Assembly: GCF_963169125.1 (NCBI RefSeq)
Contig: NC_084802.1
Coordinates: 13,516,896 to 13,580,895 of the forward strand
Direction of reading: 5' to 3'
Origin: Humulus lupulus
Lineage: Eukaryota > Streptophyta > Magnoliopsida > Rosales > Cannabaceae
DNA length: 64,000 nucleotides
Within the stretch, counting starts at the first letter, position 1; every line of letters starts with the position of its first letter. Both the position numbers and the translations under genes were made by a program. A model generated the notes under the pieces. It did not search any database and was not told where the DNA came from. It saw nothing but the letters and a program-made list of their open reading frames with translations. Below are positions 1-64,000 of the stretch, piece by piece.

Positions 1-981
1 ATGGGAAAAAGAATACGTTAGATAATTATAACAAAAACACAAAAGTATGCACATCTTTAATCGTCAAATTAATCAACTCAACTTCCAACAGTTCTTATGC
101 CAATATCTCAGTAAAAAAAAAAAAAAAAACCTATACCTATTTCCAACTAAATTGGTTTAATTTGTTCCTCTTGACTTCTGAATTGGTCTCAAAACAAAGA
201 TTGAATAATAATGGATGCCTTTTAAAGTTTTAGAAATATATTTTATTTGATTATTCATTGTTCTCTTCCCACACACCCTCAGTTTCTCTCATCATTCTTC
301 CACTCCACTCCAGTCTTTAATCTCCCCTCACTCTCTCTTCTCACTTCACTTAACTTTCTCGCTCCTATTTTTTCTCTCTCTCTCTCTCTCATTCTCTACC
401 CCACTATTCTCTCTCATCTCAGTATTTATCTATTTTCTCATGTGTCTTATATTATTTAACATGTTTTATCAAATTTCAAAATCCTATTTACAAATGGTTT
501 CATTTTTTTTTCTTATTTCCACTTTAAAAACCCAAAAAAAAAATAGTTATCAAATTTTTTTTTATAGTAACCAAACTTTTTTTTCTTCAAAAAAAATAAG
601 AATAAGTACTTAAATGTTTTTATTTTTAAGAAACAAAAATGTAGTTACCAATTTAAAAGATAAATACTTTTATTGTTGTTTTAAAAAAAATGAAACCTAG
701 TGTTCTCAAATGAGGGAAAACTAAAAGAAAAGTGAATCCAAGCAAGCCTTAAGAAGATGGGATTGTCTCTTAAAGTGTTTCTTTCTCGTCCCTCTTTGCC
801 TTTTCCCAATTATAATAATAGCAAATAACTAAACACAAAAGTTAATGTTTTCAAATGTCGAAAACTTGGAACTCCTATTGATTGTGTTTATTTGATTGGA
901 ACTAGTTGGCATTATTGTAAACAAGATACTGTTGGCCCTTGGTTTTTTTTTAGAGATCAATATAGCGTGAGTAGTGTGTAC
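1..981. other. Intergenic or intronic DNA downstream of the WD40 gene
   Basis: AT-rich sequence with a CT-rich stretch at about 247-460 and several A or T runs. No convincing coding segment is seen. It follows the last visible donor of the minus-strand WD40 gene, so it is either its final intron or, if translation runs through that donor, a short alternative 3' end with a stop near 829. I searched it on the minus strand for the usual glycine/tryptophan-rich C-terminal WD40 end and did not find one. Confidence 0.5.
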
Positions 982-3900
982 CTTGCTAAAGCCAAGCCAG
1001 TTTGAATCTCCTCTAAATGAGAAAATCTTATTGCTTGTTTTCCAATCACCACAAAGCACCTACAAATACCGGTAAGAATCAATGTCCTAAAAAACATGTG
1101 GAAGCGAGAGAAACTACAAACATCATATATGAAGCTTCCTGAATTTTCATCAAAGATTAATGCAACAACACAAAAACAGGCATATCATGGAAATAACTGA
1201 TGCTGAAGAGGAAACAAAATATTTGTTTATTAAAAGGTGAAAGTTACTCAACTAGCTAGAAGTTGACAAGAGTAAACAGGCTGAAGAAATCAAGCACCAA
1301 GTGACATTGACTTGAATACTTGAAAAAATACCTCGTAATCAACTCCTTGTATATAGATGTAGTCAGGATCATTTGATGAGAAAGCAAGTCCAGTTATCTG
1401 CGGTACCAAGGAGACAAGTTATCCCTAAATGTAAAAAGAAAGCCTAAATTGTGAACTTCAATAGTTTTAAGTGAAAGAGAAACAACTTCAGAGTGGCAAA
1501 TAGAGATATTTAGACATTTATTCCCAATAACTTCAGCCAACTAACAAATATATGCCTAACTCTACTTCTCATCACCCTAGAACTAATTAATTAATAATCG
1601 AAAAATAAATATGATCAAGATCATAACTTGAAAAACCTCTGGAATTAAAAATAGTACTACCAGAATCTGTCCAACTTCATGCACCATTTGGAAAGAATAA
1701 CCTCTAAAAGTCCTTTATATTTCCTTCAAACTTAAACCTACTATTTCATTCTACCCAATGGCAAGACATACAAAAGAAGCTAAAGGGGAATTTACGATTA
1801 TTAATAAAACAGTTCTATCAAGGAGATGATATTCATACAAGAGAGGCCTTAAACTATGATGTCTTTGGAAGACAGAAGTATCTTTGCAAGTGTTGGCTGT
1901 ACTTAATTAAACAGTTTTATCAAGGAGATATCTATAGAGAACTTAAGACTGTATTGTCTTTGAAAAATAAAAGTATCTTCACAAGTAACAGCTTGCAGCA
2001 GTTTCAAGAAATGATTATGCACGAGTAACAGAATAACAATGAGGCCTATATTCTGGTATACATATGTAAATAACAGGAAGATACAATAAGAAAGAAATAT
2101 AGCAAACTACTGACCTCGTATTTTGAGCAGTGAACCCATCTAGATAATGCTGACCATCTATATTTAATATAACAAAACAAAAAATAAATTATCACAAAAA
2201 ATAATAGTAATAATAAAGGGTTTTTTTTTTTTTGGTAGGGGGGTTGCTCCATTCCTGGGAAGGAAAAATAGAACTGTGAAGAAGAAGGAATAAAAGAAAT
2301 CCATTCCTACAAATTCTCAAATTCAAATTGTTCATAGCAAATCACTTGCCGAAATTTCCTCAGCTCTTTATTTTCGCTGTACTATATACGAGTGCGGACA
2401 TTCTCTTATTTTCAAGGTCTACTGTGTACGAAAATTTGGTGTGTGCATGTGAGCGTACATATATTTTAATTATTCTAAGAACAGTAACGGCTATTTGCTA
2501 GGAAATATCTTTAAAGACTGTGCTTATTGGATAGAAAATCAGTATAGATTTACTGGGTCAAAACTAGTGAAGTTCAAGGCCAAGTCTAAGGGTTTTGTAT
2601 AGGTGGACAACAAAGATCATTTCCATATGTTATCCTCTTTGCTTCAGAATTGTGCTTTCCTGACATTCTTATTACAGCAACTATAAAAGGAACGACCCTG
2701 TTCAGCCCTTTTCTCCTCCAAATTATAATAGAATAATCGATAAATAGACACTAAACTTCAAATTGACTAGCCATCACCAGTAAGTGAGCTAAGGCCTTGC
2801 TTTAGAATGGTTTAAGGCTACTAACTTGCGAGGATCATAGATAGTCACAGTACGATCAGCTCCACCAACTGCAACATTACCAGTTGATGAACTGCAGACT
2901 GCATAATATATATCACCAACAGGGCCACAAATCCGTTGCAGGCAACCACCATTTTCTTTCATTCGCAAGTCCCATAATGTCAGCTACAGTAAATTCAGCA
3001 CATAAAGCCAAGAAACAAAAATCTAATAAATAAAGAGAACAAAGCTCATGGCAACATTTAGAAACAATGTAATGTAGCATTTTACCTGGCAACCTTCAGC
3101 AACAGCTAAAATAGAACTTCCACTCACATTACAAGAATTATGCATGAAGCTCAGTGCTGATGGATACAAGAGCCTGTAAAAGTGGCAACATTTATTAAAA
3201 GATCCAAAAAGTTGATGGAACTCTGTCTCTCTCTATCTTTATCGCAACCCACAAAAAAGGGAGAACGCTTATCTTTCAAATAAGCAGATAATAAAAGCAC
3301 AACTTAATAAGTATCCTGGAAGTGATCTTAGAAATTCTCCATTTTTTAAAGAAGGAACCAAACAAACAAATCCAAGAAAATAAAAGACCACAACATAAAA
3401 TAAAAATTACAAAATTGACGAGGGCAGGGCCACCTGAATGCCACCTAACTAAACTTCAGTCACATCAGTTTGATTGCAGAAAATTCAATTATCTTTTAAC
3501 TCAACCCCATATCAGCAAAGTGAGCAAGATTATCATAAAAGTCAGAATAAATTCAAAGGAAAAGTAGTTGCAGACTTCTTTGTTTTTTTACTTTGTCCAA
3601 ACTAATTAATAGTGCAATCCATAACAAGAAAACATGCAATGCAATCATCTTAAGACAGCTTTCTCCATTTAAAAACTGATTTTCTTAAAATTGACTGTTT
3701 CAGTAATTATGTGAAGTGCACTGCTGGTAAAAGTGAAACAACAAGAGCAACAGACAACAACGAGCAATGTATAGAAGTTAAAACGGTAAGAAGAATAAAA
3801 AACAACAAGTGACTTACGTACGAAAAGTTTGGACATGGATGTCCTGATCAAAAATATCAACAGTTTTACAAAAGCCACGTGCTACAGCTGCCTGAAATAA

Positions 3901-6727
3901 AAGCTCAGTCAGTCTCTACTGCTAGAGGGTAAGAGAACTAGGGCTCAAGACAAACACTATTTCTCAAATAAAGTTGGCCTAAAGTTTTAGAAAGAAGCAG
4001 TGTGTGTATCTCTTCTCCTCTCCCTGTTCCCTTTTCAAACCTCTAACCTAGAAATTTGTATCAATAACAATATGTCTTGCATGCTTCACATCTCCATTAG
4101 TTTCGCAATAAATTTGAATTGATATGTTTTGTGAACTCATTCTGATGACATATTTCACAGAAGCTTGTCAAGATAATAGTGTCCACAAACAGCGTATAAA
4201 CAACCCAGGCATGAACTTAGTGAAGACATAATGCTATAAACTAGAACTCAAGGATATATAAATTAAAGTAACTACATACCATAGACCATTGGTTTGGACT
4301 AAAGCACAGTCCAGCCCAACTACTTTCTCCTATACCACGATCACGTGGTGATGCTGTATATGTAAGCCTATCAACATCTGAAGAATTAAATAATCCAAAT
4401 AATGTGTCAGCACTACAATTCACAATCTGAATCAAATGTAAAAAAAAAAAAAAAACAGACTCAATTAGTATGAATATCATTTTGGCTATAGTGCAACACT
4501 AAGTCGGTGAAACATTATTCAAGTCATGCGTGAATCAAGGTTACATCGAAATGATTTCTATTAAAATAATCAAAAAGCTAACCCAATTCTGATTCCTATG
4601 AAATTTATCAATCCTTCTTTTTTGGAGAAACCTACAGATCATGTAACTATCAAATCAAGCAAATATAACCTAAATTTTAGGAGAAATATAAAAAGAGACA
4701 CAAGCTTGTTCATATAAAATATACAATAAATATATATACACACACTAAATGTGCCCTATATGGGGTGCTTATAAATCATCACTTGGCATGGTTCTCTTTC
4801 CTTGTTGTGTGACGTAAACTTTATTGTGATATTTTACGCCATTTGATTTTGCATTTGTGTAGCTAGATATAGATTGTTGATAAAAGTAAATTTTGAAAGG
4901 ACCACTCCTAAAAGATGAGGAAGTGAAGAAAAGGTCGATGATTTTTAAAAATATCATCACAGAAATCTCATTAATAGCCACCAAGTTATATTTGACTTTC
5001 TATTGAGTACTAATTGCTGCAAATATTTACCGCACAAAGATTCTTATCTAGAAGAATTAGAATAGCATCATACTAAATAGGATAAATGAAGAATTTTACC
5101 TTTACCATTAGTATCTAATTTAGACACAATGAGGTCACCGTGGGAATCCACACTTCCCAACATTACATATCCAGTTCCTACAAATTCAGGAAAACAGCTT
5201 CTATATTTATTTTAGTAGAATCTCACAATACATACATATATATATATATATATAATCAAAACAATAAGTTGAAAATGGTAGTTGCACATGATATCATTTG
5301 TTTGATCAAGACAATTACAGTTATGATCCTATATTTGCAAGTACATAGAAAAACCAGAACCCACCGATATCCTCAACCAAATAATTAGACGAGTGGCAAC
5401 ATTCGAAGAAAATTGGAGATTTGCAAGTCAATAAACAGAGCAATATGGGATGATGAATCATTAAAAAGTGTACGACAATAATACGTTAGTATAGGACTAT
5501 AAACAAGAGCCAAAATTAGGAGTGCTTATTATCTTTGTTTGGGCAGGGACATTTAAAGTTCATATATGAGGTTTACAATTTCAGGAAACTGGACTTCTCG
5601 CCTAGCCCTAAAATATTCAGGAAATTATATATGCTATTTAAACTTCAAAATTTATAGAAGCAATGCATGACCATTTGAGCTATATCTTATGGATATTTAA
5701 CATTAGTCATTATAAATATCTCAACATATATACTCCTTACATCAACCAATTTTTTTACTCAACCAAACCTCAATATTTTCAGTGTAACATCACTTACTCT
5801 CACTTTCTGCAAGCACTATACTCTGAATTTCTGAACGATGTGGGCATCGATTAACCATCGAAGAGTCTGTAACCTTCAAGAGTTCATATAAGTAATAGAA
5901 CAACAATATCAACATACGAACAACAAAATTAAAATTGAAAAATCAAGACTTCATGTACATGGAAAAAAATGAATTCTTATACACTAGATCATAATATAAT
6001 ACCTCGGTATACATAGGAATGAGAAGACTTTCTTTTCCTTTACTGACCGAAGAATCGTCCAATGGAATCTACCCAATGAAATGAACAATGGATCAAAGGG
6101 GAAAATAAGGAAAAAAAAATGACGTTTGTATCGAATCACGTTATACCTTCTGAGACAAAATCAAGGACCAGATGACTCCACCTAGCCCTCATGGGTTATA
6201 TTATGAAAAGGGATTTTAGACTCAAGCCAAGTTTCTACTAAACTTGATTAGGTGCATTACAAAAATCCAAAATTTTACTCTTTGAACTTTTTTGCTTCCT
6301 ACTAAACGTCCCTATCTGAGCTTAACCTTGTAATTCGAGTAACTTCAATTTTGCGTACAAAATCATATCATTGACACTAAGCAAGTTCTTGTATAATATA
6401 TACATATATATATATATATAATATACACACACTGAAACGGCATAGAAAGTAGAAAAAGAAGAAAATTGAATGGTTAAAGCACCTGGAGTTTGTAAATGTG
6501 GCAGCCGGAAGCGATGTAAACGAAACAAGAGGAAACGTCATCGGAGACCTGAGGAAGGAATGAAAAGCAAAGCGGAGTGAGATTTGATGTTAGGGTTAGG
6601 GTTTAGGATTAGGGAGAGAGAAAGGTACATAGAGGGCGAGGCGAGAGGACTGGAGATTTGCCGGAGATGGATTGGGGATAAGAGTGGACGGCACCACCGC
6701 CTTTCTCAGACTCTTCGCCTCCAGCAT
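982..6727 (-). CDS. WD40-repeat protein, GTS1 (GIGANTUS1)-like, 12 exons, 3' end missing
   Basis: Exons in gene order: 6629-6727, 6483-6548, 6003-6068, 5798-5873, 5100-5177, 4280-4377, 3818-3891, 3086-3173, 2826-2983, 2115-2157, 1332-1397, 982-1059. All junctions are GT/AG and every phase closes, giving 330 uninterrupted codons. The protein starts MLEAKSLRKAVVPS. It contains WD40 signatures such as SQ-LTLWDLRMK in exon 8/9, GGADRTVTIYDPRKW across exons 9/10, and a late RGDSNWLGFSK motif. WD40 proteins form beta-propeller scaffolds; the overall pattern resembles plant GTS1, linked in Arabidopsis to growth and ribosome assembly, but I recognise it from memory only. The ATG was chosen because it is the first in frame and lies directly after a short leader. 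The final exon, expected after 982, is not visible: it may lie before base 1 or be lost. Confidence 0.85.
6584..6615 (-). promoter_or_regulatory. Telo-box cluster in intron 1 of the WD40 gene
   Basis: Read on the minus strand, three to four overlapping copies of AACCCTAA lie just inside intron 1, between exon 1 (6629) and exon 2 (6548). Telo-boxes near plant start sites are typical of genes for ribosome biogenesis and translation, which suits a GTS1-like role. Confidence 0.5.
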
Positions 6728-6832
6728 CTTTCTCTGTTTTTCTCTCTGGCGGGAAAATCTGTATTATATGTGGAGAGAGTCTATAACGGTCAATATAAGG
6801 TTATTCAATTTTGATTGTTGCATACTTGAAAT
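6728..6832 (-). promoter_or_regulatory. Putative promoter and 5' leader of the WD40 gene
   Basis: Only about 105 bp separate the start codon from the left end of the MULE. On the minus strand this interval holds an E2F-like TTTTCCCGCC (6748-6757) and an AT-rich TATAAT-like stretch near 6763-6770. E2F-like sites are common in growth-linked plant genes; whether these are used here is inference. Confidence 0.4.
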
Positions 6833-7274
6833 GGTAAATTTCACTATCTACGGTGTACTATTACATTTTAATACTAGACTTTCAGCAAGAACCAAAAATA
6901 CCCCTTTCTTTTTTTTTCCCTCCCAGAAACTATTCCTCCAAAATCTCTATTTATCTATTCTCTATCGGACCTGAACAAGAAATCCCCCAAACCCACAAAT
7001 CCTCACCTTGAATCTCTCTCTCTCTCGCACAGACCGACGACGTCCACCCAGACCACCTGCCAATGACCACTGCACCACCTCCAAGGTGATGGAGCGACTG
7101 GAAAGAGACAGAGACACTCGATTCGAGCTTTCCAAACTTGAATCGAAAAGGTAAAGACTTGAATCTCTCTCGCGCGAAGCAATGCATATTTTCATTTAGA
7201 TTTTGGGGAAGATTTGAGAATGTGTGGGGTGGGTGTTGATCTGAGTTTTGGGTTTTTTTGCTGGGTTTTCCGAT

Positions 7275-7775
7275 ATAGGCTCGATAGGTTCGATGAGTGC
7301 TCGATGGTTGCTCGACAACAGGATAGAAACTGAAAAATCTTAAGATCGATAATGCTCGATAGTGGCTCGATATGAGTGAGGCATTAGAACTCGAGGGTTC
7401 AATATAAGCTCGATGTTAGCTCAATAGAAATCGGTTAGGCTCGATGGGGTTGATATTTGTTAGCTCGATAGGCTCGACATGAGCTTGATGCATATAGCTC
7501 GATACTAACTCGATAGAGCTCGATGGTGGCTCGATATGAGTGAGGCATTAGGACTGATGGTGGCTCAATATGAGTAAGGCATTTTGGCTCGATAGTGATC
7601 GATGATAGCTCTATAGTAATTGGTTAGGCTTGATATGAGCTCGATGCATGCTCGATGCTCCATTGTTAAGACTGATTCATATATAGCTCAATACTTACTC
7701 GATAGAGCTCGATGGTGGCTCGATAGAGATTTGCTGTTGCTCGATGATGGCTCGATGCGCTCGATGACAGTTTGA
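7275..7775 (+). repeat. Left subterminal GCTCGATA repeats of the MULE
   Basis: More than twenty degenerate copies of GCTCGATA, often inside a longer GATGGTGGCTCGATATGAG unit, are arranged irregularly in direct orientation. The right end carries the same motif inverted (TATCGAGC), so together they form part of the long inverted ends. Confidence 0.8.
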
Positions 7776-7866
7776 TGGCAGTGTTTACTTCAGTTTTACT
7801 ATGATTTTTTTGACAATTTTTGCCTGATTCTGTTTTCTTACCAATTGTTTTCATGTGTCAATGCAG

Positions 7867-9369
7867 ATGTCAAAGTTAATTGTTTTGTTTCAAGATCACT
7901 TTCCTGGTCGAGTCACATATAGGGGTGGCAGGACTTTGGATGACATTAGGAAAAGGTTTGTGGAGCTCGACCTGATAGAAAGAGCTAAGGAATCCTTTTT
8001 CAAGTAGTTTTTCTTGGCTTCGGAGTTTCATTTCTCATGAGTTTTGGTGCATCAGCTGATGTTGAGGAAAATAGCAAGTCAAAAAGAAGATAAGGTGCAT
8101 TTCTTTTTGGGCTTGAAGTCCTTTAGATTCGGCATGGGAGAGTTTGCTCTGGTGACAGGGTTGAATTTTAGTTTTGCACCGTCACAGGCAGAGTTGGATG
8201 AGCGTTTGACCAGTGACCACTTGATCAAGGAGTATTTCAATGATGCTGAGAAAGTAAAGCTCCTATAGTTGGAGAATGCTTTCAAGACTTGTATTATGGT
8301 CGAAGATGTGTACAAGTTCAGTCTTTGTTTGTTGGTTGAGGGGATTCTAAATACCATAGAGGGAAAGTTGAATATATGGCGAGATATTCTAAAGATGGTG
8401 GAGGACATAGACTACTTATTCAGCTATTCATAGGGGAAATCTCTTACATGAGGCTTTTAAATTCTTGTAAGAAGGACATGGAGCGCTAGAAGGCTAACTT
8501 TGAAAATAAGAAGGATGCCAAGGTGCAACAGGAGTCGAAGTACAATTTTTATGGTTATACCCCGACGTTACAATATTGGGCATATGAGGTCATTCAACAA
8601 CTTACGACGAAGTTTGTTGTGAGCTCGAGAAACATGGTCCCAAGGATGCTTAGTTGGTCACACCGGAAAAACAAGGATTTTACCAAGTCTGTCCTCTTAC
8701 CGATGTTATCGAAGAGCAATGTAAGTTATATTTGATTGACGTTAAGCAATTATTTTTAGCTATATGTTTATCTTTTTTTATTATTTGAGTTAAATCAATG
8801 TTATATGTTGTTTGCAGTTGATCGTCCTTCCGTTGTTGAAGTCCCGACCATCAGAGGTCGATTATTACAGTTCCTTGAATATGGTAGATGTTCCCTTGTA
8901 TCCTGGGATTGGCCAGGATACCAAGGATTTTTATGGGGAGGAGGCAGCCATGGATTTTGAGAAAGTGGCCAAGATTGTTTCTCAAGTTGCCCAGGTCGCG
9001 AACATTTTTGATGATGTTATCCCTAGGGAGGAGGAGGTTGCAGGTCCCACCCCTCCCATTGCCCTTGCTGCAGCCCCAGCCCCCGTTCTAGCCGATATGA
9101 AAGAGTTGATGCAGCAGTTGGAGAGAGTCGAGGGTCAACAGGAGACCCTCATGAAGAACCAACCAGTGATCATGGAAGCAATCAGTCAAATCTTGATATT
9201 TATTAAGGAGCGACCGAGGGACTCCAGGGCAGATTCAGACTTAGAGCCACTAGATATTCCAGATGACTTTGAACTTGATCCATCCACTCCTCCCACCATT
9301 GTTGTGACACCTGATGCTGCGACTATGGGAGTCGCTTTTGTCAACCCTGAGGAGGTGTATGAGGTTTAG
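7867..9369 (+). pseudogene. DUF1985 / ULP-like transposon gene, 5' part, broken
   Basis: The frame opens MSKLIVLFQDHFPGRV. It continues through a DUF1985-type segment with FFLGLKSFRFGMGEF and VTGLNF, then VEDVYKFSLCLL and LNIWRDIL. In-frame stops occur near 8007, 8037 and 8266, and the frame shifts near 8430. An intron with GTAAGT/TTGCAG borders is visible at 8721-8817. The last exon (8818-9369) encodes an acidic, proline-rich linker, including DIPDDFELDPSTPP. DUF1985 precedes a C48 cysteine protease domain in plant ULP-like transposon genes; that domain is absent here. A further fragment resumes after the solo LTR at 13309. The breaks show it is not functional. Confidence 0.7.
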
Positions 9370-9425
9370 TTTAAGAGGAGAAGCGCAAGCCAAATTGGTT
9401 TAAGGACTATACTGATCCAACTAGG

Positions 9426-12400
9426 TGTTGGGAATTGTGCCCTAAAAGCATATGTAATAGACATTGTTTTAAAAAATAAATAAATAAGTTGAATTTGTTA
9501 TGCATATATTTTATGTACTATATTATTCTGTGATAATATTAAGTAAATATCAGAAAAATCCATAAGTTCATATATGTGATCTCAACCACGTATTGGTACG
9601 GGGGGATTGTGTTTGAGATAAATGAACTTGAATAGTTCGCAGTAAAATAAAGTTATGGAATATTTAGATTAATTACTGCAAGTACGATCCACTAATATTA
9701 AGAATACATGTGATCTAGATCTGGATTACTAGTGTAGTAGGATACTTTAGTGTAAGTACTTTATATATTAGAGAATATATAGAACTGGACCAGATATGTT
9801 TATTAATACTTACTTAAATACTGTTTCGAAGTATTAATTAAATATATCAACTGATGATCATATACAAATAGATCTTAATCCTAAAGTTACTATGAACTCC
9901 TGTTTATGTTATATGAGTTATTTGATTCACTCGTTAGGGTCTGTCAGAATGATCAGGCTAAAAACTTTTGTTTTGGGAACTTATTAAGGTAAATGGCTGG
10001 GGACATAGTATACAAATATTGAATCTATACATTCTCGTAAGAGATTGAATAATGGTTCTTTTAAGGGTTGACTTTTGGGACTGAAAGGTTATTGAGCTCA
10101 AATTCACAATTTTGTTATGAATTAACCTTCACTAGTAAAGTCAATGGTATTAAAGAAACAAGATATAATTAAAAGGGTAAAATGCTAATTTTATTCTCGG
10201 TTAATTATGAATCATTATTAGATGGTTAATTTGTATGTAATGATTATATCAATGGACGCTTTATTGTTATAAAGCACTAAGTAAATGTGATTAGTGCTCA
10301 AAAATGTCAATTTATTAGTTTAAAAGTGTAAAATAAATTAAGTTTTAATTAATATTTTCATGAATTTATTGTAATATATTTTGTAATTGAAAATATTAAT
10401 TTTAATTTAATTTGTGTCTAATCTTCAGGAAATAAATTGCATTTGAACACTAGCAAAAAGAAAGAGAAATAATAAGTAAAGCTTAAAAAGAGAAGTGAAA
10501 AAATGGCATATTTTGGAAACAAAGGGGGCCCAATTCGAAGGAGAAGCCCAAGCCCGTTTGGCCCAAGGCCAGCAAGCTGTCACTACCCGCGCGCCAAGTG
10601 GCACCCCCTCCGCGCACCAACTGTCCACGAGCTCCTCCAGCAGCCTCTGACCCGCGCCCCAGCTTTGACCCGCGAGCCTTCAGCCAGCCCTCTCTAGTGT
10701 TGACCCGGTCAACCAAGCCCTTTCCTCCTTCACCCAGCCGTGCCATGTGTCCTCCTGCCATTGCTGCGGATTGGGTCAAACCCAGCTGCCATAAGTGCCA
10801 CCAGCCCACTCCCCTATGCATTTTGGGCCTTGCACCTTTCCTTTTTGAGCTTTAAAGCTCATGGTTTTGTGATATTTTAGAAAAATAGCATATTGACCAT
10901 ACACCAAAATAACTAGGTTAATATTTATAATAAGATTTGATTTTTCAAAATTATATTTTATTATTGATATTTATGATTTATTGTGTAACCCTCAAATTGT
11001 TGTTTAATTTCCTTTTAGTCATTTCCTCCCTCTATAAATAGGGACTCTTCTTTCACATTTACCATGTAATTTTTGGGTAGCAAAACTCTACCAAATTTTA
11101 GTCTCATTTCTCATATTTTCTCTCTAGAATTTCATGAGATGTCTAGCATAATAGGCTAGCCTTCTTAGGAAGGTTAGGATGATCATACATGCACTATGAC
11201 TTTGTTTGGTATTTTTGATTCACCACGTGCTTAAAGTTTATGTATTTGAGTGATTTATTTTATTTCATCTCTATTTCTTATTCTTGTTATATTTATTTAT
11301 GTTTACTAATAGTATATAGATTTTGTCGAACACTTTCTATGTAGTATCAAATTATTGAAAATAATATAGATAATATATTTATCATTTTCTCATTCTCATT
11401 CATATATATTTACTTTTGCTAAATCTATATAGAATTAGTCATGCTCTTTCTATGTATTTTATAAATAGTAAAAGTAATATTTGTGTTAGGTTTTATGTCC
11501 AATCTTTTATTGCATTATTGTCAATGGTATAATGTCATTTTTAGATTTCTCATAAGATTTATATCATCTTTCCATGGCAAAGAATAATAATCACTTGAAT
11601 ACATTTTTGTAAACCATATTTGTGCTTCAATGTTAAATCTTCCAAATGAATAGTCGGAATGTGAACTTCTCATTTGTGTAATTTTTATGAATCAAATATC
11701 CAAATAAATAAGTATGCATATTGGTGACTCTTGATCCTTCTTACTTGTTACCTATTGTTACATCACACTTTAGTCTATCTTTATTTATAATCTATACATC
11801 TAAAAAATAACAAAAATATCACTTAATCTATTTTTCTCATATTATTTATCTCTTAACTTTATTTATTTGCCTCATTGTGGAATCGACCGCCCGATCTATA
11901 TACTATAATCACCGTTTAGTGGATGCACGTTTTGGGCATTAAACAAAATGAAATGTCTATAATTACAAGAGTGTATTATCATATTTATAGTGGAGTAATC
12001 ATGAGATTAATAAATTAAGATTATTTAATTAAAAAGTTTAATTAATAATCTAAAATTTATTGGAGCTTGAAATTATAGGTCCATAGGTCCCACAGCGGCT
12101 CTATTAACACTGTTCAAGGTAAGAGTTGATATAAAGGGTAAAATGGTAAAAATACATATTTAAGAATAAATTTATTATTCGGGTCAAATATGCAATTATG
12201 TGATAATAGTGATTAATTCATTAATTACAAATTAGTTGTAATTATCAAAATTAATTAATAATTAATTATTATATAATTTTCAAAATTATACAAATAATTA
12301 ATTTATTATAATTTTTTTAATTATAATAAAATAAATATTTAGTTTTTGAAATTGGTACTTAATTAAAATTGGTTTTAATTAATTAGTAGAATTAATTAAA

Positions 12401-13303
12401 TATCTTTATTTGAGTGGGGGATAATAATCTGATAAGTTCAAATTTGATTTTAATTTAAAAGATTGATATTTATTCAAATAATTAATTATATGTGATAATT
12501 AGTTAAAAAGATAATAGATTCAAATTTGAATTAATTATCAGGTTGTTGGATTTTATCGGTAGTTTGAATAAATAATTAAATAATTGTGGAAAAATCTCAT
12601 ATCCCTAATTTATAGGAGCTACACGACACACAGTCCCTGTACTGTGTGTGGCATGAGCTACAGTAAAAATCATGGAAAATCCATAAATTAGTTTTTGATA
12701 TTTTCATTAATAATATAATTAATTAATTAAAAGATAAATTGGGATAAATTTTTCACTTTTTATTTAATTAATTAATTAATGGAAAATTCAGAAGTTAGTT
12801 TTTGATATTTTCATTAATAAGATAATTAATTAATTAAAAGATAAATTGTAAATTGGTTACATATTTATTTTTAAATTTAAATATTTTATATTTAAGTTAG
12901 ACTTATCAGAAAATAAAAGAGCCTGAATATTTATTCGATCTAAGAAAAAGAACGATATTTTTATCTCTCTCCTTAAAAAAGATACAGAACCAATTTCAGG
13001 CCTATTCTCTTGATCTCATGTGTTGAGTACATCAAGTTGAATAAAAAATATATCATCATTTATTCTCTAAGTGCCCATACACTTCTTGAGGTGTAGAGAA
13101 CATTGTGGAAGATCTTGGTGTGAGTACCTAGGAGAAGCGTGGATAAGAAGATCGTTTATTTTACGAAAAGATAGCAATGACACTTGATAGGCATAAATAG
13201 GTATGTTCTTTATTCTTTTCTTGTTTATGATTAATGTATGTATATTATTGGATCATCATATTTAAATGTAGTTTAAATATGTTACAAAAATTTTTGTTGT
13301 ACA
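9426..13303 (+). mobile_element. Copia-type solo LTR, itself interrupted
   Basis: Begins TGTTGGGAATTGTGCCC and ends TTGTTGTACA, flanked by CTAGG (9421-9425) and CTGGG (13304-13308), which match at 4 of 5 bases. It interrupts the ULP-like gene. No gag or pol coding is present. Without the nested LTR at 10288-11945 it is about 2.2 kb, long for a copia LTR. The opening sequence is of the kind seen in many plant copia LTRs, an assignment made from memory. Confidence 0.65.
10288..11945 (+). mobile_element. Solo LTR A, gypsy-like, TSD AAATG
   Basis: Runs from TGATTAGTGCTC to GGGCATTAAACA with perfect AAATG duplications at 10283-10287 and 11946-11950. It contains a TATAAATA box near 11033 and the phrase TTTAGTGGATGCACG near its end. 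A second copy of the same family lies inverted at 13854-15344. The interior, including a GC-rich part at 10520-10830, has no retroelement protein. Confidence 0.85.
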
Positions 13304-13308
13304 CTGGG

Positions 13309-13572
13309 CCCACCCATCACTATTTCGTTGCGTATTAGGAAACTTGTTCCTTACACAAGGAAGAGACCTCACACTGATGTAGTTGCAGATACAGAGGAGG
13401 CATTGGTCCTCAACCCTTTCAAGAAGACAAATGTCAAACAATATAGGACACTGTGCAAGTGGATGCTTGGAGACGTCCCCAACAAAACTCCGAGGGATGT
13501 GAAGACAGAGTTTCATGATCCAGCATGGTTTCTAACATGGAAGATAACCCCGGTCGTGCTCGATGACGGGGT
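13309..13572 (+). pseudogene. ULP-like gene, second fragment
   Basis: Continues the MULE cargo gene after the copia LTR. The frame reads VPYTRKRPHTDVVADTEE, then FKKTNVKQYRTLCKWMLGD and WFLTWKITPVVLDDG, followed by a GTAAAC donor. Such text normally precedes the ULP protease catalytic domain, whose histidine, aspartate and cysteine motifs are not found downstream. The gene therefore ends at an internal deletion or rearrangement. Confidence 0.6.
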
Positions 13573-13635
13573 AAACTATTTATTTAAAATGTTAACAAAT
13601 TCTATCATGTTTTAAAAATTTTAAGTTTTGTTTTG

Positions 13636-13815
13636 ACTAGCTCAATATGGCTCGATAGGGCTCGATATGAGCTTGATGGAGGAGGGGGGTTGTATGAGCT
13701 CGACAGGGGCTCGATGGGGGAACGAGCTAGCATTGAGGTTAAATGTGTGAACTGGCTAGATATGAGCTTGATAGGAGCTCTACATGGCTCAATAGGGCTC
13801 GATATGAGCACGATG
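13636..13815 (+). repeat. Internal GCTCGATA repeat block
   Basis: Direct copies of GCTCGATAG and GCTCGATATGAGC resembling the left subterminal block. It sits at the junction between the ULP fragment and the transposase fragment and may mark the site where the interior of the element was deleted. Confidence 0.65.
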
Positions 13816-13853
13816 CACGCTTTTCAAACAGTACCCACAAGATCAATACCAAC

Positions 13854-15344
13854 TGTTTAACGCCCAAAACGTGCATCCACTAAGCGGTGGTTGTAGTATA
13901 GATCAAGCGGTCGATTCCACAAGGAGGCAAAGAAATAAAGTTAATCAATAAATAAAGTTTAGAGATAAATAATATGAGGAAAATAGAACAAGTGATATTT
14001 TTTGTTGTTTTTTAGATTTAAAGATTATAAATAAAGATAAACTAAAATGTGATGTAACAATAGATAACAAGTATGAAGGATCAAGAGTCACCAATATGCA
14101 TACTTATTTATTTGGTTCTTTGATTCATAAAAATTACACAAATTGGTAGTTCACATCCCAACTACTCATTTGGAAGATTTAACATTGAAGCACAAACATG
14201 TTTCACAAAAATGTATTCAAGTGATTACTATTCTTTACCATGGAAATATGAGATGAGTCTTATGAGAAATCTAAAAATAACATTATACCATTGGCAATAA
14301 TGCAATAAAAGATTTGACATAAAACCCTACTTTTACTATTTATAACATACATAGAAAGAGCATGACTAATTCTATATAGATTTTAGCAAAAGTAAATATA
14401 TATGAATGAGATGGAGAAAATGATAAAGATATTATCTATATTATTTTCACTAATTTGATAATACATAGAAAGTGCTTAACAAAATCTATATACTATTAGT
14501 AAACATAAATATAGATAACAATATGAATAAATAGAGATGAAAGAAAATAAATCACTTAAATATATAAACTTTAAGCCCACAGTGAATCAAAAATACCAAA
14601 CAAAGTCATAGTGCATATAGGATCATCATAACCTTCCTAAGAAGGTTAGCTTATTATGCTAGACATTCTCATGAAATTTTAGAGAGAAAATATGAGAAAT
14701 GAGACTAAAATTTGGTAGAGTTTTGCTACCTAAAAATTACATACTAAATGTGAAAGAAAAGTCTCTATATATAGAAGAAGAAAATGACTAAAAAGAAATT
14801 AAATTACAAATGGGGTCTACAAAATAAATTTGAAATCTTAATAATAAAATATGATTTTGAAAAATCAAATCTTATTATTAATATTAACCTAGTTATTTTA
14901 GTGAATGATCATTTTGCCCTTTTTCTAAAACACCACAAAATATGAGATTAAGAGCTCAAAATGGAAAGGTGCAAGACCCAAAACCCACAAAAATTGGGTT
15001 GAAAGGTGGCTGAAAATGTTGACCAAGTGCAGCCAATAGAGACGCGCCACAAGTCCAAGTGGTGGCAAGCTTGAGCTTGGGCTTGTTTGGGCTCATTTTG
15101 GGCCTAATCCCTTAAAAAATGCCACTTTTTCAACTATCTTTTTCACTTTTGATTCTTTCTTTCTTCTTTCTTTTTCTTTATGCCAAAATGTAACTTTAAT
15201 TCCTACAAAATAACAATAAATTAAATTATAATAAAATATTTTCATTTATAAAATAAATGATAATAATTCTATGGAAATATTAATTAAAACTTAATTTATT
15301 TTGACAATTAAAATCAACAAATGTGCATTTTTCACTACTAATCA
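13854..15344 (-). mobile_element. Solo LTR B, same family as solo LTR A, inverted
   Basis: On the plus strand it starts TGTTTAACGCCC and ends CACTACTAATCA, with exact CCAAC duplications at 13849-13853 and 15345-15349. Most of its length is the reverse complement of solo LTR A, including the shared segment around AAGTCATAGTGCATA. The LTR interrupts the 5' side of the transposase remnant. Confidence 0.88.
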
Positions 15345-15396
15345 CCAACAGTACCCACAAGATCTCCCACAAGATCTATTTCTGGAACAAAAGTGT

Positions 15397-17759
15397 TGTA
15401 ACGAACCAAATTTACTAATAAGGCTTAAGGGGCTCGATTAGTGTGCCGGGAGGGCATAACTGGATTATATGTGATTTAATGATTAAAAACATGTTATATG
15501 ATTATTTAGATATCTGCGATGCATGACTATGTGTATTAGTATGCATGTAGGCCCTGATTAGGTTAGAAGGGCATATTCGTAATTTTGGCCCGTTGAGGAC
15601 ATAACTGTAAATATCTGTGATAAATTGTTGAGACTACATTATTATGTGGATATATTTGTAACTTGTGACTCGAGGCGATCCTAGTGAGCGGTTTAGCGAA
15701 AAAGTCCTGAGGGTGTTTCTGGGAATTTAGGAAATATATTGGAGTCTATTTTGATATTGAGGAATATAATTGGTGATTAGTTAGGTGTCGGGAAGTAAAC
15801 AGTAAATATTAGAGACATTCGAAGAATTAGTGGGAATTGGGTGTAATGACTAAAATACCCTTAAGAGGTTTAAAAGCTTAGTTTTAAGTGGGAGGGCAAT
15901 ATGGTCTTTTGGTGTTTAGAATTAGAGTTAAGGGGTTATGCTGCTTTATGCCTTAGTGAATTATGTAGAAAGTCTTAGAAGACTGAAGAAAAGAAAGGAA
16001 ATAAGGAAAAAGGAAATAGAAGTCTCTCTCTCACGGTTTGAGGTTCTTCCTTCAAATCTTGGGGTCTTTTGGAACTAAAATTCAGAGGAGCTCTTGGCTA
16101 TGGCTATGCACTTGAGACCTTGATCAAGTTTGAGAGTTCAGCAAGGGTTAGGCATCCAATTAAGGTAAGATTTTGAGGTTGTTATGCAATTCTTGGTTTT
16201 GGTGTTGAATTGGTTTTCTAAGCTGAGTTTCTGTGGGAATTCTAGGGAATTAATTCTAAGGGTTTGAGGAGGTGAAGGCTAAAGAAGTGTGGAGGATAAC
16301 CTAGGTTGAATTCATCCATCAAAGGTAAGAAATCCTAGCTTTAAGTTTCATGATTTCAGTTGATTTCTGTTGAGTTTTTGAGCTCTAAGTTTAGCCATGG
16401 TGAATTCTGTGTTTTGGGGTGCATGTGAGTGAATTTTATATGGTTAGGTCATTTGGGGTGAGTTGGAAATGTTGGTAGGCTTGTTTTGATGTTTGGTTGA
16501 AGTTTGGAAGAGTTTTGGAAAGGTTTGGCTCGGAGAAAATTGAAGGAAGAAAAAACAGGGTTTGCTGTGCTGTGACTAGCGCTGTAGCGCTAGCCTTTGG
16601 GCGCTACAGCGCTAGGCCTTGTGGTCTGGGGCATTTTTGGCTCTGGTTGTAGTGCTGTAGTGCCCACTTTAGGGCGCTGTAGCGCTACCCTGTTCCCAGA
16701 AGGGGATTTTTGGGTTATTTCTTAGGGTTTTTGCCCGGGGGCTCGGGGTTTGATTCCACCACCCCGTTTGGTGGAATTAGGGCTTCCCGAGGGCTCGGGA
16801 TTGGTCCCGAGGCTAGGTTTTTGAATTGAAGTTTGGAGTTGGTTCTAACTTGTAACCGTGACTAGGTGTACGCAAGGGCTCGGATGGGATTGTGCTTGAG
16901 GGTTGAATTGAACAAAGCTATTGGAATCTAAAGATAAGAAACTGCACCCGATTATGTGTTAATGATGGGACTAAGAGCTCCCTATACATGAATTGTGTCA
17001 TAGATGGTATTATGCCATGGGACACGTGATTAGCAACCTAAGAGTGCCATAATCAATATTTGCGCACAGGGCGCGGCTCGACCACTGGTAGCTAAGGACA
17101 ACTTAATATTCACAGAGCTCGGTTTAAGCGGGCCGGAGTCAGTGGGGTAAATAGAGGGTGCGGCTTAAAGACGTTGACCCTGTTTATTATGTGAATTGAT
17201 TATAAATGTTTAAAGATGAGTTTGATATACTGAATATCTATTTATTTGAACACTATGGATTGTTGAGTTTATGGCTATGCATTATGAGTTGCTTGATTGC
17301 TGGTTTGCAAATTGATTACTTAATGATTATGCTCTGTTATCTGGTTTCTTGCTAGGCCTTGGCTCACGAGTGCTACGTGGTGCAGGTAAAGGCAAGGGCA
17401 AAGTGGACCAGTCCTGAGATGGAGAGCTTTGGGGCTGAATGTACATAGTCACTGATCAGCCGCCACGGCCGAGGAGTGGTACAGGACGAGAAAAACCTAA
17501 TTGTCTGTTTTGCCTTAGAGTGGCTAGTAATTGTATTTTAATCCTAAATTTTTGTAAACTGTCTTTTAACTTTACTACTTCTGGCTACTCATGTAAGAAA
17601 ATGTTTAATTATAAGAAATGAAACTTTTGAGACCAAAATATTTTAACCCTAGTTCAACTGTAGTTTCAGTAACACGTTTCTAACTAAATTACTTGATAAA
17701 CAAGTCTTGCACCTTTATAAACACATAGTGTAACGGTCTTGGCTATCCAGGGCGTTACA
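15397..17759 (+). mobile_element. Gypsy-type solo LTR (TGTAACGA family), TSD AGTGT
   Basis: Begins TGTAACGAACCAAATTTAC and ends TATCCAGGGCGTTACA, flanked by perfect AGTGT at 15392-15396 and 17760-17764. No protein motif is present in its 2.36 kb. The TGTAACG...CGTTACA ends are typical of several plant gypsy families, probably chromovirus-like. It holds a striking cluster of AGCGCTGTAGCGCT palindromes at about 16577-16692. Confidence 0.82.
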
Positions 17760-17764
17760 AGTGT

Positions 17765-18118
17765 CCACCTCACTATGAACTTTATTAACATTAGGACTGG
17801 GAGTGGAATATGGATATGAAATGACAATCTTCTTAAAAGGAGTGACACACAAGGCAATCTTTTATTTCGCTGTTACTCCTAAGAATGCGCGAACACCAAT
17901 ATCACTTTCAACATGAACCAGTGCAAATGGTTGGTCGTCGCATGTGTAAGGAACCTCCAATTTCAACCCATACATCTGTTTATCAACATGAAGTTCCTTG
18001 TGTAATATGTCAAGAAGTTGCAAGTGTGTTACGTCATTCTCCATCGATATCACCGTGCATTAAGCATCCTTAAAAATCCTCTTCCGCCCTTCTATTTCCC
18101 AAACACCATTGTAAGATA
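17765..18118 (-). pseudogene. MuDR-type MULE transposase, N-terminal remnant
   Basis: Minus-strand frame reading FVSYNGVWEIEGRKRIFKD, then MENDVTHLQLLDIL, LKLEVPYTCDDQPFALVH and DIGVRAFLGVTAK, interrupted by a stop after the last motif and continuing with CVTPFKKIVISYPYSTP. These are familiar phrases from the N-terminal region of plant MuDR-like transposases. The frame would continue across the two LTRs toward 13850 (VPEIDLVGDLVGTV) and then stops. The DDE catalytic core and SWIM zinc finger are missing. Confidence 0.65.
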
Positions 18119-18214
18119 CAAAAAACGTAAACAGTGGAACTTGTGATGGAAAAAACCAAGAAATTGTTAAAAAAAAAATTAAAAAGAAATATATTGAGTT
18201 GTAATCGAACCTAC

Positions 18215-18555
18215 ATCGAGCTTTATCGAGCTTTTATCGAATCTACATCGAGCAACAAGTTTTTAAACCGAACATAACCCTAACCAAACATTTCATCAAT
18301 CCCCTATCGAGAACTAATCGAGCAACATCGAGATCTTAACATAACCTACAACATATGTCTATTATAAAGCCCCTATCGAGAGACTACTAAGCCAAATAGT
18401 CTAGGGTCCAATCGAAACCCTATCAAGAAATAAATGCTAAACCTATCGAGCTATCATCGAGCCACTATCGAGCAACATCGAGCTCATGACTTAACAATCT
18501 TCTACATATCATCAATCCCCTATCGAGTTGTTATCGAGCTCCTATCGAGCAAAAA
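18215..18555 (-). repeat. Right subterminal TATCGAGC repeats of the MULE
   Basis: Roughly fifteen copies of TATCGAGC or CATCGAGC, the inverse of the left block, within a repeating text such as AACCCCTATCGAGAACTAATC. They support the long-TIR interpretation. Confidence 0.78.
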
Positions 18556-18616
18556 TGTTGCAGAAAACGCAAAAAACCCATAAAAACGCAACTCGTGAAA
18601 TCTATCTAACAAATCC

Positions 18617-19150
18617 TAGGGATGTTCATTGGTCGATTTGGGCGGGTTGGGTGGATTTTTGACAAACTCAAACTTATAATAGGGTTAGTACTTTTCAACC
18701 CGTAACACACCCATTTAAAAAAAAATTGAAGTTCAACCTGACCGTCGGTTTGGGCGGGTTAACCCGACCATCGGTTTGGGCAAGCTAACCTGCCCAAACC
18801 GCCGAATTTTTTTTTAAAAATTTTTTTTCTAAAAAAATAATTTTCACTAATTTTTTTGTACTATTTTCTCTATTTTTAGTGTAACTAAAATAATTGTTAC
18901 TTTAAAATATAGGACTTTCTTATAAAAAAAATTTGATTTCAATTTAGTTTTATATATGTATAATTAATAATTAAATAAATATAAAATAAAAATATATATA
19001 TACAAATTCTTAATTGGGCGGATCGAGTTCCATTTGGTAGTTTGAAATGAAGGTCGGGTTTTTCAAGTTGCATTTTTTGTCACTTTTTTGGGGTTGGTTT
19101 GGGGGGGGTACTCAGGTTGGGTGGGTTGCAAATTTTTTTGCACATCCCTA
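18617..19150. mobile_element. MITE-like element with TAGGGATGT ends
   Basis: Starts TAGGGATGTTCATTGG and ends TTGCACATCCCTA, giving short inverted ends. GC-rich GGGCGGGTTGGG-type tracts lie near both ends with an AT-rich centre. It splits the right MULE arm. A TA duplication is possible, but no 8-bp duplication was found, so the superfamily is left open. Confidence 0.55.
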
Positions 19151-19536
19151 ATAGACTCAGATTTGTTCAAAATAGCCAGAAAAAAAAGTAAACAAACAAC
19201 ACTCAACACAAAAAAATGAACAATTTTCTTATCCATGATTTTTCTCCTCCAAAATCCCTTAAAATGGATGTTGTCTTTGATATTGTGGGCTTTATAGAGA
19301 CAATAGAAATGACTAACAACGATTTCAGCAAAATATTTGGCACTGACTGTAGGTTTTGGTGAGGGTTTCGTGCGAGAGAAAGAGAGAGGAAGAAATAATT
19401 TTGGTGTTCTTGATATAATAGGAGAGATATTTTGAGTAGATGGAGAATATTAAGCATCAGAATGAAAGAGTAAATAGTGATGATTTTTTTTTTTGTAATA
19501 GTAGACTATGAAGCATAAATAGTAAAATTTCCCCTT

Positions 19537-20823
19537 GAGTAAGACTTTTTTTAAAGAAAAAATAAGACATTTTTTTAGCATAAAATAAAATAAGGCATTG
19601 TTATGTATTAATTTACAAAACACTTGTCAATAAGAACTTCATATATAAATATATCACACTTTATAATGATGCATAATTTATATTATTTATATTTCTAAAA
19701 GACCAATAATCATTAAGTGTCCCTTTCAAAAATAAAAATAAAAATCATTAAGTAACATAATGGTCCATAAATTTCTTCCAGCAAGTAAAACTCAATTAAA
19801 AATCGTAAATGCCTAAAAATTATTATTAATTCATTAGCTTTCTATTCCATTGAATACTACTCTCCCAACAGTGGCAGTTGCAATGGCAATGGAAACAGGT
19901 AAAATTAATATCACCAAATGAATAAACCATTATCATCATTACAATCTAATTAACAAATAGTGGCGAGTGAGGGATCACTCTTCATAGCATAGCAGAGGAC
20001 ATGCCCTGAGTGAGTGCCACATATTTCTTTTTGCTCCAAATTCAATTTTAAATAAAACTAATCTTATGGAGATTATCCATAAAAAAATTGCTTGACTTTG
20101 ATTGGTGAGTTTGAAGGCCAGGCTTGATGAGTCCCAATTCTTATTCCTTTTTCGTATAGTGTTTGGAATAAATAATTTGTATAGTGAATGCCAGAGCTTT
20201 TTTGGTTGCATGAGCTGAGTGGTCAAACGCCAAAGAAAGGCAGTGCTCCATGGTTCATCCCGTGCGTGGTAAAGTTGAGAGAAAGAAAAATGGACTTTCG
20301 GCCCTTGAACTCACTCAAAACTAAACCCTATATTTAAAACAAAAATTAAAAATCAATCTACTCTAACACTAAACCATCCAACATTCTCATGTTCATGTAA
20401 GATTTGTTTTTCCCGTAAAAAAAATGGACAGTAAGAGTAAATTTACTCTATGAAATGATAATGTAAATATATAATAACTTCTTATTCAACCATTTTTCAA
20501 GATTATATTTTTGGAAAATCTTGCATAAAATTTCCATTAGCAAATATGTAGAATACTTTCGAACTTAATTTTGAAGTCTCACACAAAAGGACTCGTAACA
20601 TTGATTACTACTATTAAGCCAACACTCGTCCGAACTTGGTAAAATGCATTAAAAGATATTTGATCTTCACCGGCAACAGCAACAGCAACAAAAATAATAA
20701 TAACGACATTTGCAGCAAAAATACCAAATATGTCTTCATTTTTACTTCAGAAACCAACAGCATTGGCTAGAAGCTTATAGTACAAGAGTTAGCTTACAAT
20801 TAAATTAGGTAGAAAAAAATACA
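19537..20823. other. Intergenic stretch, nothing recognised
   Basis: AT-rich DNA between the MULE and the array. Short open frames exist but show no domain, codon pattern or splice structure I could defend. The array unit arms do not occur here, so the array border near 20.82 kb is fairly sharp. Confidence 0.5.
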
Positions 20824-21167
20824 GCCTTCAGATCTTGTAGCAAAATTTCCACTCAGATGGCTTAACACCAAAACCACTACAACCACCACCACCACCACCA
20901 CCACCACCACCACCGACATTCACCGCAACCACCTTCAGATGCAGATCATCACCGTCAACAGCAACAACAACAACAATAATAATAGGGGATATTTGCAACA
21001 AAAATACAAAATCTTTGCTGATGGCTACACAAAATATGCACCAATACATTACATACTGATAGGACGTGTAGGGGCATGGTGGCTTATGGCGAGTATCAAT
21101 GGTGGTAGGGGCAGAAAGATGGAAGATCAAAATGAAAACTCAATGCAACAAAATGTCATCATCAGGC
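20824..21167 (-). repeat. Array unit 1 (family P)
   Basis: Minus strand opens GCCTGATGATGAC and closes ATCTGAAGGC. The changed outer pair (GCCT with AGGC) is compensatory relative to the usual GCCC/GGGC. Centre holds a long CCACCA run. Confidence 0.6.
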
Positions 21168-21447
21168 GTTAAAAAATTATTTGATAAATATTTGAGCAGC
21201 CAATATATATATATAAACAAAACAAGAATGCAATGCAAACAGATTAAGTTCATTGAAACGAAACCATTCAAAAGCATAATAGAAAAGGTAAATGCTCACA
21301 ATACAGACTGAGATGGCATTGTTAAGTAGTAGTGGTCAAATACAAAATCTTCATTAACACATTTGAATGCAACAAAATAGCATTATAAAAGATCAAATAG
21401 AAACATACATAAATATTCAAAAGAGTATATTTGCTCAGTCGAACAAA

Positions 21448-21670
21448 GCCCTCAGATCTCATAGCCAATCTGGTGATTAGCAGTATAACATGAAGAATTT
21501 TCATTATGAACCTTGTTATACCATCCAAGAGAGAGAAAACGAGATATATACGAGTATTGTTAAGGAGCAAATGGCATGCTAAGGAGCAAACGAGTAGGAC
21601 AGATGTAACAAAGCTCATGATGCAAAACCATGAAGCTGCTTCCCACAATGAGTTTTTCCATCAAATGGCC
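21448..21670 (-). repeat. Array unit 2 (family Q)
   Basis: Opens GGCCATTTGATGGAA and closes ATCTGAGGGC; the outer stem is weakened by an insertion-like change at the 5' side. Confidence 0.55.
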
Positions 21671-21776
21671 AAAAACATGTAAAGCACGGGATACCTGAAC
21701 AGTATCTTACTGTATTATATCCCCTAATGTTGTAAACCTCCATACGCTAAAGTTATATCAAAAAAAATACTAATAT

Positions 21777-21850
21777 GCCCTCAGAGATTACAGTTATAAA
21801 TTTCATGAAAATTCATTAAAAACCAATCACATCCTCAAGGCATACCACCA
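21777..21850 (-). repeat. Array unit 3, half unit (family R, CTGA arm only)
   Basis: Carries the ...ATCTCTGAGGGC arm; the TGATGA arm is missing. About 950 bp without any unit follow, so a deletion or replacement probably removed it. Confidence 0.5.
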
Positions 21851-22806
21851 CCAAAAACAAGATAAAAATAATAATGATAGAGTAAAATAGTATACATAAT
21901 CAACAAAAGTTGCACCGTAGAGGACAAACTAACAGAGAAGAAAATAACATACCAGTAATTTGAGATATCAATTGCAGGCCCTGGCATTAAAAAGGAAGCA
22001 AAGATGGAAAGGTTTATGCTGATGATAGTAAATTTTGCCAGCAAATTAAACAGAAATTTAAGAATTAACAAGAAATAATAAGTAAATTTATTCTGACAGT
22101 ATCCTTAAGTATTTCAAATAAGTTGAGTTCAAAGTAAACAATTTGTTTTTCTTATGAAACTTTAAAATTATTTTCCTGATTCTGCAATAAAAATTTGATG
22201 GCAAAAACAATCAAAGAAGAAATATCAAAAACAATTTGATAAAAATTTGATGAATCTCACCTCAATATCTCTCTTGCAGGTAATCCGATTTCAACAATTC
22301 CACACATTCATCCAACACCTCCATCTGATTATCCCTCTTCAGGCCCATCACAGGTCACTGGTTCTGATACCAATTGAGAGGATTTCCAACCAAGTTAGTT
22401 AGAACAGAGACAATAGTACAGAGCTGAATAAGAATTTCAGACAATTGTATTGAAAAATAGTCAGGATTTCGAGAACCTGAATTCTCTTCCAAGGGAATAA
22501 AACTTACTCAATTTAGCATTTATTCTACTCACTCAGTAGCACAACAAGTGCACTCTACACCTCAGCCCCACCATACACAATCCATGCACACACCCGAGCA
22601 CTCTAACTAACTCTCCTCTACTGGTTCTTTCCCTATTGCTCACCTGGCATTCTTAACCCCCTTTCTTGTGTACACGTAGGTAAGTGGAGGCCTATCATAA
22701 ACCCAATTCAACAAGTTCATCAGGCAGCTTCACTTGGATAAAAATAATTATTAATTGAGAACCAAAAAAAAAAAAAAGAACCTACAAAGAGAACAACAAT
22801 ATCAAA

Positions 22807-23014
22807 GCCCTCAGACTTTGTAGCAAAACTTGCATTATAATGTAATCACATCATCCAGAAGGGTCCACTACCACTACGACCACCACCACAACCAAACAGC
22901 AATAATAACAGGAGTAATGATATGTGAATGGAACCTTTGGAGGCTTATGGTGAGTGGGAGCAGAAAGATAAAACCAAACAGAGGACTCAAAGCATAAAAT
23001 TGTCATTATCAAGC
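22807..23014 (-). repeat. Array unit 4 (family P)
   Basis: Opens GCTTGATAATGACAA and closes AGTCTGAGGGC. Its CTGA-side arm belongs to a second P subtype (TTGTAGCAAAACTTGC on the plus strand) shared with units 11 and 25. Confidence 0.55.
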
Positions 23015-23332
23015 AAAAGGAAAAAAAAGTTCATAATTTGAAAAGCAAAAATGGCCTGAAACAGATATAGACAAAAAAACAAAACCAATGTATACAAGAT
23101 GCACTGCAAACAGATTCAAGTTAATTGACACAAAATCATCAAAAGGCATCATAGAATAGTAATCTAAAGTGAAATGGCATTGTGAAGTGGTGGTTATAGA
23201 CATGCATCCACCACATACTGAAAGAGTAAATAAAATCATGCACAGAAAGACAGGTGAAACAACAATAGAGCATTATAAAAAAATGCATTAAAAACTTCAA
23301 TATTCAAAACGGTAGATGAATGGACAATGAAA

Positions 23333-23567
23333 GCCCTCAGATCTCATAGCACATCTGGTCATTACAGTATAACATGAGAATTTTCATTACAAGCCTTAAG
23401 AGCACTCTCAATAGATAATGTGAAATAGATATTTCCTGGAGAGAGAAAGAGAGAGAAATACACACACACACATATATATATATAGAGAGAAAGAGTTTAT
23501 TAAGTAACAAGGCTTACAATGCAAAACCATGAAACCGCTTCACAAAATGAGTTTTCCATCACTGGGC
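23333..23567 (-). repeat. Array unit 5 (family Q)
   Basis: Opens GCCCAGTGATGGAA and closes ATCTGAGGGC; centre has GAGCACTCTCAATAG and a CA/TA microsatellite, marking the second Q subtype. Confidence 0.6.
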
Positions 23568-23657
23568 GAAAAAACATAGATCTTCATTTTGACTTCATAT
23601 GGACCAAACAAGTTAATATTTCGTAGCTATTTAATCATATGATCTTGATAGATAAAT

Positions 23658-23930
23658 GCCATCAGAGATTGCTAAAATTTCATGAACATTGAAAATTCAT
23701 AAAAACTAATCACATCTCAAGGTTTAAACAAAGCCACTTCAACTACCATCATCGACATGAGAAAGTAATAATAATGATTGTATTTATAAGTGTGTAATGT
23801 TTGGGTGACAATAAATATTGGACTTTTGGAGATGATGCTGTGTACCGAAGATGGTGGGAGCAGGAAAGATGGAGGTTAAAAATGAAATCAATGCGCACAT
23901 ATCAATACAAAAAAAATCTCATCATCAGGC
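23658..23930 (-). repeat. Array unit 6 (family R)
   Basis: Opens GCCTGATGATGAGA with an exact ATGATGA box; closes CTCTGATGGC. Confidence 0.6.
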
Positions 23931-24543
23931 AAACTTTGAACTTTTAATCACCATATCCCGAAAGTAACTAGCTAATACAAAAGATTTAACACAATTTAGT
24001 AAAACAAAAAACATATTTGAAATTCAAAAGTAACAAGTATTACAAAAATAAAAAATATCATGATGTTACCAACAATAATGAAGAAAATTCTCGATGAAAA
24101 CTCGTGGAATTAACTATAAACTACCAACATTTTCATCAGAGTTAATTAAACAACAATCCTTAAATTAAAACAAGAACAGACTAAGGGGGAATTAGACACC
24201 CTCCAAATTCTTTACTAGGCAATACACAGATTGAGTTAAGTTCTTTCGCTTTTCAGCACAGAAAGAAAATCATTAGAAGAAAAGATCACGCATGAATCAA
24301 AATGGAAAATTACTGCTTCTTTTTAATTTCTACTCTATTACTGTTGTATGGCTATATTCAAAAACCACATTTATTAAAAAACTAAATGCATAACACTAAA
24401 AATATTCAGAGATGTTCAAATGAATGCTGTATCATAGACAGTAAACCAAAATGGACTGGTAAACATACAAGGGTTAGTTTACAATAAATTGAGGTAGAAA
24501 CTACAAGAATAATAATTAAAAAAAAAACAACAACAATATGAGC

Positions 24544-24840
24544 GCCCTCAGATCTTACTGCACAATTTTCAATCACATCATCCAAATGGCTTTACACCAA
24601 TACCACTACAACTACCACCACAGACATTTACCGCAAACTCCTTTGAAAGGAGATCATCACCACCACCACCAACAACAACAATAATAATAATAATAATAAG
24701 AGTAAAGATATGTGCACACAAATATGCACCAAAACATCACATAGGGCACTGGTGGCTTATGGTGAGTATCAATGATGGAAGGAGCGGAAAGATGGACGAT
24801 CAAAAAGAAAACTTATTGCAACAAAATGTCATCATCAGGC
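24544..24840 (-). repeat. Array unit 7 (family P)
   Basis: Opens GCCTGATGATGACA and closes ATCTGAGGGC; U-G wobble possible in the outer stem. Centre has CCACCA and AAT runs. Confidence 0.6.
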
Positions 24841-25093
24841 ATTAAAAAGTATAGATAATGATGAGGAGCCAAATATCATATAGCCTGCAAAATGATTAAC
24901 TTCTGCAAAGTAGTGGTCAAATACAAAACCAAAACCTACTAGAAAGCAAATTTCTAGTTACTAATAACAAAGATAATCATTAGAAAAATGCAACTCAAGA
25001 CCTTTAATAACACATCTGATTAACTGGAAGCATTATAAAAACATGAAGAAACAAACATGAATATTCAAAAGAGTAAATGATCAGTAAAAGAAA

Positions 25094-25338
25094 GCCCTCA
25101 GATCTCATAGCTAATATGGTCATTAACAGTATAACATGAGAATTTTCATTACATTTGAGCCTTACTACATGTCCAACCACCCTACGAGAGAGAGAGAGAG
25201 AGAGATAAATATAAGAGTGTTGCTATTAGGCACCATAGAGTAAAGAAGAGAAAGATGCAGAGACAGAGACAGATGTAACAAGGCTCATGATGCAAACCAT
25301 GGAACTGCTTCCCAAAATGAGTTTTTCCATCACAGGAC
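25094..25338 (-). repeat. Array unit 8 (family Q)
   Basis: Opens GTCCTGTGATGGAA and closes ATCTGAGGGC; GUCC/GGGC still pairs by wobble. Inner stem GAGCCTTGTTACAT with its partner is well kept. Confidence 0.6.
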
Positions 25339-25450
25339 AAAAAACAAGTAAAGCACGTGAAACCTAAAAAACCACATAAACAATATCTTGACATAATACG
25401 TCCCCTGATCTTGTAAACCTCCAAACGTTAAAGTTATACATCCTATACAT

Positions 25451-25816
25451 GCCCCCAGAGATTATAATTATAAATTTCATGAACATCGAAAATTCATTAA
25501 GAACCAATCACATCTTCAAGGTTTAAACACCACCACTTCAACCATCACCATTACCACCACCACTACCAACAACAATGAACAAAATAATAATAATAATAAT
25601 AATAAAGGAGTAATGATATGTGCACATATCACTGTGTACTAATAATAACATTAATAATAATAACATGGCAGTGCCAGCCATCACTGTGTCATGTTTTTGT
25701 GCATATTTTGTGTGCACATATCATTACTCATAATAAAGATCGGGCTGATGATGATGGGAGCAGAAAGAGATGGAAGCTCAAAATGAAATCAATACAGAAC
25801 TAACTCATCATCGGGC
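25451..25816 (-). repeat. Array unit 9 (family R)
   Basis: Opens GCCCGATGATGAGT with an exact box, but closes CTCTGGGGGC, so the CTGA box has become CTGG. Contains a repeated TGTGCACATATCA phrase in its centre. Confidence 0.58.
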
Positions 25817-26774
25817 AGAAACAAAGATTAATTTCATTAGTTTTAGGCTTTAACTATTTGAAAGATGTTGCATTATTCTGTATTATGATACCAAAAAAAA
25901 AACGATATTAAAAAGGAAAAACACATGAAAAAACAATAAATTTGACAAGAATTACTGCACTGTCCCAGATTGATATTTGAATGGACCAAAATGCTAATTG
26001 ACATGAAACAGATTAAGTCCACTAAAACAAATAAAGTAATGGATATTATCAACAAAAGTTGAACAATAAAGGAGATAACTAACAAAAAGAGAATAACATA
26101 CCAGGCTATCAGTAATTGGAGATAAATTGGAGATATCATTTAGCAATTACAGGCTGCACATCCAGCTTTTTTCACTCCAGCCATTTTGTAGAGTAATCAT
26201 GATTTTAATTAAAGCCAGTTTACATCTTTACACACCTTGAGAGAGAGAGAACATAAACAAGAGAATAAGAAAATGTAAAACAAAGTTTAGCATTATGCAA
26301 GAGATAATGATAATAATGTAACTTGGGGAAGAAACAATCTAATTATGAAGAAATTTAAGAATTTTAACTACAAATCAAATCATAACTGAATTTTTTTTAA
26401 CATTTTGCTAAAGTATTACAAATAAAATGGAGAAGTTAGACCAAACACTTTCTTAATTTTTATGGAAATTTAAAAATACTTTCCGCAATCTAAGATACAA
26501 ATTAATACACTTTCATTGGACATTGAAGCTTTTTTTTGCACAAGAGAAACAAACGATAAAAACAAGTATTGAGAAGAAAATGCAGAGAAGAGCGTGAATG
26601 ATAGTAAAAGTTGAGAAAATGAAACACTAGATATAGATTACAAAATCCAACAAAGTTCTCCAGGCAAAAGTAAAACATGAACGAATGTTGTATTCTATAA
26701 AGAAAAATGCATGGAATTGTAGATTAAAATACAAGAGTTAGCTCATGTTCAAGAGACTGGAAGATAGACAATAA

Positions 26775-26836
26775 AATCCTCTCACAGCTAATCTGGTCAT
26801 CAACAGTATAACATGAAAATTTTCATTTTAAGCCTC
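26775..26836 (-). repeat. Array unit 10, half unit (family Q, outer box lost)
   Basis: Retains the conserved arm ending CAGATTAGCTGTGAGAGG, with CTGA lost and no partner arm. Confidence 0.5.
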
Positions 26837-27569
26837 AAGAGCACTCACAATGGCTTAAATAAAATAGACTTTTTCTGGTGAAAAAGAGAAAAGAGAAACT
26901 AAGATTGATCTAATCGGATTTAGGGATTAACTAATTGACAGATGTAGCATTAGTATGCAGAGTTGCATTAAAACAGAAAGTAAAAAATAAAGCAATATAT
27001 ATGATCAACAAAAGCTGCACCGTAACGGACAAAACTAACAGAAAAGAAAACATACCGGTAATTTAATACAGGCCATTAATAAAAAGGGGCTTTTAGAGAA
27101 ACAACCGACAAGGAAGCAAAGATGTGTGCCAGTAAATTACAACAACAAAAAATAAAATAAAGAATTTTAACAAGAAATAATAAATAAATATATTTTAACA
27201 GTATCCTGAAAGTAAACAATTTGTTTTTCTTATAAAACTAAAATATTTTCCTGATTCCTCCATACAAATTCGAAGACAAAAACATCAAATAAGAAAGATC
27301 ATCAATAATACACTTCTTTTTACACAAAAGAAACAAATGATACAAACTTCACTGGATATTGAAGCTTTCAATAGAATGAAATGCAGAGAAGAGCGTCAAT
27401 GGTAAAAGTTAATTAAAAAAAAAACAAAAAAATCACTACATATAGATATAGTAAACACAATCCAACAAGTTCATCAGGAAGATTGACTTAGACTAAAATA
27501 AGGGTCAGTTGTAATTAATTGAGAACCAAAAAACAAAAAAGAACCGATAAGAAAACAACAAATATCAAA

Positions 27570-27850
27570 GCCCTCAAACGTTGTAGCAAAACTCATATTA
27601 TAATGCAATCACGTAATCCAGAAGGTTATATCCATTACCACTACGACCACCACCATTGGCATTCACCATAACCACCGTAACCCTAAACCCTAATCATAAC
27701 CACCGACAACAACAATAATAACACAAAATGCGCACCAATTAGCATCTTTTTCTACCAAATGGAACCTTTGGAGGCATATGATGAGTGTCATGATGGTAGG
27801 AGCAGAAAGACAAAACCAGGACTCAATGCATAAAATTGTCATCACCAGGC
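27570..27850 (-). repeat. Array unit 11 (family P)
   Basis: Opens GCCTGGTGATGACA and closes CGTTTGAGGGC (TTGA). Includes a telomere-like AACCCTAAACCCTAA at 27679-27693 in the centre. Confidence 0.57.
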
Positions 27851-28119
27851 AGAAAAAAGATTAAATGGCCTAAAACAGATATGAACAATAATGAATCCAA
27901 TGTATACAAGAATGCACTGCAAACAGATACAAATTACTATATACAAAATCATCAAAAGGATCCGAGGAATAGCAATCTTAACAGATACTGAAAGAATGAA
28001 TAAAATCGAGCACAGATAAACAGGTGAAACAGCAATAAAGAATCATAAAAACTTCAATATATACACGCCCACACACGCACACACACATATAGAGAAGAGT
28101 AGAAGAATAGACTACGAAA

Positions 28120-28343
28120 GCCCTTAGATCTCATAGCACATCTGATCATTACAGGATAACATGAGAACTTTCATTACAAGCCTTAAGAGCACTCCCAATA
28201 GATAAATAGATATTTCCTGGAGAGAGAAAAAGAGAGAAATATATACACGCATGCACAGAGAGAGAGAGAGAGTTCAATATGTAACAAGGCTTATAATGCA
28301 GAACCATGAAACTGCTTCACAAATGAGTTTTCCATCACCGGGC
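28120..28343 (-). repeat. Array unit 12 (family Q)
   Basis: Opens GCCCGGTGATGGAA and closes ATCTAAGGGC, so its CTGA box is CTAA. Second Q subtype centre. Confidence 0.57.
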
Positions 28344-28446
28344 AAAAAAACATATATCTTCATTTTGACTTCATTTGCACCATTTAATATAACGGAATAA
28401 GTTAATATTTTGTAGCTATGTAATCAGCCCATCTTAATGGATAAAA

Positions 28447-28806
28447 GCCCTCAGATTTAAAAGCTAAAAATTTCATGAACATTGAAAATTCATTAGAAAC
28501 CAATCACATCTTCAAGGTTTAAACACCACCACTTCCACCACCATCATCGACATTCACCACCACCAACAGAAAACACAACATCATCATCATCATCAATACA
28601 ACCACTACTACTACTACTACCACTACCACCACCACAACCAACATGAGACAATAATTATGATTGTGTAATATTTTGGTAACAATATTATAAAGGACTTTTG
28701 GAGATGATGGTGTTTACCAATGATGGTGGGAGCAGAAAAGATGGAGGCTCAAAATGAAATCAATGCACGAACGTATCAATACAAAAATAAAATCTCATCA
28801 TTGGGC
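28447..28806 (-). repeat. Array unit 13 (family R)
   Basis: Opens GCCCAATGATGAGA with an exact ATGATGA and closes AAATCTGAGGGC with perfect GCCC/GGGC ends. Centre has TCA and CTA triplet runs. Confidence 0.62.
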
Positions 28807-29276
28807 AGAAATAACTTGTCACTTTTAAATGATCTGAATCATTTTTAAGATAAACTGATGAAGTGTCAATATGTCACAAGCAAAGTTAACCATATTCCGA
28901 AAGTACACAATTTAGTAACATGAAAAACAAAAAAAAATCAGTAGTAACATCTATTACAAAAAGAAAAGATATCATGATGTTACCAACAATAAGGAAGAAG
29001 GTAAATGATGAAAACTCAGTGGAATTACTAGAAACTGCCAAATTTTTCATGCATCATCCTTTCTAGCTAAAATAAATAAACAAATACAAAAATCACATTT
29101 AATAAAAAAAACACTAATAATATTCAGAAAAGTTCATATGAATGTTGTAACATAGACAGAAAACCAACATACATTGACTGGTAGTTTATACAAGGGTTAG
29201 TTTACAATAAATTGAAGGAGAAACTAAGAGAATAGCATTTTTTTAAAAACACCTACAAGAAAACAACAACATGAGA

Positions 29277-29558
29277 GCCCTCAGATCTCACTGCAAAATT
29301 TTCAATCACATCATCCAAATGGCTTAACACCAATACTACTACAACGACCACTAGACATTCATCGCAATCAACTTAAGATGGAGATCATCACCAACAACAA
29401 CAACAATTAAAAAGAGTACAGATATGCGCACACAAAATATGCACCAAAACATTACACACTGATAGAGCGTTGGTCACTTACTGAGAGTATCGATGAAGGT
29501 AGGAGCGGAAAGATGAAAGATCAAAATGAAAACTTATTGCAACAAAATGTCATCAGGA
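29277..29558 (-). repeat. Array unit 14 (family P)
   Basis: Opens TTCCTGATGACATT and closes ATCTGAGGGC; the outer stem is partly lost and the box region is three bases shorter than in unit 7. Confidence 0.55.
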
Positions 29559-29815
29559 ATTAAAAAGTTTAGATAAATGATTGAGGAGCCAAATATACTA
29601 TAGCCGAAAAAATGATTAACTTCTACATAGTAGAGGTCAAATACAAAACCAAAACCTACTGCAAAGTAACTTCTAGTTACTAATAATAAAGATAATCATT
29701 ATTTGTCATTAGAAAAATCTTCAATAACACATCTTATTAACAAGTAGCGTTATAAAACAACATGGATAAACAAACATGAATATTCAAAAGAAAAGAGTAT
29801 GATCAAACAAAGAAA

Positions 29816-30085
29816 GCCCTCAGATCTCATAGCTAATCTGGTCATTAACAGTACACAACATGAGAATCTTCATTATGAGCCTTTATACACCGTCTACCCA
29901 CCCTATGAGAGAGGAAGAGAGAGAGATATAAATATATATATATATATACACATACACACACGAGTATTGCTATAAGGCACCATAGAGAAGAGAAGAGAGA
30001 GACAGAGTGTGTAGGATAGATGTAACAAGGCTCATGATGCAACCCACGGAACTGCTTCCCACAATGAGTTTTTCCATCAAAGGTC
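29816..30085 (-). repeat. Array unit 15 (family Q)
   Basis: Opens GACCTTTGATGGAA and closes ATCTGAGGGC. First Q subtype with TA/CA microsatellite in the centre. Confidence 0.58.
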
Positions 30086-30193
30086 AAAAAACACGTAAAG
30101 CACATGAAACCTAAAATACCGCATAAACAATATCTTGACATATCACAGGCCCATTTCTTGCAAGCCAAGTTATATGTAGAGACATCCTAATAT

Positions 30194-30620
30194 GGCCTCA
30201 GAGATTTTAGTTAAAAATTTCTTAACATTGAAAATTCATTAAAAACCAATCACATACACCACTTCAACCACCACCTTCGGCATTCACTACCACCAACAAC
30301 AAACATAGATCATCATAGTGCTGTGCATCATCACCATAACCACCAACAACAAAATAATAATAGATTAATGATATGTGCACATATCATTGTGTAATAATAA
30401 TAATAAAGAATATAGCAGTATCCCATAATGTTTTAGTTCATATTTTGTGTGCACATATCATTACTCGTAAAAAGATTTTAGTGCCTTTTTTGTGTGCACA
30501 AATCATTACTCATAATAAAGATTGGATTTTTGAGGGTGATAAAATGTACAGAAGATGGTGGGAGCAGAAAAAGATGGAGGCTCAAAATGAAACCAATACA
30601 AAACATCCTCATCGTTGGGC
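30194..30620 (-). repeat. Array unit 16 (family R)
   Basis: Opens GCCCAACGATGAGG and closes CTCTGAGGCC. The longest unit, with three TGTGCACA-type phrases in its centre. Confidence 0.57.
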
Positions 30621-31612
30621 AGAAACATAGATTAATTTCATTAGCTTTAGGCTTTAACTAATTGTCATTAATTGGGAGAGCTGCTCTATTTTGTTTAATG
30701 ATAAAAAAATAATAATAATAATAATTAAAAAAACCTATTCAAAAAAGGGGAAAAAAACAAAAAATTTACAAGAATAACTGCATTGTCCCTGAATGATAAT
30801 TCAATGAAGCAAAATGCTAATTGACATGAAACAGATAAAGTCCATTAAAATAAATAAAGTAACGGATATGATCAACAACATTTGAACAATAAAGGACATT
30901 AATAACAGATAAGAGAATATCATACCAGTAATTACAGATATCTTTAGCAATCAGATCTCATTCGGCAATTCCAGGCCATTTTAGAGATGCATCCAACTTT
31001 TTTCACTCAAACCAGTTTGTAGATTAACCATGATTTTCATTAAAGCCAGTTTACACCTTTATATACCTTGAGAGAGAGAGCACAGAGAATGCAAAAAAGT
31101 GTAATTTCTGAATGTTTTTCTCCAACTCAACGGATGCAAAAGATAATAATAAAAATATTAACGAGGGAAGAAACAAAATTTTAGAGGAACTAATTACAGA
31201 GAAATTTAAGAATTTTAATATTATGCTAAAGTATTACAAATAAAATGGAGAAGTTAAAGTGATCAAAAACTTCTTTTTGATGAAAATTTAAAAGCATTTT
31301 CCTAAACAAAGAAGAAAGATCGTGAATAATACTTTTTTACACAACAGAAACAGAAGATAAAAATTTCATTGGTCATTGAAGCATAAAAAAAAAACAAGTA
31401 TTAAGAAGAATAAAATGCTGAGAAGATAATGAATGATAGTAACAGTTACAAAAATGAAACACTCGATGTAGTTTACACAATCCAAAAAGTGCTCCGGGCA
31501 GAAATAAAATATGAACTGAATGTTGCAATTTATTAAGAAAAATGCATTATCTTGCAGATTAAAATACAAGGGTTAGTTTATATTCAACAGACTAGAAGAT
31601 TAGACGATAAAA

Positions 31613-31804
31613 GCCTTCAGTTCTCATAGCTAATCTGGTCATTAACAGAACATGAGAATTATCATTATAAGCCTTAGGAGCACTCACAATAGCTTGTGTA
31701 AAATAGACTTTTTCTCCAGAAAAAGTAGAGAGATACATAAACATATTCATAACTAGAATGCAAAACCATAAAACTGCTTTTCAAAATGAAATTTTCCATA
31801 GGGC
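31613..31804 (-). repeat. Array unit 17 (family Q)
   Basis: Opens GCCCTATGGAAAATT, missing bases of the TGATGG box, and closes AACTGAAGGC. The shortest complete unit. Confidence 0.55.
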
Positions 31805-31965
31805 AAAAAAACATGTAAGTACGTGAAAACTATGCATTAAAAAAATTAATTAAAAAAAAGCATTATAGTAAAGTATCATCACATCCTTTCCATGCAAAAA
31901 AAAAAGTACAGAAATATATACATGCATCCTCATATCCTCATTTTGAGTTCATATCAACCAATTAT

Positions 31966-32215
31966 GCCCTCAGAGAGCTAGTTATATCATGAACATTGAA
32001 AACTAATCACATCTTCAAGGTTGAAACACCGCCACTTCAACCACCATCATCAGCATTCACCACCACCAACAGAAAACACAGAACATGGTCGTCCTTGTCG
32101 TCACCACCACATGAGAAAAAAATAACAATAAATATAAAACTTCTGGAGATGATGGTACCAAAGATGGTGGGAGCAGAAGAGATGGAGGCTCAAAAAAAAG
32201 TACTCATCATCAGGC
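31966..32215 (-). repeat. Array unit 18 (family R)
   Basis: Opens GCCTGATGATGAGT and closes CTCTCTGAGGGC, with CTGA intact. Confidence 0.6.
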
Positions 32216-32639
32216 AAAAATTTAAACGTTTAATAATCTTAATAACATTTTAAATAAGAAGCCCTAAAATATAGGAACAAAGTGAAGCATATCCCAAAAA
32301 AAAATCATAACTAGCTAATACAAAAGATTTAACACAGTTTAGAAACATGAAAAAACAAATAAAAGCAATTACAAAAATTAAAAAAATGAAGAGAAAGATC
32401 AACAACAGTTGCACCATGGACATAACTAACACAGAAAAGAGATTAAACATACTTAGATACACCCCTCTGTTCTTTTAGACAAACAATATAGTCAAAGAAA
32501 TTCAAAATTGAAACACGAATTAGAGTAAGAATGAATGAACTATCATAAACAACACAAAATGCATTGACTGGTAGTTTATACAAGGGTTAACTTACAATAA
32601 ATTGAGGAAGATACTACAAAAAAAAAACAACAATAATAA

Positions 32640-32766
32640 TAATATGCACCAAAAATTTACATAGAGATAGGGCATTTTTGGCATATGGTGAGTATCGATG
32701 TTGTTAGGAGCAAAAAGATGAAAGATCAAAATGAAAGCTCATTGCAACAAAATGTCATCCTCGGGC
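32640..32766 (-). repeat. Array unit 19, half unit (family P, TGATGA arm only)
   Basis: Opens GCCCGAGGATGACATT; the CTGA arm is not found to its left. Confidence 0.5.
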
Positions 32767-32896
32767 ATTATTTTTTTTAACAAAAAAAGATATATATTTT
32801 AACAGACAATATTACATTGATTAACTGGTGATACAACAAAGTAAAATAGAAAAACAAAGTTGAGCATTCAAAAAAGTGTATGATCAGTCAAAGAAA

Positions 32897-33184
32897 GCCC
32901 TCAGATCTCATAGCTAATCTGGTCATTAACAGAATACCATGAGAATTTTTATTATGAGCCTTGCTACACAGTCCAACCATCCTATGAGAGAGAGAGAGAT
33001 GGAGAAATACAAATATATACGAGTGTTGTTATAAGGCACCACAAAGTAGAGAAGCTAATGGGAGTGCTCTTAAAGTGGCAATCACAACAAAAGAGAGAGA
33101 GAGAGAGAGCAGGACAGATGTAGCAAAGCTCATGATGCAAAACCATGAAACTGTTTCCCACAATGAGTTTTTCCATCACAGGGC
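32897..33184 (-). repeat. Array unit 20 (family Q)
   Basis: Opens GCCCTGTGATGGAA and closes ATCTGAGGGC. Inner stem reaches about 15 pairs (ATGAGCTTTGCTACA against TGTAGCAAGGCTCAT). A good reference copy. Confidence 0.63.
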
Positions 33185-33310
33185 CAAAAACATGTAAAGC
33201 ACTTGAGACATAAAAACCCACATAAACAATATCTTAACATATCAAGACCCCTAATATTGTCAACCTCCAAACGTGAAAGCTATACGTAGAAAACATCCTA
33301 TACAAGCCAA

Positions 33311-33607
33311 GCCCTCAGATATTATAGTTATAAATTTCAGAAAAATTGAAAATTCATTAAAAACCAATCACATCTTTAAGGTTGAAATACCACCACTTCA
33401 ACCACCACCAACAGCAAACATAGAAAATCATCATCAGCATCACCACCAACAACAACAAGAAAATAATAATAATAATAACAACAACAGCAGTAAAGAATGA
33501 ACTTTTGATGATGATAATATGTACCAAGTATGGTGAGAGCAGAAAGAGATGGAGGCTCAAAATGATATCAACAAATAAATCAATTTAGAACATTTTCATC
33601 ATCGGGC
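33311..33607 (-). repeat. Array unit 21 (family R)
   Basis: Opens GCCCGATGATGAAA and closes ATATCTGAGGGC; both boxes exact and outer stem perfect. Confidence 0.63.
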
Positions 33608-33799
33608 AGAAACAAAGATTGATCTGAATAGTTTTAGCCATAAACAAATTGACAGATATAGCTTTAGATTGTAGAAAAACTATTCAAAAAGAAAGAAAAA
33701 CAAAACCAGAAAATCAAAAAATTTGCAAGAATTAATGCAATATTAATTGACATCAAACAGATTAAGTTCATTGAAACAAATAATAAAAAAGCAAATAAA

Positions 33800-33835
33800 G
33801 TAATAGATGCAACAAAATGTCAACATTTGGCAGAA
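33800..33835 (-). repeat. Array unit 22, remnant (family P)
   Basis: Only a short GCCAAATGTTGACATTTTG arm remains; placed by its position in the P-Q-R order. Confidence 0.4.
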
Positions 33836-34092
33836 AAAAATATTTGATTAATAAATTAGCAGCCAATATAGCATGTAAAGAAGTCGACAAAAACACAACC
33901 AAATATAAACAAGAATGCAATGCAAAGAGATTAAATTTATTAAAATAAAATCATCCAAATGAGAATCAAAGAAAAGTGAAATGCACACAATTCAAACTGA
34001 AATGGAATGGTAAAGTTGTGGTCAAAGACACGTGAGTAGCAAAACAGATTAAAATAAATATTTAAAATAAAGTATATGATAAGTCTACCAAA

Positions 34093-34361
34093 GCCCTCAG
34101 ATCTCATAGCTAACCTGGACATTAACAGTATAACATGAGAATTTTCATTATCAGCCTTAGTACACCGTTCAACCACCCTTAGAGAGAGAGAAATTTATTT
34201 ATATATATATATAGATATGAGCAGTGCTACAAGGCACCAACAGTGCCCAGCACAAGATAGATAGAGAGATAGAGAGAGAGAGAAAGTAGGACAGATATAA
34301 CAAGGCTCATGATGCAAAACCATGAAACTGCTTTCCACAATGAGTTTTTCCATCACAGAGC
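34093..34361 (-). repeat. Array unit 23 (family Q)
   Basis: Opens GCTCTGTGATGGAA and closes ATCTGAGGGC; a U-G pair keeps the outer stem. Confidence 0.6.
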
Positions 34362-34549
34362 AAACAACATGTAAACCACCACGATAAACCTAAAAATCAC
34401 ATAAACAATGTCTCCACATATTACAGCCTACATTACACACAAAATGTTGTGCACAAAAAATATAATAAAAGTTTAGCACAATTTTGTGTGCACATGTCAT
34501 ATCTCATGATAGTAATTATAACAATGACATAAACAATGATATGTACCAA

Positions 34550-34606
34550 AGATGGTGGGAGATGGAGCTCAAAATGAAATCAACACAACACTCGCATAAT
34601 CGAGCA
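34550..34606 (-). repeat. Array unit 24, half unit (family R)
   Basis: Minus strand opens GCTCGATTATGCGAG and continues with the GATTTCATTTTGAGC arm; the CTGA arm is absent. Confidence 0.45.
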
Positions 34607-35480
34607 AAACCAAAGATTGACAAATAACCACCAATAATTTGTAGACTCACTATAAACTGTTAAAGAATAAATTTAATAAGAAAAAAAAGGGAAAAAAATT
34701 AAATACTGCTCATTAGGAGAAAAAATATTATTTGACATCAACCTTAGTAAGTACATTAAGATAAAAAAAATACAAAAACTGTAATATAAATGATAAACAA
34801 AATTACATCATAAAGGACTGACAGAGAAGGGAATAACATACCAGTAATTTGAGATATCAGAAGGCTATTAATAAATAAAAACGGGCTTCTAGGGATACAA
34901 CAAATGTTTAAAAATCATTTTAAAACAATCTTTCTTTATTCGCTCAAAGCATAATCATGAATTCCATAATTTTCAACTGAGAGGGAAAAATAACATAAAT
35001 AAGAGAATTAGAGAGGCATAAGAGATTAAAGACAATTCATTTAATTTCTAAAATTTATTTTCACCACTATCAGATGCAAGAGAATGATAACTTAGGGAAG
35101 AAAAAATCAATTTACTCTAGCGAATAAAAATAAATTTTGCCACTGTAAGAATATTTTAGAAAAGTAAATTACAAAGAAAAGAATTTTAACAAGAAATCAT
35201 AACTAAATCTATTTTAATAGTATTGTAAAGTGTTAGAAATAAATTGTAGACTAAAACTGTCCAATCTAAGATACAAATTCCAGAACACATCAAAAGAAGA
35301 AAGATATAATACGATTTTACAAAGAGAAACAAAATACAATATTTACAACAAAGGTTTGAATAAAAAAAAAGTACTGAAAAGAATGAAATCCATTCCCAGA
35401 AAAGTATCAATGAGAGTAGACGTTAAACAACAATGTAGTACTCAATCCAACAAGTTCCTGAAGAAAACAACAATGTTGAA

Positions 35481-35770
35481 GCCACCTTGTAGCAAAACTT
35501 GCTAAAAATTCAATCACATCATTCAGAAGGTTAAACCATTACCACTACGCCCACTGCTATCGACATTCACCAAAACCACCATAAATGCACTTCCAACAGA
35601 TTATTTATTCTATCCTTTAGAGAACAACAATAATAATAGGAGTAACGATATGTTGACACAAAATATGCAGCAAATGGCCTTTGGAGGCTTACAATGAATG
35701 TTGATAATTGTGGGAACAGAAAGATAAAACCAAACAGAAGACTCGTACATAAAACTATCATCATCAGGCC
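35481..35770 (-). repeat. Array unit 25 (family P, second subtype)
   Basis: Opens GGCCTGATGATGATAG with an exact box; the far end ACAAGGTGGC has lost CTGA. Confidence 0.52.
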
Positions 35771-36044
35771 AAAAAAAAAAGTTCATAATCTAAGAAGCAA
35801 AGATTGGCCAAAACAGATAACGACAAAATCAAATCCAATGTAAACAAGAATGCACTGCAAACAGGTTCAAGTTACTTGATACAAAAGCATCAAAGGCATT
35901 GTCAAGTAGTGGTCAAAAACATGCATTATAAAATAGATTAATAATAAAGGTAATCTTTAAATAATTCTTCCTCTAATCTATTAACAGGTGATAAAGCAAA
36001 TAAAGCATTATAAAACAGAGAATAACAAACTTATATATTCAAAA

Positions 36045-36283
36045 GCCCTCAGATCTCATAAGCTAATCTGGTCATTAACAGTGTATATGAGAATTTTCAT
36101 TATAAGCCTTAATAGCACTCACAATAGCTTCTGTAAAATAGACTTTTTCTGGTGAAAAAGTAGAGAGAGAGAGAGAGAGAGCAATATATATGTATGTATG
36201 TATGTATAGAGAGAGAGAGAGAGAAGGCTTATAGTGCAAAACCATGAAACTGCTTCTGAAAATTAGATTTTCCATCACAGGGC
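36045..36283 (-). repeat. Array unit 26 (family Q, second subtype)
   Basis: Opens GCCCTGTGATGGAA and closes GATCTGAGGGC. Centre has GAGCACTCACAATAG, then GA and TGTA runs. Confidence 0.62.
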
Positions 36284-36405
36284 AAATAAGCATGCAAAGA
36301 AAGTGAAAACTAACAAAAAAAAATGACAATATCTTCATCTTATTACATTACGCAATAAAATATATATTTTGTAGCTATAAAAAGAGACCATTTTAATATA
36401 TAAAT

Positions 36406-36727
36406 GCCCTCAGAGACTAATGCTAGAAATTTCATGAACATTGAAAATTCATTAAGAACCAATCACATCTTCAAGGTTTAAACACCACCACTTCAACCAT
36501 CACCTTTGGCATTCACCACCACCAACAGCAAACACAGATCATCATCATCATCACCACAGCCAACATGAGAAAATAATAATAAATAAATAAATAAATAAAA
36601 TAAAATAAAATAATGGACTTTTGAAGATGATGGTGAGTACCAAAGATGGTGGGAGCAGAAAAGATGGAGGCTCAAAATGAAATCAATGCACATATCAATA
36701 CAAAAATAAAAGTTCTCATCATCAGGC
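36406..36727 (-). repeat. Array unit 27 (family R)
   Basis: Opens GCCTGATGATGAGA and closes TCTCTGAGGGC. Last family R unit before the Q-only stretch. Confidence 0.6.
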
Positions 36728-37606
36728 ACAAAGTAATCTAGAAACAAACTAAAGAACTGTGGAAAAAAAACGTATATAATTAATAAAAAAAAAAATTACA
36801 AAAGACCCAATAAAAGAAAGTTATTAAAGGAAAGAGATTGTAGATATGACAACTTTACTCAGTAAAAAGAACAATGAAAATACATATATGATGAAGCAAA
36901 TTTTAAATTTTAATCATCTAAACAACATTTCATATAAAAAGTACCAAAATATCAAATGGCAAAGTTAAAAATAGACCAAAAATATGAAGTCATAACAACG
37001 CAATTAAGAAAAATACAAATTTTGAAATAAAAAAAGTAATAAGAACACTTGCAAAAAAAAAATTGCAACATGAACAACTAACAAAGAAACGAAATCAAAA
37101 CATAGCAGTCATTTGAGATAAAGCCCTCAATTCTTTTAGACATACACGTTTTAAAATCATATTAAAATGGAGCCTTTTTTATACTCAAGCACATAACCAT
37201 GATTTTCATTAAAACCATTTTGCATCTTCACCAATCTAGAGAGAGAATGCAAAGAAAAAAAAAAGATCATCTTGTTACCATCTAAAGATGAAAACGTTTA
37301 TGATGAAAAATCATGGACCCATTTGAAACTACTACTATTTTCATCATTGGGCTAATGAAACTACAATCCTCAACATTAAAACAAGAACATAGACAAATAC
37401 ATTTTACTAAGCTATACACAGATTGAATTTAGTGCAACAATTCAACTCGTTCAGAACAATTCACATAAAATAAGATTTTACAATTCTACTGATTCAAGTA
37501 ATGAATATTTTATGTCAATCAATGATAAAACATAAAGGGTGTTAATAGTACACTGAGGAACATATTAACATACAACAGTACATGTAACATATAATAGTTA
37601 TTAAAA

Positions 37607-37833
37607 GCCCTCAGATCTCATAGCTAAATCAGATCATTAACAAAATAACCACCGACTTTTCATCAACGCCATTCTACATCTTCAATAACCTCGTAAGAGA
37701 GAGAGAGAGAGAGAGAGAGAGGATAAAAAGAAGAAGATGATGATAATGAAGATGATGAGGCAAAAAAGACGTAGCGGCTCATGATGAAAAGCCAAGGCAA
37801 TGTTTCCAACATTGAGTTTTTCCATCACAGGGC
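37607..37833 (-). repeat. Array unit 28 (family Q)
   Basis: Opens GCCCTGTGATGGAA and closes ATCTGAGGGC; inner arm text differs (ATTTAGCTATGAG). First of four Q units without P or R partners. Confidence 0.6.
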
Positions 37834-38174
37834 AAAGGATACTACCATATGTAAAACCCACTAACATTAAAAAGGAAAATACTGCAAGATCAACTTTACA
37901 GCTTACAAATAAAAAATCAGTACATAAGTTATATTGTAGACATCATTAGTTACTAATCATGGATTAAGTTCAGTTCGACATTACATATGATTTTTCAAGA
38001 GTATATGAGTGAGGAAGAGAGCACAAGGATTGCGACCAGGATCCATCTCAGTGAAGATGTTGACACAGTAAAAATGTCATCACAAATCAGCAACTCAAGT
38101 TATACATTATCTAAGAATCCGTAATGGATGTGAACAACCATTGAGGAAACACAAATTCATTATAGAAGTAACAA

Positions 38175-38447
38175 GCCCTCAGATCTCATAGCTATATCAG
38201 ATCATTAACAATATTAACCACAGATTATTTTCAAACCCCATTTACATCTTCACCCACCTCGTAAGAGAGAGAGAGAGTAGTGGTAGTAGTAGTAATAGTA
38301 GTAAAGAAGGAAAGAAAGAGAGATAGATAGATAGATAGATCTGAGGGTGGTGGTGGGCAGCGATAATGAGGCGGCAAAGATGTAAAGGGCAATTATGAAA
38401 AACCAAGGAGAATTTGTTTCCAACAATGAGTTTTTCCATCACAGGGC
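38175..38447 (-). repeat. Array unit 29 (family Q)
   Basis: Same box pair as unit 28. Centre has GA, GTA and GATA runs. Flanking DNA closely resembles that around unit 30, suggesting recent duplication of this block. Confidence 0.6.
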
Positions 38448-39059
38448 AGAAACACTATTATACATGATATAATCATATTGAAAAGATCAGTGAACAATAC
38501 AATGCAGAAATAAACACGAAAATGAAGTGAAAGTTCCTCCCTTAGGTTCATATAAAGCTTTCTAGGATGCATGTCCATCAATTAACGCAGCTAAAAAACT
38601 ACTCATAAACATTTGCCATCATCTATTATGGAACCCATTAACATACCAAACCAGAACAACAAAATAACATTTAGTGAGAAAAATGCAAAGAAAAAAGCTC
38701 AAACTAGAGCCATAATCATAGAGATTGAGTTCGGTTGGAAATTAAATATGATTTTTCAAGAGAATGCGAGTGAGGACGAGAGCTAAAGGATTGCAAAAGA
38801 TAGGTAGAGCGAGAGTATGAGAAACAATTAAATTTGCAATACAAACAACCAGAAACTAACCTAGTGATGTTATTTAGAAGTTGTAAACAAATGGGAATGG
38901 GACAAGTTAAAATATCGTCACAAATGAGAAACTCAAAGTCAGACGTGATCTAAGGATACGGTACAAAGTAACAGATGTGATCATCCACTGATGAAACAAA
39001 CAGACATTAGAGAAGTAACAAGAAAAACCCATTAAATGTAATCACTGTATTATTAGAAA

Positions 39060-39146
39060 GCCCTCAGATCTCATAGCTATATCAGATCATTAACCTTGTT
39101 AACCACAGATTTTTCTTCGAAGCCCATTTACAACTTCACCCACCTC

Positions 39147-39193
<47 letters not shown>

Positions 39194-39339
39194 AATAAAG
39201 AAAGAAAGAAAGAAAGAAAGAAAAAGGGAGATATAAATGGTTATGGTGGTGGTGCTAATGAGGCGGCAAAGATGTAAAGGGCAATGATGAAAAGCCAAGG
39301 AGAATTTGTTTCCAACAATGAGTTTTTCCATCATAGGGC
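39060..39339 (-). repeat. Array unit 30 (family Q)
   Basis: Opens GCCCTATGATGGAA and closes ATCTGAGGGC. Centre carries a (GA) run of about 40 bp followed by a GAAA run. Confidence 0.6.
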
Positions 39340-39761
39340 AAGAGCACCATCATACACGCTATGATCATCTTAAGAAGTCAACTGAAAGATCAGCGAACGA
39401 TACAATGCAGAAAATGACACGAAAAATGAACTAAAGTTCGTTCCTTTAAGAGAGTGTGTTCACATAAAGCTTTCTAGGCTGCATAGTCCATCAATTACCA
39501 CAGTAAGAAAACTGCTCAGAGCCCAGTGCATTTATCATCATTCCTTCAAGACCCCATCAACAGAACAACAAAATAAACATTTAAAAAATAAATAAAGCCA
39601 TAATCTTCCTACAAGACACTAAAAAAAATCATTGCTATAATCTTTAAAAAAAAAAATCAAACAAAACGCTAAAGGAATGGCTTCACTTCACAACACAATT
39701 TTAACCTGGTTTGGAGCTATACATTCTAAAATGTGTATAAAAAAAAAAAAACATGCAGAAA

Positions 39762-40024
39762 GCCCTCAGATCTCATAGCTTTAAAAAAGACTCATCTGCA
39801 GAAGAAGATAATGGGTGCTTTTCAGAAGCCCTAACACGCCACCACCGTACCACCTGCAGTGAATGTGTGTGGATTTGTATATGTGTATATATATATGAAT
39901 GATGATGAAGTAGTAGAAGTAGTAGCAGTAGCAGGAGCAGTAGCAAAGATGGTGGCGACAGCGGGTTAAAGCTCGTGAAAACATGAACCATGCTCATTTT
40001 GATTTGAGTTTTCCATCGTCGGGC
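39762..40024 (-). repeat. Array unit 31 (family Q, promoter-proximal)
   Basis: Opens GCCCGACGATGGAAAACTC and closes ATCTGAGGGC. Interior differs most from other Q copies and includes CCGCTGTCGCCACCATC on the minus strand. If the array is one transcript, this would be its first unit. Confidence 0.58.
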
Positions 40025-40220
40025 CCCAAAATGTAAAAAATAAGACGAAGTGAATAAATAGAAGTTGAAGGTTGTATTTTTGCGAGACTTGAACTGCCGA
40101 AAATACCCTTCGGCGGGAAATTGTTTGAGCCCCATGGCCGATTATATTATTATTGTAGGCTCTCGGGAAAAACGATGTGTTAGTATACTAATCCAATTTT
40201 ATACTATACGAATCCAATCT
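40025..40220 (-). promoter_or_regulatory. Candidate minus-strand promoter of the array
   Basis: Reading minus, ACACATCG (near 40180) weakly resembles the plant snRNA upstream element. An AT-rich ATAATAATATAA follows about 26 bp on. An E2F-like TTTCCCGCC lies at 40112-40120. Position immediately before unit 31 and the common unit orientation suggest a start here. This is inference from motifs only. Confidence 0.3.
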
Positions 40221-40264
40221 GATTGTTGATCTATAAGAATCCAATTTTATCATTTAAAAATTTT

Positions 40265-41145
40265 GAAAATATTGAACCAATCACATTTTAAAAAATATGT
40301 TTTCACATTATAAATTTAAATTTTTATTTCAGAAATATATTTTTTGAAAATGTAATTTTCAATCGTGAACTAATCAGATCCTTAAGGTGTAATTGGTAGT
40401 TAATTTGGAAATGATTTTATGATTTTGAAAACTTAAAATTAGTGGAACCTACCAAAATATTTGATTGGTATATTGTTTTTTAAAACTATATCCTAATCAA
40501 AATTTTAATTTTGTTTTGTAATTTAGAAAACAACAATTTTGCGTTTTCTCTGTTTTGTGATTTTTTCTCCAAAAACTTAAAATCAAAATCAGGATTTGTT
40601 TATTCTCTATACTCCTATCCTTTGTATCATTGCTTGTATTTATTTATTTATTTTTTTGCCAATTTTTATAACTTGAGTATGTTCCCACTGGTAATAAGGT
40701 ATTTATGGAACATTTTATGACATTTATGCACAATTCAAAAATAAGTTGTACTGGTATTTTTATAGATGACAATGCAATATTGTTATGAATTTAATCAATA
40801 ATTATTATTAAATTTTAATTTATCAATATACTTAAATTTTACTTAATTAAATCTATTGATAAATCAAAATTTAATATTATACAACCTATGTATATAAAAT
40901 ATATAAAATTAAAATAATATTCAAATTCAGCTGTTCCAATCACATATTCAGCTTCTGTTACATTTTCAAATTTAATACCAATCACAGATTCATTTTTTTA
41001 AAACTCAAAAACAGTTTACTGACATTGAACCAATCATATTTTCAGAAACATGATTTTAGTTACTAAATTCAGATTTTCATTTTAGAATCCCACTTTTCAA
41101 AAATACAGTTTTCTAATCGCGAACCAATCAGACCCTTAGCATTTT
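40265..41145. repeat. Diverged MITE-like direct repeats
   Basis: Two segments, about 40265-40392 and 41025-41143, share the order TTGAACCAATCA, AT-rich text and CGTGAACTAATCAGATCCTTA (or a variant). They look like same-orientation ends of old MITE-type elements. The DNA between them is AT-rich with no gene. Confidence 0.5.
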
Positions 41146-41939
41146 AGCGGAAAAAAATAAAGGGTAATTCCGTATTTTTGCAATATTTACCGAATTAAAT
41201 GACAATTCAAAGTCTATACTTTGCAAAATAGAACAAAATAATAACATAAGTCTGATTTTGGTTAAACTATTTTTTAATACGACTAAAATACCCTCATGTT
41301 TTACTAATTAATAAATTAATAATAAATAAATTATAAAAATAATTAAAATAATATTTTAAATAATAAAAAATTAACATAATATAACAAAATTTACATTTAC
41401 AAACCCTATTCTAACTAAAATCATTTAAATCCTAAATCTAAACTAAAATAAATTAAAAAAAATTCTTATTCTTCTACTCGAGCTTAAACAGAACCATGTT
41501 TAAAATCAATCTCTATCCTAAATCAAAACACAAAATCAATATTTTTTTTCTTCATATTCTTCATCACCATCAAAACAAGAAATCTTCAATACAAAATATC
41601 ACAAAATCAAAGTTCCATTTCCCTCACCTTCTCCTTCTTCTTGCTCGAACCCAGTTCCCATCCCTCGTCTTCTCCTTGTCCCATACTTATAAACAACATC
41701 GTTTCTCCTTGCTTCGCACAAATCAGAGGATGACAACGATACCCATAACCCACATCGACCCTCCCTCGCCTTGCATAGATCTAAGGACAAAAATGATGCC
41801 TAGAGTGAACCGCCCCTCCCTCACCCTCTTCTTGCCTCGCACAGATTTGAGGACGTATGAAAATGATACCCAGAACCCACCGCCCCTATAACACCATAGT
41901 TAGCCAAGACTGTCACACTGTGTACTTTTAAATAGAACT
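41146..41939. other. Non-coding stretch with a low-complexity open frame
   Basis: AT-rich DNA followed by a CT-rich segment (41590-41890) in which a unit of about 65-75 bp containing TCGCACAGAT recurs about three times. It creates an open frame of about 130 codons, but the composition and internal repeats argue against a protein. Confidence 0.5.
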
Positions 41940-42780
41940 TGTTGACGCCTTTTTTGTCAACTTATAAATGAAGAACAATTAAACAAAATACCAGAGGAAA
42001 CAACCAATAATAGACACGATTTTTACGTGGTTCAGCAGTTAAAATTTGCCTAGTCCACGAGTCGGTGTTATTCATTTATGGAATTCTCTCAAAGCTTTCT
42101 GGAAGCAATTTTACAGAGTCTTCCCAATACAAATTTCTTCGTCCTTACAAATGAATTGCTCCACACTATTTATAGAGTGGTTTACTAAATATCTCCCCTC
42201 ATATTTTGGGGAGTTAATATATAAATCAATTAAATAAATGCAATTAAATGCATATAGTTACTACGTAAGCGTATAAATCCCATGATATTTGAGATTTTAA
42301 CAACAAATTACAACCAATCCCTTAAACATAGGGATTTTATAACAATAAAGATGTTCACACTTAATTTGTGACCTTAAACATTCAATTCACACGCCTTCGA
42401 GACCGATCAACCATCACGAGCTCGGTACCTCGGTTCTCCTCAACTTTTAACAAGTAACATTGTTCATATCATCCTTTTCGAGCTCACAATGCCCGAGCTC
42501 GAACCGTCTTGTCTGATGGCGGGAAAGGAATCAAGGAATTTATACAAGTGTTGAACCACTGTCATTGTAGCTTTGAGCATGACATATATTCTCAGAACAC
42601 CTTCGAGACCACGTAGTTTCCGAGCTCACAAATTCTGATGTTGTCGCGCTTACTGCACAACGAGGTTGTTCTTGATATTTTCATTAAAGTCATTATGACA
42701 AATCTGATTATTCCGAGCTTACACTTTACGAGCCTAACTTTCGAGATCAAAATTTATATTCTCGAATTTTTGGTGTAACA
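41940..42780 (-). mobile_element. 3' LTR of Tat-lineage gypsy element E1
   Basis: On the minus strand it runs from TGTTACACCAAAAATTCGAG to AAAAAAGGCGTCAACA, matching in layout the E2 LTR at 44470. It is preceded (minus) by a GAGGGGGAAAAA polypurine tract. The outside flank is GAACT (41935-41939). The rest of E1 must lie beyond the right edge of the window because E2 inserted into it. Confidence 0.8.
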
Positions 42781-44469
42781 TTTTTCCCCCTCAAAAGTAT
42801 TAGTTCGAATCCTATGAGAAGGAAACTTTTGAACTGCTACCTCCAAAAACCGAGCCACCCACCACACTCAAGTGTGGACACGCATTAGCCATGGATTGCG
42901 CAGTCAGAGTACTCAAGTACTCTTTTCATCTGCCCACGTCTTTTCGTATCTCAGCTTTTTGCCGCCATTGTCATATTTGCACCCTGTCTGTTAGATCAAG
43001 TACCAAATCCAACCAAAGGCCCTGATTAGTTTGACATTTGACCTCCCTCTTGGACATATATATAGTCGCGTCATCTTCATCTTCCTCACTTTTATATTCT
43101 AATTTTCATAAAGAAGAAAATGAACCAGAGCTCTCTTCCTCTTTTATACATGTTCTCCAAGTCGAAGAAACAAAATAATCTTGGCATTTTTGACTCCGTG
43201 AGATCATTCTTGCAACCGATCCTTCAATCAACGATTTCTCTATATCCTCAAACTTCTGTGTGTAAGTTTTAGTTCTTTGCTTTCTCATTCATTTTTATGT
43301 TCTTCTCTATTGTATGAATGTGTTTACTAGTTCCCATTTCTAGCTATTGCACAGTAATTTATCTGATATTACACAAACTTTTGATTCAAATTTTTTGACA
43401 TCACGGTTCTCAAACCCAGGTTTAGTGCAAAAAATGCAAAAATAGGGTTTTTTCATATTAAGGGTAGTGGGTCGTGTAAGCCAAGAAATAGGGGTTTTGA
43501 TTTAGGGTTTTTAACTGCACAAATCTCAAAATTATCACCTTTTTTGGTAACTGTCAGCTTTATCCCCGAAAATCCAGGATCCTTAAAATGAATCCAAACT
43601 TCCCCACTCTCGTGTTAAGTACACGCTCGAAGCCCGAACTTTACAATAATTTGGGGTTCCATTTCGAATTTGATGTAACCTTTCGAGACCTCAGTCTCAA
43701 TTGAGTTTACTCCGTGATCTCATGCTTTTGAGCTCGAATCACCAAAATTGTACTATGATTTCTTGCATGCCTGGCCCTCACCCTTTTATTTCTTGTTAGA
43801 TGTCGCAGAACTCTGAGATTCAGTGGGGGTCAGTGCTCGCAATTCCTTACTCTCCATCAACTCCCAGTCCGAAGTCTCCCTTCACTCGGAACCAATGCTT
43901 GATACGCGAGCACCATGAGAGGTGCGAACAAGAGGACATCTGAGACCGTTTTCGACGTCAGATTGAAGAGGTCGAGAAAGGAAAAAGGAAGATACTCGAG
44001 GTCGCAATTTATCCAGATCTGGACCCCTAGATCAGACCTATCCTGCTTGATCCCAAACTCAAAGTCACTGTTGCTTACGAGCCTGGTGCACTTTCCTTCT
44101 CGCTGATGGAAGACCCTTTGAACCATTCTTCCACTTCTCGAGCTGCATCCATTCCCACCCTGCAAGAGGGTTTTTTTTTAGGCTGAGAATTATTGGAGCT
44201 GAGTCACCTCAACGGGCCAAATTTCTGAGCTATTAGCTTGCCATGGCCTGAAACTTTTCGGCGCACTGATGTGCTGACCTGCGACTCCGAGCGAGCGGAG
44301 CTGCTTCGCCCCGGGAGATGGCAATCCTGACAACAAGATTAAGCTTGCGGACTGGAGTCGCGAGCACATGAAGGCAGGGGCTCTACTACCCTTGAAATCC
44401 TATTTTAAGGATTTTCTGGACTTTGTTGGGCTTGTTCCCTTCTAATTCCAGACCAATTCATATAGGGTT
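42781..44469 (+). pseudogene. E1 antisense gene remnant with promoter
   Basis: This is the region next to the E1 3' LTR, where the family carries a gene antisense to the element (so plus here). A TATA-like ACATATATATAG lies at 43054-43065. The ATG at 43800 follows an acceptor-like TTCTTGTTAG, and the frame reads MSQNSEIQWGSVLAIPYSP with stops soon after. Text close to the E2 copy (PFTRNQCLIREH, KVTVAYEPGALSFSL) shows homology. The frame is cut by the E2 insertion at 44469 inside a segment equivalent to LLPLKSFFKGFLDYVGLVPF in E2. Confidence 0.65.
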
Positions 44470-45299
44470 TGTTACACCCAGATTTCGAGACCTGAGGGTG
44501 TGACCTCGAAAGCTGGACTCGTCAGGTATAAGCTCGTGATGACTAAAGTGAATGTTCGTAATCCAGGTGTCAAACCCTCGAAGCAAGGTGGCAACCTCGA
44601 AGATATGTAACCTCGGAATGATATCTAAGCTTGAAACTAGCGTCGGAGTATATCCGTTGTCGGGTGTCTTCGGATCAAGTAGCCCGAGCTCGACAAGGGT
44701 ATAAGCTCGGAGTATAATGGCCTTGGTGGTGTTCACCCGCTCCGAGCTGGTCTTGGGGTAAAGTGACCAGCTCATAATTTACCTAAAGACCCGGTCCGGC
44801 ATGATACTGATTACCGATCTCGAACAACGTAATGGGTCATCTGATGAGACGCGGTCCATGCGTTTAAAAGATATTTATTGTTGTAACTCCCCTACATTAA
44901 AGGGATATTAACTAGTATGTTATATGCCCCATGGTCTTCAGGGGACGTTTCCTTGTATATGGGAGTTACAAACTTTAAAGTAATTAAATTTATTAATTTA
45001 CAGAATAACTTCCCGAAACGTGTGAGATTGGATTCTGAGATCTCCTCTATAAATAGAGATGTCATGTACCTTTGTAAATGACCGAATTTTTGTAATATGG
45101 AGAGAAATTCTGGAGAATTCATCCCTGAAGGATTTCCAGAAAATCCCAAAGTCCTAATAAAATTGACTCGTGGACTAGGCAGAGTTAACTGCTGAACCAC
45201 GTAAAAAACTCTCATTGTTCTACTGTATTATTCTTCCTTGCCATAGTTATTACTGTTTACGTGCTCTATATTTTAAGTTGACGAAAAAAGGCGTCAACA
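44470..45299 (+). repeat. E2 5' LTR
   Basis: TGTTACACCCAGATTTCGAG to AAAAAGGCGTCAACA, 830 bp. In the 101 bp visible of the 3' LTR, it differs at four positions. Confidence 0.88.
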
Positions 45300-45322
45300 G
45301 TTTGGTGCTTTCATTGAGAGCC
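45300..45322 (+). other. E2 primer binding site
   Basis: TTTGGTGCTTTCATTGAGAG directly follows the LTR, at the place where a tRNA primer would bind. The tRNA was not identified. Confidence 0.5.
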
Positions 45323-45348
45323 TTAAGCGGTACAATCCCTAAACAACT

Positions 45349-46953
45349 ATGGCCGCGAATGATCAAAATATTCCTGAAGAAAACTATCCACGACACCATG
45401 GGAAGCAGCCTATGGTAAATCCAGAAACTGAAGAGAGAAGCGAGTCCTTCGATTCTTGGGGGCCTCCAGCACCTCCGGCCCTAAGGGATGATGAGGACAT
45501 GTACTATAATTCTGAACAGTACGTCCCCATTGTGGAACTTGAAAACCGACAGTTGAGAAAACAGTTGGCTGAGGCCAATAACCGAAACGAGGAATTAACT
45601 ACGTTAGCCGCGGAGGCCCAGGTGGCTTAGCCCCCACCTCCGCGTGAGAACCAAGCCCCACCTCCGCGGGACGTGCATGTTCCTCCCCGCAGGCCTCGTG
45701 GGCGACCTCGGAAAAATGCTGCCACAAGGAGACCGGAGCAACCTCCGCCACCGGCGGAGCAACCTGCTCCCTCGAGACCCCGAAGAAGTACTCGGGTTAA
45801 GGCTCCGATTAACTCAACTACGGGGGTACCAGCGAAAATTGGGAATAATCGAGCCCCTGCAGAGGCTCGGACTCAGATTCCTAGTAACACGCAAAATGTT
45901 ACCGAGCCAACACGGGCGAATTCAGGACCGTCCAGGCCCTGAAATGGGTGGCTCGGGATGTAGAGGAGTCGGGATGAGGATTATGATGAGGAGCTCAAAC
46001 CATTCGCTCCCCATATTTCCAACACTCTGTTTCCTCAAGGGTTTCGAATTCCTCATGTCCGGCCTTTTGAAGGGAAGTCCGACCCGTACGGCCATCTGAG
46101 TACATTTAACACCATAATGAGAGCAAGTAATGTGGGTTACGAGCTCAGATGCATGTTATTTCCAACATCGCTTACAGGACCAGCAAAAAGCCGGTTTAAG
46201 AAATATAAAAGACATTCAATCACTTCTTGGGATCAGCTATCAAAGGATTTCAAGAAACAGTTTAGAGCCATGATTGGGGTAAGACCCGAGGCATCAACTC
46301 TGACCAACGTTCGGCAACAGCCAGGCGAAACGTTGAAAAGCTACCTTACGAGGTTTAATCTGGAGGTTGCCCGAGCTCGAAATGTGGATGACAGCGGTCA
46401 TCTAATGGCTATCCAAGCTAGGGTAATGCCGGGAAGTCCTCTCTGGGACAATATGCAGAGAAAACTTGTGAGGTCCATAACCGAGTTTAATAGGCGAGCT
46501 CAGAGGTTTGTCAATGTAGAGGAGGCGAGGTCAACACTGAATATGACTTCTCAGCCCATAACTACAATGATAAACGTAAAATCTGCCTCGACCTCGGTGG
46601 ACCCACCAGCTTCAAAGCCTCCTACGGAAAACCCTTCCAAAAGGAAGAAGAACGAAGGAAGTAACCCCAAGGCAGAAGGGGGAAAGAAAAAGAAGGGGGA
46701 AAGGTATTTCTCCGTGTACAAAGTGTACACCGAGCTCAACGAGTCTCGGGAGAATATATACCTGGCTAATGAAAACCAGGTCCCTTTCAGGCGTCCAGAC
46801 CCCATGAGAAATCAAAAGTCCAAGAGGGACTCCAGCAAGTACTGTCGATTTCACAGAGACACTGGGCACACTACTAATGAATGCAGGCAGTTGAAGGATG
46901 AGATCGAAGGACTGATCTCGAGAGGATATTTTAGACAATATGTCAAAAACTAG
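45349..46953 (+). pseudogene. E2 gag, broken
   Basis: The frame opens MAANDQNIPEENYPRHHGKQ and stops at 45628. A proline/arginine-rich part follows in the same and a shifted frame. The retrotransposon gag core is then open from 46117 to 46953 (for example GPAKSRFKKYKRHSITSWDQ and GETLKSYLTRFN). A zinc-knuckle-like CRFHRDTGHTTNEC motif lies near 46845. Gag forms the particle that packages element RNA. At least one stop and one frameshift separate the N-terminal part from the core. Confidence 0.78.
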
Positions 46954-47064
46954 AGTAACAATCAGGCTTCTACTAGCCAGAGGGCAGCTGCGCCATAACC
47001 TGCTCAAAATAATAATTCCCGAGCAAGAGAAGAAGATAGGCCCCCTCCAATTGATGGAGAAGAC

Positions 47065-47524
47065 GTGATAACCATCTTGGGCGGGCCTCATCTCGCAGGG
47101 ACGGGCAGGAATGCCCAAAAGCGGTATGTGAATGAGCTAAAAACTGGGGACGGGTCCCCCTATGAACCCGAACCTAGAGCTCCAAAGTGCCAAAAGATTG
47201 AATCTCAGCCGATAACCTTTACCGAGGACGATGCGTCCCATGTTCAGTTTCCCCACAATGACCCACTGGTCATCACTCTCCAGCTCGCGAATAAGAGAGT
47301 TCACCGAGTTCTCATAGACAATGGGAACTCAGTGAACATTCTCTATAAGGCCACCTTTGAAAAGATGGGACTCGCGCTTCGAGACCTAAAAGCCTGTGCA
47401 ACGACCCTGTACGATTTTTCAGGAGAGGGGATTGCCTGTATGGGGTCCATTGAACTCCCGGTAACCTTGGGAGACTACCCAGTCTCAGCAACCAAGATGA
47501 TGGAGTTTGTAGTAGTGGACCTGC
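47065..47524 (+). pseudogene. E2 aspartic protease, altered and interrupted
   Basis: The frame contains PLVITLQLANKRVHRVLIDN followed by GNSVNIL. The usual active-site triplet D-T/S-G reads D-N-G. The domain should continue with a ...NVLLGRP segment; it does so only after the Athila insertion (resuming at 54448, STYNVLLGRPALVGLG). The protease normally cuts the Gag-Pol polyprotein. Confidence 0.75.
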
Positions 47525-48758
47525 TGATGAATGAGTTTTAGACTCATTTATCTATGTGTTTTTTTAGGAAAAATATTAGGTGTTTGTTTTGTTTTGTTCT
47601 ATTTTACGTTTGTTTTTGTATGTTTTCAGGTGTCGAAGGGCTTAGGTGACTTAGGTGTGGAAACATGGTGGAAAAATCGACAAAATGACAAAAAATGGTG
47701 GAAAACTGTGTTTCGGAGCACTTCCTGCGACTGCAAGAAGTGTGTCTTGCGGCCGCAACTCCAGAGAAGTTTTTGCATTTCTAGAGCATTCCTGCGACCG
47801 CAGGAATGACATCCTGCAACCGCAGGATATGTCTACAAATGAGAAAAACACAGATTTTTAATTAAGGGTGTTTTGGTCCTTTCATGTTTAAAAAATCACT
47901 AATTAGGTTTAAATTACGATTAAGGAGAGGAAAGGAGACACTTTTTGATATCTGGACTGGGAGAAGAGGCTTAGGAGGCTTTGGATGAAGATTGGATTGA
48001 TCATCTAGAGTTCTTTTCTTTTTAGTTTTAGTTTATGTTAATTTCATGTTTATGGATTTCTTAATGATAAACATGAACTAAATTTCTGTTTAGGTTTTCT
48101 AATTGACTCTCTTGAAACTCTATTATGATTTAATGCATTTATCTATTTCTTCTTCATCTGAAATCTATTCAATTTGTGTTTATTGTGTATGTGATTGATT
48201 GATCAACTTTTACATACGAATTATGAATTTGAATCAAAATCTGAAAAGTGAGATTTGAATATGCTAAAATTTAATAGACATAGATTTCAATTTAGAACGA
48301 GACTATTAAATTGGTTTATGTGATTTCTGGTTGTATTCATTGCTTCCTATTGTTTGAATTGACCATAGAAATATAGGGAATTCACATTAGGTTGAGTTTT
48401 CAATTTCTTAACTCGAATAGTTAACACTTTTGCATGCATATCATTTCAGTGAGAAGAGTTTCAGTAGTAATTGAATTAAAGATTAATAGAGTGGATAGTA
48501 GAGAAGATTATGATTCCTAATTGTTTTACAGTGAATTTAATCCTTGTGTTTTTGTTATTATTTGATTTCTGCAATTTTCATTTATTTCTGTTTTCTTGTT
48601 TTCAAAACTCACAAATCTAGTTTTCATTCGTCAAATAGAAACTAAAAATTAATTATTTGGTAATTGATAAATCAATCTCCGTGGGAACGATATCAGTCTT
48701 ACCGAAATAAACTACAAAAGCAATTACGTATACTTGCGTAGCTTTAAATTTCGCAACA
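47525..48758 (+). repeat. Athila 5' LTR
   Basis: Starts TGATGAATGAGTTTTAGAC, ends AAATTTCGCAACA. It contains CCTGCGACCGCAGG and a related TCCTGCAACCGCAGGA nearby (about 47790-47827), two short palindrome-like motifs. Confidence 0.9.
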
Positions 48759-48764
48759 AGTTTT

Positions 48765-48782
48765 TGGCGCCGTTGCCGGGGA
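48765..48782 (+). other. Athila primer binding site (tRNA-Asp type)
   Basis: TGGCGCCGTTGCCGGGGA begins seven bases after the LTR, the standard Athila primer site. Confidence 0.85.
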
Positions 48783-49029
48783 CTGAAAAATTATCAATAT
48801 TAAAATAGTTAATTTTATTTCTAATTTGGATGTTTTTTTTTACATAATTTCTAATTTGTTTGGCTGCAGTTGTTCTTTATCTCAGGTATTCTCCTTATAT
48901 GCGCAGTAGAAGGGGAGTTGACAGTCAAAGTCCAATTAATCTTGAGATTGAGAAAGAGTACAAGCGAAACAGAAAAAACAAGAGGGTTGAAAGTTCCACT
49001 GTTGTTACAGCAGTTATTAATAAAACAGT

Positions 49030-51084
49030 GTGGAAAACATGAGCGGGGGAGCACCACAAAATCATAATCCTACCCGTCAAAGAGCTCTACGGGACTATGT
49101 ACTCCCTACTATCACAGGGGTACACTTGTGCATTCGTCCTCCAGCAGTAGAGGAAAATAATTTTGAGATCAAGCCTGCTATATTCCAGATGGTCCAGACT
49201 GCTGTTCAATTTAGTGGCCTCCCCACTGAAGACCCCAATATGCACATAGCCAATTTCCTGGAGTTGTGTGCTACTTTCAAAATGAATGGGGTGAGTGATG
49301 ATGCCATTAGATTGCATTTGTTCCCATTCTCACTACGGGAGCGAGCGAAAAGCTGGCTGAATTCACTTGAGGCCAATACTATCACCACTTGGGATGCTCT
49401 AGCTCAGAAGTTTTTAGCGAAGTTCTTTCCACCTGCTAAGGCTGCTAAACTGAGAGGGGAGATCAATAAATTTTCTCAATTTGAGGGAGAATCCTTGTAT
49501 GATGCTTGGGAGAGGTTCAAGGACTTAATCAGAAAATGTCCCCACCACGGTATTGAGAAGTGGATGTTAGTCCACAACTTTTACAATGGTTTGTGCGGTA
49601 CCACTCGCACAATCATTGATGCAGCAGCGGGAGGAGCGTTTATGAGCAAAAGTGCTAATGAAGCTTATGAACTCTTAAAGGAAATGGCCACTAATAATTA
49701 CCAATGGCCAAGTGAACGAGCGGGCAGTAATAACAAGGTTGCAGGGGTTCATGAATTAGATGCAATCACAACCTTAACTGCTCAAGTTGCATCTCTAACT
49801 AAGCAGTTGCAACAAAATACCATGTCTGCCCAGGTTGTGCAAGCCCAAGTAATGTGTGAATTGTGTGGCGGGTCTCATCCTTTTGACCAGTGCCAAGCTG
49901 TTTTAGATCCCAACAATGTTCCATTAGATCAAGCTCAAGTTCAGGTAGTGGGTAGTTTTCAGAGGCCCTACAATAACCCTTACTCTAACTCATATAATCC
50001 GGGGTGGAGAAACCATCCTAACTTTTCCTGGAAAAATAATCAAGGACAACAACAACCGTTTCAACCACCGTATCAGCGGCCTATGACTCAAGCTCCACCA
50101 CAAGCATCAACCTCTCAACAACCTGGGCCGCCAGCTCCTACAGAATAGCCTAGTGAATTACAGGCTGCCCTATTGACTCTCACCAATACTCAAACTCAGT
50201 TTATGACTGAGACTAGATCTTCCATCAGAAATTTGGAGATGCAAGTGGGGCAGTTGGCCAATATGTTGAATACTAGGCCTCAAGGGAATTTGCCTAGCAA
50301 TACTGTGGTAAATCCTAAGGAGCAATGTCAAGCTATCATCTTGAGGAGCGGGAAAGAAATTGAGGGTCCTTCTCTTAAGGGGACTCAAGAAAAAAAGGCA
50401 GAGGAAGAGGAGAGTTATGAAAAAGTTGAGTCCCAAGTGAAGAAAAAGGTTACTGAAGATCTTACAACCCAAGAGAAGATTCATCCGGTAGTTGTTGATT
50501 CTAATGTCAAAATCTTGTATCCACAACGACTCCGGAAGAGTTCTCTTGACAAACAATTCTCAAAGTTTCTGGAGGTGTTTAAAAAGCTTCACATTAACAT
50601 CCCATTTGTTGAGGCTTTGGAGCAAATGCCGAGTTATGTGAAATTCATGAAGGAGATTCTGTCCAAGAAGAGGAAGATGGAGGATTATGAGACGGTGGCG
50701 CTCACTGAAGAGTGCAGTGCCATTCTGCAAAGGAAGCTTCCTCAGAAACTAAGAGATCCTGGGAGTTTCATAATACCCTGCACTATTGGGAATTTTGAGA
50801 GCATGAATGCTCTATGTGATTTGGGGGCGAGCATTAACCTAATGCCGCTTTCTGTTTTCAGAAGATTGAAGCTTGGGGAAGCAAGACCTACAACAGTGAC
50901 TCTTCAGTTGGCAGACAGATCAATAACACATCCTCGGGGTATTATTGAAGATGTTCTAGTAAAAGTGGACAAGTTCATCTTCCCAGCAGACTTTATTGTA
51001 CTTGATATGGAGGAGGATGCCAACGTCCCAATCATTCTTGGAAGGCCATTCTTAGCCACAGGACGAGCTTTAATCGACGTATAA
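49030..51084 (+). pseudogene. Athila gag-protease, one internal stop
   Basis: One frame from [14 protein letters not shown] is open except for a single TAG at 50146-50148. The gag core includes [20 protein letters not shown] and a knuckle-like [13 protein letters not shown]. The protease active-site region is ALCDLGASINLMP near 50810, with the flap-side text VPIILGRPFLATGRALIDV before the stop at 51082. The stop between gag and protease is a natural place for readthrough, but it could equally be a mutation. A short acidic/basic tail continues in the same strand to about 51393 after the stop. Confidence 0.82.
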
Positions 51085-51393
51085 AAGGGGGAGTTACGGT
51101 TGCGAGTCCAAAATGAGGAAATAAGTTTTAATGTCTTTGCAACAACTGAAATTCCTACATGTTGTAGAGTTGATGTGGTGAATGATTGTCAAGAATCAAT
51201 TGGTAAAAAGAAGAAGAAGACCAAAGAACAATTTCGAACAGTTCGACGTCGTATGAAAAGATTATTGTGTGGCAAGTTTGAAGGTTTCGATGACATTGGG
51301 GATAATTTCAATATTCTCAACAATAGAAGGGAATTCTCCTCGTATGACACGATGGCTCTCAAGGATGCAAGGGGTGGACTTGACCCGAGTTGA

Positions 51394-53190
51394 AGTTTAA
51401 CAAAGGAAGTGAGCGTCCAGTTGGAGACGTTAAATAAAGCTCCATTGGGAGGCATCCCAAGTTCATTTAAATTTATTTAAGTTTGTTAAGTTTTTAAACT
51501 ATTTTAGTTGAGACAATTTTTATTTTTTTTAGTTAGTTTTTGTTTAATTTTAATTTTCTTGTAAATATTGTTGATTATGGAATCGTGAAATACGTGAAAA
51601 AAATAGAAAAATGATGAAAAAAATGGAAAGAAAAAAAAAGCGCAGAACCAATATGCCTACAACCAAGCCTTCGCCACTCATTTTGGCATTGGCACTAGTG
51701 GATTTTCACCATATCCACAACCACCCAATTTTGCGTATCCTCCATCTAAGGGGGATGACAAGGCAGGACCTTCATCATGAGTCGAGTCAGGTAAGTTTCC
51801 TTTCCTTAGCTTTTATTTAAACATTGGGGACAATGTTTTTGTTAAGTTTTGGGAAGATGGATTTATGTTAGTTATTTGTGTTAGGTTAGTTGAGTCAAGT
51901 TTCTGTTTAGTTTGATGTTTTGTTAAATTGTGTTTGGTTTTGTGTGTTAATTGTGTTGTGTGCTAGGGTATCTAGAGAGTGTGTTGAATCAAGATAACAA
52001 TGATTAGCCGATGAGAATACGTGAATGACTTGTAATATAATTCGAGAAAAATATGCTTGATTGTAAAAACAATCTGTGTGCTTAGTTTGACCACTTCTTT
52101 GGATTACTTTAATTCATTATAAAACTGAATATTTGATCATGATTGGTAAATTTTTACATTTAGATGTATTTACACTTGCTGAATTTTGAATGTGGAAAGA
52201 ATGTATGAACAAATTCTAGAACTTGCTTGCTTACTATTTGAGGCGAAATCATAGACAATGCTTGTTTAGGAAAATGATTTAGGTGACTTTTTTGGAACGT
52301 TTGAGCCTTTCAAGCCATCCTTGATTAATTTATCCTTAGTTACCCTTTTTCGAGCCTAAAAGTATAACTTTTTATTGTTAACCACTTATGTTGAGCCTAA
52401 TTGAACACTTCATTATAAATTTGGCATTCTCTTGATTTATACCATGAGCATATAAACATATAAATGGGGATTGAATTGTAATGGGTGTTATTGTTTGATT
52501 TGGTTGTGACAATAGAAAAATAAAAGGAAAGATTGAGAGGAAAATTCAGAAAAAAAAAGATTGAAAATAAATTACACTTTTTATGTTTGTTCACATTGAA
52601 AAACATAAGTTTGGGGAAGTGTAGTTGAAAAAAAAAAAGATGCATCTAGTGTGAATTTTTCTCAATCTTGGAAAATAAAGGGAAATTTGGGGTTGTTTGG
52701 ATTACAAAGTGGATATCAGGTGTGGTTTGTTTGGATTATATGCTTATGGTATATATGAGCCTAAATGACTATTTTATCTACCGTTACCTAAGCCTTTCAA
52801 TACAAGCTTTAAAAGACCTTTTGATTCTTGAACATGCATTGATTTATATTAGTGGAGAATAATAAGTTAGCAAGCATATGGAAATTCAGGATTTGATGGA
52901 TTGATGGTGAGAGTTTAGCATGTGTAAATTATTTTAAATATGTGTTATTTACTGTTCATGATTGAGTAGACAAAAATGATCAATGGGTTAGGGTGAGTTG
53001 AAGAAGTGGTTGGATTAATAAATCTGGATGACTTGTTAGTTACTTTTCCAAAATTATATATGCTTGTCATTCATTAATTTTGAGGCTTAAAAAAAATTGT
53101 GGTTATCTTGATTCATTTGTTTAGTGTCTGTATTTATTTGTTTCGTTTATCTTGAGTCTTATTTTCTTTGCTCGAGGGCGAGCAACAATT
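51394..53190 (+). other. Athila non-coding 3' interior
   Basis: No RT, integrase or env-like frame is seen. It includes GGGAGGCATCCCAAG near 51449 and TTGGGGACAATG near 51822, which are frequent in Athila 3' regions. The remainder is AT-rich with short open frames only. Confidence 0.65.
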
Positions 53191-53205
53191 AAGTTTGGGG
53201 AAGTT
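53191..53205 (+). other. Athila polypurine tract
   Basis: AAGTTTGGGGAAGTT just before the 3' LTR is the expected plus-strand priming site. Confidence 0.65.
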
Positions 53206-54442
53206 TGATAAATGAGTTTTAGACTCATTTATCTATGTGTTTTTTAGGAAAATATTAGGTGTTTGTTTTGTTTTGTTTTGTTCTATTTTACGTTTGTTTT
53301 TGTATGTTTTCAGGTGTCGAAGGGCTTAGGTGACTTAGGTGTGGAAACATGGTGGAAAAATCGACAAAATGACAAAAAATGGTGGAAAACTGTGTTTCGG
53401 AGCACTTCCTGCGACTGCAAGAAGTGTGTCTTGCGGCCGCAACTCCAGAGAAGTTTTTGCATTTCTAGAGCATTCCTGCGACTGCAGGAATGACATCCTG
53501 CAACCGCAGGATATGTCTACAAATGAGAAAAACACAGATTTTTAATTAAGGGTGCTTTGGTCCTTTCATGTTTAAAAAATCACTAATTAGGTTTAAATTA
53601 CGATTAAGGAGAGGAAAGGAGACACTTTTTGATATCTGGACTGGGAGAAGAGGCTTAGGAGGCTTTGGATGAAGATTGGATTGATCATCTAGAGTTCTTT
53701 TCTTTTTAGTTTTAGTTTATGTTAATTTCATGTTTATGGATTTCTTAATGATAAACATGAACTAAATTTCTGTTTAGGTTTTCTAATTGACTCTCTTGAA
53801 ACTCTATTATGATTTAATGCATTTATCTATTTCTTCTTCATCTGAAATCTATTCAATTTGTGTTTATTGTGTATGTGATTGATTGATCAACTTTTACATA
53901 CGAATTATGAATTTGAATCAAAATCTGAAAAGTGAGATTTGAATATGCTAAAATTTAATAGACATAGATTTCAATTTAGAACGAGACTATTAAATTGGTT
54001 TATGTGATTTCTGGTTGTATTCATTGCTTCCTATTGTTTGAATTGACCATAGAAATATAGGGAATTCACATTAGGTCGAGTTTTCAATTTCTTAACTCGA
54101 ATAGTTAACACTTTTGCATGCCTATCATTTCAGTGAGAAGAGTTTCAGTAGTAATTGAATTAAAGATTAATAGAGTGGATAGTAGAGAAGATTAGGATTC
54201 CTAATTATTTTACAGTGAATTTAATCCTTGTGTTTTTGTTCTTATTTGATTTCTGCAATTTTCATTTATTTCTGTTTTCTTGTTTTCAAAATTCACAAAT
54301 CCAGTTTTCATTAGTCAAATAGAAACTAAAAATTAATTATTTGGTAATTGATAAATCAGTCTCCGTGGGAACGATATCGGTCTTACCGAAATAAACTACA
54401 AAAGCGATTACGTATACTTGCGTAGCTTTAAATTTTGCAACA
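53206..54442 (+). repeat. Athila 3' LTR
   Basis: TGATAAATGAGTTTTAGAC to AAATTTTGCAACA, 1237 bp, near identical to the 5' LTR. Confidence 0.9.
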
Positions 54443-54447
54443 CCTGC

Positions 54448-56155
54448 CATCGACTTACAACGTGTTGCTCGGGAGACCCGCTCTAGTAGGGCTGGGGGTA
54501 GTCTCGTCTGTAAGGCATTTGGCCATCAAGTTCCCGACTTCTAGTGGCATCGGGACGCTAAAGGGAGACTAGTTAGCCGGAAGGGAATGCTACAGCATTT
54601 TCGTAAGAGGAAAGAAGCAGGCGAGCGTACAAGCAGTCATCGTTATCCAGACTAAGGACGGGACGGTCTTGGAGATAGATGAAGAGATCGATCCAAGAGT
54701 GGAGGAAAAAGCTGATCTCGAACCATTGGAAGAGCTCGAAGAAATCAAGCTCGAAGAGTCAAATCTCTCGAAAACGGTAAAGGTTAGGAAAAATCTCCAT
54801 GAAGAAACTAAATAGCAATTAATTTTCTTTTTGAAGGAAAACCAGGATGTCTTCGCGTGGTCACATTCGGACATGGTAGGAATAAGTCCAAATATAGTGA
54901 GCCACGCGCTGAATATCGATAAAAGCTTTCCACCGAAGCAACAAAAGCGAAGACAACTGGACGACGATAGGAAAAAGGCCCCAAAAGAGGAAGTCGACAG
55001 GTTAAAGGCAAACCGATTCATTAGGGATGCTTTTTACCCCGATTGGGTAGCCAATCCAGTACTGGTCCCGAAGCCCAATGGGACATGGCGAACCTGCATT
55101 GACTACTCGGACCTCAACAAGACCTGTCCTAAAGACTGCTTTCCTTTACCACGAATTGATCAGCTCGTGGATGCCACGGCAGGGCATGGACTAATGTCAT
55201 TCATGGATGCCTATTCTGGATATAACCAGATTGCCATGCATGCCCTCGACCAGGAACATACGAGCTTCATAACAAATAAAGGGTTATATTGTTATAATGC
55301 ATGCCATTCGGGCTCAAAAATGCTGGGGCCACATACCAGCGGCTCGTGAACATGATGTTCTCCGAGTAAATAGGGAACAACATGGAATTTTATGTTGATG
55401 ACATGTTAGTCAAGTCTCAACTTAATGATAACCATGTTGATGATCTCGAAGAATGCTTTGCCGTGCTCCGGAAATATAACATGAAGCTTAACCCTCAGAA
55501 ATGCTCCTTTGGAGTATCTTCAGGAAAATTCCTGGGTTTCTTTGTAAATGCTCGAGGAATAGAAGCTAATCCAGAAAAGATCCAGGCCCTGATCGATATG
55601 CCCTCACCTCGAAAATACAAAGATGTCCAGAGTTTGACCGGCAGAATGGCGGCACTAAGTAGGTTTATCTCGAAATCTACAGATCGTTGTCTTCCGTTTT
55701 TCAACCTGTTGAGGGGAGGCAAGAAATTTGAATGGACAGAGGAGTGCGAGTTGGCTTTTCAGGAACTCAAGAAACACCTTGCAGAACCCCCTATACTGTC
55801 AAAACCTATTGCGGGAGAAGTTCTGTACTTATATCTTGCCACTACCGAGCACGCCGTAAGTGCAGTGCTCGTACGAGAGGAAGAAAAGGTGCAAAGGCCT
55901 GCATATTATGTCAGTAAAAGGTTATTGAGGGCAAAATCAAGATATCCCTTGATGGAAAAGCTAGCTCTCAGCTTAATTCACTCATCTCGGAAACTTCGAC
56001 CCTACTTTCAAGCGCACCCCATCCATGTACTATCTGATCAACCACTAAGACAAGTCTTGTCTAAGCCAGAAGCTTCAGGTCGACTTCTTAAATGGGTAGT
56101 TGAACTCAGGCAATTCGAGATCACCTATCATCCAAGGACGACCATTAGGGCGTAA
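54448..56155 (+). pseudogene. E2 reverse transcriptase and first RNase H, broken
   Basis: After the protease tail, an open part starts near 54831 with ENQDVFAWSHSDM. RT motifs seen are VLVPKPNGTWRTCIDYSDLN, FMDAYSGYNQI and FYVDDMLVKS. A frameshift lies near 55300 and a TAA near 55369, both between the two catalytic motifs. The connection region and RNase H follow (RPAYYVSKRLL, YPLMEKLALSL). A TAA occurs near 56153, just before the second RNase H. Confidence 0.85.
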
Positions 56156-56158
56156 GCC

Positions 56159-56806
56159 TTGGCAGACTTCATAGTGGAATGTACTAGTATGACCAACGAT
56201 GAAGTTATAACCCCGGCCCACGAGCTGTGGAAACTTTACGTTGATGGGTCATCTAATGAAAATGGATCAGGGGCAGGAGTAATTTTGATCACTCCTGCGG
56301 GAAGCATATTTTATTGTGCCTTGAGATTTGACTTCAAGGCATCAAATAATGAGGTCGAGTACGAGGCTTTACTGGCGGGACTTCGCATAGCCAAGGAGCT
56401 CAATGCTAAAGCAATACATTGCTACAGCGACTCCCAGCTAGTGGTTAACCAAATTTTGGGAGAATACCAGGCTTGTGGTACAAGAATGGCAGCTTACTTA
56501 GAAAAGGCAAAATCAGCATTGGAACACTTCGAGTTCTATGCGATAGAACAGGTCCCCCGAGAACAAAACTCGAATGCGGATGCCTTAGCCCGACTCGCTA
56601 CCTCTACCGAGAATGGCGAGCTAAATGTCGTACCAATTGAACATCTCTCGGCACCTAGTATTAATGAGCCAGAGCAGGAAGACGTGTGTATAATCGATTC
56701 CGAGCCTACCTGGATGACTCTGATAGTTGAATATCTCGAGACCGGCGTCCTTCCGAAAGATCGGAACCAGGCTCGAAAGTTGATGTATCAAATCCCTCGT
56801 TATACC
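56159..56806 (+). pseudogene. E2 second (archaeal-type) RNase H
   Basis: The frame includes LWKLYVDGSSNENGSGAG, NNEVEYEALLAGLRIAKEL, CYSDSQLVVNQ and NSNADALARLA, which carry the acidic residues of the fold (D, E, D and a late D). This added domain defines the Tat lineage and may help remove RNA during reverse transcription. The frame continues toward integrase but is cut by the SIRE-like LTR after PRYT. Confidence 0.85.
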
Positions 56807-58088
56807 TATTGACCCAAACTCTTAAGTCTCCTTGTTTTGATGATTAACAAATATTTGATTATTATTTGTTACTAATGATTTGTTGATTTTGTAGCAAAAA
56901 CCAAAGTGAATTAGCAATTCAAAGTCAAACTTATGAACAAGGGCAAAATGGTCATTCTACCAAATTTTCCGGAAATGACCCGAAATGGATTTCAAGACTC
57001 AAGAAACTCAAGATAAAGGTTTAATTTCATTTCTTAGTCATGTAAAGTGATTGCAAGTTTACTTTAAAGTCATAAGTATAAAATTTGGCTCATTCACGTG
57101 CTAAAAATGGTGATTTTTCAAAATGAGAACTAGACATCCTAAATTCACTTTTAAGAAAATACATCCCGATACGGTCGTAACGCAATTGGAATTTTCGAAA
57201 TCAGATAAACGAGCTAAAAGTTATAAAGAATTGAAAAACGGGAAAATAGGCATATTTTGAACTTTTGCTCTCTGTCTGCCATCCGAAATTCCGGTTCCCC
57301 ATCCGGACTTCCGGTTCGCGGCAGGCAGCTTCAAAAAATAACCCCCAACGGCTATAAACGGCTAGTTTTTTCCCAAACTCTATATAAACTCGTTTTTCAC
57401 TCAAAATTGGTGGTTAGCTGAGCATTTATTACATACATCAAACCTAATCCATTGATTTCAAAGAGCTCTCAAAGTTTAAATCATCCAAACACATATTCAC
57501 ACACTTGAGCCAAAATTTGTATTTATTTCTTCTAAGTGTGCTTGCTAATCACTCTAGGTTTCTCATTGTATCATCATACTTCTAGAGTGATTTTTGCTTG
57601 TAATATCAAACACATTCCCATATTGTGATTGAGGTGAGGTTGGCACCGGTTTTGTAAACAACCCGGTTAGAGTGAGATTGGCACTTCAACAATCCGAAAA
57701 AGAGGTTGATAGTCCTTGGTGGTGGAAAACTATTGTAAGAGGTTTGGAAATACCTTGGTGAAAAATTCCCGGTTGTAAGGGTTAGTCAAGCCCGTTAACT
57801 TGGCTCGATAGTGGAACTCAAAGCTAGGTCCATAGCTTTGAAGACCAAGGACGTAGGTGGCTTAGTTCTACCGAACCTTGTAAAATTCGAGAGTTTGTAA
57901 TTTCTTAACCTTAACCTCTTTACATTACAAGTTTGATTATTTGCTATATCTATTTGATTGCCATATTATTTGCTCTTACTTGATAAATTTGATTTATTGC
58001 ATAATTTGGCATATTAAGTTTTAAATTTCCGAAATTAGTTTAAATTTCCAATTCACCCCCTCTCTTGGAAACATATCTTGGGTTAACA
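56807..58088 (+). mobile_element. SIRE/Maximus-like copia solo LTR, TSD ATACC
   Basis: Starts TATTGACCCAAACTC (second base probably mutated from G) and ends CTTGGGTTAACA, flanked by ATACC at 56802-56806 and 58089-58093. Removing it restores the E2 frame across the site. The TTAAGTCTCCTTGTTTTGATG start and CAATTCACCCCCTCTC near the end fit SIRE-type LTRs. Confidence 0.75.
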
Positions 58089-58093
58089 ATACC

Positions 58094-59233
58094 ATTATGG
58101 ATGGAAGGCTGTATAGAAGAGGATATTCCATGCCATTACTTCAGTGTGTAACTCCACCCGAAGCCAAGAAAATCATTGAAGAAATTCACGAAGGGTTCTG
58201 TGGAGGCCATACTGGGGGGCATAGCCTGTCCAAGAAAATCATACGCCAAGGTTATTTCTGGCCTACCATCAAGTCAGATTCTTTTGATTACGTAAAAAAG
58301 TGTGATAAGTGCCAACGATTCGCCACAATTCCTTGAGCTCCACCGTCCGAGCTAACTTTGATGACCTCCCTATGGCCATTTGTGGTATGGGGAATCAACC
58401 TCATAGGCTCTCTTCCGACGGGCAAGGGCAGAGTAAAATACGTGGTAGTCGCCGTAGATTACTTCACAAAATGGACAGAAGCTGAACCGTTAGCGACTAT
58501 AACCTCCAAAAAAGTCCTTGACTTTGTGGTGAAAAACATCATATGTCGATATGGGATGTCGAGGAAGATTGTATCCGATAACGGAGCCCAGTTCGACAGC
58601 GATTTGTTTACCAACTTTTGCGAAAAAAATGGAATAATAAAGAGTTTTTCGTCAGTGGCCCATCCCCAGGCGAACGGCCAGGTCGAAGCTGTGAACAAGA
58701 CTCTAAAAAGCTCGTTGAAGAAAAAGTTGGATGAAGCAAAAGGAAGATGACCCAAAGAATTGCCCCGAGTCCTATGGGGATATAGGACTACGGCCCGTAC
58801 ATCGACAGGACATACCCCGTTCTCTTTGGCGTATGGTTGCGAGGCTATGTTGCCAGTTGAGGTCGAAATTCCCACAATTCGAGCCCTCGCTTACGATCAA
58901 GCCTCGAACCACTCTCAGCTCGAAGAAACTCTTGACTTGATTGAAGAAAGAAAGAATGAAGCTCAACTAAAAAATGTTGCATACCAACAGCGAGCTACCC
59001 GGTACTTCAACAAAAGAGTTCGGGATCAAAAATGTGGTGCGGGGGATTTAGTGCTAAGGTGTGTATTCTTGGCAATGCAGGATCCAGCAGCTGGTGTGCT
59101 CGGGCCAAATTGGGAAGGACCCTACCAGATAGAATCAGTCATCCGACCCAGTGTTTACAAGTTGGCGAGATTGGATGGAAATCTAGTACCGCGAGCATGG
59201 AATGGCGAACACCTACGACCGTACTATCAATAG
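58094..59233 (+). pseudogene. E2 integrase, two stops and a changed catalytic residue
   Basis: Zinc-binding region: EEIHEGFCGGHTGGHSL with CDKCQ. Catalytic core: WGINLIGSLP, VVAVDYFTKW, IVSDNGAQF and NGQVEAVNK. In relatives the first of these has D where this copy has N, so one of the three D-D-E residues is lost; the spacing of the second D and the E is normal. TGA stops lie at 58334-58336 and 58748-58750. The C-terminal part ends EHLRPYYQ. Integrase normally inserts the cDNA into the genome; this one cannot be functional. Confidence 0.87.
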
Positions 59234-60060
59234 TATAGGAAAGATGTTGCCTGTAACCATGCTTGTTTATCTGTACTGTTTTTCTATTGTTGGATTCTGT
59301 CAAATAAAGGTTGATTTCGTTTAATATGCTATATTTTTTGCAATCTCTCTTAATTTAATAACCTATGGTCACACTCATAGGATATTAAGGGGGCATTAGT
59401 GGTATATATACCATCAGCTTGAAAAATAAAATAACATATACGAAATACATACAAGTGTTTGGATATAACCAAATGCACGAGCTAAGATAGTTTGGATGTA
59501 ACCAAGCTATCAAACACCAAAAAATATAAAAACGTGCAAGTGTTTGGACGTAACCAAATATGCGAGCTAAGATAGTTTGGATGTAACCAAATATGCAAAC
59601 TAGATTACAATGTAAGTGTATGGATTACAAACCTAACACGACCTTAATAGGTTTGGAACAAACCAACTAAAACTAATTGGAAGTAAGTTGGAGCATAACC
59701 CACTTCGTGTTAAGCCGAGATCGAGGCTGGAATATCTTGCAAAACAATTGTTTCGACCTCATAACTTCGGAGAACTAACCTCGGACGAGAAAAAGTAACT
59801 AAAAAGTAAGATATAACTAAACCGTTTGCATTACACACCATACAAGTACTTTCGAGTGCATGGTTAAAGTAATATCCGACCTTGATAAATAACGAGATCG
59901 GAAGCGGATAATTCGAGCAAACTATGCATGAATGTATTGAACCTCGAGCTTAAATCCAAACTATGTTTGTGTGATTAAACAAGCATATATGGCTCTTTAA
60001 TATAAAATGTGCAAAAATATTTCAAACCGAGAAATGTAAAGCATATATATTAAAAGGAAG
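59234..60060. other. E2 non-coding spacer after integrase
   Basis: Includes a GATATTAAGGGGGCATTAG purine stretch near 59388 and several copies of a phrase with TTTGGATGTAACCAA (59460-59600). No coding segment is visible. Confidence 0.5.
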
Positions 60061-62904
60061 TCAAAAAGAAAGAAAAATTGTACTAGCCCTATGGGCATTA
60101 ATTAACAGAAAACAATTACAAAAAAAATAAAAATAAATAAAGGGACGCAACCCCGAGGTAAGTTTTATGAAGAGCAGTCTCCTTAGCCTTCTCAGCATCA
60201 GTAGCACTAGACTCACCAGGACGAATAGCATGACTACCCTTCTGAGCCTCCCAAGCAGCCTCCTCTGCTTCAAGCCGAGCATGCCATTAGGCCACGAATC
60301 CTGCCTCGAAAGAGCCTAGGAAGCTGGTGTCGAGGTCGGCGCTGCTAGCCCAGATCCTATACATGGCTAGATCAACCGCCTTGTCCTTCTTCTCTTTAAA
60401 CTCGGTGAGGAGACGAGCCTTTTCATTCTCTATTATCTCGAAAGTGGTGGCCTTCTCTTCCTCAAGCTTGGCATTGGCCTTCTCTAACTCCGCAAGCTGA
60501 GCATTCACCTTTTCAATCTCGGTTGTCTTAGCCTCCATCTCTGTCTTTGTAGCCTTGAGCTCATCAGCCATCTTAAGCTGAAGATTCTTCGACTCTTGGG
60601 CAAAAGACATGCTCGAATGCACCTAGTTGGTCAGCTTATAATTAAGCTGAGCTGAGACAACAAGAGCCTGACACACAAAGAGTTTGAATTAGAACATATG
60701 CCAAGGCACATAAACAATTAAAAGTAAGTTGTGAAAAGTTATCGCGACAGTAAGCTCAATACTCTTATCATAAAGAGTATTGCAGTCCCGAGCTTTATTC
60801 AAAAACTCCCAATGCTCAGCGTCAAAACCACCAAGGCTCTGACCCACCCGAGACAGGATATCCGAGCCAAGTATAGCTCTGTGGGCCCCAACAGCATTGT
60901 CAATCACGAACTCATCAACATGAGTATGGATTGACAACATGTGTGACTTGGAAGTTGAGCGCTTCTTCGGGGGTGGGCCGAGTGCTGGGTGGACTATGAC
61001 CGAGGGAGGCACGGAAGAAGTGGCCGAGATGGATGCTTCGACCTAGGCAGTTGGGTCCTCGGCTGTGCTCGCAGTAGTCGGAGCTGGTGGAGGAGTCTTC
61101 TCAGTGCACTTGAGGACTTTGGAGGGTCGGTCCGACCTCCGCGAGCCTCTCGGGCGATTACTTTTTTATGCCCCCTCGCCACTAGCGAGCACGATATCGA
61201 GATCGAAATCCATGGCACCTACACAATTGCAATGAAGATTTAGCATAGTGCTAATAGACAAAGAATAAAAGAATAAGTAAAGAAAAACCTAACTGGAACT
61301 CTCCCCCGAGCTCGTGCTCGGCGACCAAGAAATCCCTCTATCTTCAGAGGAGGCTGGGGGAGTACCTTCCCTGTAGGTGGAAGTCAATCTCGAAAGGTCC
61401 CTACAGTCATTAGTTCCGTACTGAACAGCTACTCCATCCCACACCTCGTTCAGGCTATACATGGTGTCGTATTTCCTGAGCCAGCTATCAAACCTATGTA
61501 CCCTATCATCTACCCAAGACCATATATAGAAATGATCCCTATCATCCTTACATAATACTAACCTATCAGGTTTATGTTTTAGCAGTGAGGGAGACCACAT
61601 ATTCGAGCTAAGGATGACTGTACCTTGCTCATCGGAGCCCGAGCTCGAGGCCTCATTCCCCGATTGTGGACTCCTATGGCGGGCTAGAGATGGGGGCCTC
61701 GTATCTCTTCTCGGGGGGAGGTTACCGGTTGGCAGAGGAACGAGCTCCCATCGGGCGTATTTCTTATTGTACCAGTCCGATGTAGACTGATCATCCCCTA
61801 AGAGCCCACATGCCCAGAGTTTGTCTTCATGCAGGAGATAGGATAGGGATCTCCTGCCGTAAGGAATTTGGAGCAGAGTTTCTCTATGCTCCTTCATCTC
61901 ATCAGTGGGAGCAGGGCGATGATAGTTGGCTGGAAAATCAAACGCATTTCAACTAAGTACGGGCCTAAAAACAAAGTTCGAGCACAGAAAAGAAGGAGGT
62001 TGAGATACTTACGAATCCATCTGAACGAGTAGTATCGAGACGGGGCTAGGCCATCTGTCCAGAAGAAGGCCTTCTTGAAGTCAGGAGGATGATTGGGAAG
62101 ATCCTCGAACATCTTCTTCTCCTTGGGATAGGTCGAGAGATAGTAGAAGCCATCTCCTCCCCGAGCTCGGGAGGGATTGCTTTTCAAACAAAAGAGATAT
62201 AAGATCTCTTCAGGCGAAGGCCCTTCCCACTTCAGCTCGTGGTAAAGCGACCTTAGGGCAGACAGAACCCTATAAGAATTGGTATTGAGTTGGAAGGGAA
62301 CCAGCCCAACATAGTCCAAGAAGCCTTTAAAGAAGGACTTCAAGGGAAGGACAGCTCCCACCTTCATGTGCTCCTGGCTCCAAGTTGCATACCTCAGCCT
62401 GCTGTCAAGGTTTCCATCCCCCGGAGCACGGCAGCTCCGCTCGTGTGCAGTTGGAGCTTGGCACCTAAGCGAGCTCGACAGCCCTAAGTCGTGCAGGGCC
62501 AGAATATCAGATATCTGTCCCAGCGACGTGACCGAACTCTAGTAGTGTTCGGCCTCGAAGAATTCCCTCCTCGGCTGCGAAGTGGAGGGTTCCCCCATCA
62601 GTGAGAATCGAAGATCTCCAGGCTTGTACGCGACTGTCACTTTCAGCCTGGGATCAAGGGGGATCGGTCTAGGCTCGGAGTCAAAATTTGGATAGAGAGC
62701 CTCTCGGAGGATTTTTCTCTTCTTCTCTATGACCTCGATGATTTGACGTCGGTAATGAGCTCGAGTTTCTTCTTGTTCATGAGCTAGCTCGTGTTCACGA
62801 ATCAGACACTGGTTCCGGGTAAACAACGACTCCAGGCTCGGAGTTTTTGGCGAATACGGGATGGCAAGCAACGACCCCCACTGTCTTTCCAGATTATGTG
62901 ACAT
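60061..62904 (-). pseudogene. E2 antisense gene, multi-exon, decayed
   Basis: Runs opposite to the element between integrase and the 3' LTR, where Tat elements often carry an extra gene. The frame starts MSHNLERQWGSLLAIPYSP. It has a TAG near 62540 and continues through LLPLKSFFKGFLDYVGLVPF and DGFYYLSTYPKEKKMFEDLP. Introns with GT/AG borders fit at 61930-62012 (phases close as WI-PNYHR) and 61219-61293, with another likely near 60690-60750. The C-terminal part is a coiled coil rich in K, E and A (KANAKLEEEKATTFEIIENEK). Further stops occur after LASGEGA and before VHSSMSF. The biochemical role is unknown; I do not assign one. Confidence 0.65.
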
Positions 62905-63882
62905 CTAGCAAGAAAGAAAAAGTGGTGAGGGCCATGCACGCAAGGAATCAAGAATAACGATCTCGATGGTTCAAGATCGAAAATGCTTGGATACGAAATG
63001 AGCTTGACCCTGGGGAACCGATTAGTGTCATGACGTATATTTGACGAAAAAGGGAGGAAAGTGGATTTAATTTTTGAAAATCCCGAAATATCAGGGAAAA
63101 AAGGTGGCGGTTATTCAAAAATGGTATTTTTGGGAATCGTGCATTCTTTAAAACCCAGATTTTGTACCCAATATCTTGGTATACAAGATATGTCCTCCAA
63201 AAATTGGGAAACCCAGAAAAAAGACCATATTTGGGTCTTCCTACACATGAACTAAGTGACGAAACCTAAATCTAATACCAATTAATCGAAGCATCCTAAT
63301 GCATTAAACTAAAGAATGAACCAGCACAGTCCCAGAAACCAAAAAGCAACAGAGGCAGAAACGCACGTAAAATATATATATATAAATCCAAGAACAGATA
63401 CTTACACATTGAAGATGGTGGTTGCAGAGAAATAGATGACTGAAGAAGAGGCTGTAAGTGTATTCTCACGGTCTCGAACAGGCTGATGGTTCTTTGTTTC
63501 TTTGGCTGAGAAAACATGCAAAAACAAAGCAAATTCTTTCTAGGCTTGCCTCTGGTTTTCTCTCATTTTTTCCCTCTGATAAACATAAAAATGAAAGGAG
63601 GAAGACGACTTGAGTCTTATTTATAGGTCCGGGGGAGTGTAAAGGGTCGGATTAACCTGGACCATTGACCAGATTCCGTATCAAATCCGACGGCCAGGGA
63701 TAAGTGACATGATGGTACCGAAAAGGTGGCAGGCGAATGATCTTGGGAAAGTTTCCAAGGTACTCAAGTACATTGAGTGAGCAATACCCAGCTGACGCGT
63801 GTCCATACTCGAGTATGTGTGACGGTACGGTTCCCGAAGAAAGTAGTTCATAAGTTTCCTTCTCATAGGATTTGAACTAATA
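62905..63882 (-). promoter_or_regulatory. 5' region and TATA box of the E2 antisense gene
   Basis: Minus-strand CCTATAAATAAG at 63616-63627 is a good TATA box, placed about 700 bp before the antisense ATG. The E1 copy has its own TATA-like box in the equivalent place, so the promoter appears to be a family feature. No coding segment is evident here apart from short frames. Confidence 0.5.
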
Positions 63883-63899
63883 CTTTTGAGGGGGCAAAA
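63883..63899 (+). other. E2 polypurine tract
   Basis: TTTTGAGGGGGCAAAA immediately before the 3' LTR. Confidence 0.7.
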
Positions 63900-64000
63900 T
63901 GTTACCCCCAGATTTCGAGACCTGAGGGTGTGACCTCGAAAGCTGGACTTGTCAGGTGTACGCTCGTGATGACTAAAGTGAATGTTCGTAATCCAGGTGT
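63900..64000 (+). repeat. E2 3' LTR, first 101 bp
   Basis: Starts TGTTACCCCCAGATTTCGAG and matches the 5' LTR at 97 of 101 bases, then leaves the window. Confidence 0.88.

Follow-up and report, generated by a model that had tools for sequence, protein, structure and literature searches.

A minus-strand array of box C/D-like hairpin units beside snoR118 in hop, probably an amplified polycistronic snoRNA-type gene

A 19-kb stretch of the hop (Humulus lupulus) genome, at 40024–20824 on the minus strand of the window (the whole stretch of 64,000 nucleotides that was analysed), carries a tandem array of long box C/D-like units, and this array is probably a polycistronic snoRNA-type gene that has been amplified in tandem, with many decaying copies. 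We infer transcription, processing, protein binding and function of the units along the following lines. A single promoter upstream of the first unit, A1, would drive a long minus-strand transcript containing the known snoRNA snoR118 and about 27 homologous units. Where a unit is intact, its C and D boxes would combine with an NRU bulge and the terminal stem of 4 bp into a kink-turn; this kink-turn would attract the core box C/D proteins and define both termini of the mature RNA. The hairpin between the boxes would keep its base and leave its loop free to take up microsatellites, and the products would be stable nuclear box C/D-capped hairpin RNAs of about 190–430 nt. Type A keeps ten near-invariant bases directly before the D box, where a methylation guide would lie; type B does not keep them. 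As many units are decaying, the array probably works only in part.

Organization of the array

The preliminary description of this DNA had proposed a minus-strand tandem array of about 31 units in a plant genome, falling into three families whose centres had drifted to different microsatellites while boxes and arms were kept, and whose units were longer than usual box C/D RNAs. The plant genome and the tandem layout were confirmed; about 27 units can be delimited, the remainder being relics, and families A, B and C are indeed the main ones, with a fourth type, D, represented by one unit here and two in a second array. The array has 23 occurrences of the pattern GCC[CT]N{0,3}GATG[AG] and 19 of [TA]CTGAGGGC, all of them on its minus strand and none on its plus strand. 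In 200 dinucleotide shuffles of the array the two patterns averaged 0.37 (maximum 3) and 0.05 (maximum 1), respectively, and outside the array only the upstream minus-strand flank has any (three of the first and none of the second), the other three flanks having none of either. The 27 delimited units (13 A, 7 B, 6 C and 1 D) have little in common between families except the two unit ends. The differing microsatellite centres were also borne out, with (CT)n in type A and runs of TTA, GTT or GGT in types B and C. Box C/D snoRNAs are usually about 60–150 nt long, with a few longer ones such as U3, so that length is typical and not strictly defining; the array units, at 192–427 nt, lie outside this usual range, as had been claimed.

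All features of the array are on the minus strand and are given in its reading direction. The first units are interleaved with snoR118 and a decayed copy of it: A1 (39762–40024), snoR118 (39457–39545; Rfam RF01424, 69.5 bits, cut-off 44), A2 (39060–39339), the decayed snoR118 copy (38545–38626; RF01424, 34.5 bits, under the cut-off), A3 (38175–38447) and A4 (37607–37833). These are followed by D1 (37123–37352), of the fourth type and with a D box TTGA, B1 (36406–36727), A5 (36045–36283), C1 (35480–35769), which has lost its D box, A6 (34093–34361), B2 (33311–33607), A7 (32897–33184), B3 (31966–32215), A8 (31613–31804) with a damaged C box, B4 (30194–30620), A9 (29816–30085) and C2 (29277–29558), whose C box is damaged as well. 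The remaining part contains B5 (28447–28806), A10 (28120–28343) with a D box CTAA, C3 (27570–27850) with a D box TTGA, a type A relic (26780–26962) found by a covariance model match of 64.5 bits, B6 (25451–25816) with a D box CTGG, A11 (25094–25338), C4 (24544–24840), B7 (23658–23930), A12 (23333–23567), C5 (22807–23014) with a C box AATGA, A13 (21448–21669) and the final unit C6 (20824–21167). The order B-A-C recurs among the families, and the top block repeat matches 31736–29084 to 26899–24356 with 74% identity.

snoR118, the second array and the upstream regions

About 115 kb from the array of the window there is a second one. Its unit A1' is 82% identical to A1, and each array has snoR118 flanked by units of its own strand (A1 and A2 in the window), so that a known snoRNA stands in the same row and strand as the units, as in a polycistronic snoRNA gene. 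Another Rfam hit above its cut-off, snoR71 (RF00097) at 49553–49447 (minus strand), lies antisense within a Ty3-type gag frame and was rejected as a chance or retroelement match.

Upstream of A1, a promoter-like region (40025–40154, minus strand) has 0.70 identity to the second array, falling to 0.43 farther out. The single alignment behind these values was used for the upstream region only; in it, A4 is apparently misaligned (identities 0.48–0.59, with about half gaps or more), and the spacer between A1 and snoR118 (0.86) is as conserved as A1. An E2F-like sequence, TTTCCCGC, lies at −96, and matches to the TATA list lie elsewhere, at −123, −179 and −289, while the motif scan of this region contained neither telo-box nor Site II. 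The region upstream of the first unit of the second array has a telo-box AACCCTAA at −73, the TATA-list match ATAAAT at −99 and Site II at −149, the combination that PMC4660826 reports for polycistronic snoRNA genes in plants.

Kink-turn register of the unit ends

The consensus ends common to the families are GCCY-NRT-GATGR on the 5′ side and CTGA-GGGC on the 3′ side, which places them in the register of a kink-turn of the box C/D kind, closed by a terminal stem of 4 bp. The elements of a box C/D RNA, namely the C box, the D box and the terminal stem in the register stem-NRU-GA...CUGA-stem, are thus found together, in agreement with the claim of box C/D-like ends and a closing stem. The terminal stem has at least three pairs in all 27 units, and NRT is present in 23, GATGR in 24 and CTGA in 22 of them; all four elements are present in 15 units, and in each of the other 12 one or more of them (boxes, bulge or D box) is missing or changed. 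Unit A1 has the kink-turn elements except for the bulge (GAC), together with the hairpin and its match A1'. In the second array, the register is complete in nine of the 11 units, with GATGR in 10 and CTGA in all.

Among type A columns, conservation is 0.97 in the kink-turn and 0.99 in the ten bases before the D box, compared with 0.80 in other arm columns; in type B the ten bases reach 0.71. Two rRNA patterns sought for a guide-target comparison had no match in the hop genome, and one of the two had none in viral contigs either; internal C'/D' boxes, judged by eye, are imperfect candidates only, located beside the hairpin.

Inner hairpin and compensatory changes

Between the boxes lies a long hairpin with a microsatellite-filled loop. 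The A1 hairpin (−42.6 kcal/mol) is more stable than all of 200 shuffles; for six of 26 hairpins, over 10 of 200 shuffles do as well. The C box is masked in the lowest-energy fold of several A units.

Paired changes in the stems were present in the inner stem of type A, where seven pairs are changed on both sides against 2.9 in shuffles, a number that none of 500 shuffles reached. A further type A shuffle test reached the number of changed pairs in 12 of 500 and the pair types in 37 of 500. In a tree-keeping simulation of type A, which comprised 18 of 19 rows (without A7') and whose null does not begin from paired columns, so that its "paired" measure is not meaningful, the observed value was 0.058 against 0.012 ± 0.008 (reached in none of 500), and the number of changed pairs was reached in two of 500. 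The compensatory changes of type A thus exceed the shuffled, slid and tree-keeping controls. Covariation is weak in types B and C, in which 62 and 52 of 500 shuffles, respectively, reached the number of changed pairs; the A structure was taken from unit A7 and the B and C structures from the respective alignments, an advantage to them on cells paired.

Long inner hairpins such as that of A1 would also be expected if the units were siRNA or miRNA-like precursors that lie in a snoRNA cluster by chance, with the C/D-like ends as an aid to processing or stability, and snoRNA-miRNA dicistronic genes of Arabidopsis are described in PMC4660826. This explanation is improbable, as the array contains no match to an Rfam miRNA family above the family's cut-off and the best-kept columns of type A are those of the kink-turn and the ten bases before the D box, not the other arm columns. 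Protein coding was rejected because the frame from the C-box ATG varies between 14 and 67 codons over the 13 A units, with shifts. The CT tracts of the A units, followed by AG, resemble 3′ splice sites; no kept splice donor that would go with them was seen by eye.

Dispersed copies

The preliminary description had treated homologous copies scattered genome-wide with target duplications as the mark of a transposon. The scatter itself was found: of 81 exact copies of the 18-mer from the 3′ end of A, 66 belong to neither array and are spread over many contigs, and a CACTACACCAAACACC terminus (with two mismatches or fewer) occurs in eight of the 34 loci examined, which came from the 41 of the 66 places that were fetched, and is exact in six. 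CACTACACCAAACACC termini are presumably the ends of CACTA-type transposons. These observations would suit the units being a transposable element, a reading that is nevertheless very hard to sustain, since 33 of the 34 loci are pieces of the array including its spacers (79–94% identity), with joins common to different loci and breakpoints within units, and since the termini do not coincide with unit ends. Full-length A1, moreover, is found in two places only, both of them arrays, among the 40 of 75 candidates that were scored. Among the fetched copies, none was a single unit with target duplications flanking its GCCC and GGGC ends. Both CACTACACCAAACACC termini were not found at one locus among those fetched, nor was a second terminus in a further 5 kb beyond one of them (L035). 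Because they are array pieces with spacers, several with CACTA-type ends, the dispersed copies look captured from the array, rather than being its source. The array spacers and shared breakpoints likewise led to rejection of the units as retroposed single RNAs, and capture by a Helitron was dropped once the CACTACACCAAACACC termini were seen. CACTA transposons capture gene fragments; they would account for the dispersed copies with CACTACACCAAACACC termini, not for the array itself.

Conservation of the ends relative to spacers

Between the two arrays, identity is 0.85 at the unit ends, 0.90 in snoR118, 0.79 in the centres and 0.78 in the spacers, a moderate contrast between ends and spacers. 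Unit ends are also kept above spacers within the window array, as judged from ten block pairs that are not mutually independent, and the claim that arms are better conserved than spacers therefore holds at both levels. In 24 dispersed copies the corresponding identities are 0.96, 0.93, 0.95 and 0.96; the contrast is lost, and it is therefore not a property of the sequence itself. This control comprised 24 of the 34 loci, with L047 and L048 representing L017 and L024, and left out L009, L013, L021, L025, L038, L042, L044, L045 and L046, all of them short or composite, and L034, which is an older copy at 72%. As its copies were chosen by the exact 18-mer, 20 bases at the 3′ end of A were tallied separately.

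These identities bear on whether the array is mostly dead, that is, whether unequal crossing-over multiplied one working unit, or a few, close to the promoter (A1, snoR118), so that most copies are pseudogenes with ends shared by common descent. The 12 units with altered boxes, bulge or D box, the relics between units and the reduced promoter copy of the window all fit such a history. It is unlikely all the same, in view of the ends kept above spacers within and between arrays, the disappearance of this contrast in the dispersed copies, and the compensatory changes among A units of the later array.

Comparison with known systems and implications

The amplified polycistronic snoRNA-type gene favoured here resembles the polycistronic C/D genes of plants, such as the snoR66-snoR118 cluster that this hop genome has at C2:282.1 Mb, in having the same snoR118 and several RNAs in a row on one strand and, for the second array, in carrying telo-box, Site II and TATA elements ahead of its first unit. 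Those genes contain a few guides of 70–110 nt, whereas the units of the hop array number about 27, are long, homologous to one another and in no Rfam family, and extend over tens of kilobases.

Tandem, diverging box C/D units in families are also found in SNORD115/116 of mammals, whose units are short, intronic and imprinted, in contrast to the hop units of 192–427 nt with a hairpin; the likeness is an analogy of layout only. Imprinted loci of mammals are known to hold large tandem arrays in which C/D RNAs diverge, and the function of these arrays is still debated. A literature search yielded no report of such a plant array, which is not proof of its absence from print. Tentatively, and with more doubt than for the amplified gene, the units may represent an unreported plant RNA class of C/D kink-turn-capped long hairpins, which would have originated in the hop lineage beside a snoRNA gene and would form, in two arrays and three families, orphan C/D RNPs with lineage-specific roles, as an independent parallel to SNORD115/116. 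A plant array of similar size would allow a comparative test of the selection that keeps such arrays, with the second array and putatively neutral transposon-borne copies as comparison material in one genome, and box C/D biology would be extended to long hairpin RNAs with freely evolving loops.

Two longer RNAs offer further parallels. U3-type RNAs are long box C/D RNAs in which a C/D kink-turn closes a domain with long hairpins, a design that the array units would share; the array has no Rfam match to U3, and the B and C boxes of U3 were not recognised in it by eye. HID1 is 236 nt long. In the excerpts of PMC8053127 and PMC6095000, HID1 is a structured non-coding RNA in an Arabidopsis polycistronic C/D snoRNA cluster. 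As described there, it differs from the hop array in its partner snoRNAs and in that no array is reported, and it is likened here by description, not by sequence; like the array units, it is a longer non-coding RNA of similar length among C/D snoRNAs, with which it is co-transcribed.

Organization and anatomy of the array

The array on the minus strand of the window (40024-20824) probably belongs to a polycistronic gene of the snoRNA type that makes a long hairpin RNA capped by box C/D elements; this gene would have been amplified into two arrays and have diverged into families, with many copies in decay. Delimitation yielded 27 units of 192-427 nt; the array recognized in the preliminary description stands, but the remainder of its approximately 31 units are relics. 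From the start, the order is A1, a snoR118 copy (a known plant snoRNA), A2, a decayed snoR118, A3, A4 and D1, followed by B, A and C units in a repeating order with relics in between. The three families first described correspond to A, B and C, to which a further type, D, has to be added (D1; D′ and D″ in the second array). The families are unlike in their centres and share a start, GCC(C/T)-N(A/G)T-GATG(G/A), and an end, CTGA-GGGC. Counts in the array for the minus vs plus strand are 23 vs 0 for the 5′ motif (shuffle mean 0.37) and 19 vs 0 for the 3′ motif (shuffle mean 0.05). As the repeats take in spacers as well as units, the best block (31736-29084 against 26899-24356) showing 74% identity over 2.7 kb, the array grew through the copying of blocks that each held several units.

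The unit ends form a 4-bp stem; next come a three-base bulge, confined to the C side, and then the boxes. This arrangement matches the register known for box C/D kink-turns. Every scored element of this register is kept in 15 of the 27 window units, bearing out the GCCC and GGGC bounds with C-like and D-like boxes noticed at the outset. The D box is altered in A10, B6, C1, C3 and D1 and the C box in A8, C2 and C5, and the bulge departs from the pattern in A1, A9, A13 and B4. In the second array, nine of 11 units keep every element, D′ and D″ each being without one. Boxes, stem and register are those of box C/D snoRNAs, but the length of 192-427 nt is not the usual one. With the mammalian SNORD115/116 arrays, the likeness is in layout only.

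Inner hairpin and paired changes

A long hairpin lies between the boxes of the unit. In A1 it reaches -42.6 kcal/mol vs -22.6 for shuffled arms, which never equal it (0/200). At most one of 200 shuffles equals the hairpin in 11 of 13 A units (exceptions: A5, 27; A8, 54) and at most three in six of seven B units (exception: B7, 18). For C1 to C6 the corresponding numbers are 3, 114, 7, 30, 28 and 5. The loops are mostly simple repeats, consistent with the earlier remark that centres have drifted to microsatellites while boxes and arms are kept. Inside the loops of B6 (25608-25729) and B4 (30363-30511), both on the minus strand, inverted arms GAGTAATGATATGTGCAC / GTGCACATATCATTACTC were found; they are MITE-like insertions tolerated there, and account for a sub-threshold MIR4371 match.

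The preliminary description had proposed paired changes as a check, and these are found in type A, but are weak in B and C. The type A structure comprises 25 pairs (the terminal stem, two kink-turn pairs and 19 inner-stem pairs). In the window array, 86% of cells are paired and seven pairs show both-side changes, vs 2.9 in shuffles (0/500) and at most three with partners slid. With the second array added, 84% are paired, both-side changes occur in eight pairs (reached by 12/500 shuffles; at most five slid) and the score is 0.184 vs 0.122 (0/500 shuffles). A tree simulation on 18 type A units, which keeps the number of changes per column, gave 0.012 ± 0.008 against an observed both-side score of 0.058 (0/500). 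For types B and C, four and five such pairs are reached by 62/500 and 52/500 shuffles, respectively; many of their pairs are invariant. The C box of several A units is paired with a downstream CAUCAU when the unit is folded to its lowest energy; covariation favours the inner stem over that fold, but the two may compete.

Conservation and dispersed copies

Within the window array (aligned columns, ten block pairs), the outer 60 nt of each end agree at 0.90, centres at 0.84 and spacers at 0.81, so that the arms are better conserved than the spacers, as anticipated. The second array lies about 115 kb away on the same contig and strand, beginning with A1′ at C28:13672541 and continuing with snoR118′ (60 bits), A3′, A4′, D′, B1′, A5′, B2′, A7′, C′, D″ and A9′. 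Between the two arrays, agreement is 0.85 for ends, 0.90 for snoR118, 0.79 for centres and 0.78 for spacers. Measured likewise on 24 of the 34 dispersed loci fetched, the values are 0.96, 0.93 (108 columns), 0.95 and 0.96. The contrast between ends and spacers is thus maintained in the arrays but lost in the dispersed copies, although these are too young for fine contrasts.

Wide scattering of copies had been named as a sign of a transposon. Of 81 genomic occurrences of the 18-mer GCTATGAGATCTGAGGGC (0 when read backwards), the window array accounts for 10, the second array for 5 and other places for 66, so copies are indeed scattered, but in 33 of the 34 loci, which hold 41 of the 66 dispersed places, the best match is an array piece at 79-94% identity (30 at 84-94%); L034 is a 72% copy. 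Most carry spacers and composite joins that recur between loci. A terminus CACTACACCAAACACC, which has the form of a CACTA transposon end, is present in eight of the 34 (L011, L014, L019, L023, L024, L026, L033 and L035; six exact, two with one or two mismatches), with three different bases adjoining each. Since these termini lie on copies of array pieces, a CACTA-like element appears to have captured parts of the snoRNA array and spread them through the genome; neither a second terminus nor a target duplication was seen at these loci. The element at L035 and L049 has further open frames, one with a weak Clathrin_H_link match below cut-off and another tRNA synthetase-like by eye with no Pfam match.

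Upstream region and snoR118 relatives

Upstream of A1 the two arrays share 0.70 identity over 130 nt; beyond, identity falls to 0.43 and homology is over. The second array has a reversed Site II at -149, the E2F-like TTTCCCGC at -138, ATAAAT/TAAATA at -99/-98 and a telo-box, AACCCTAA, at -73. In the window array, TTTCCCGC is retained at -96 and TATA-list words fall elsewhere (-123, -179 and -289), and a motif scan of its upstream region found neither telo-box nor Site II. Telo-box, Site II and TATA are the element set reported for plant polycistronic snoRNA genes (PMC4660826); all three occur at the second array, and the window array is without the first two.

Scoring of 40 out of 75 candidates found full-length A1 in the two arrays only; a short simple repeat makes up 73 of the 76 search matches. 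Neither A1 nor A1′ had an Rfam family at cut-off. snoR118 adjoins snoR66 at C2:282.1 Mb; other copies above cut-off lie at C2:64.67, C2:64.05 and C3:23.0 Mb, and one slightly below at C28:203.9 Mb. The first is an ordinary snoR66-snoR118 pair (L051, C2:282108939 region) and perhaps the source of the array's snoR118. Near C2:64.05 Mb, snoR118 is followed by a decayed A-type unit, with an A1 fragment 4.5 kb upstream; this region is a third, degraded locus.

Possible roles

Anatomy, conservation, type A paired changes, linkage and promoter elements were observed. The array would be transcribed, its RNA trimmed to the C/D core, and the products would act in the nucleus. Over 19 units of both arrays, type A agrees at 0.97 in kink-turn columns, 0.99 in the ten bases immediately 5′ of the D box and 0.80 in the other arm columns; because of those ten bases it is a candidate methylation guide. 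Type B (nine units; 0.95, 0.71 and 0.83) looks like an orphan. The Arabidopsis non-coding RNA HID1, to which type A might be related, is likewise part of a C/D cluster (PMC8053127 and PMC6095000).

Surroundings

Ty3-type retrotransposon pieces (gag, protease, reverse transcriptase, RNase H and integrase) occupy 46117-59233 (plus strand). The Rfam snoR71 model scores above cut-off at 49447-49553 (minus strand), antisense within the gag frame, and may be picking up retroelements. At 61289-62904 (minus strand) are three open frames with no Pfam match, one having hop relatives named uncharacterized. A flanking reading frame has 13 protein matches, of which the four named are all from Humulus lupulus, pointing to hop as the species; two of the four match at 83% across 96-100% of the query, and the others cover 46% and 20% of it. 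Contigs C28 (267 Mb) and C27 (188 Mb) are out of size order; in this dioecious plant they might be the sex chromosomes, and the array on C28 possibly sex-linked.
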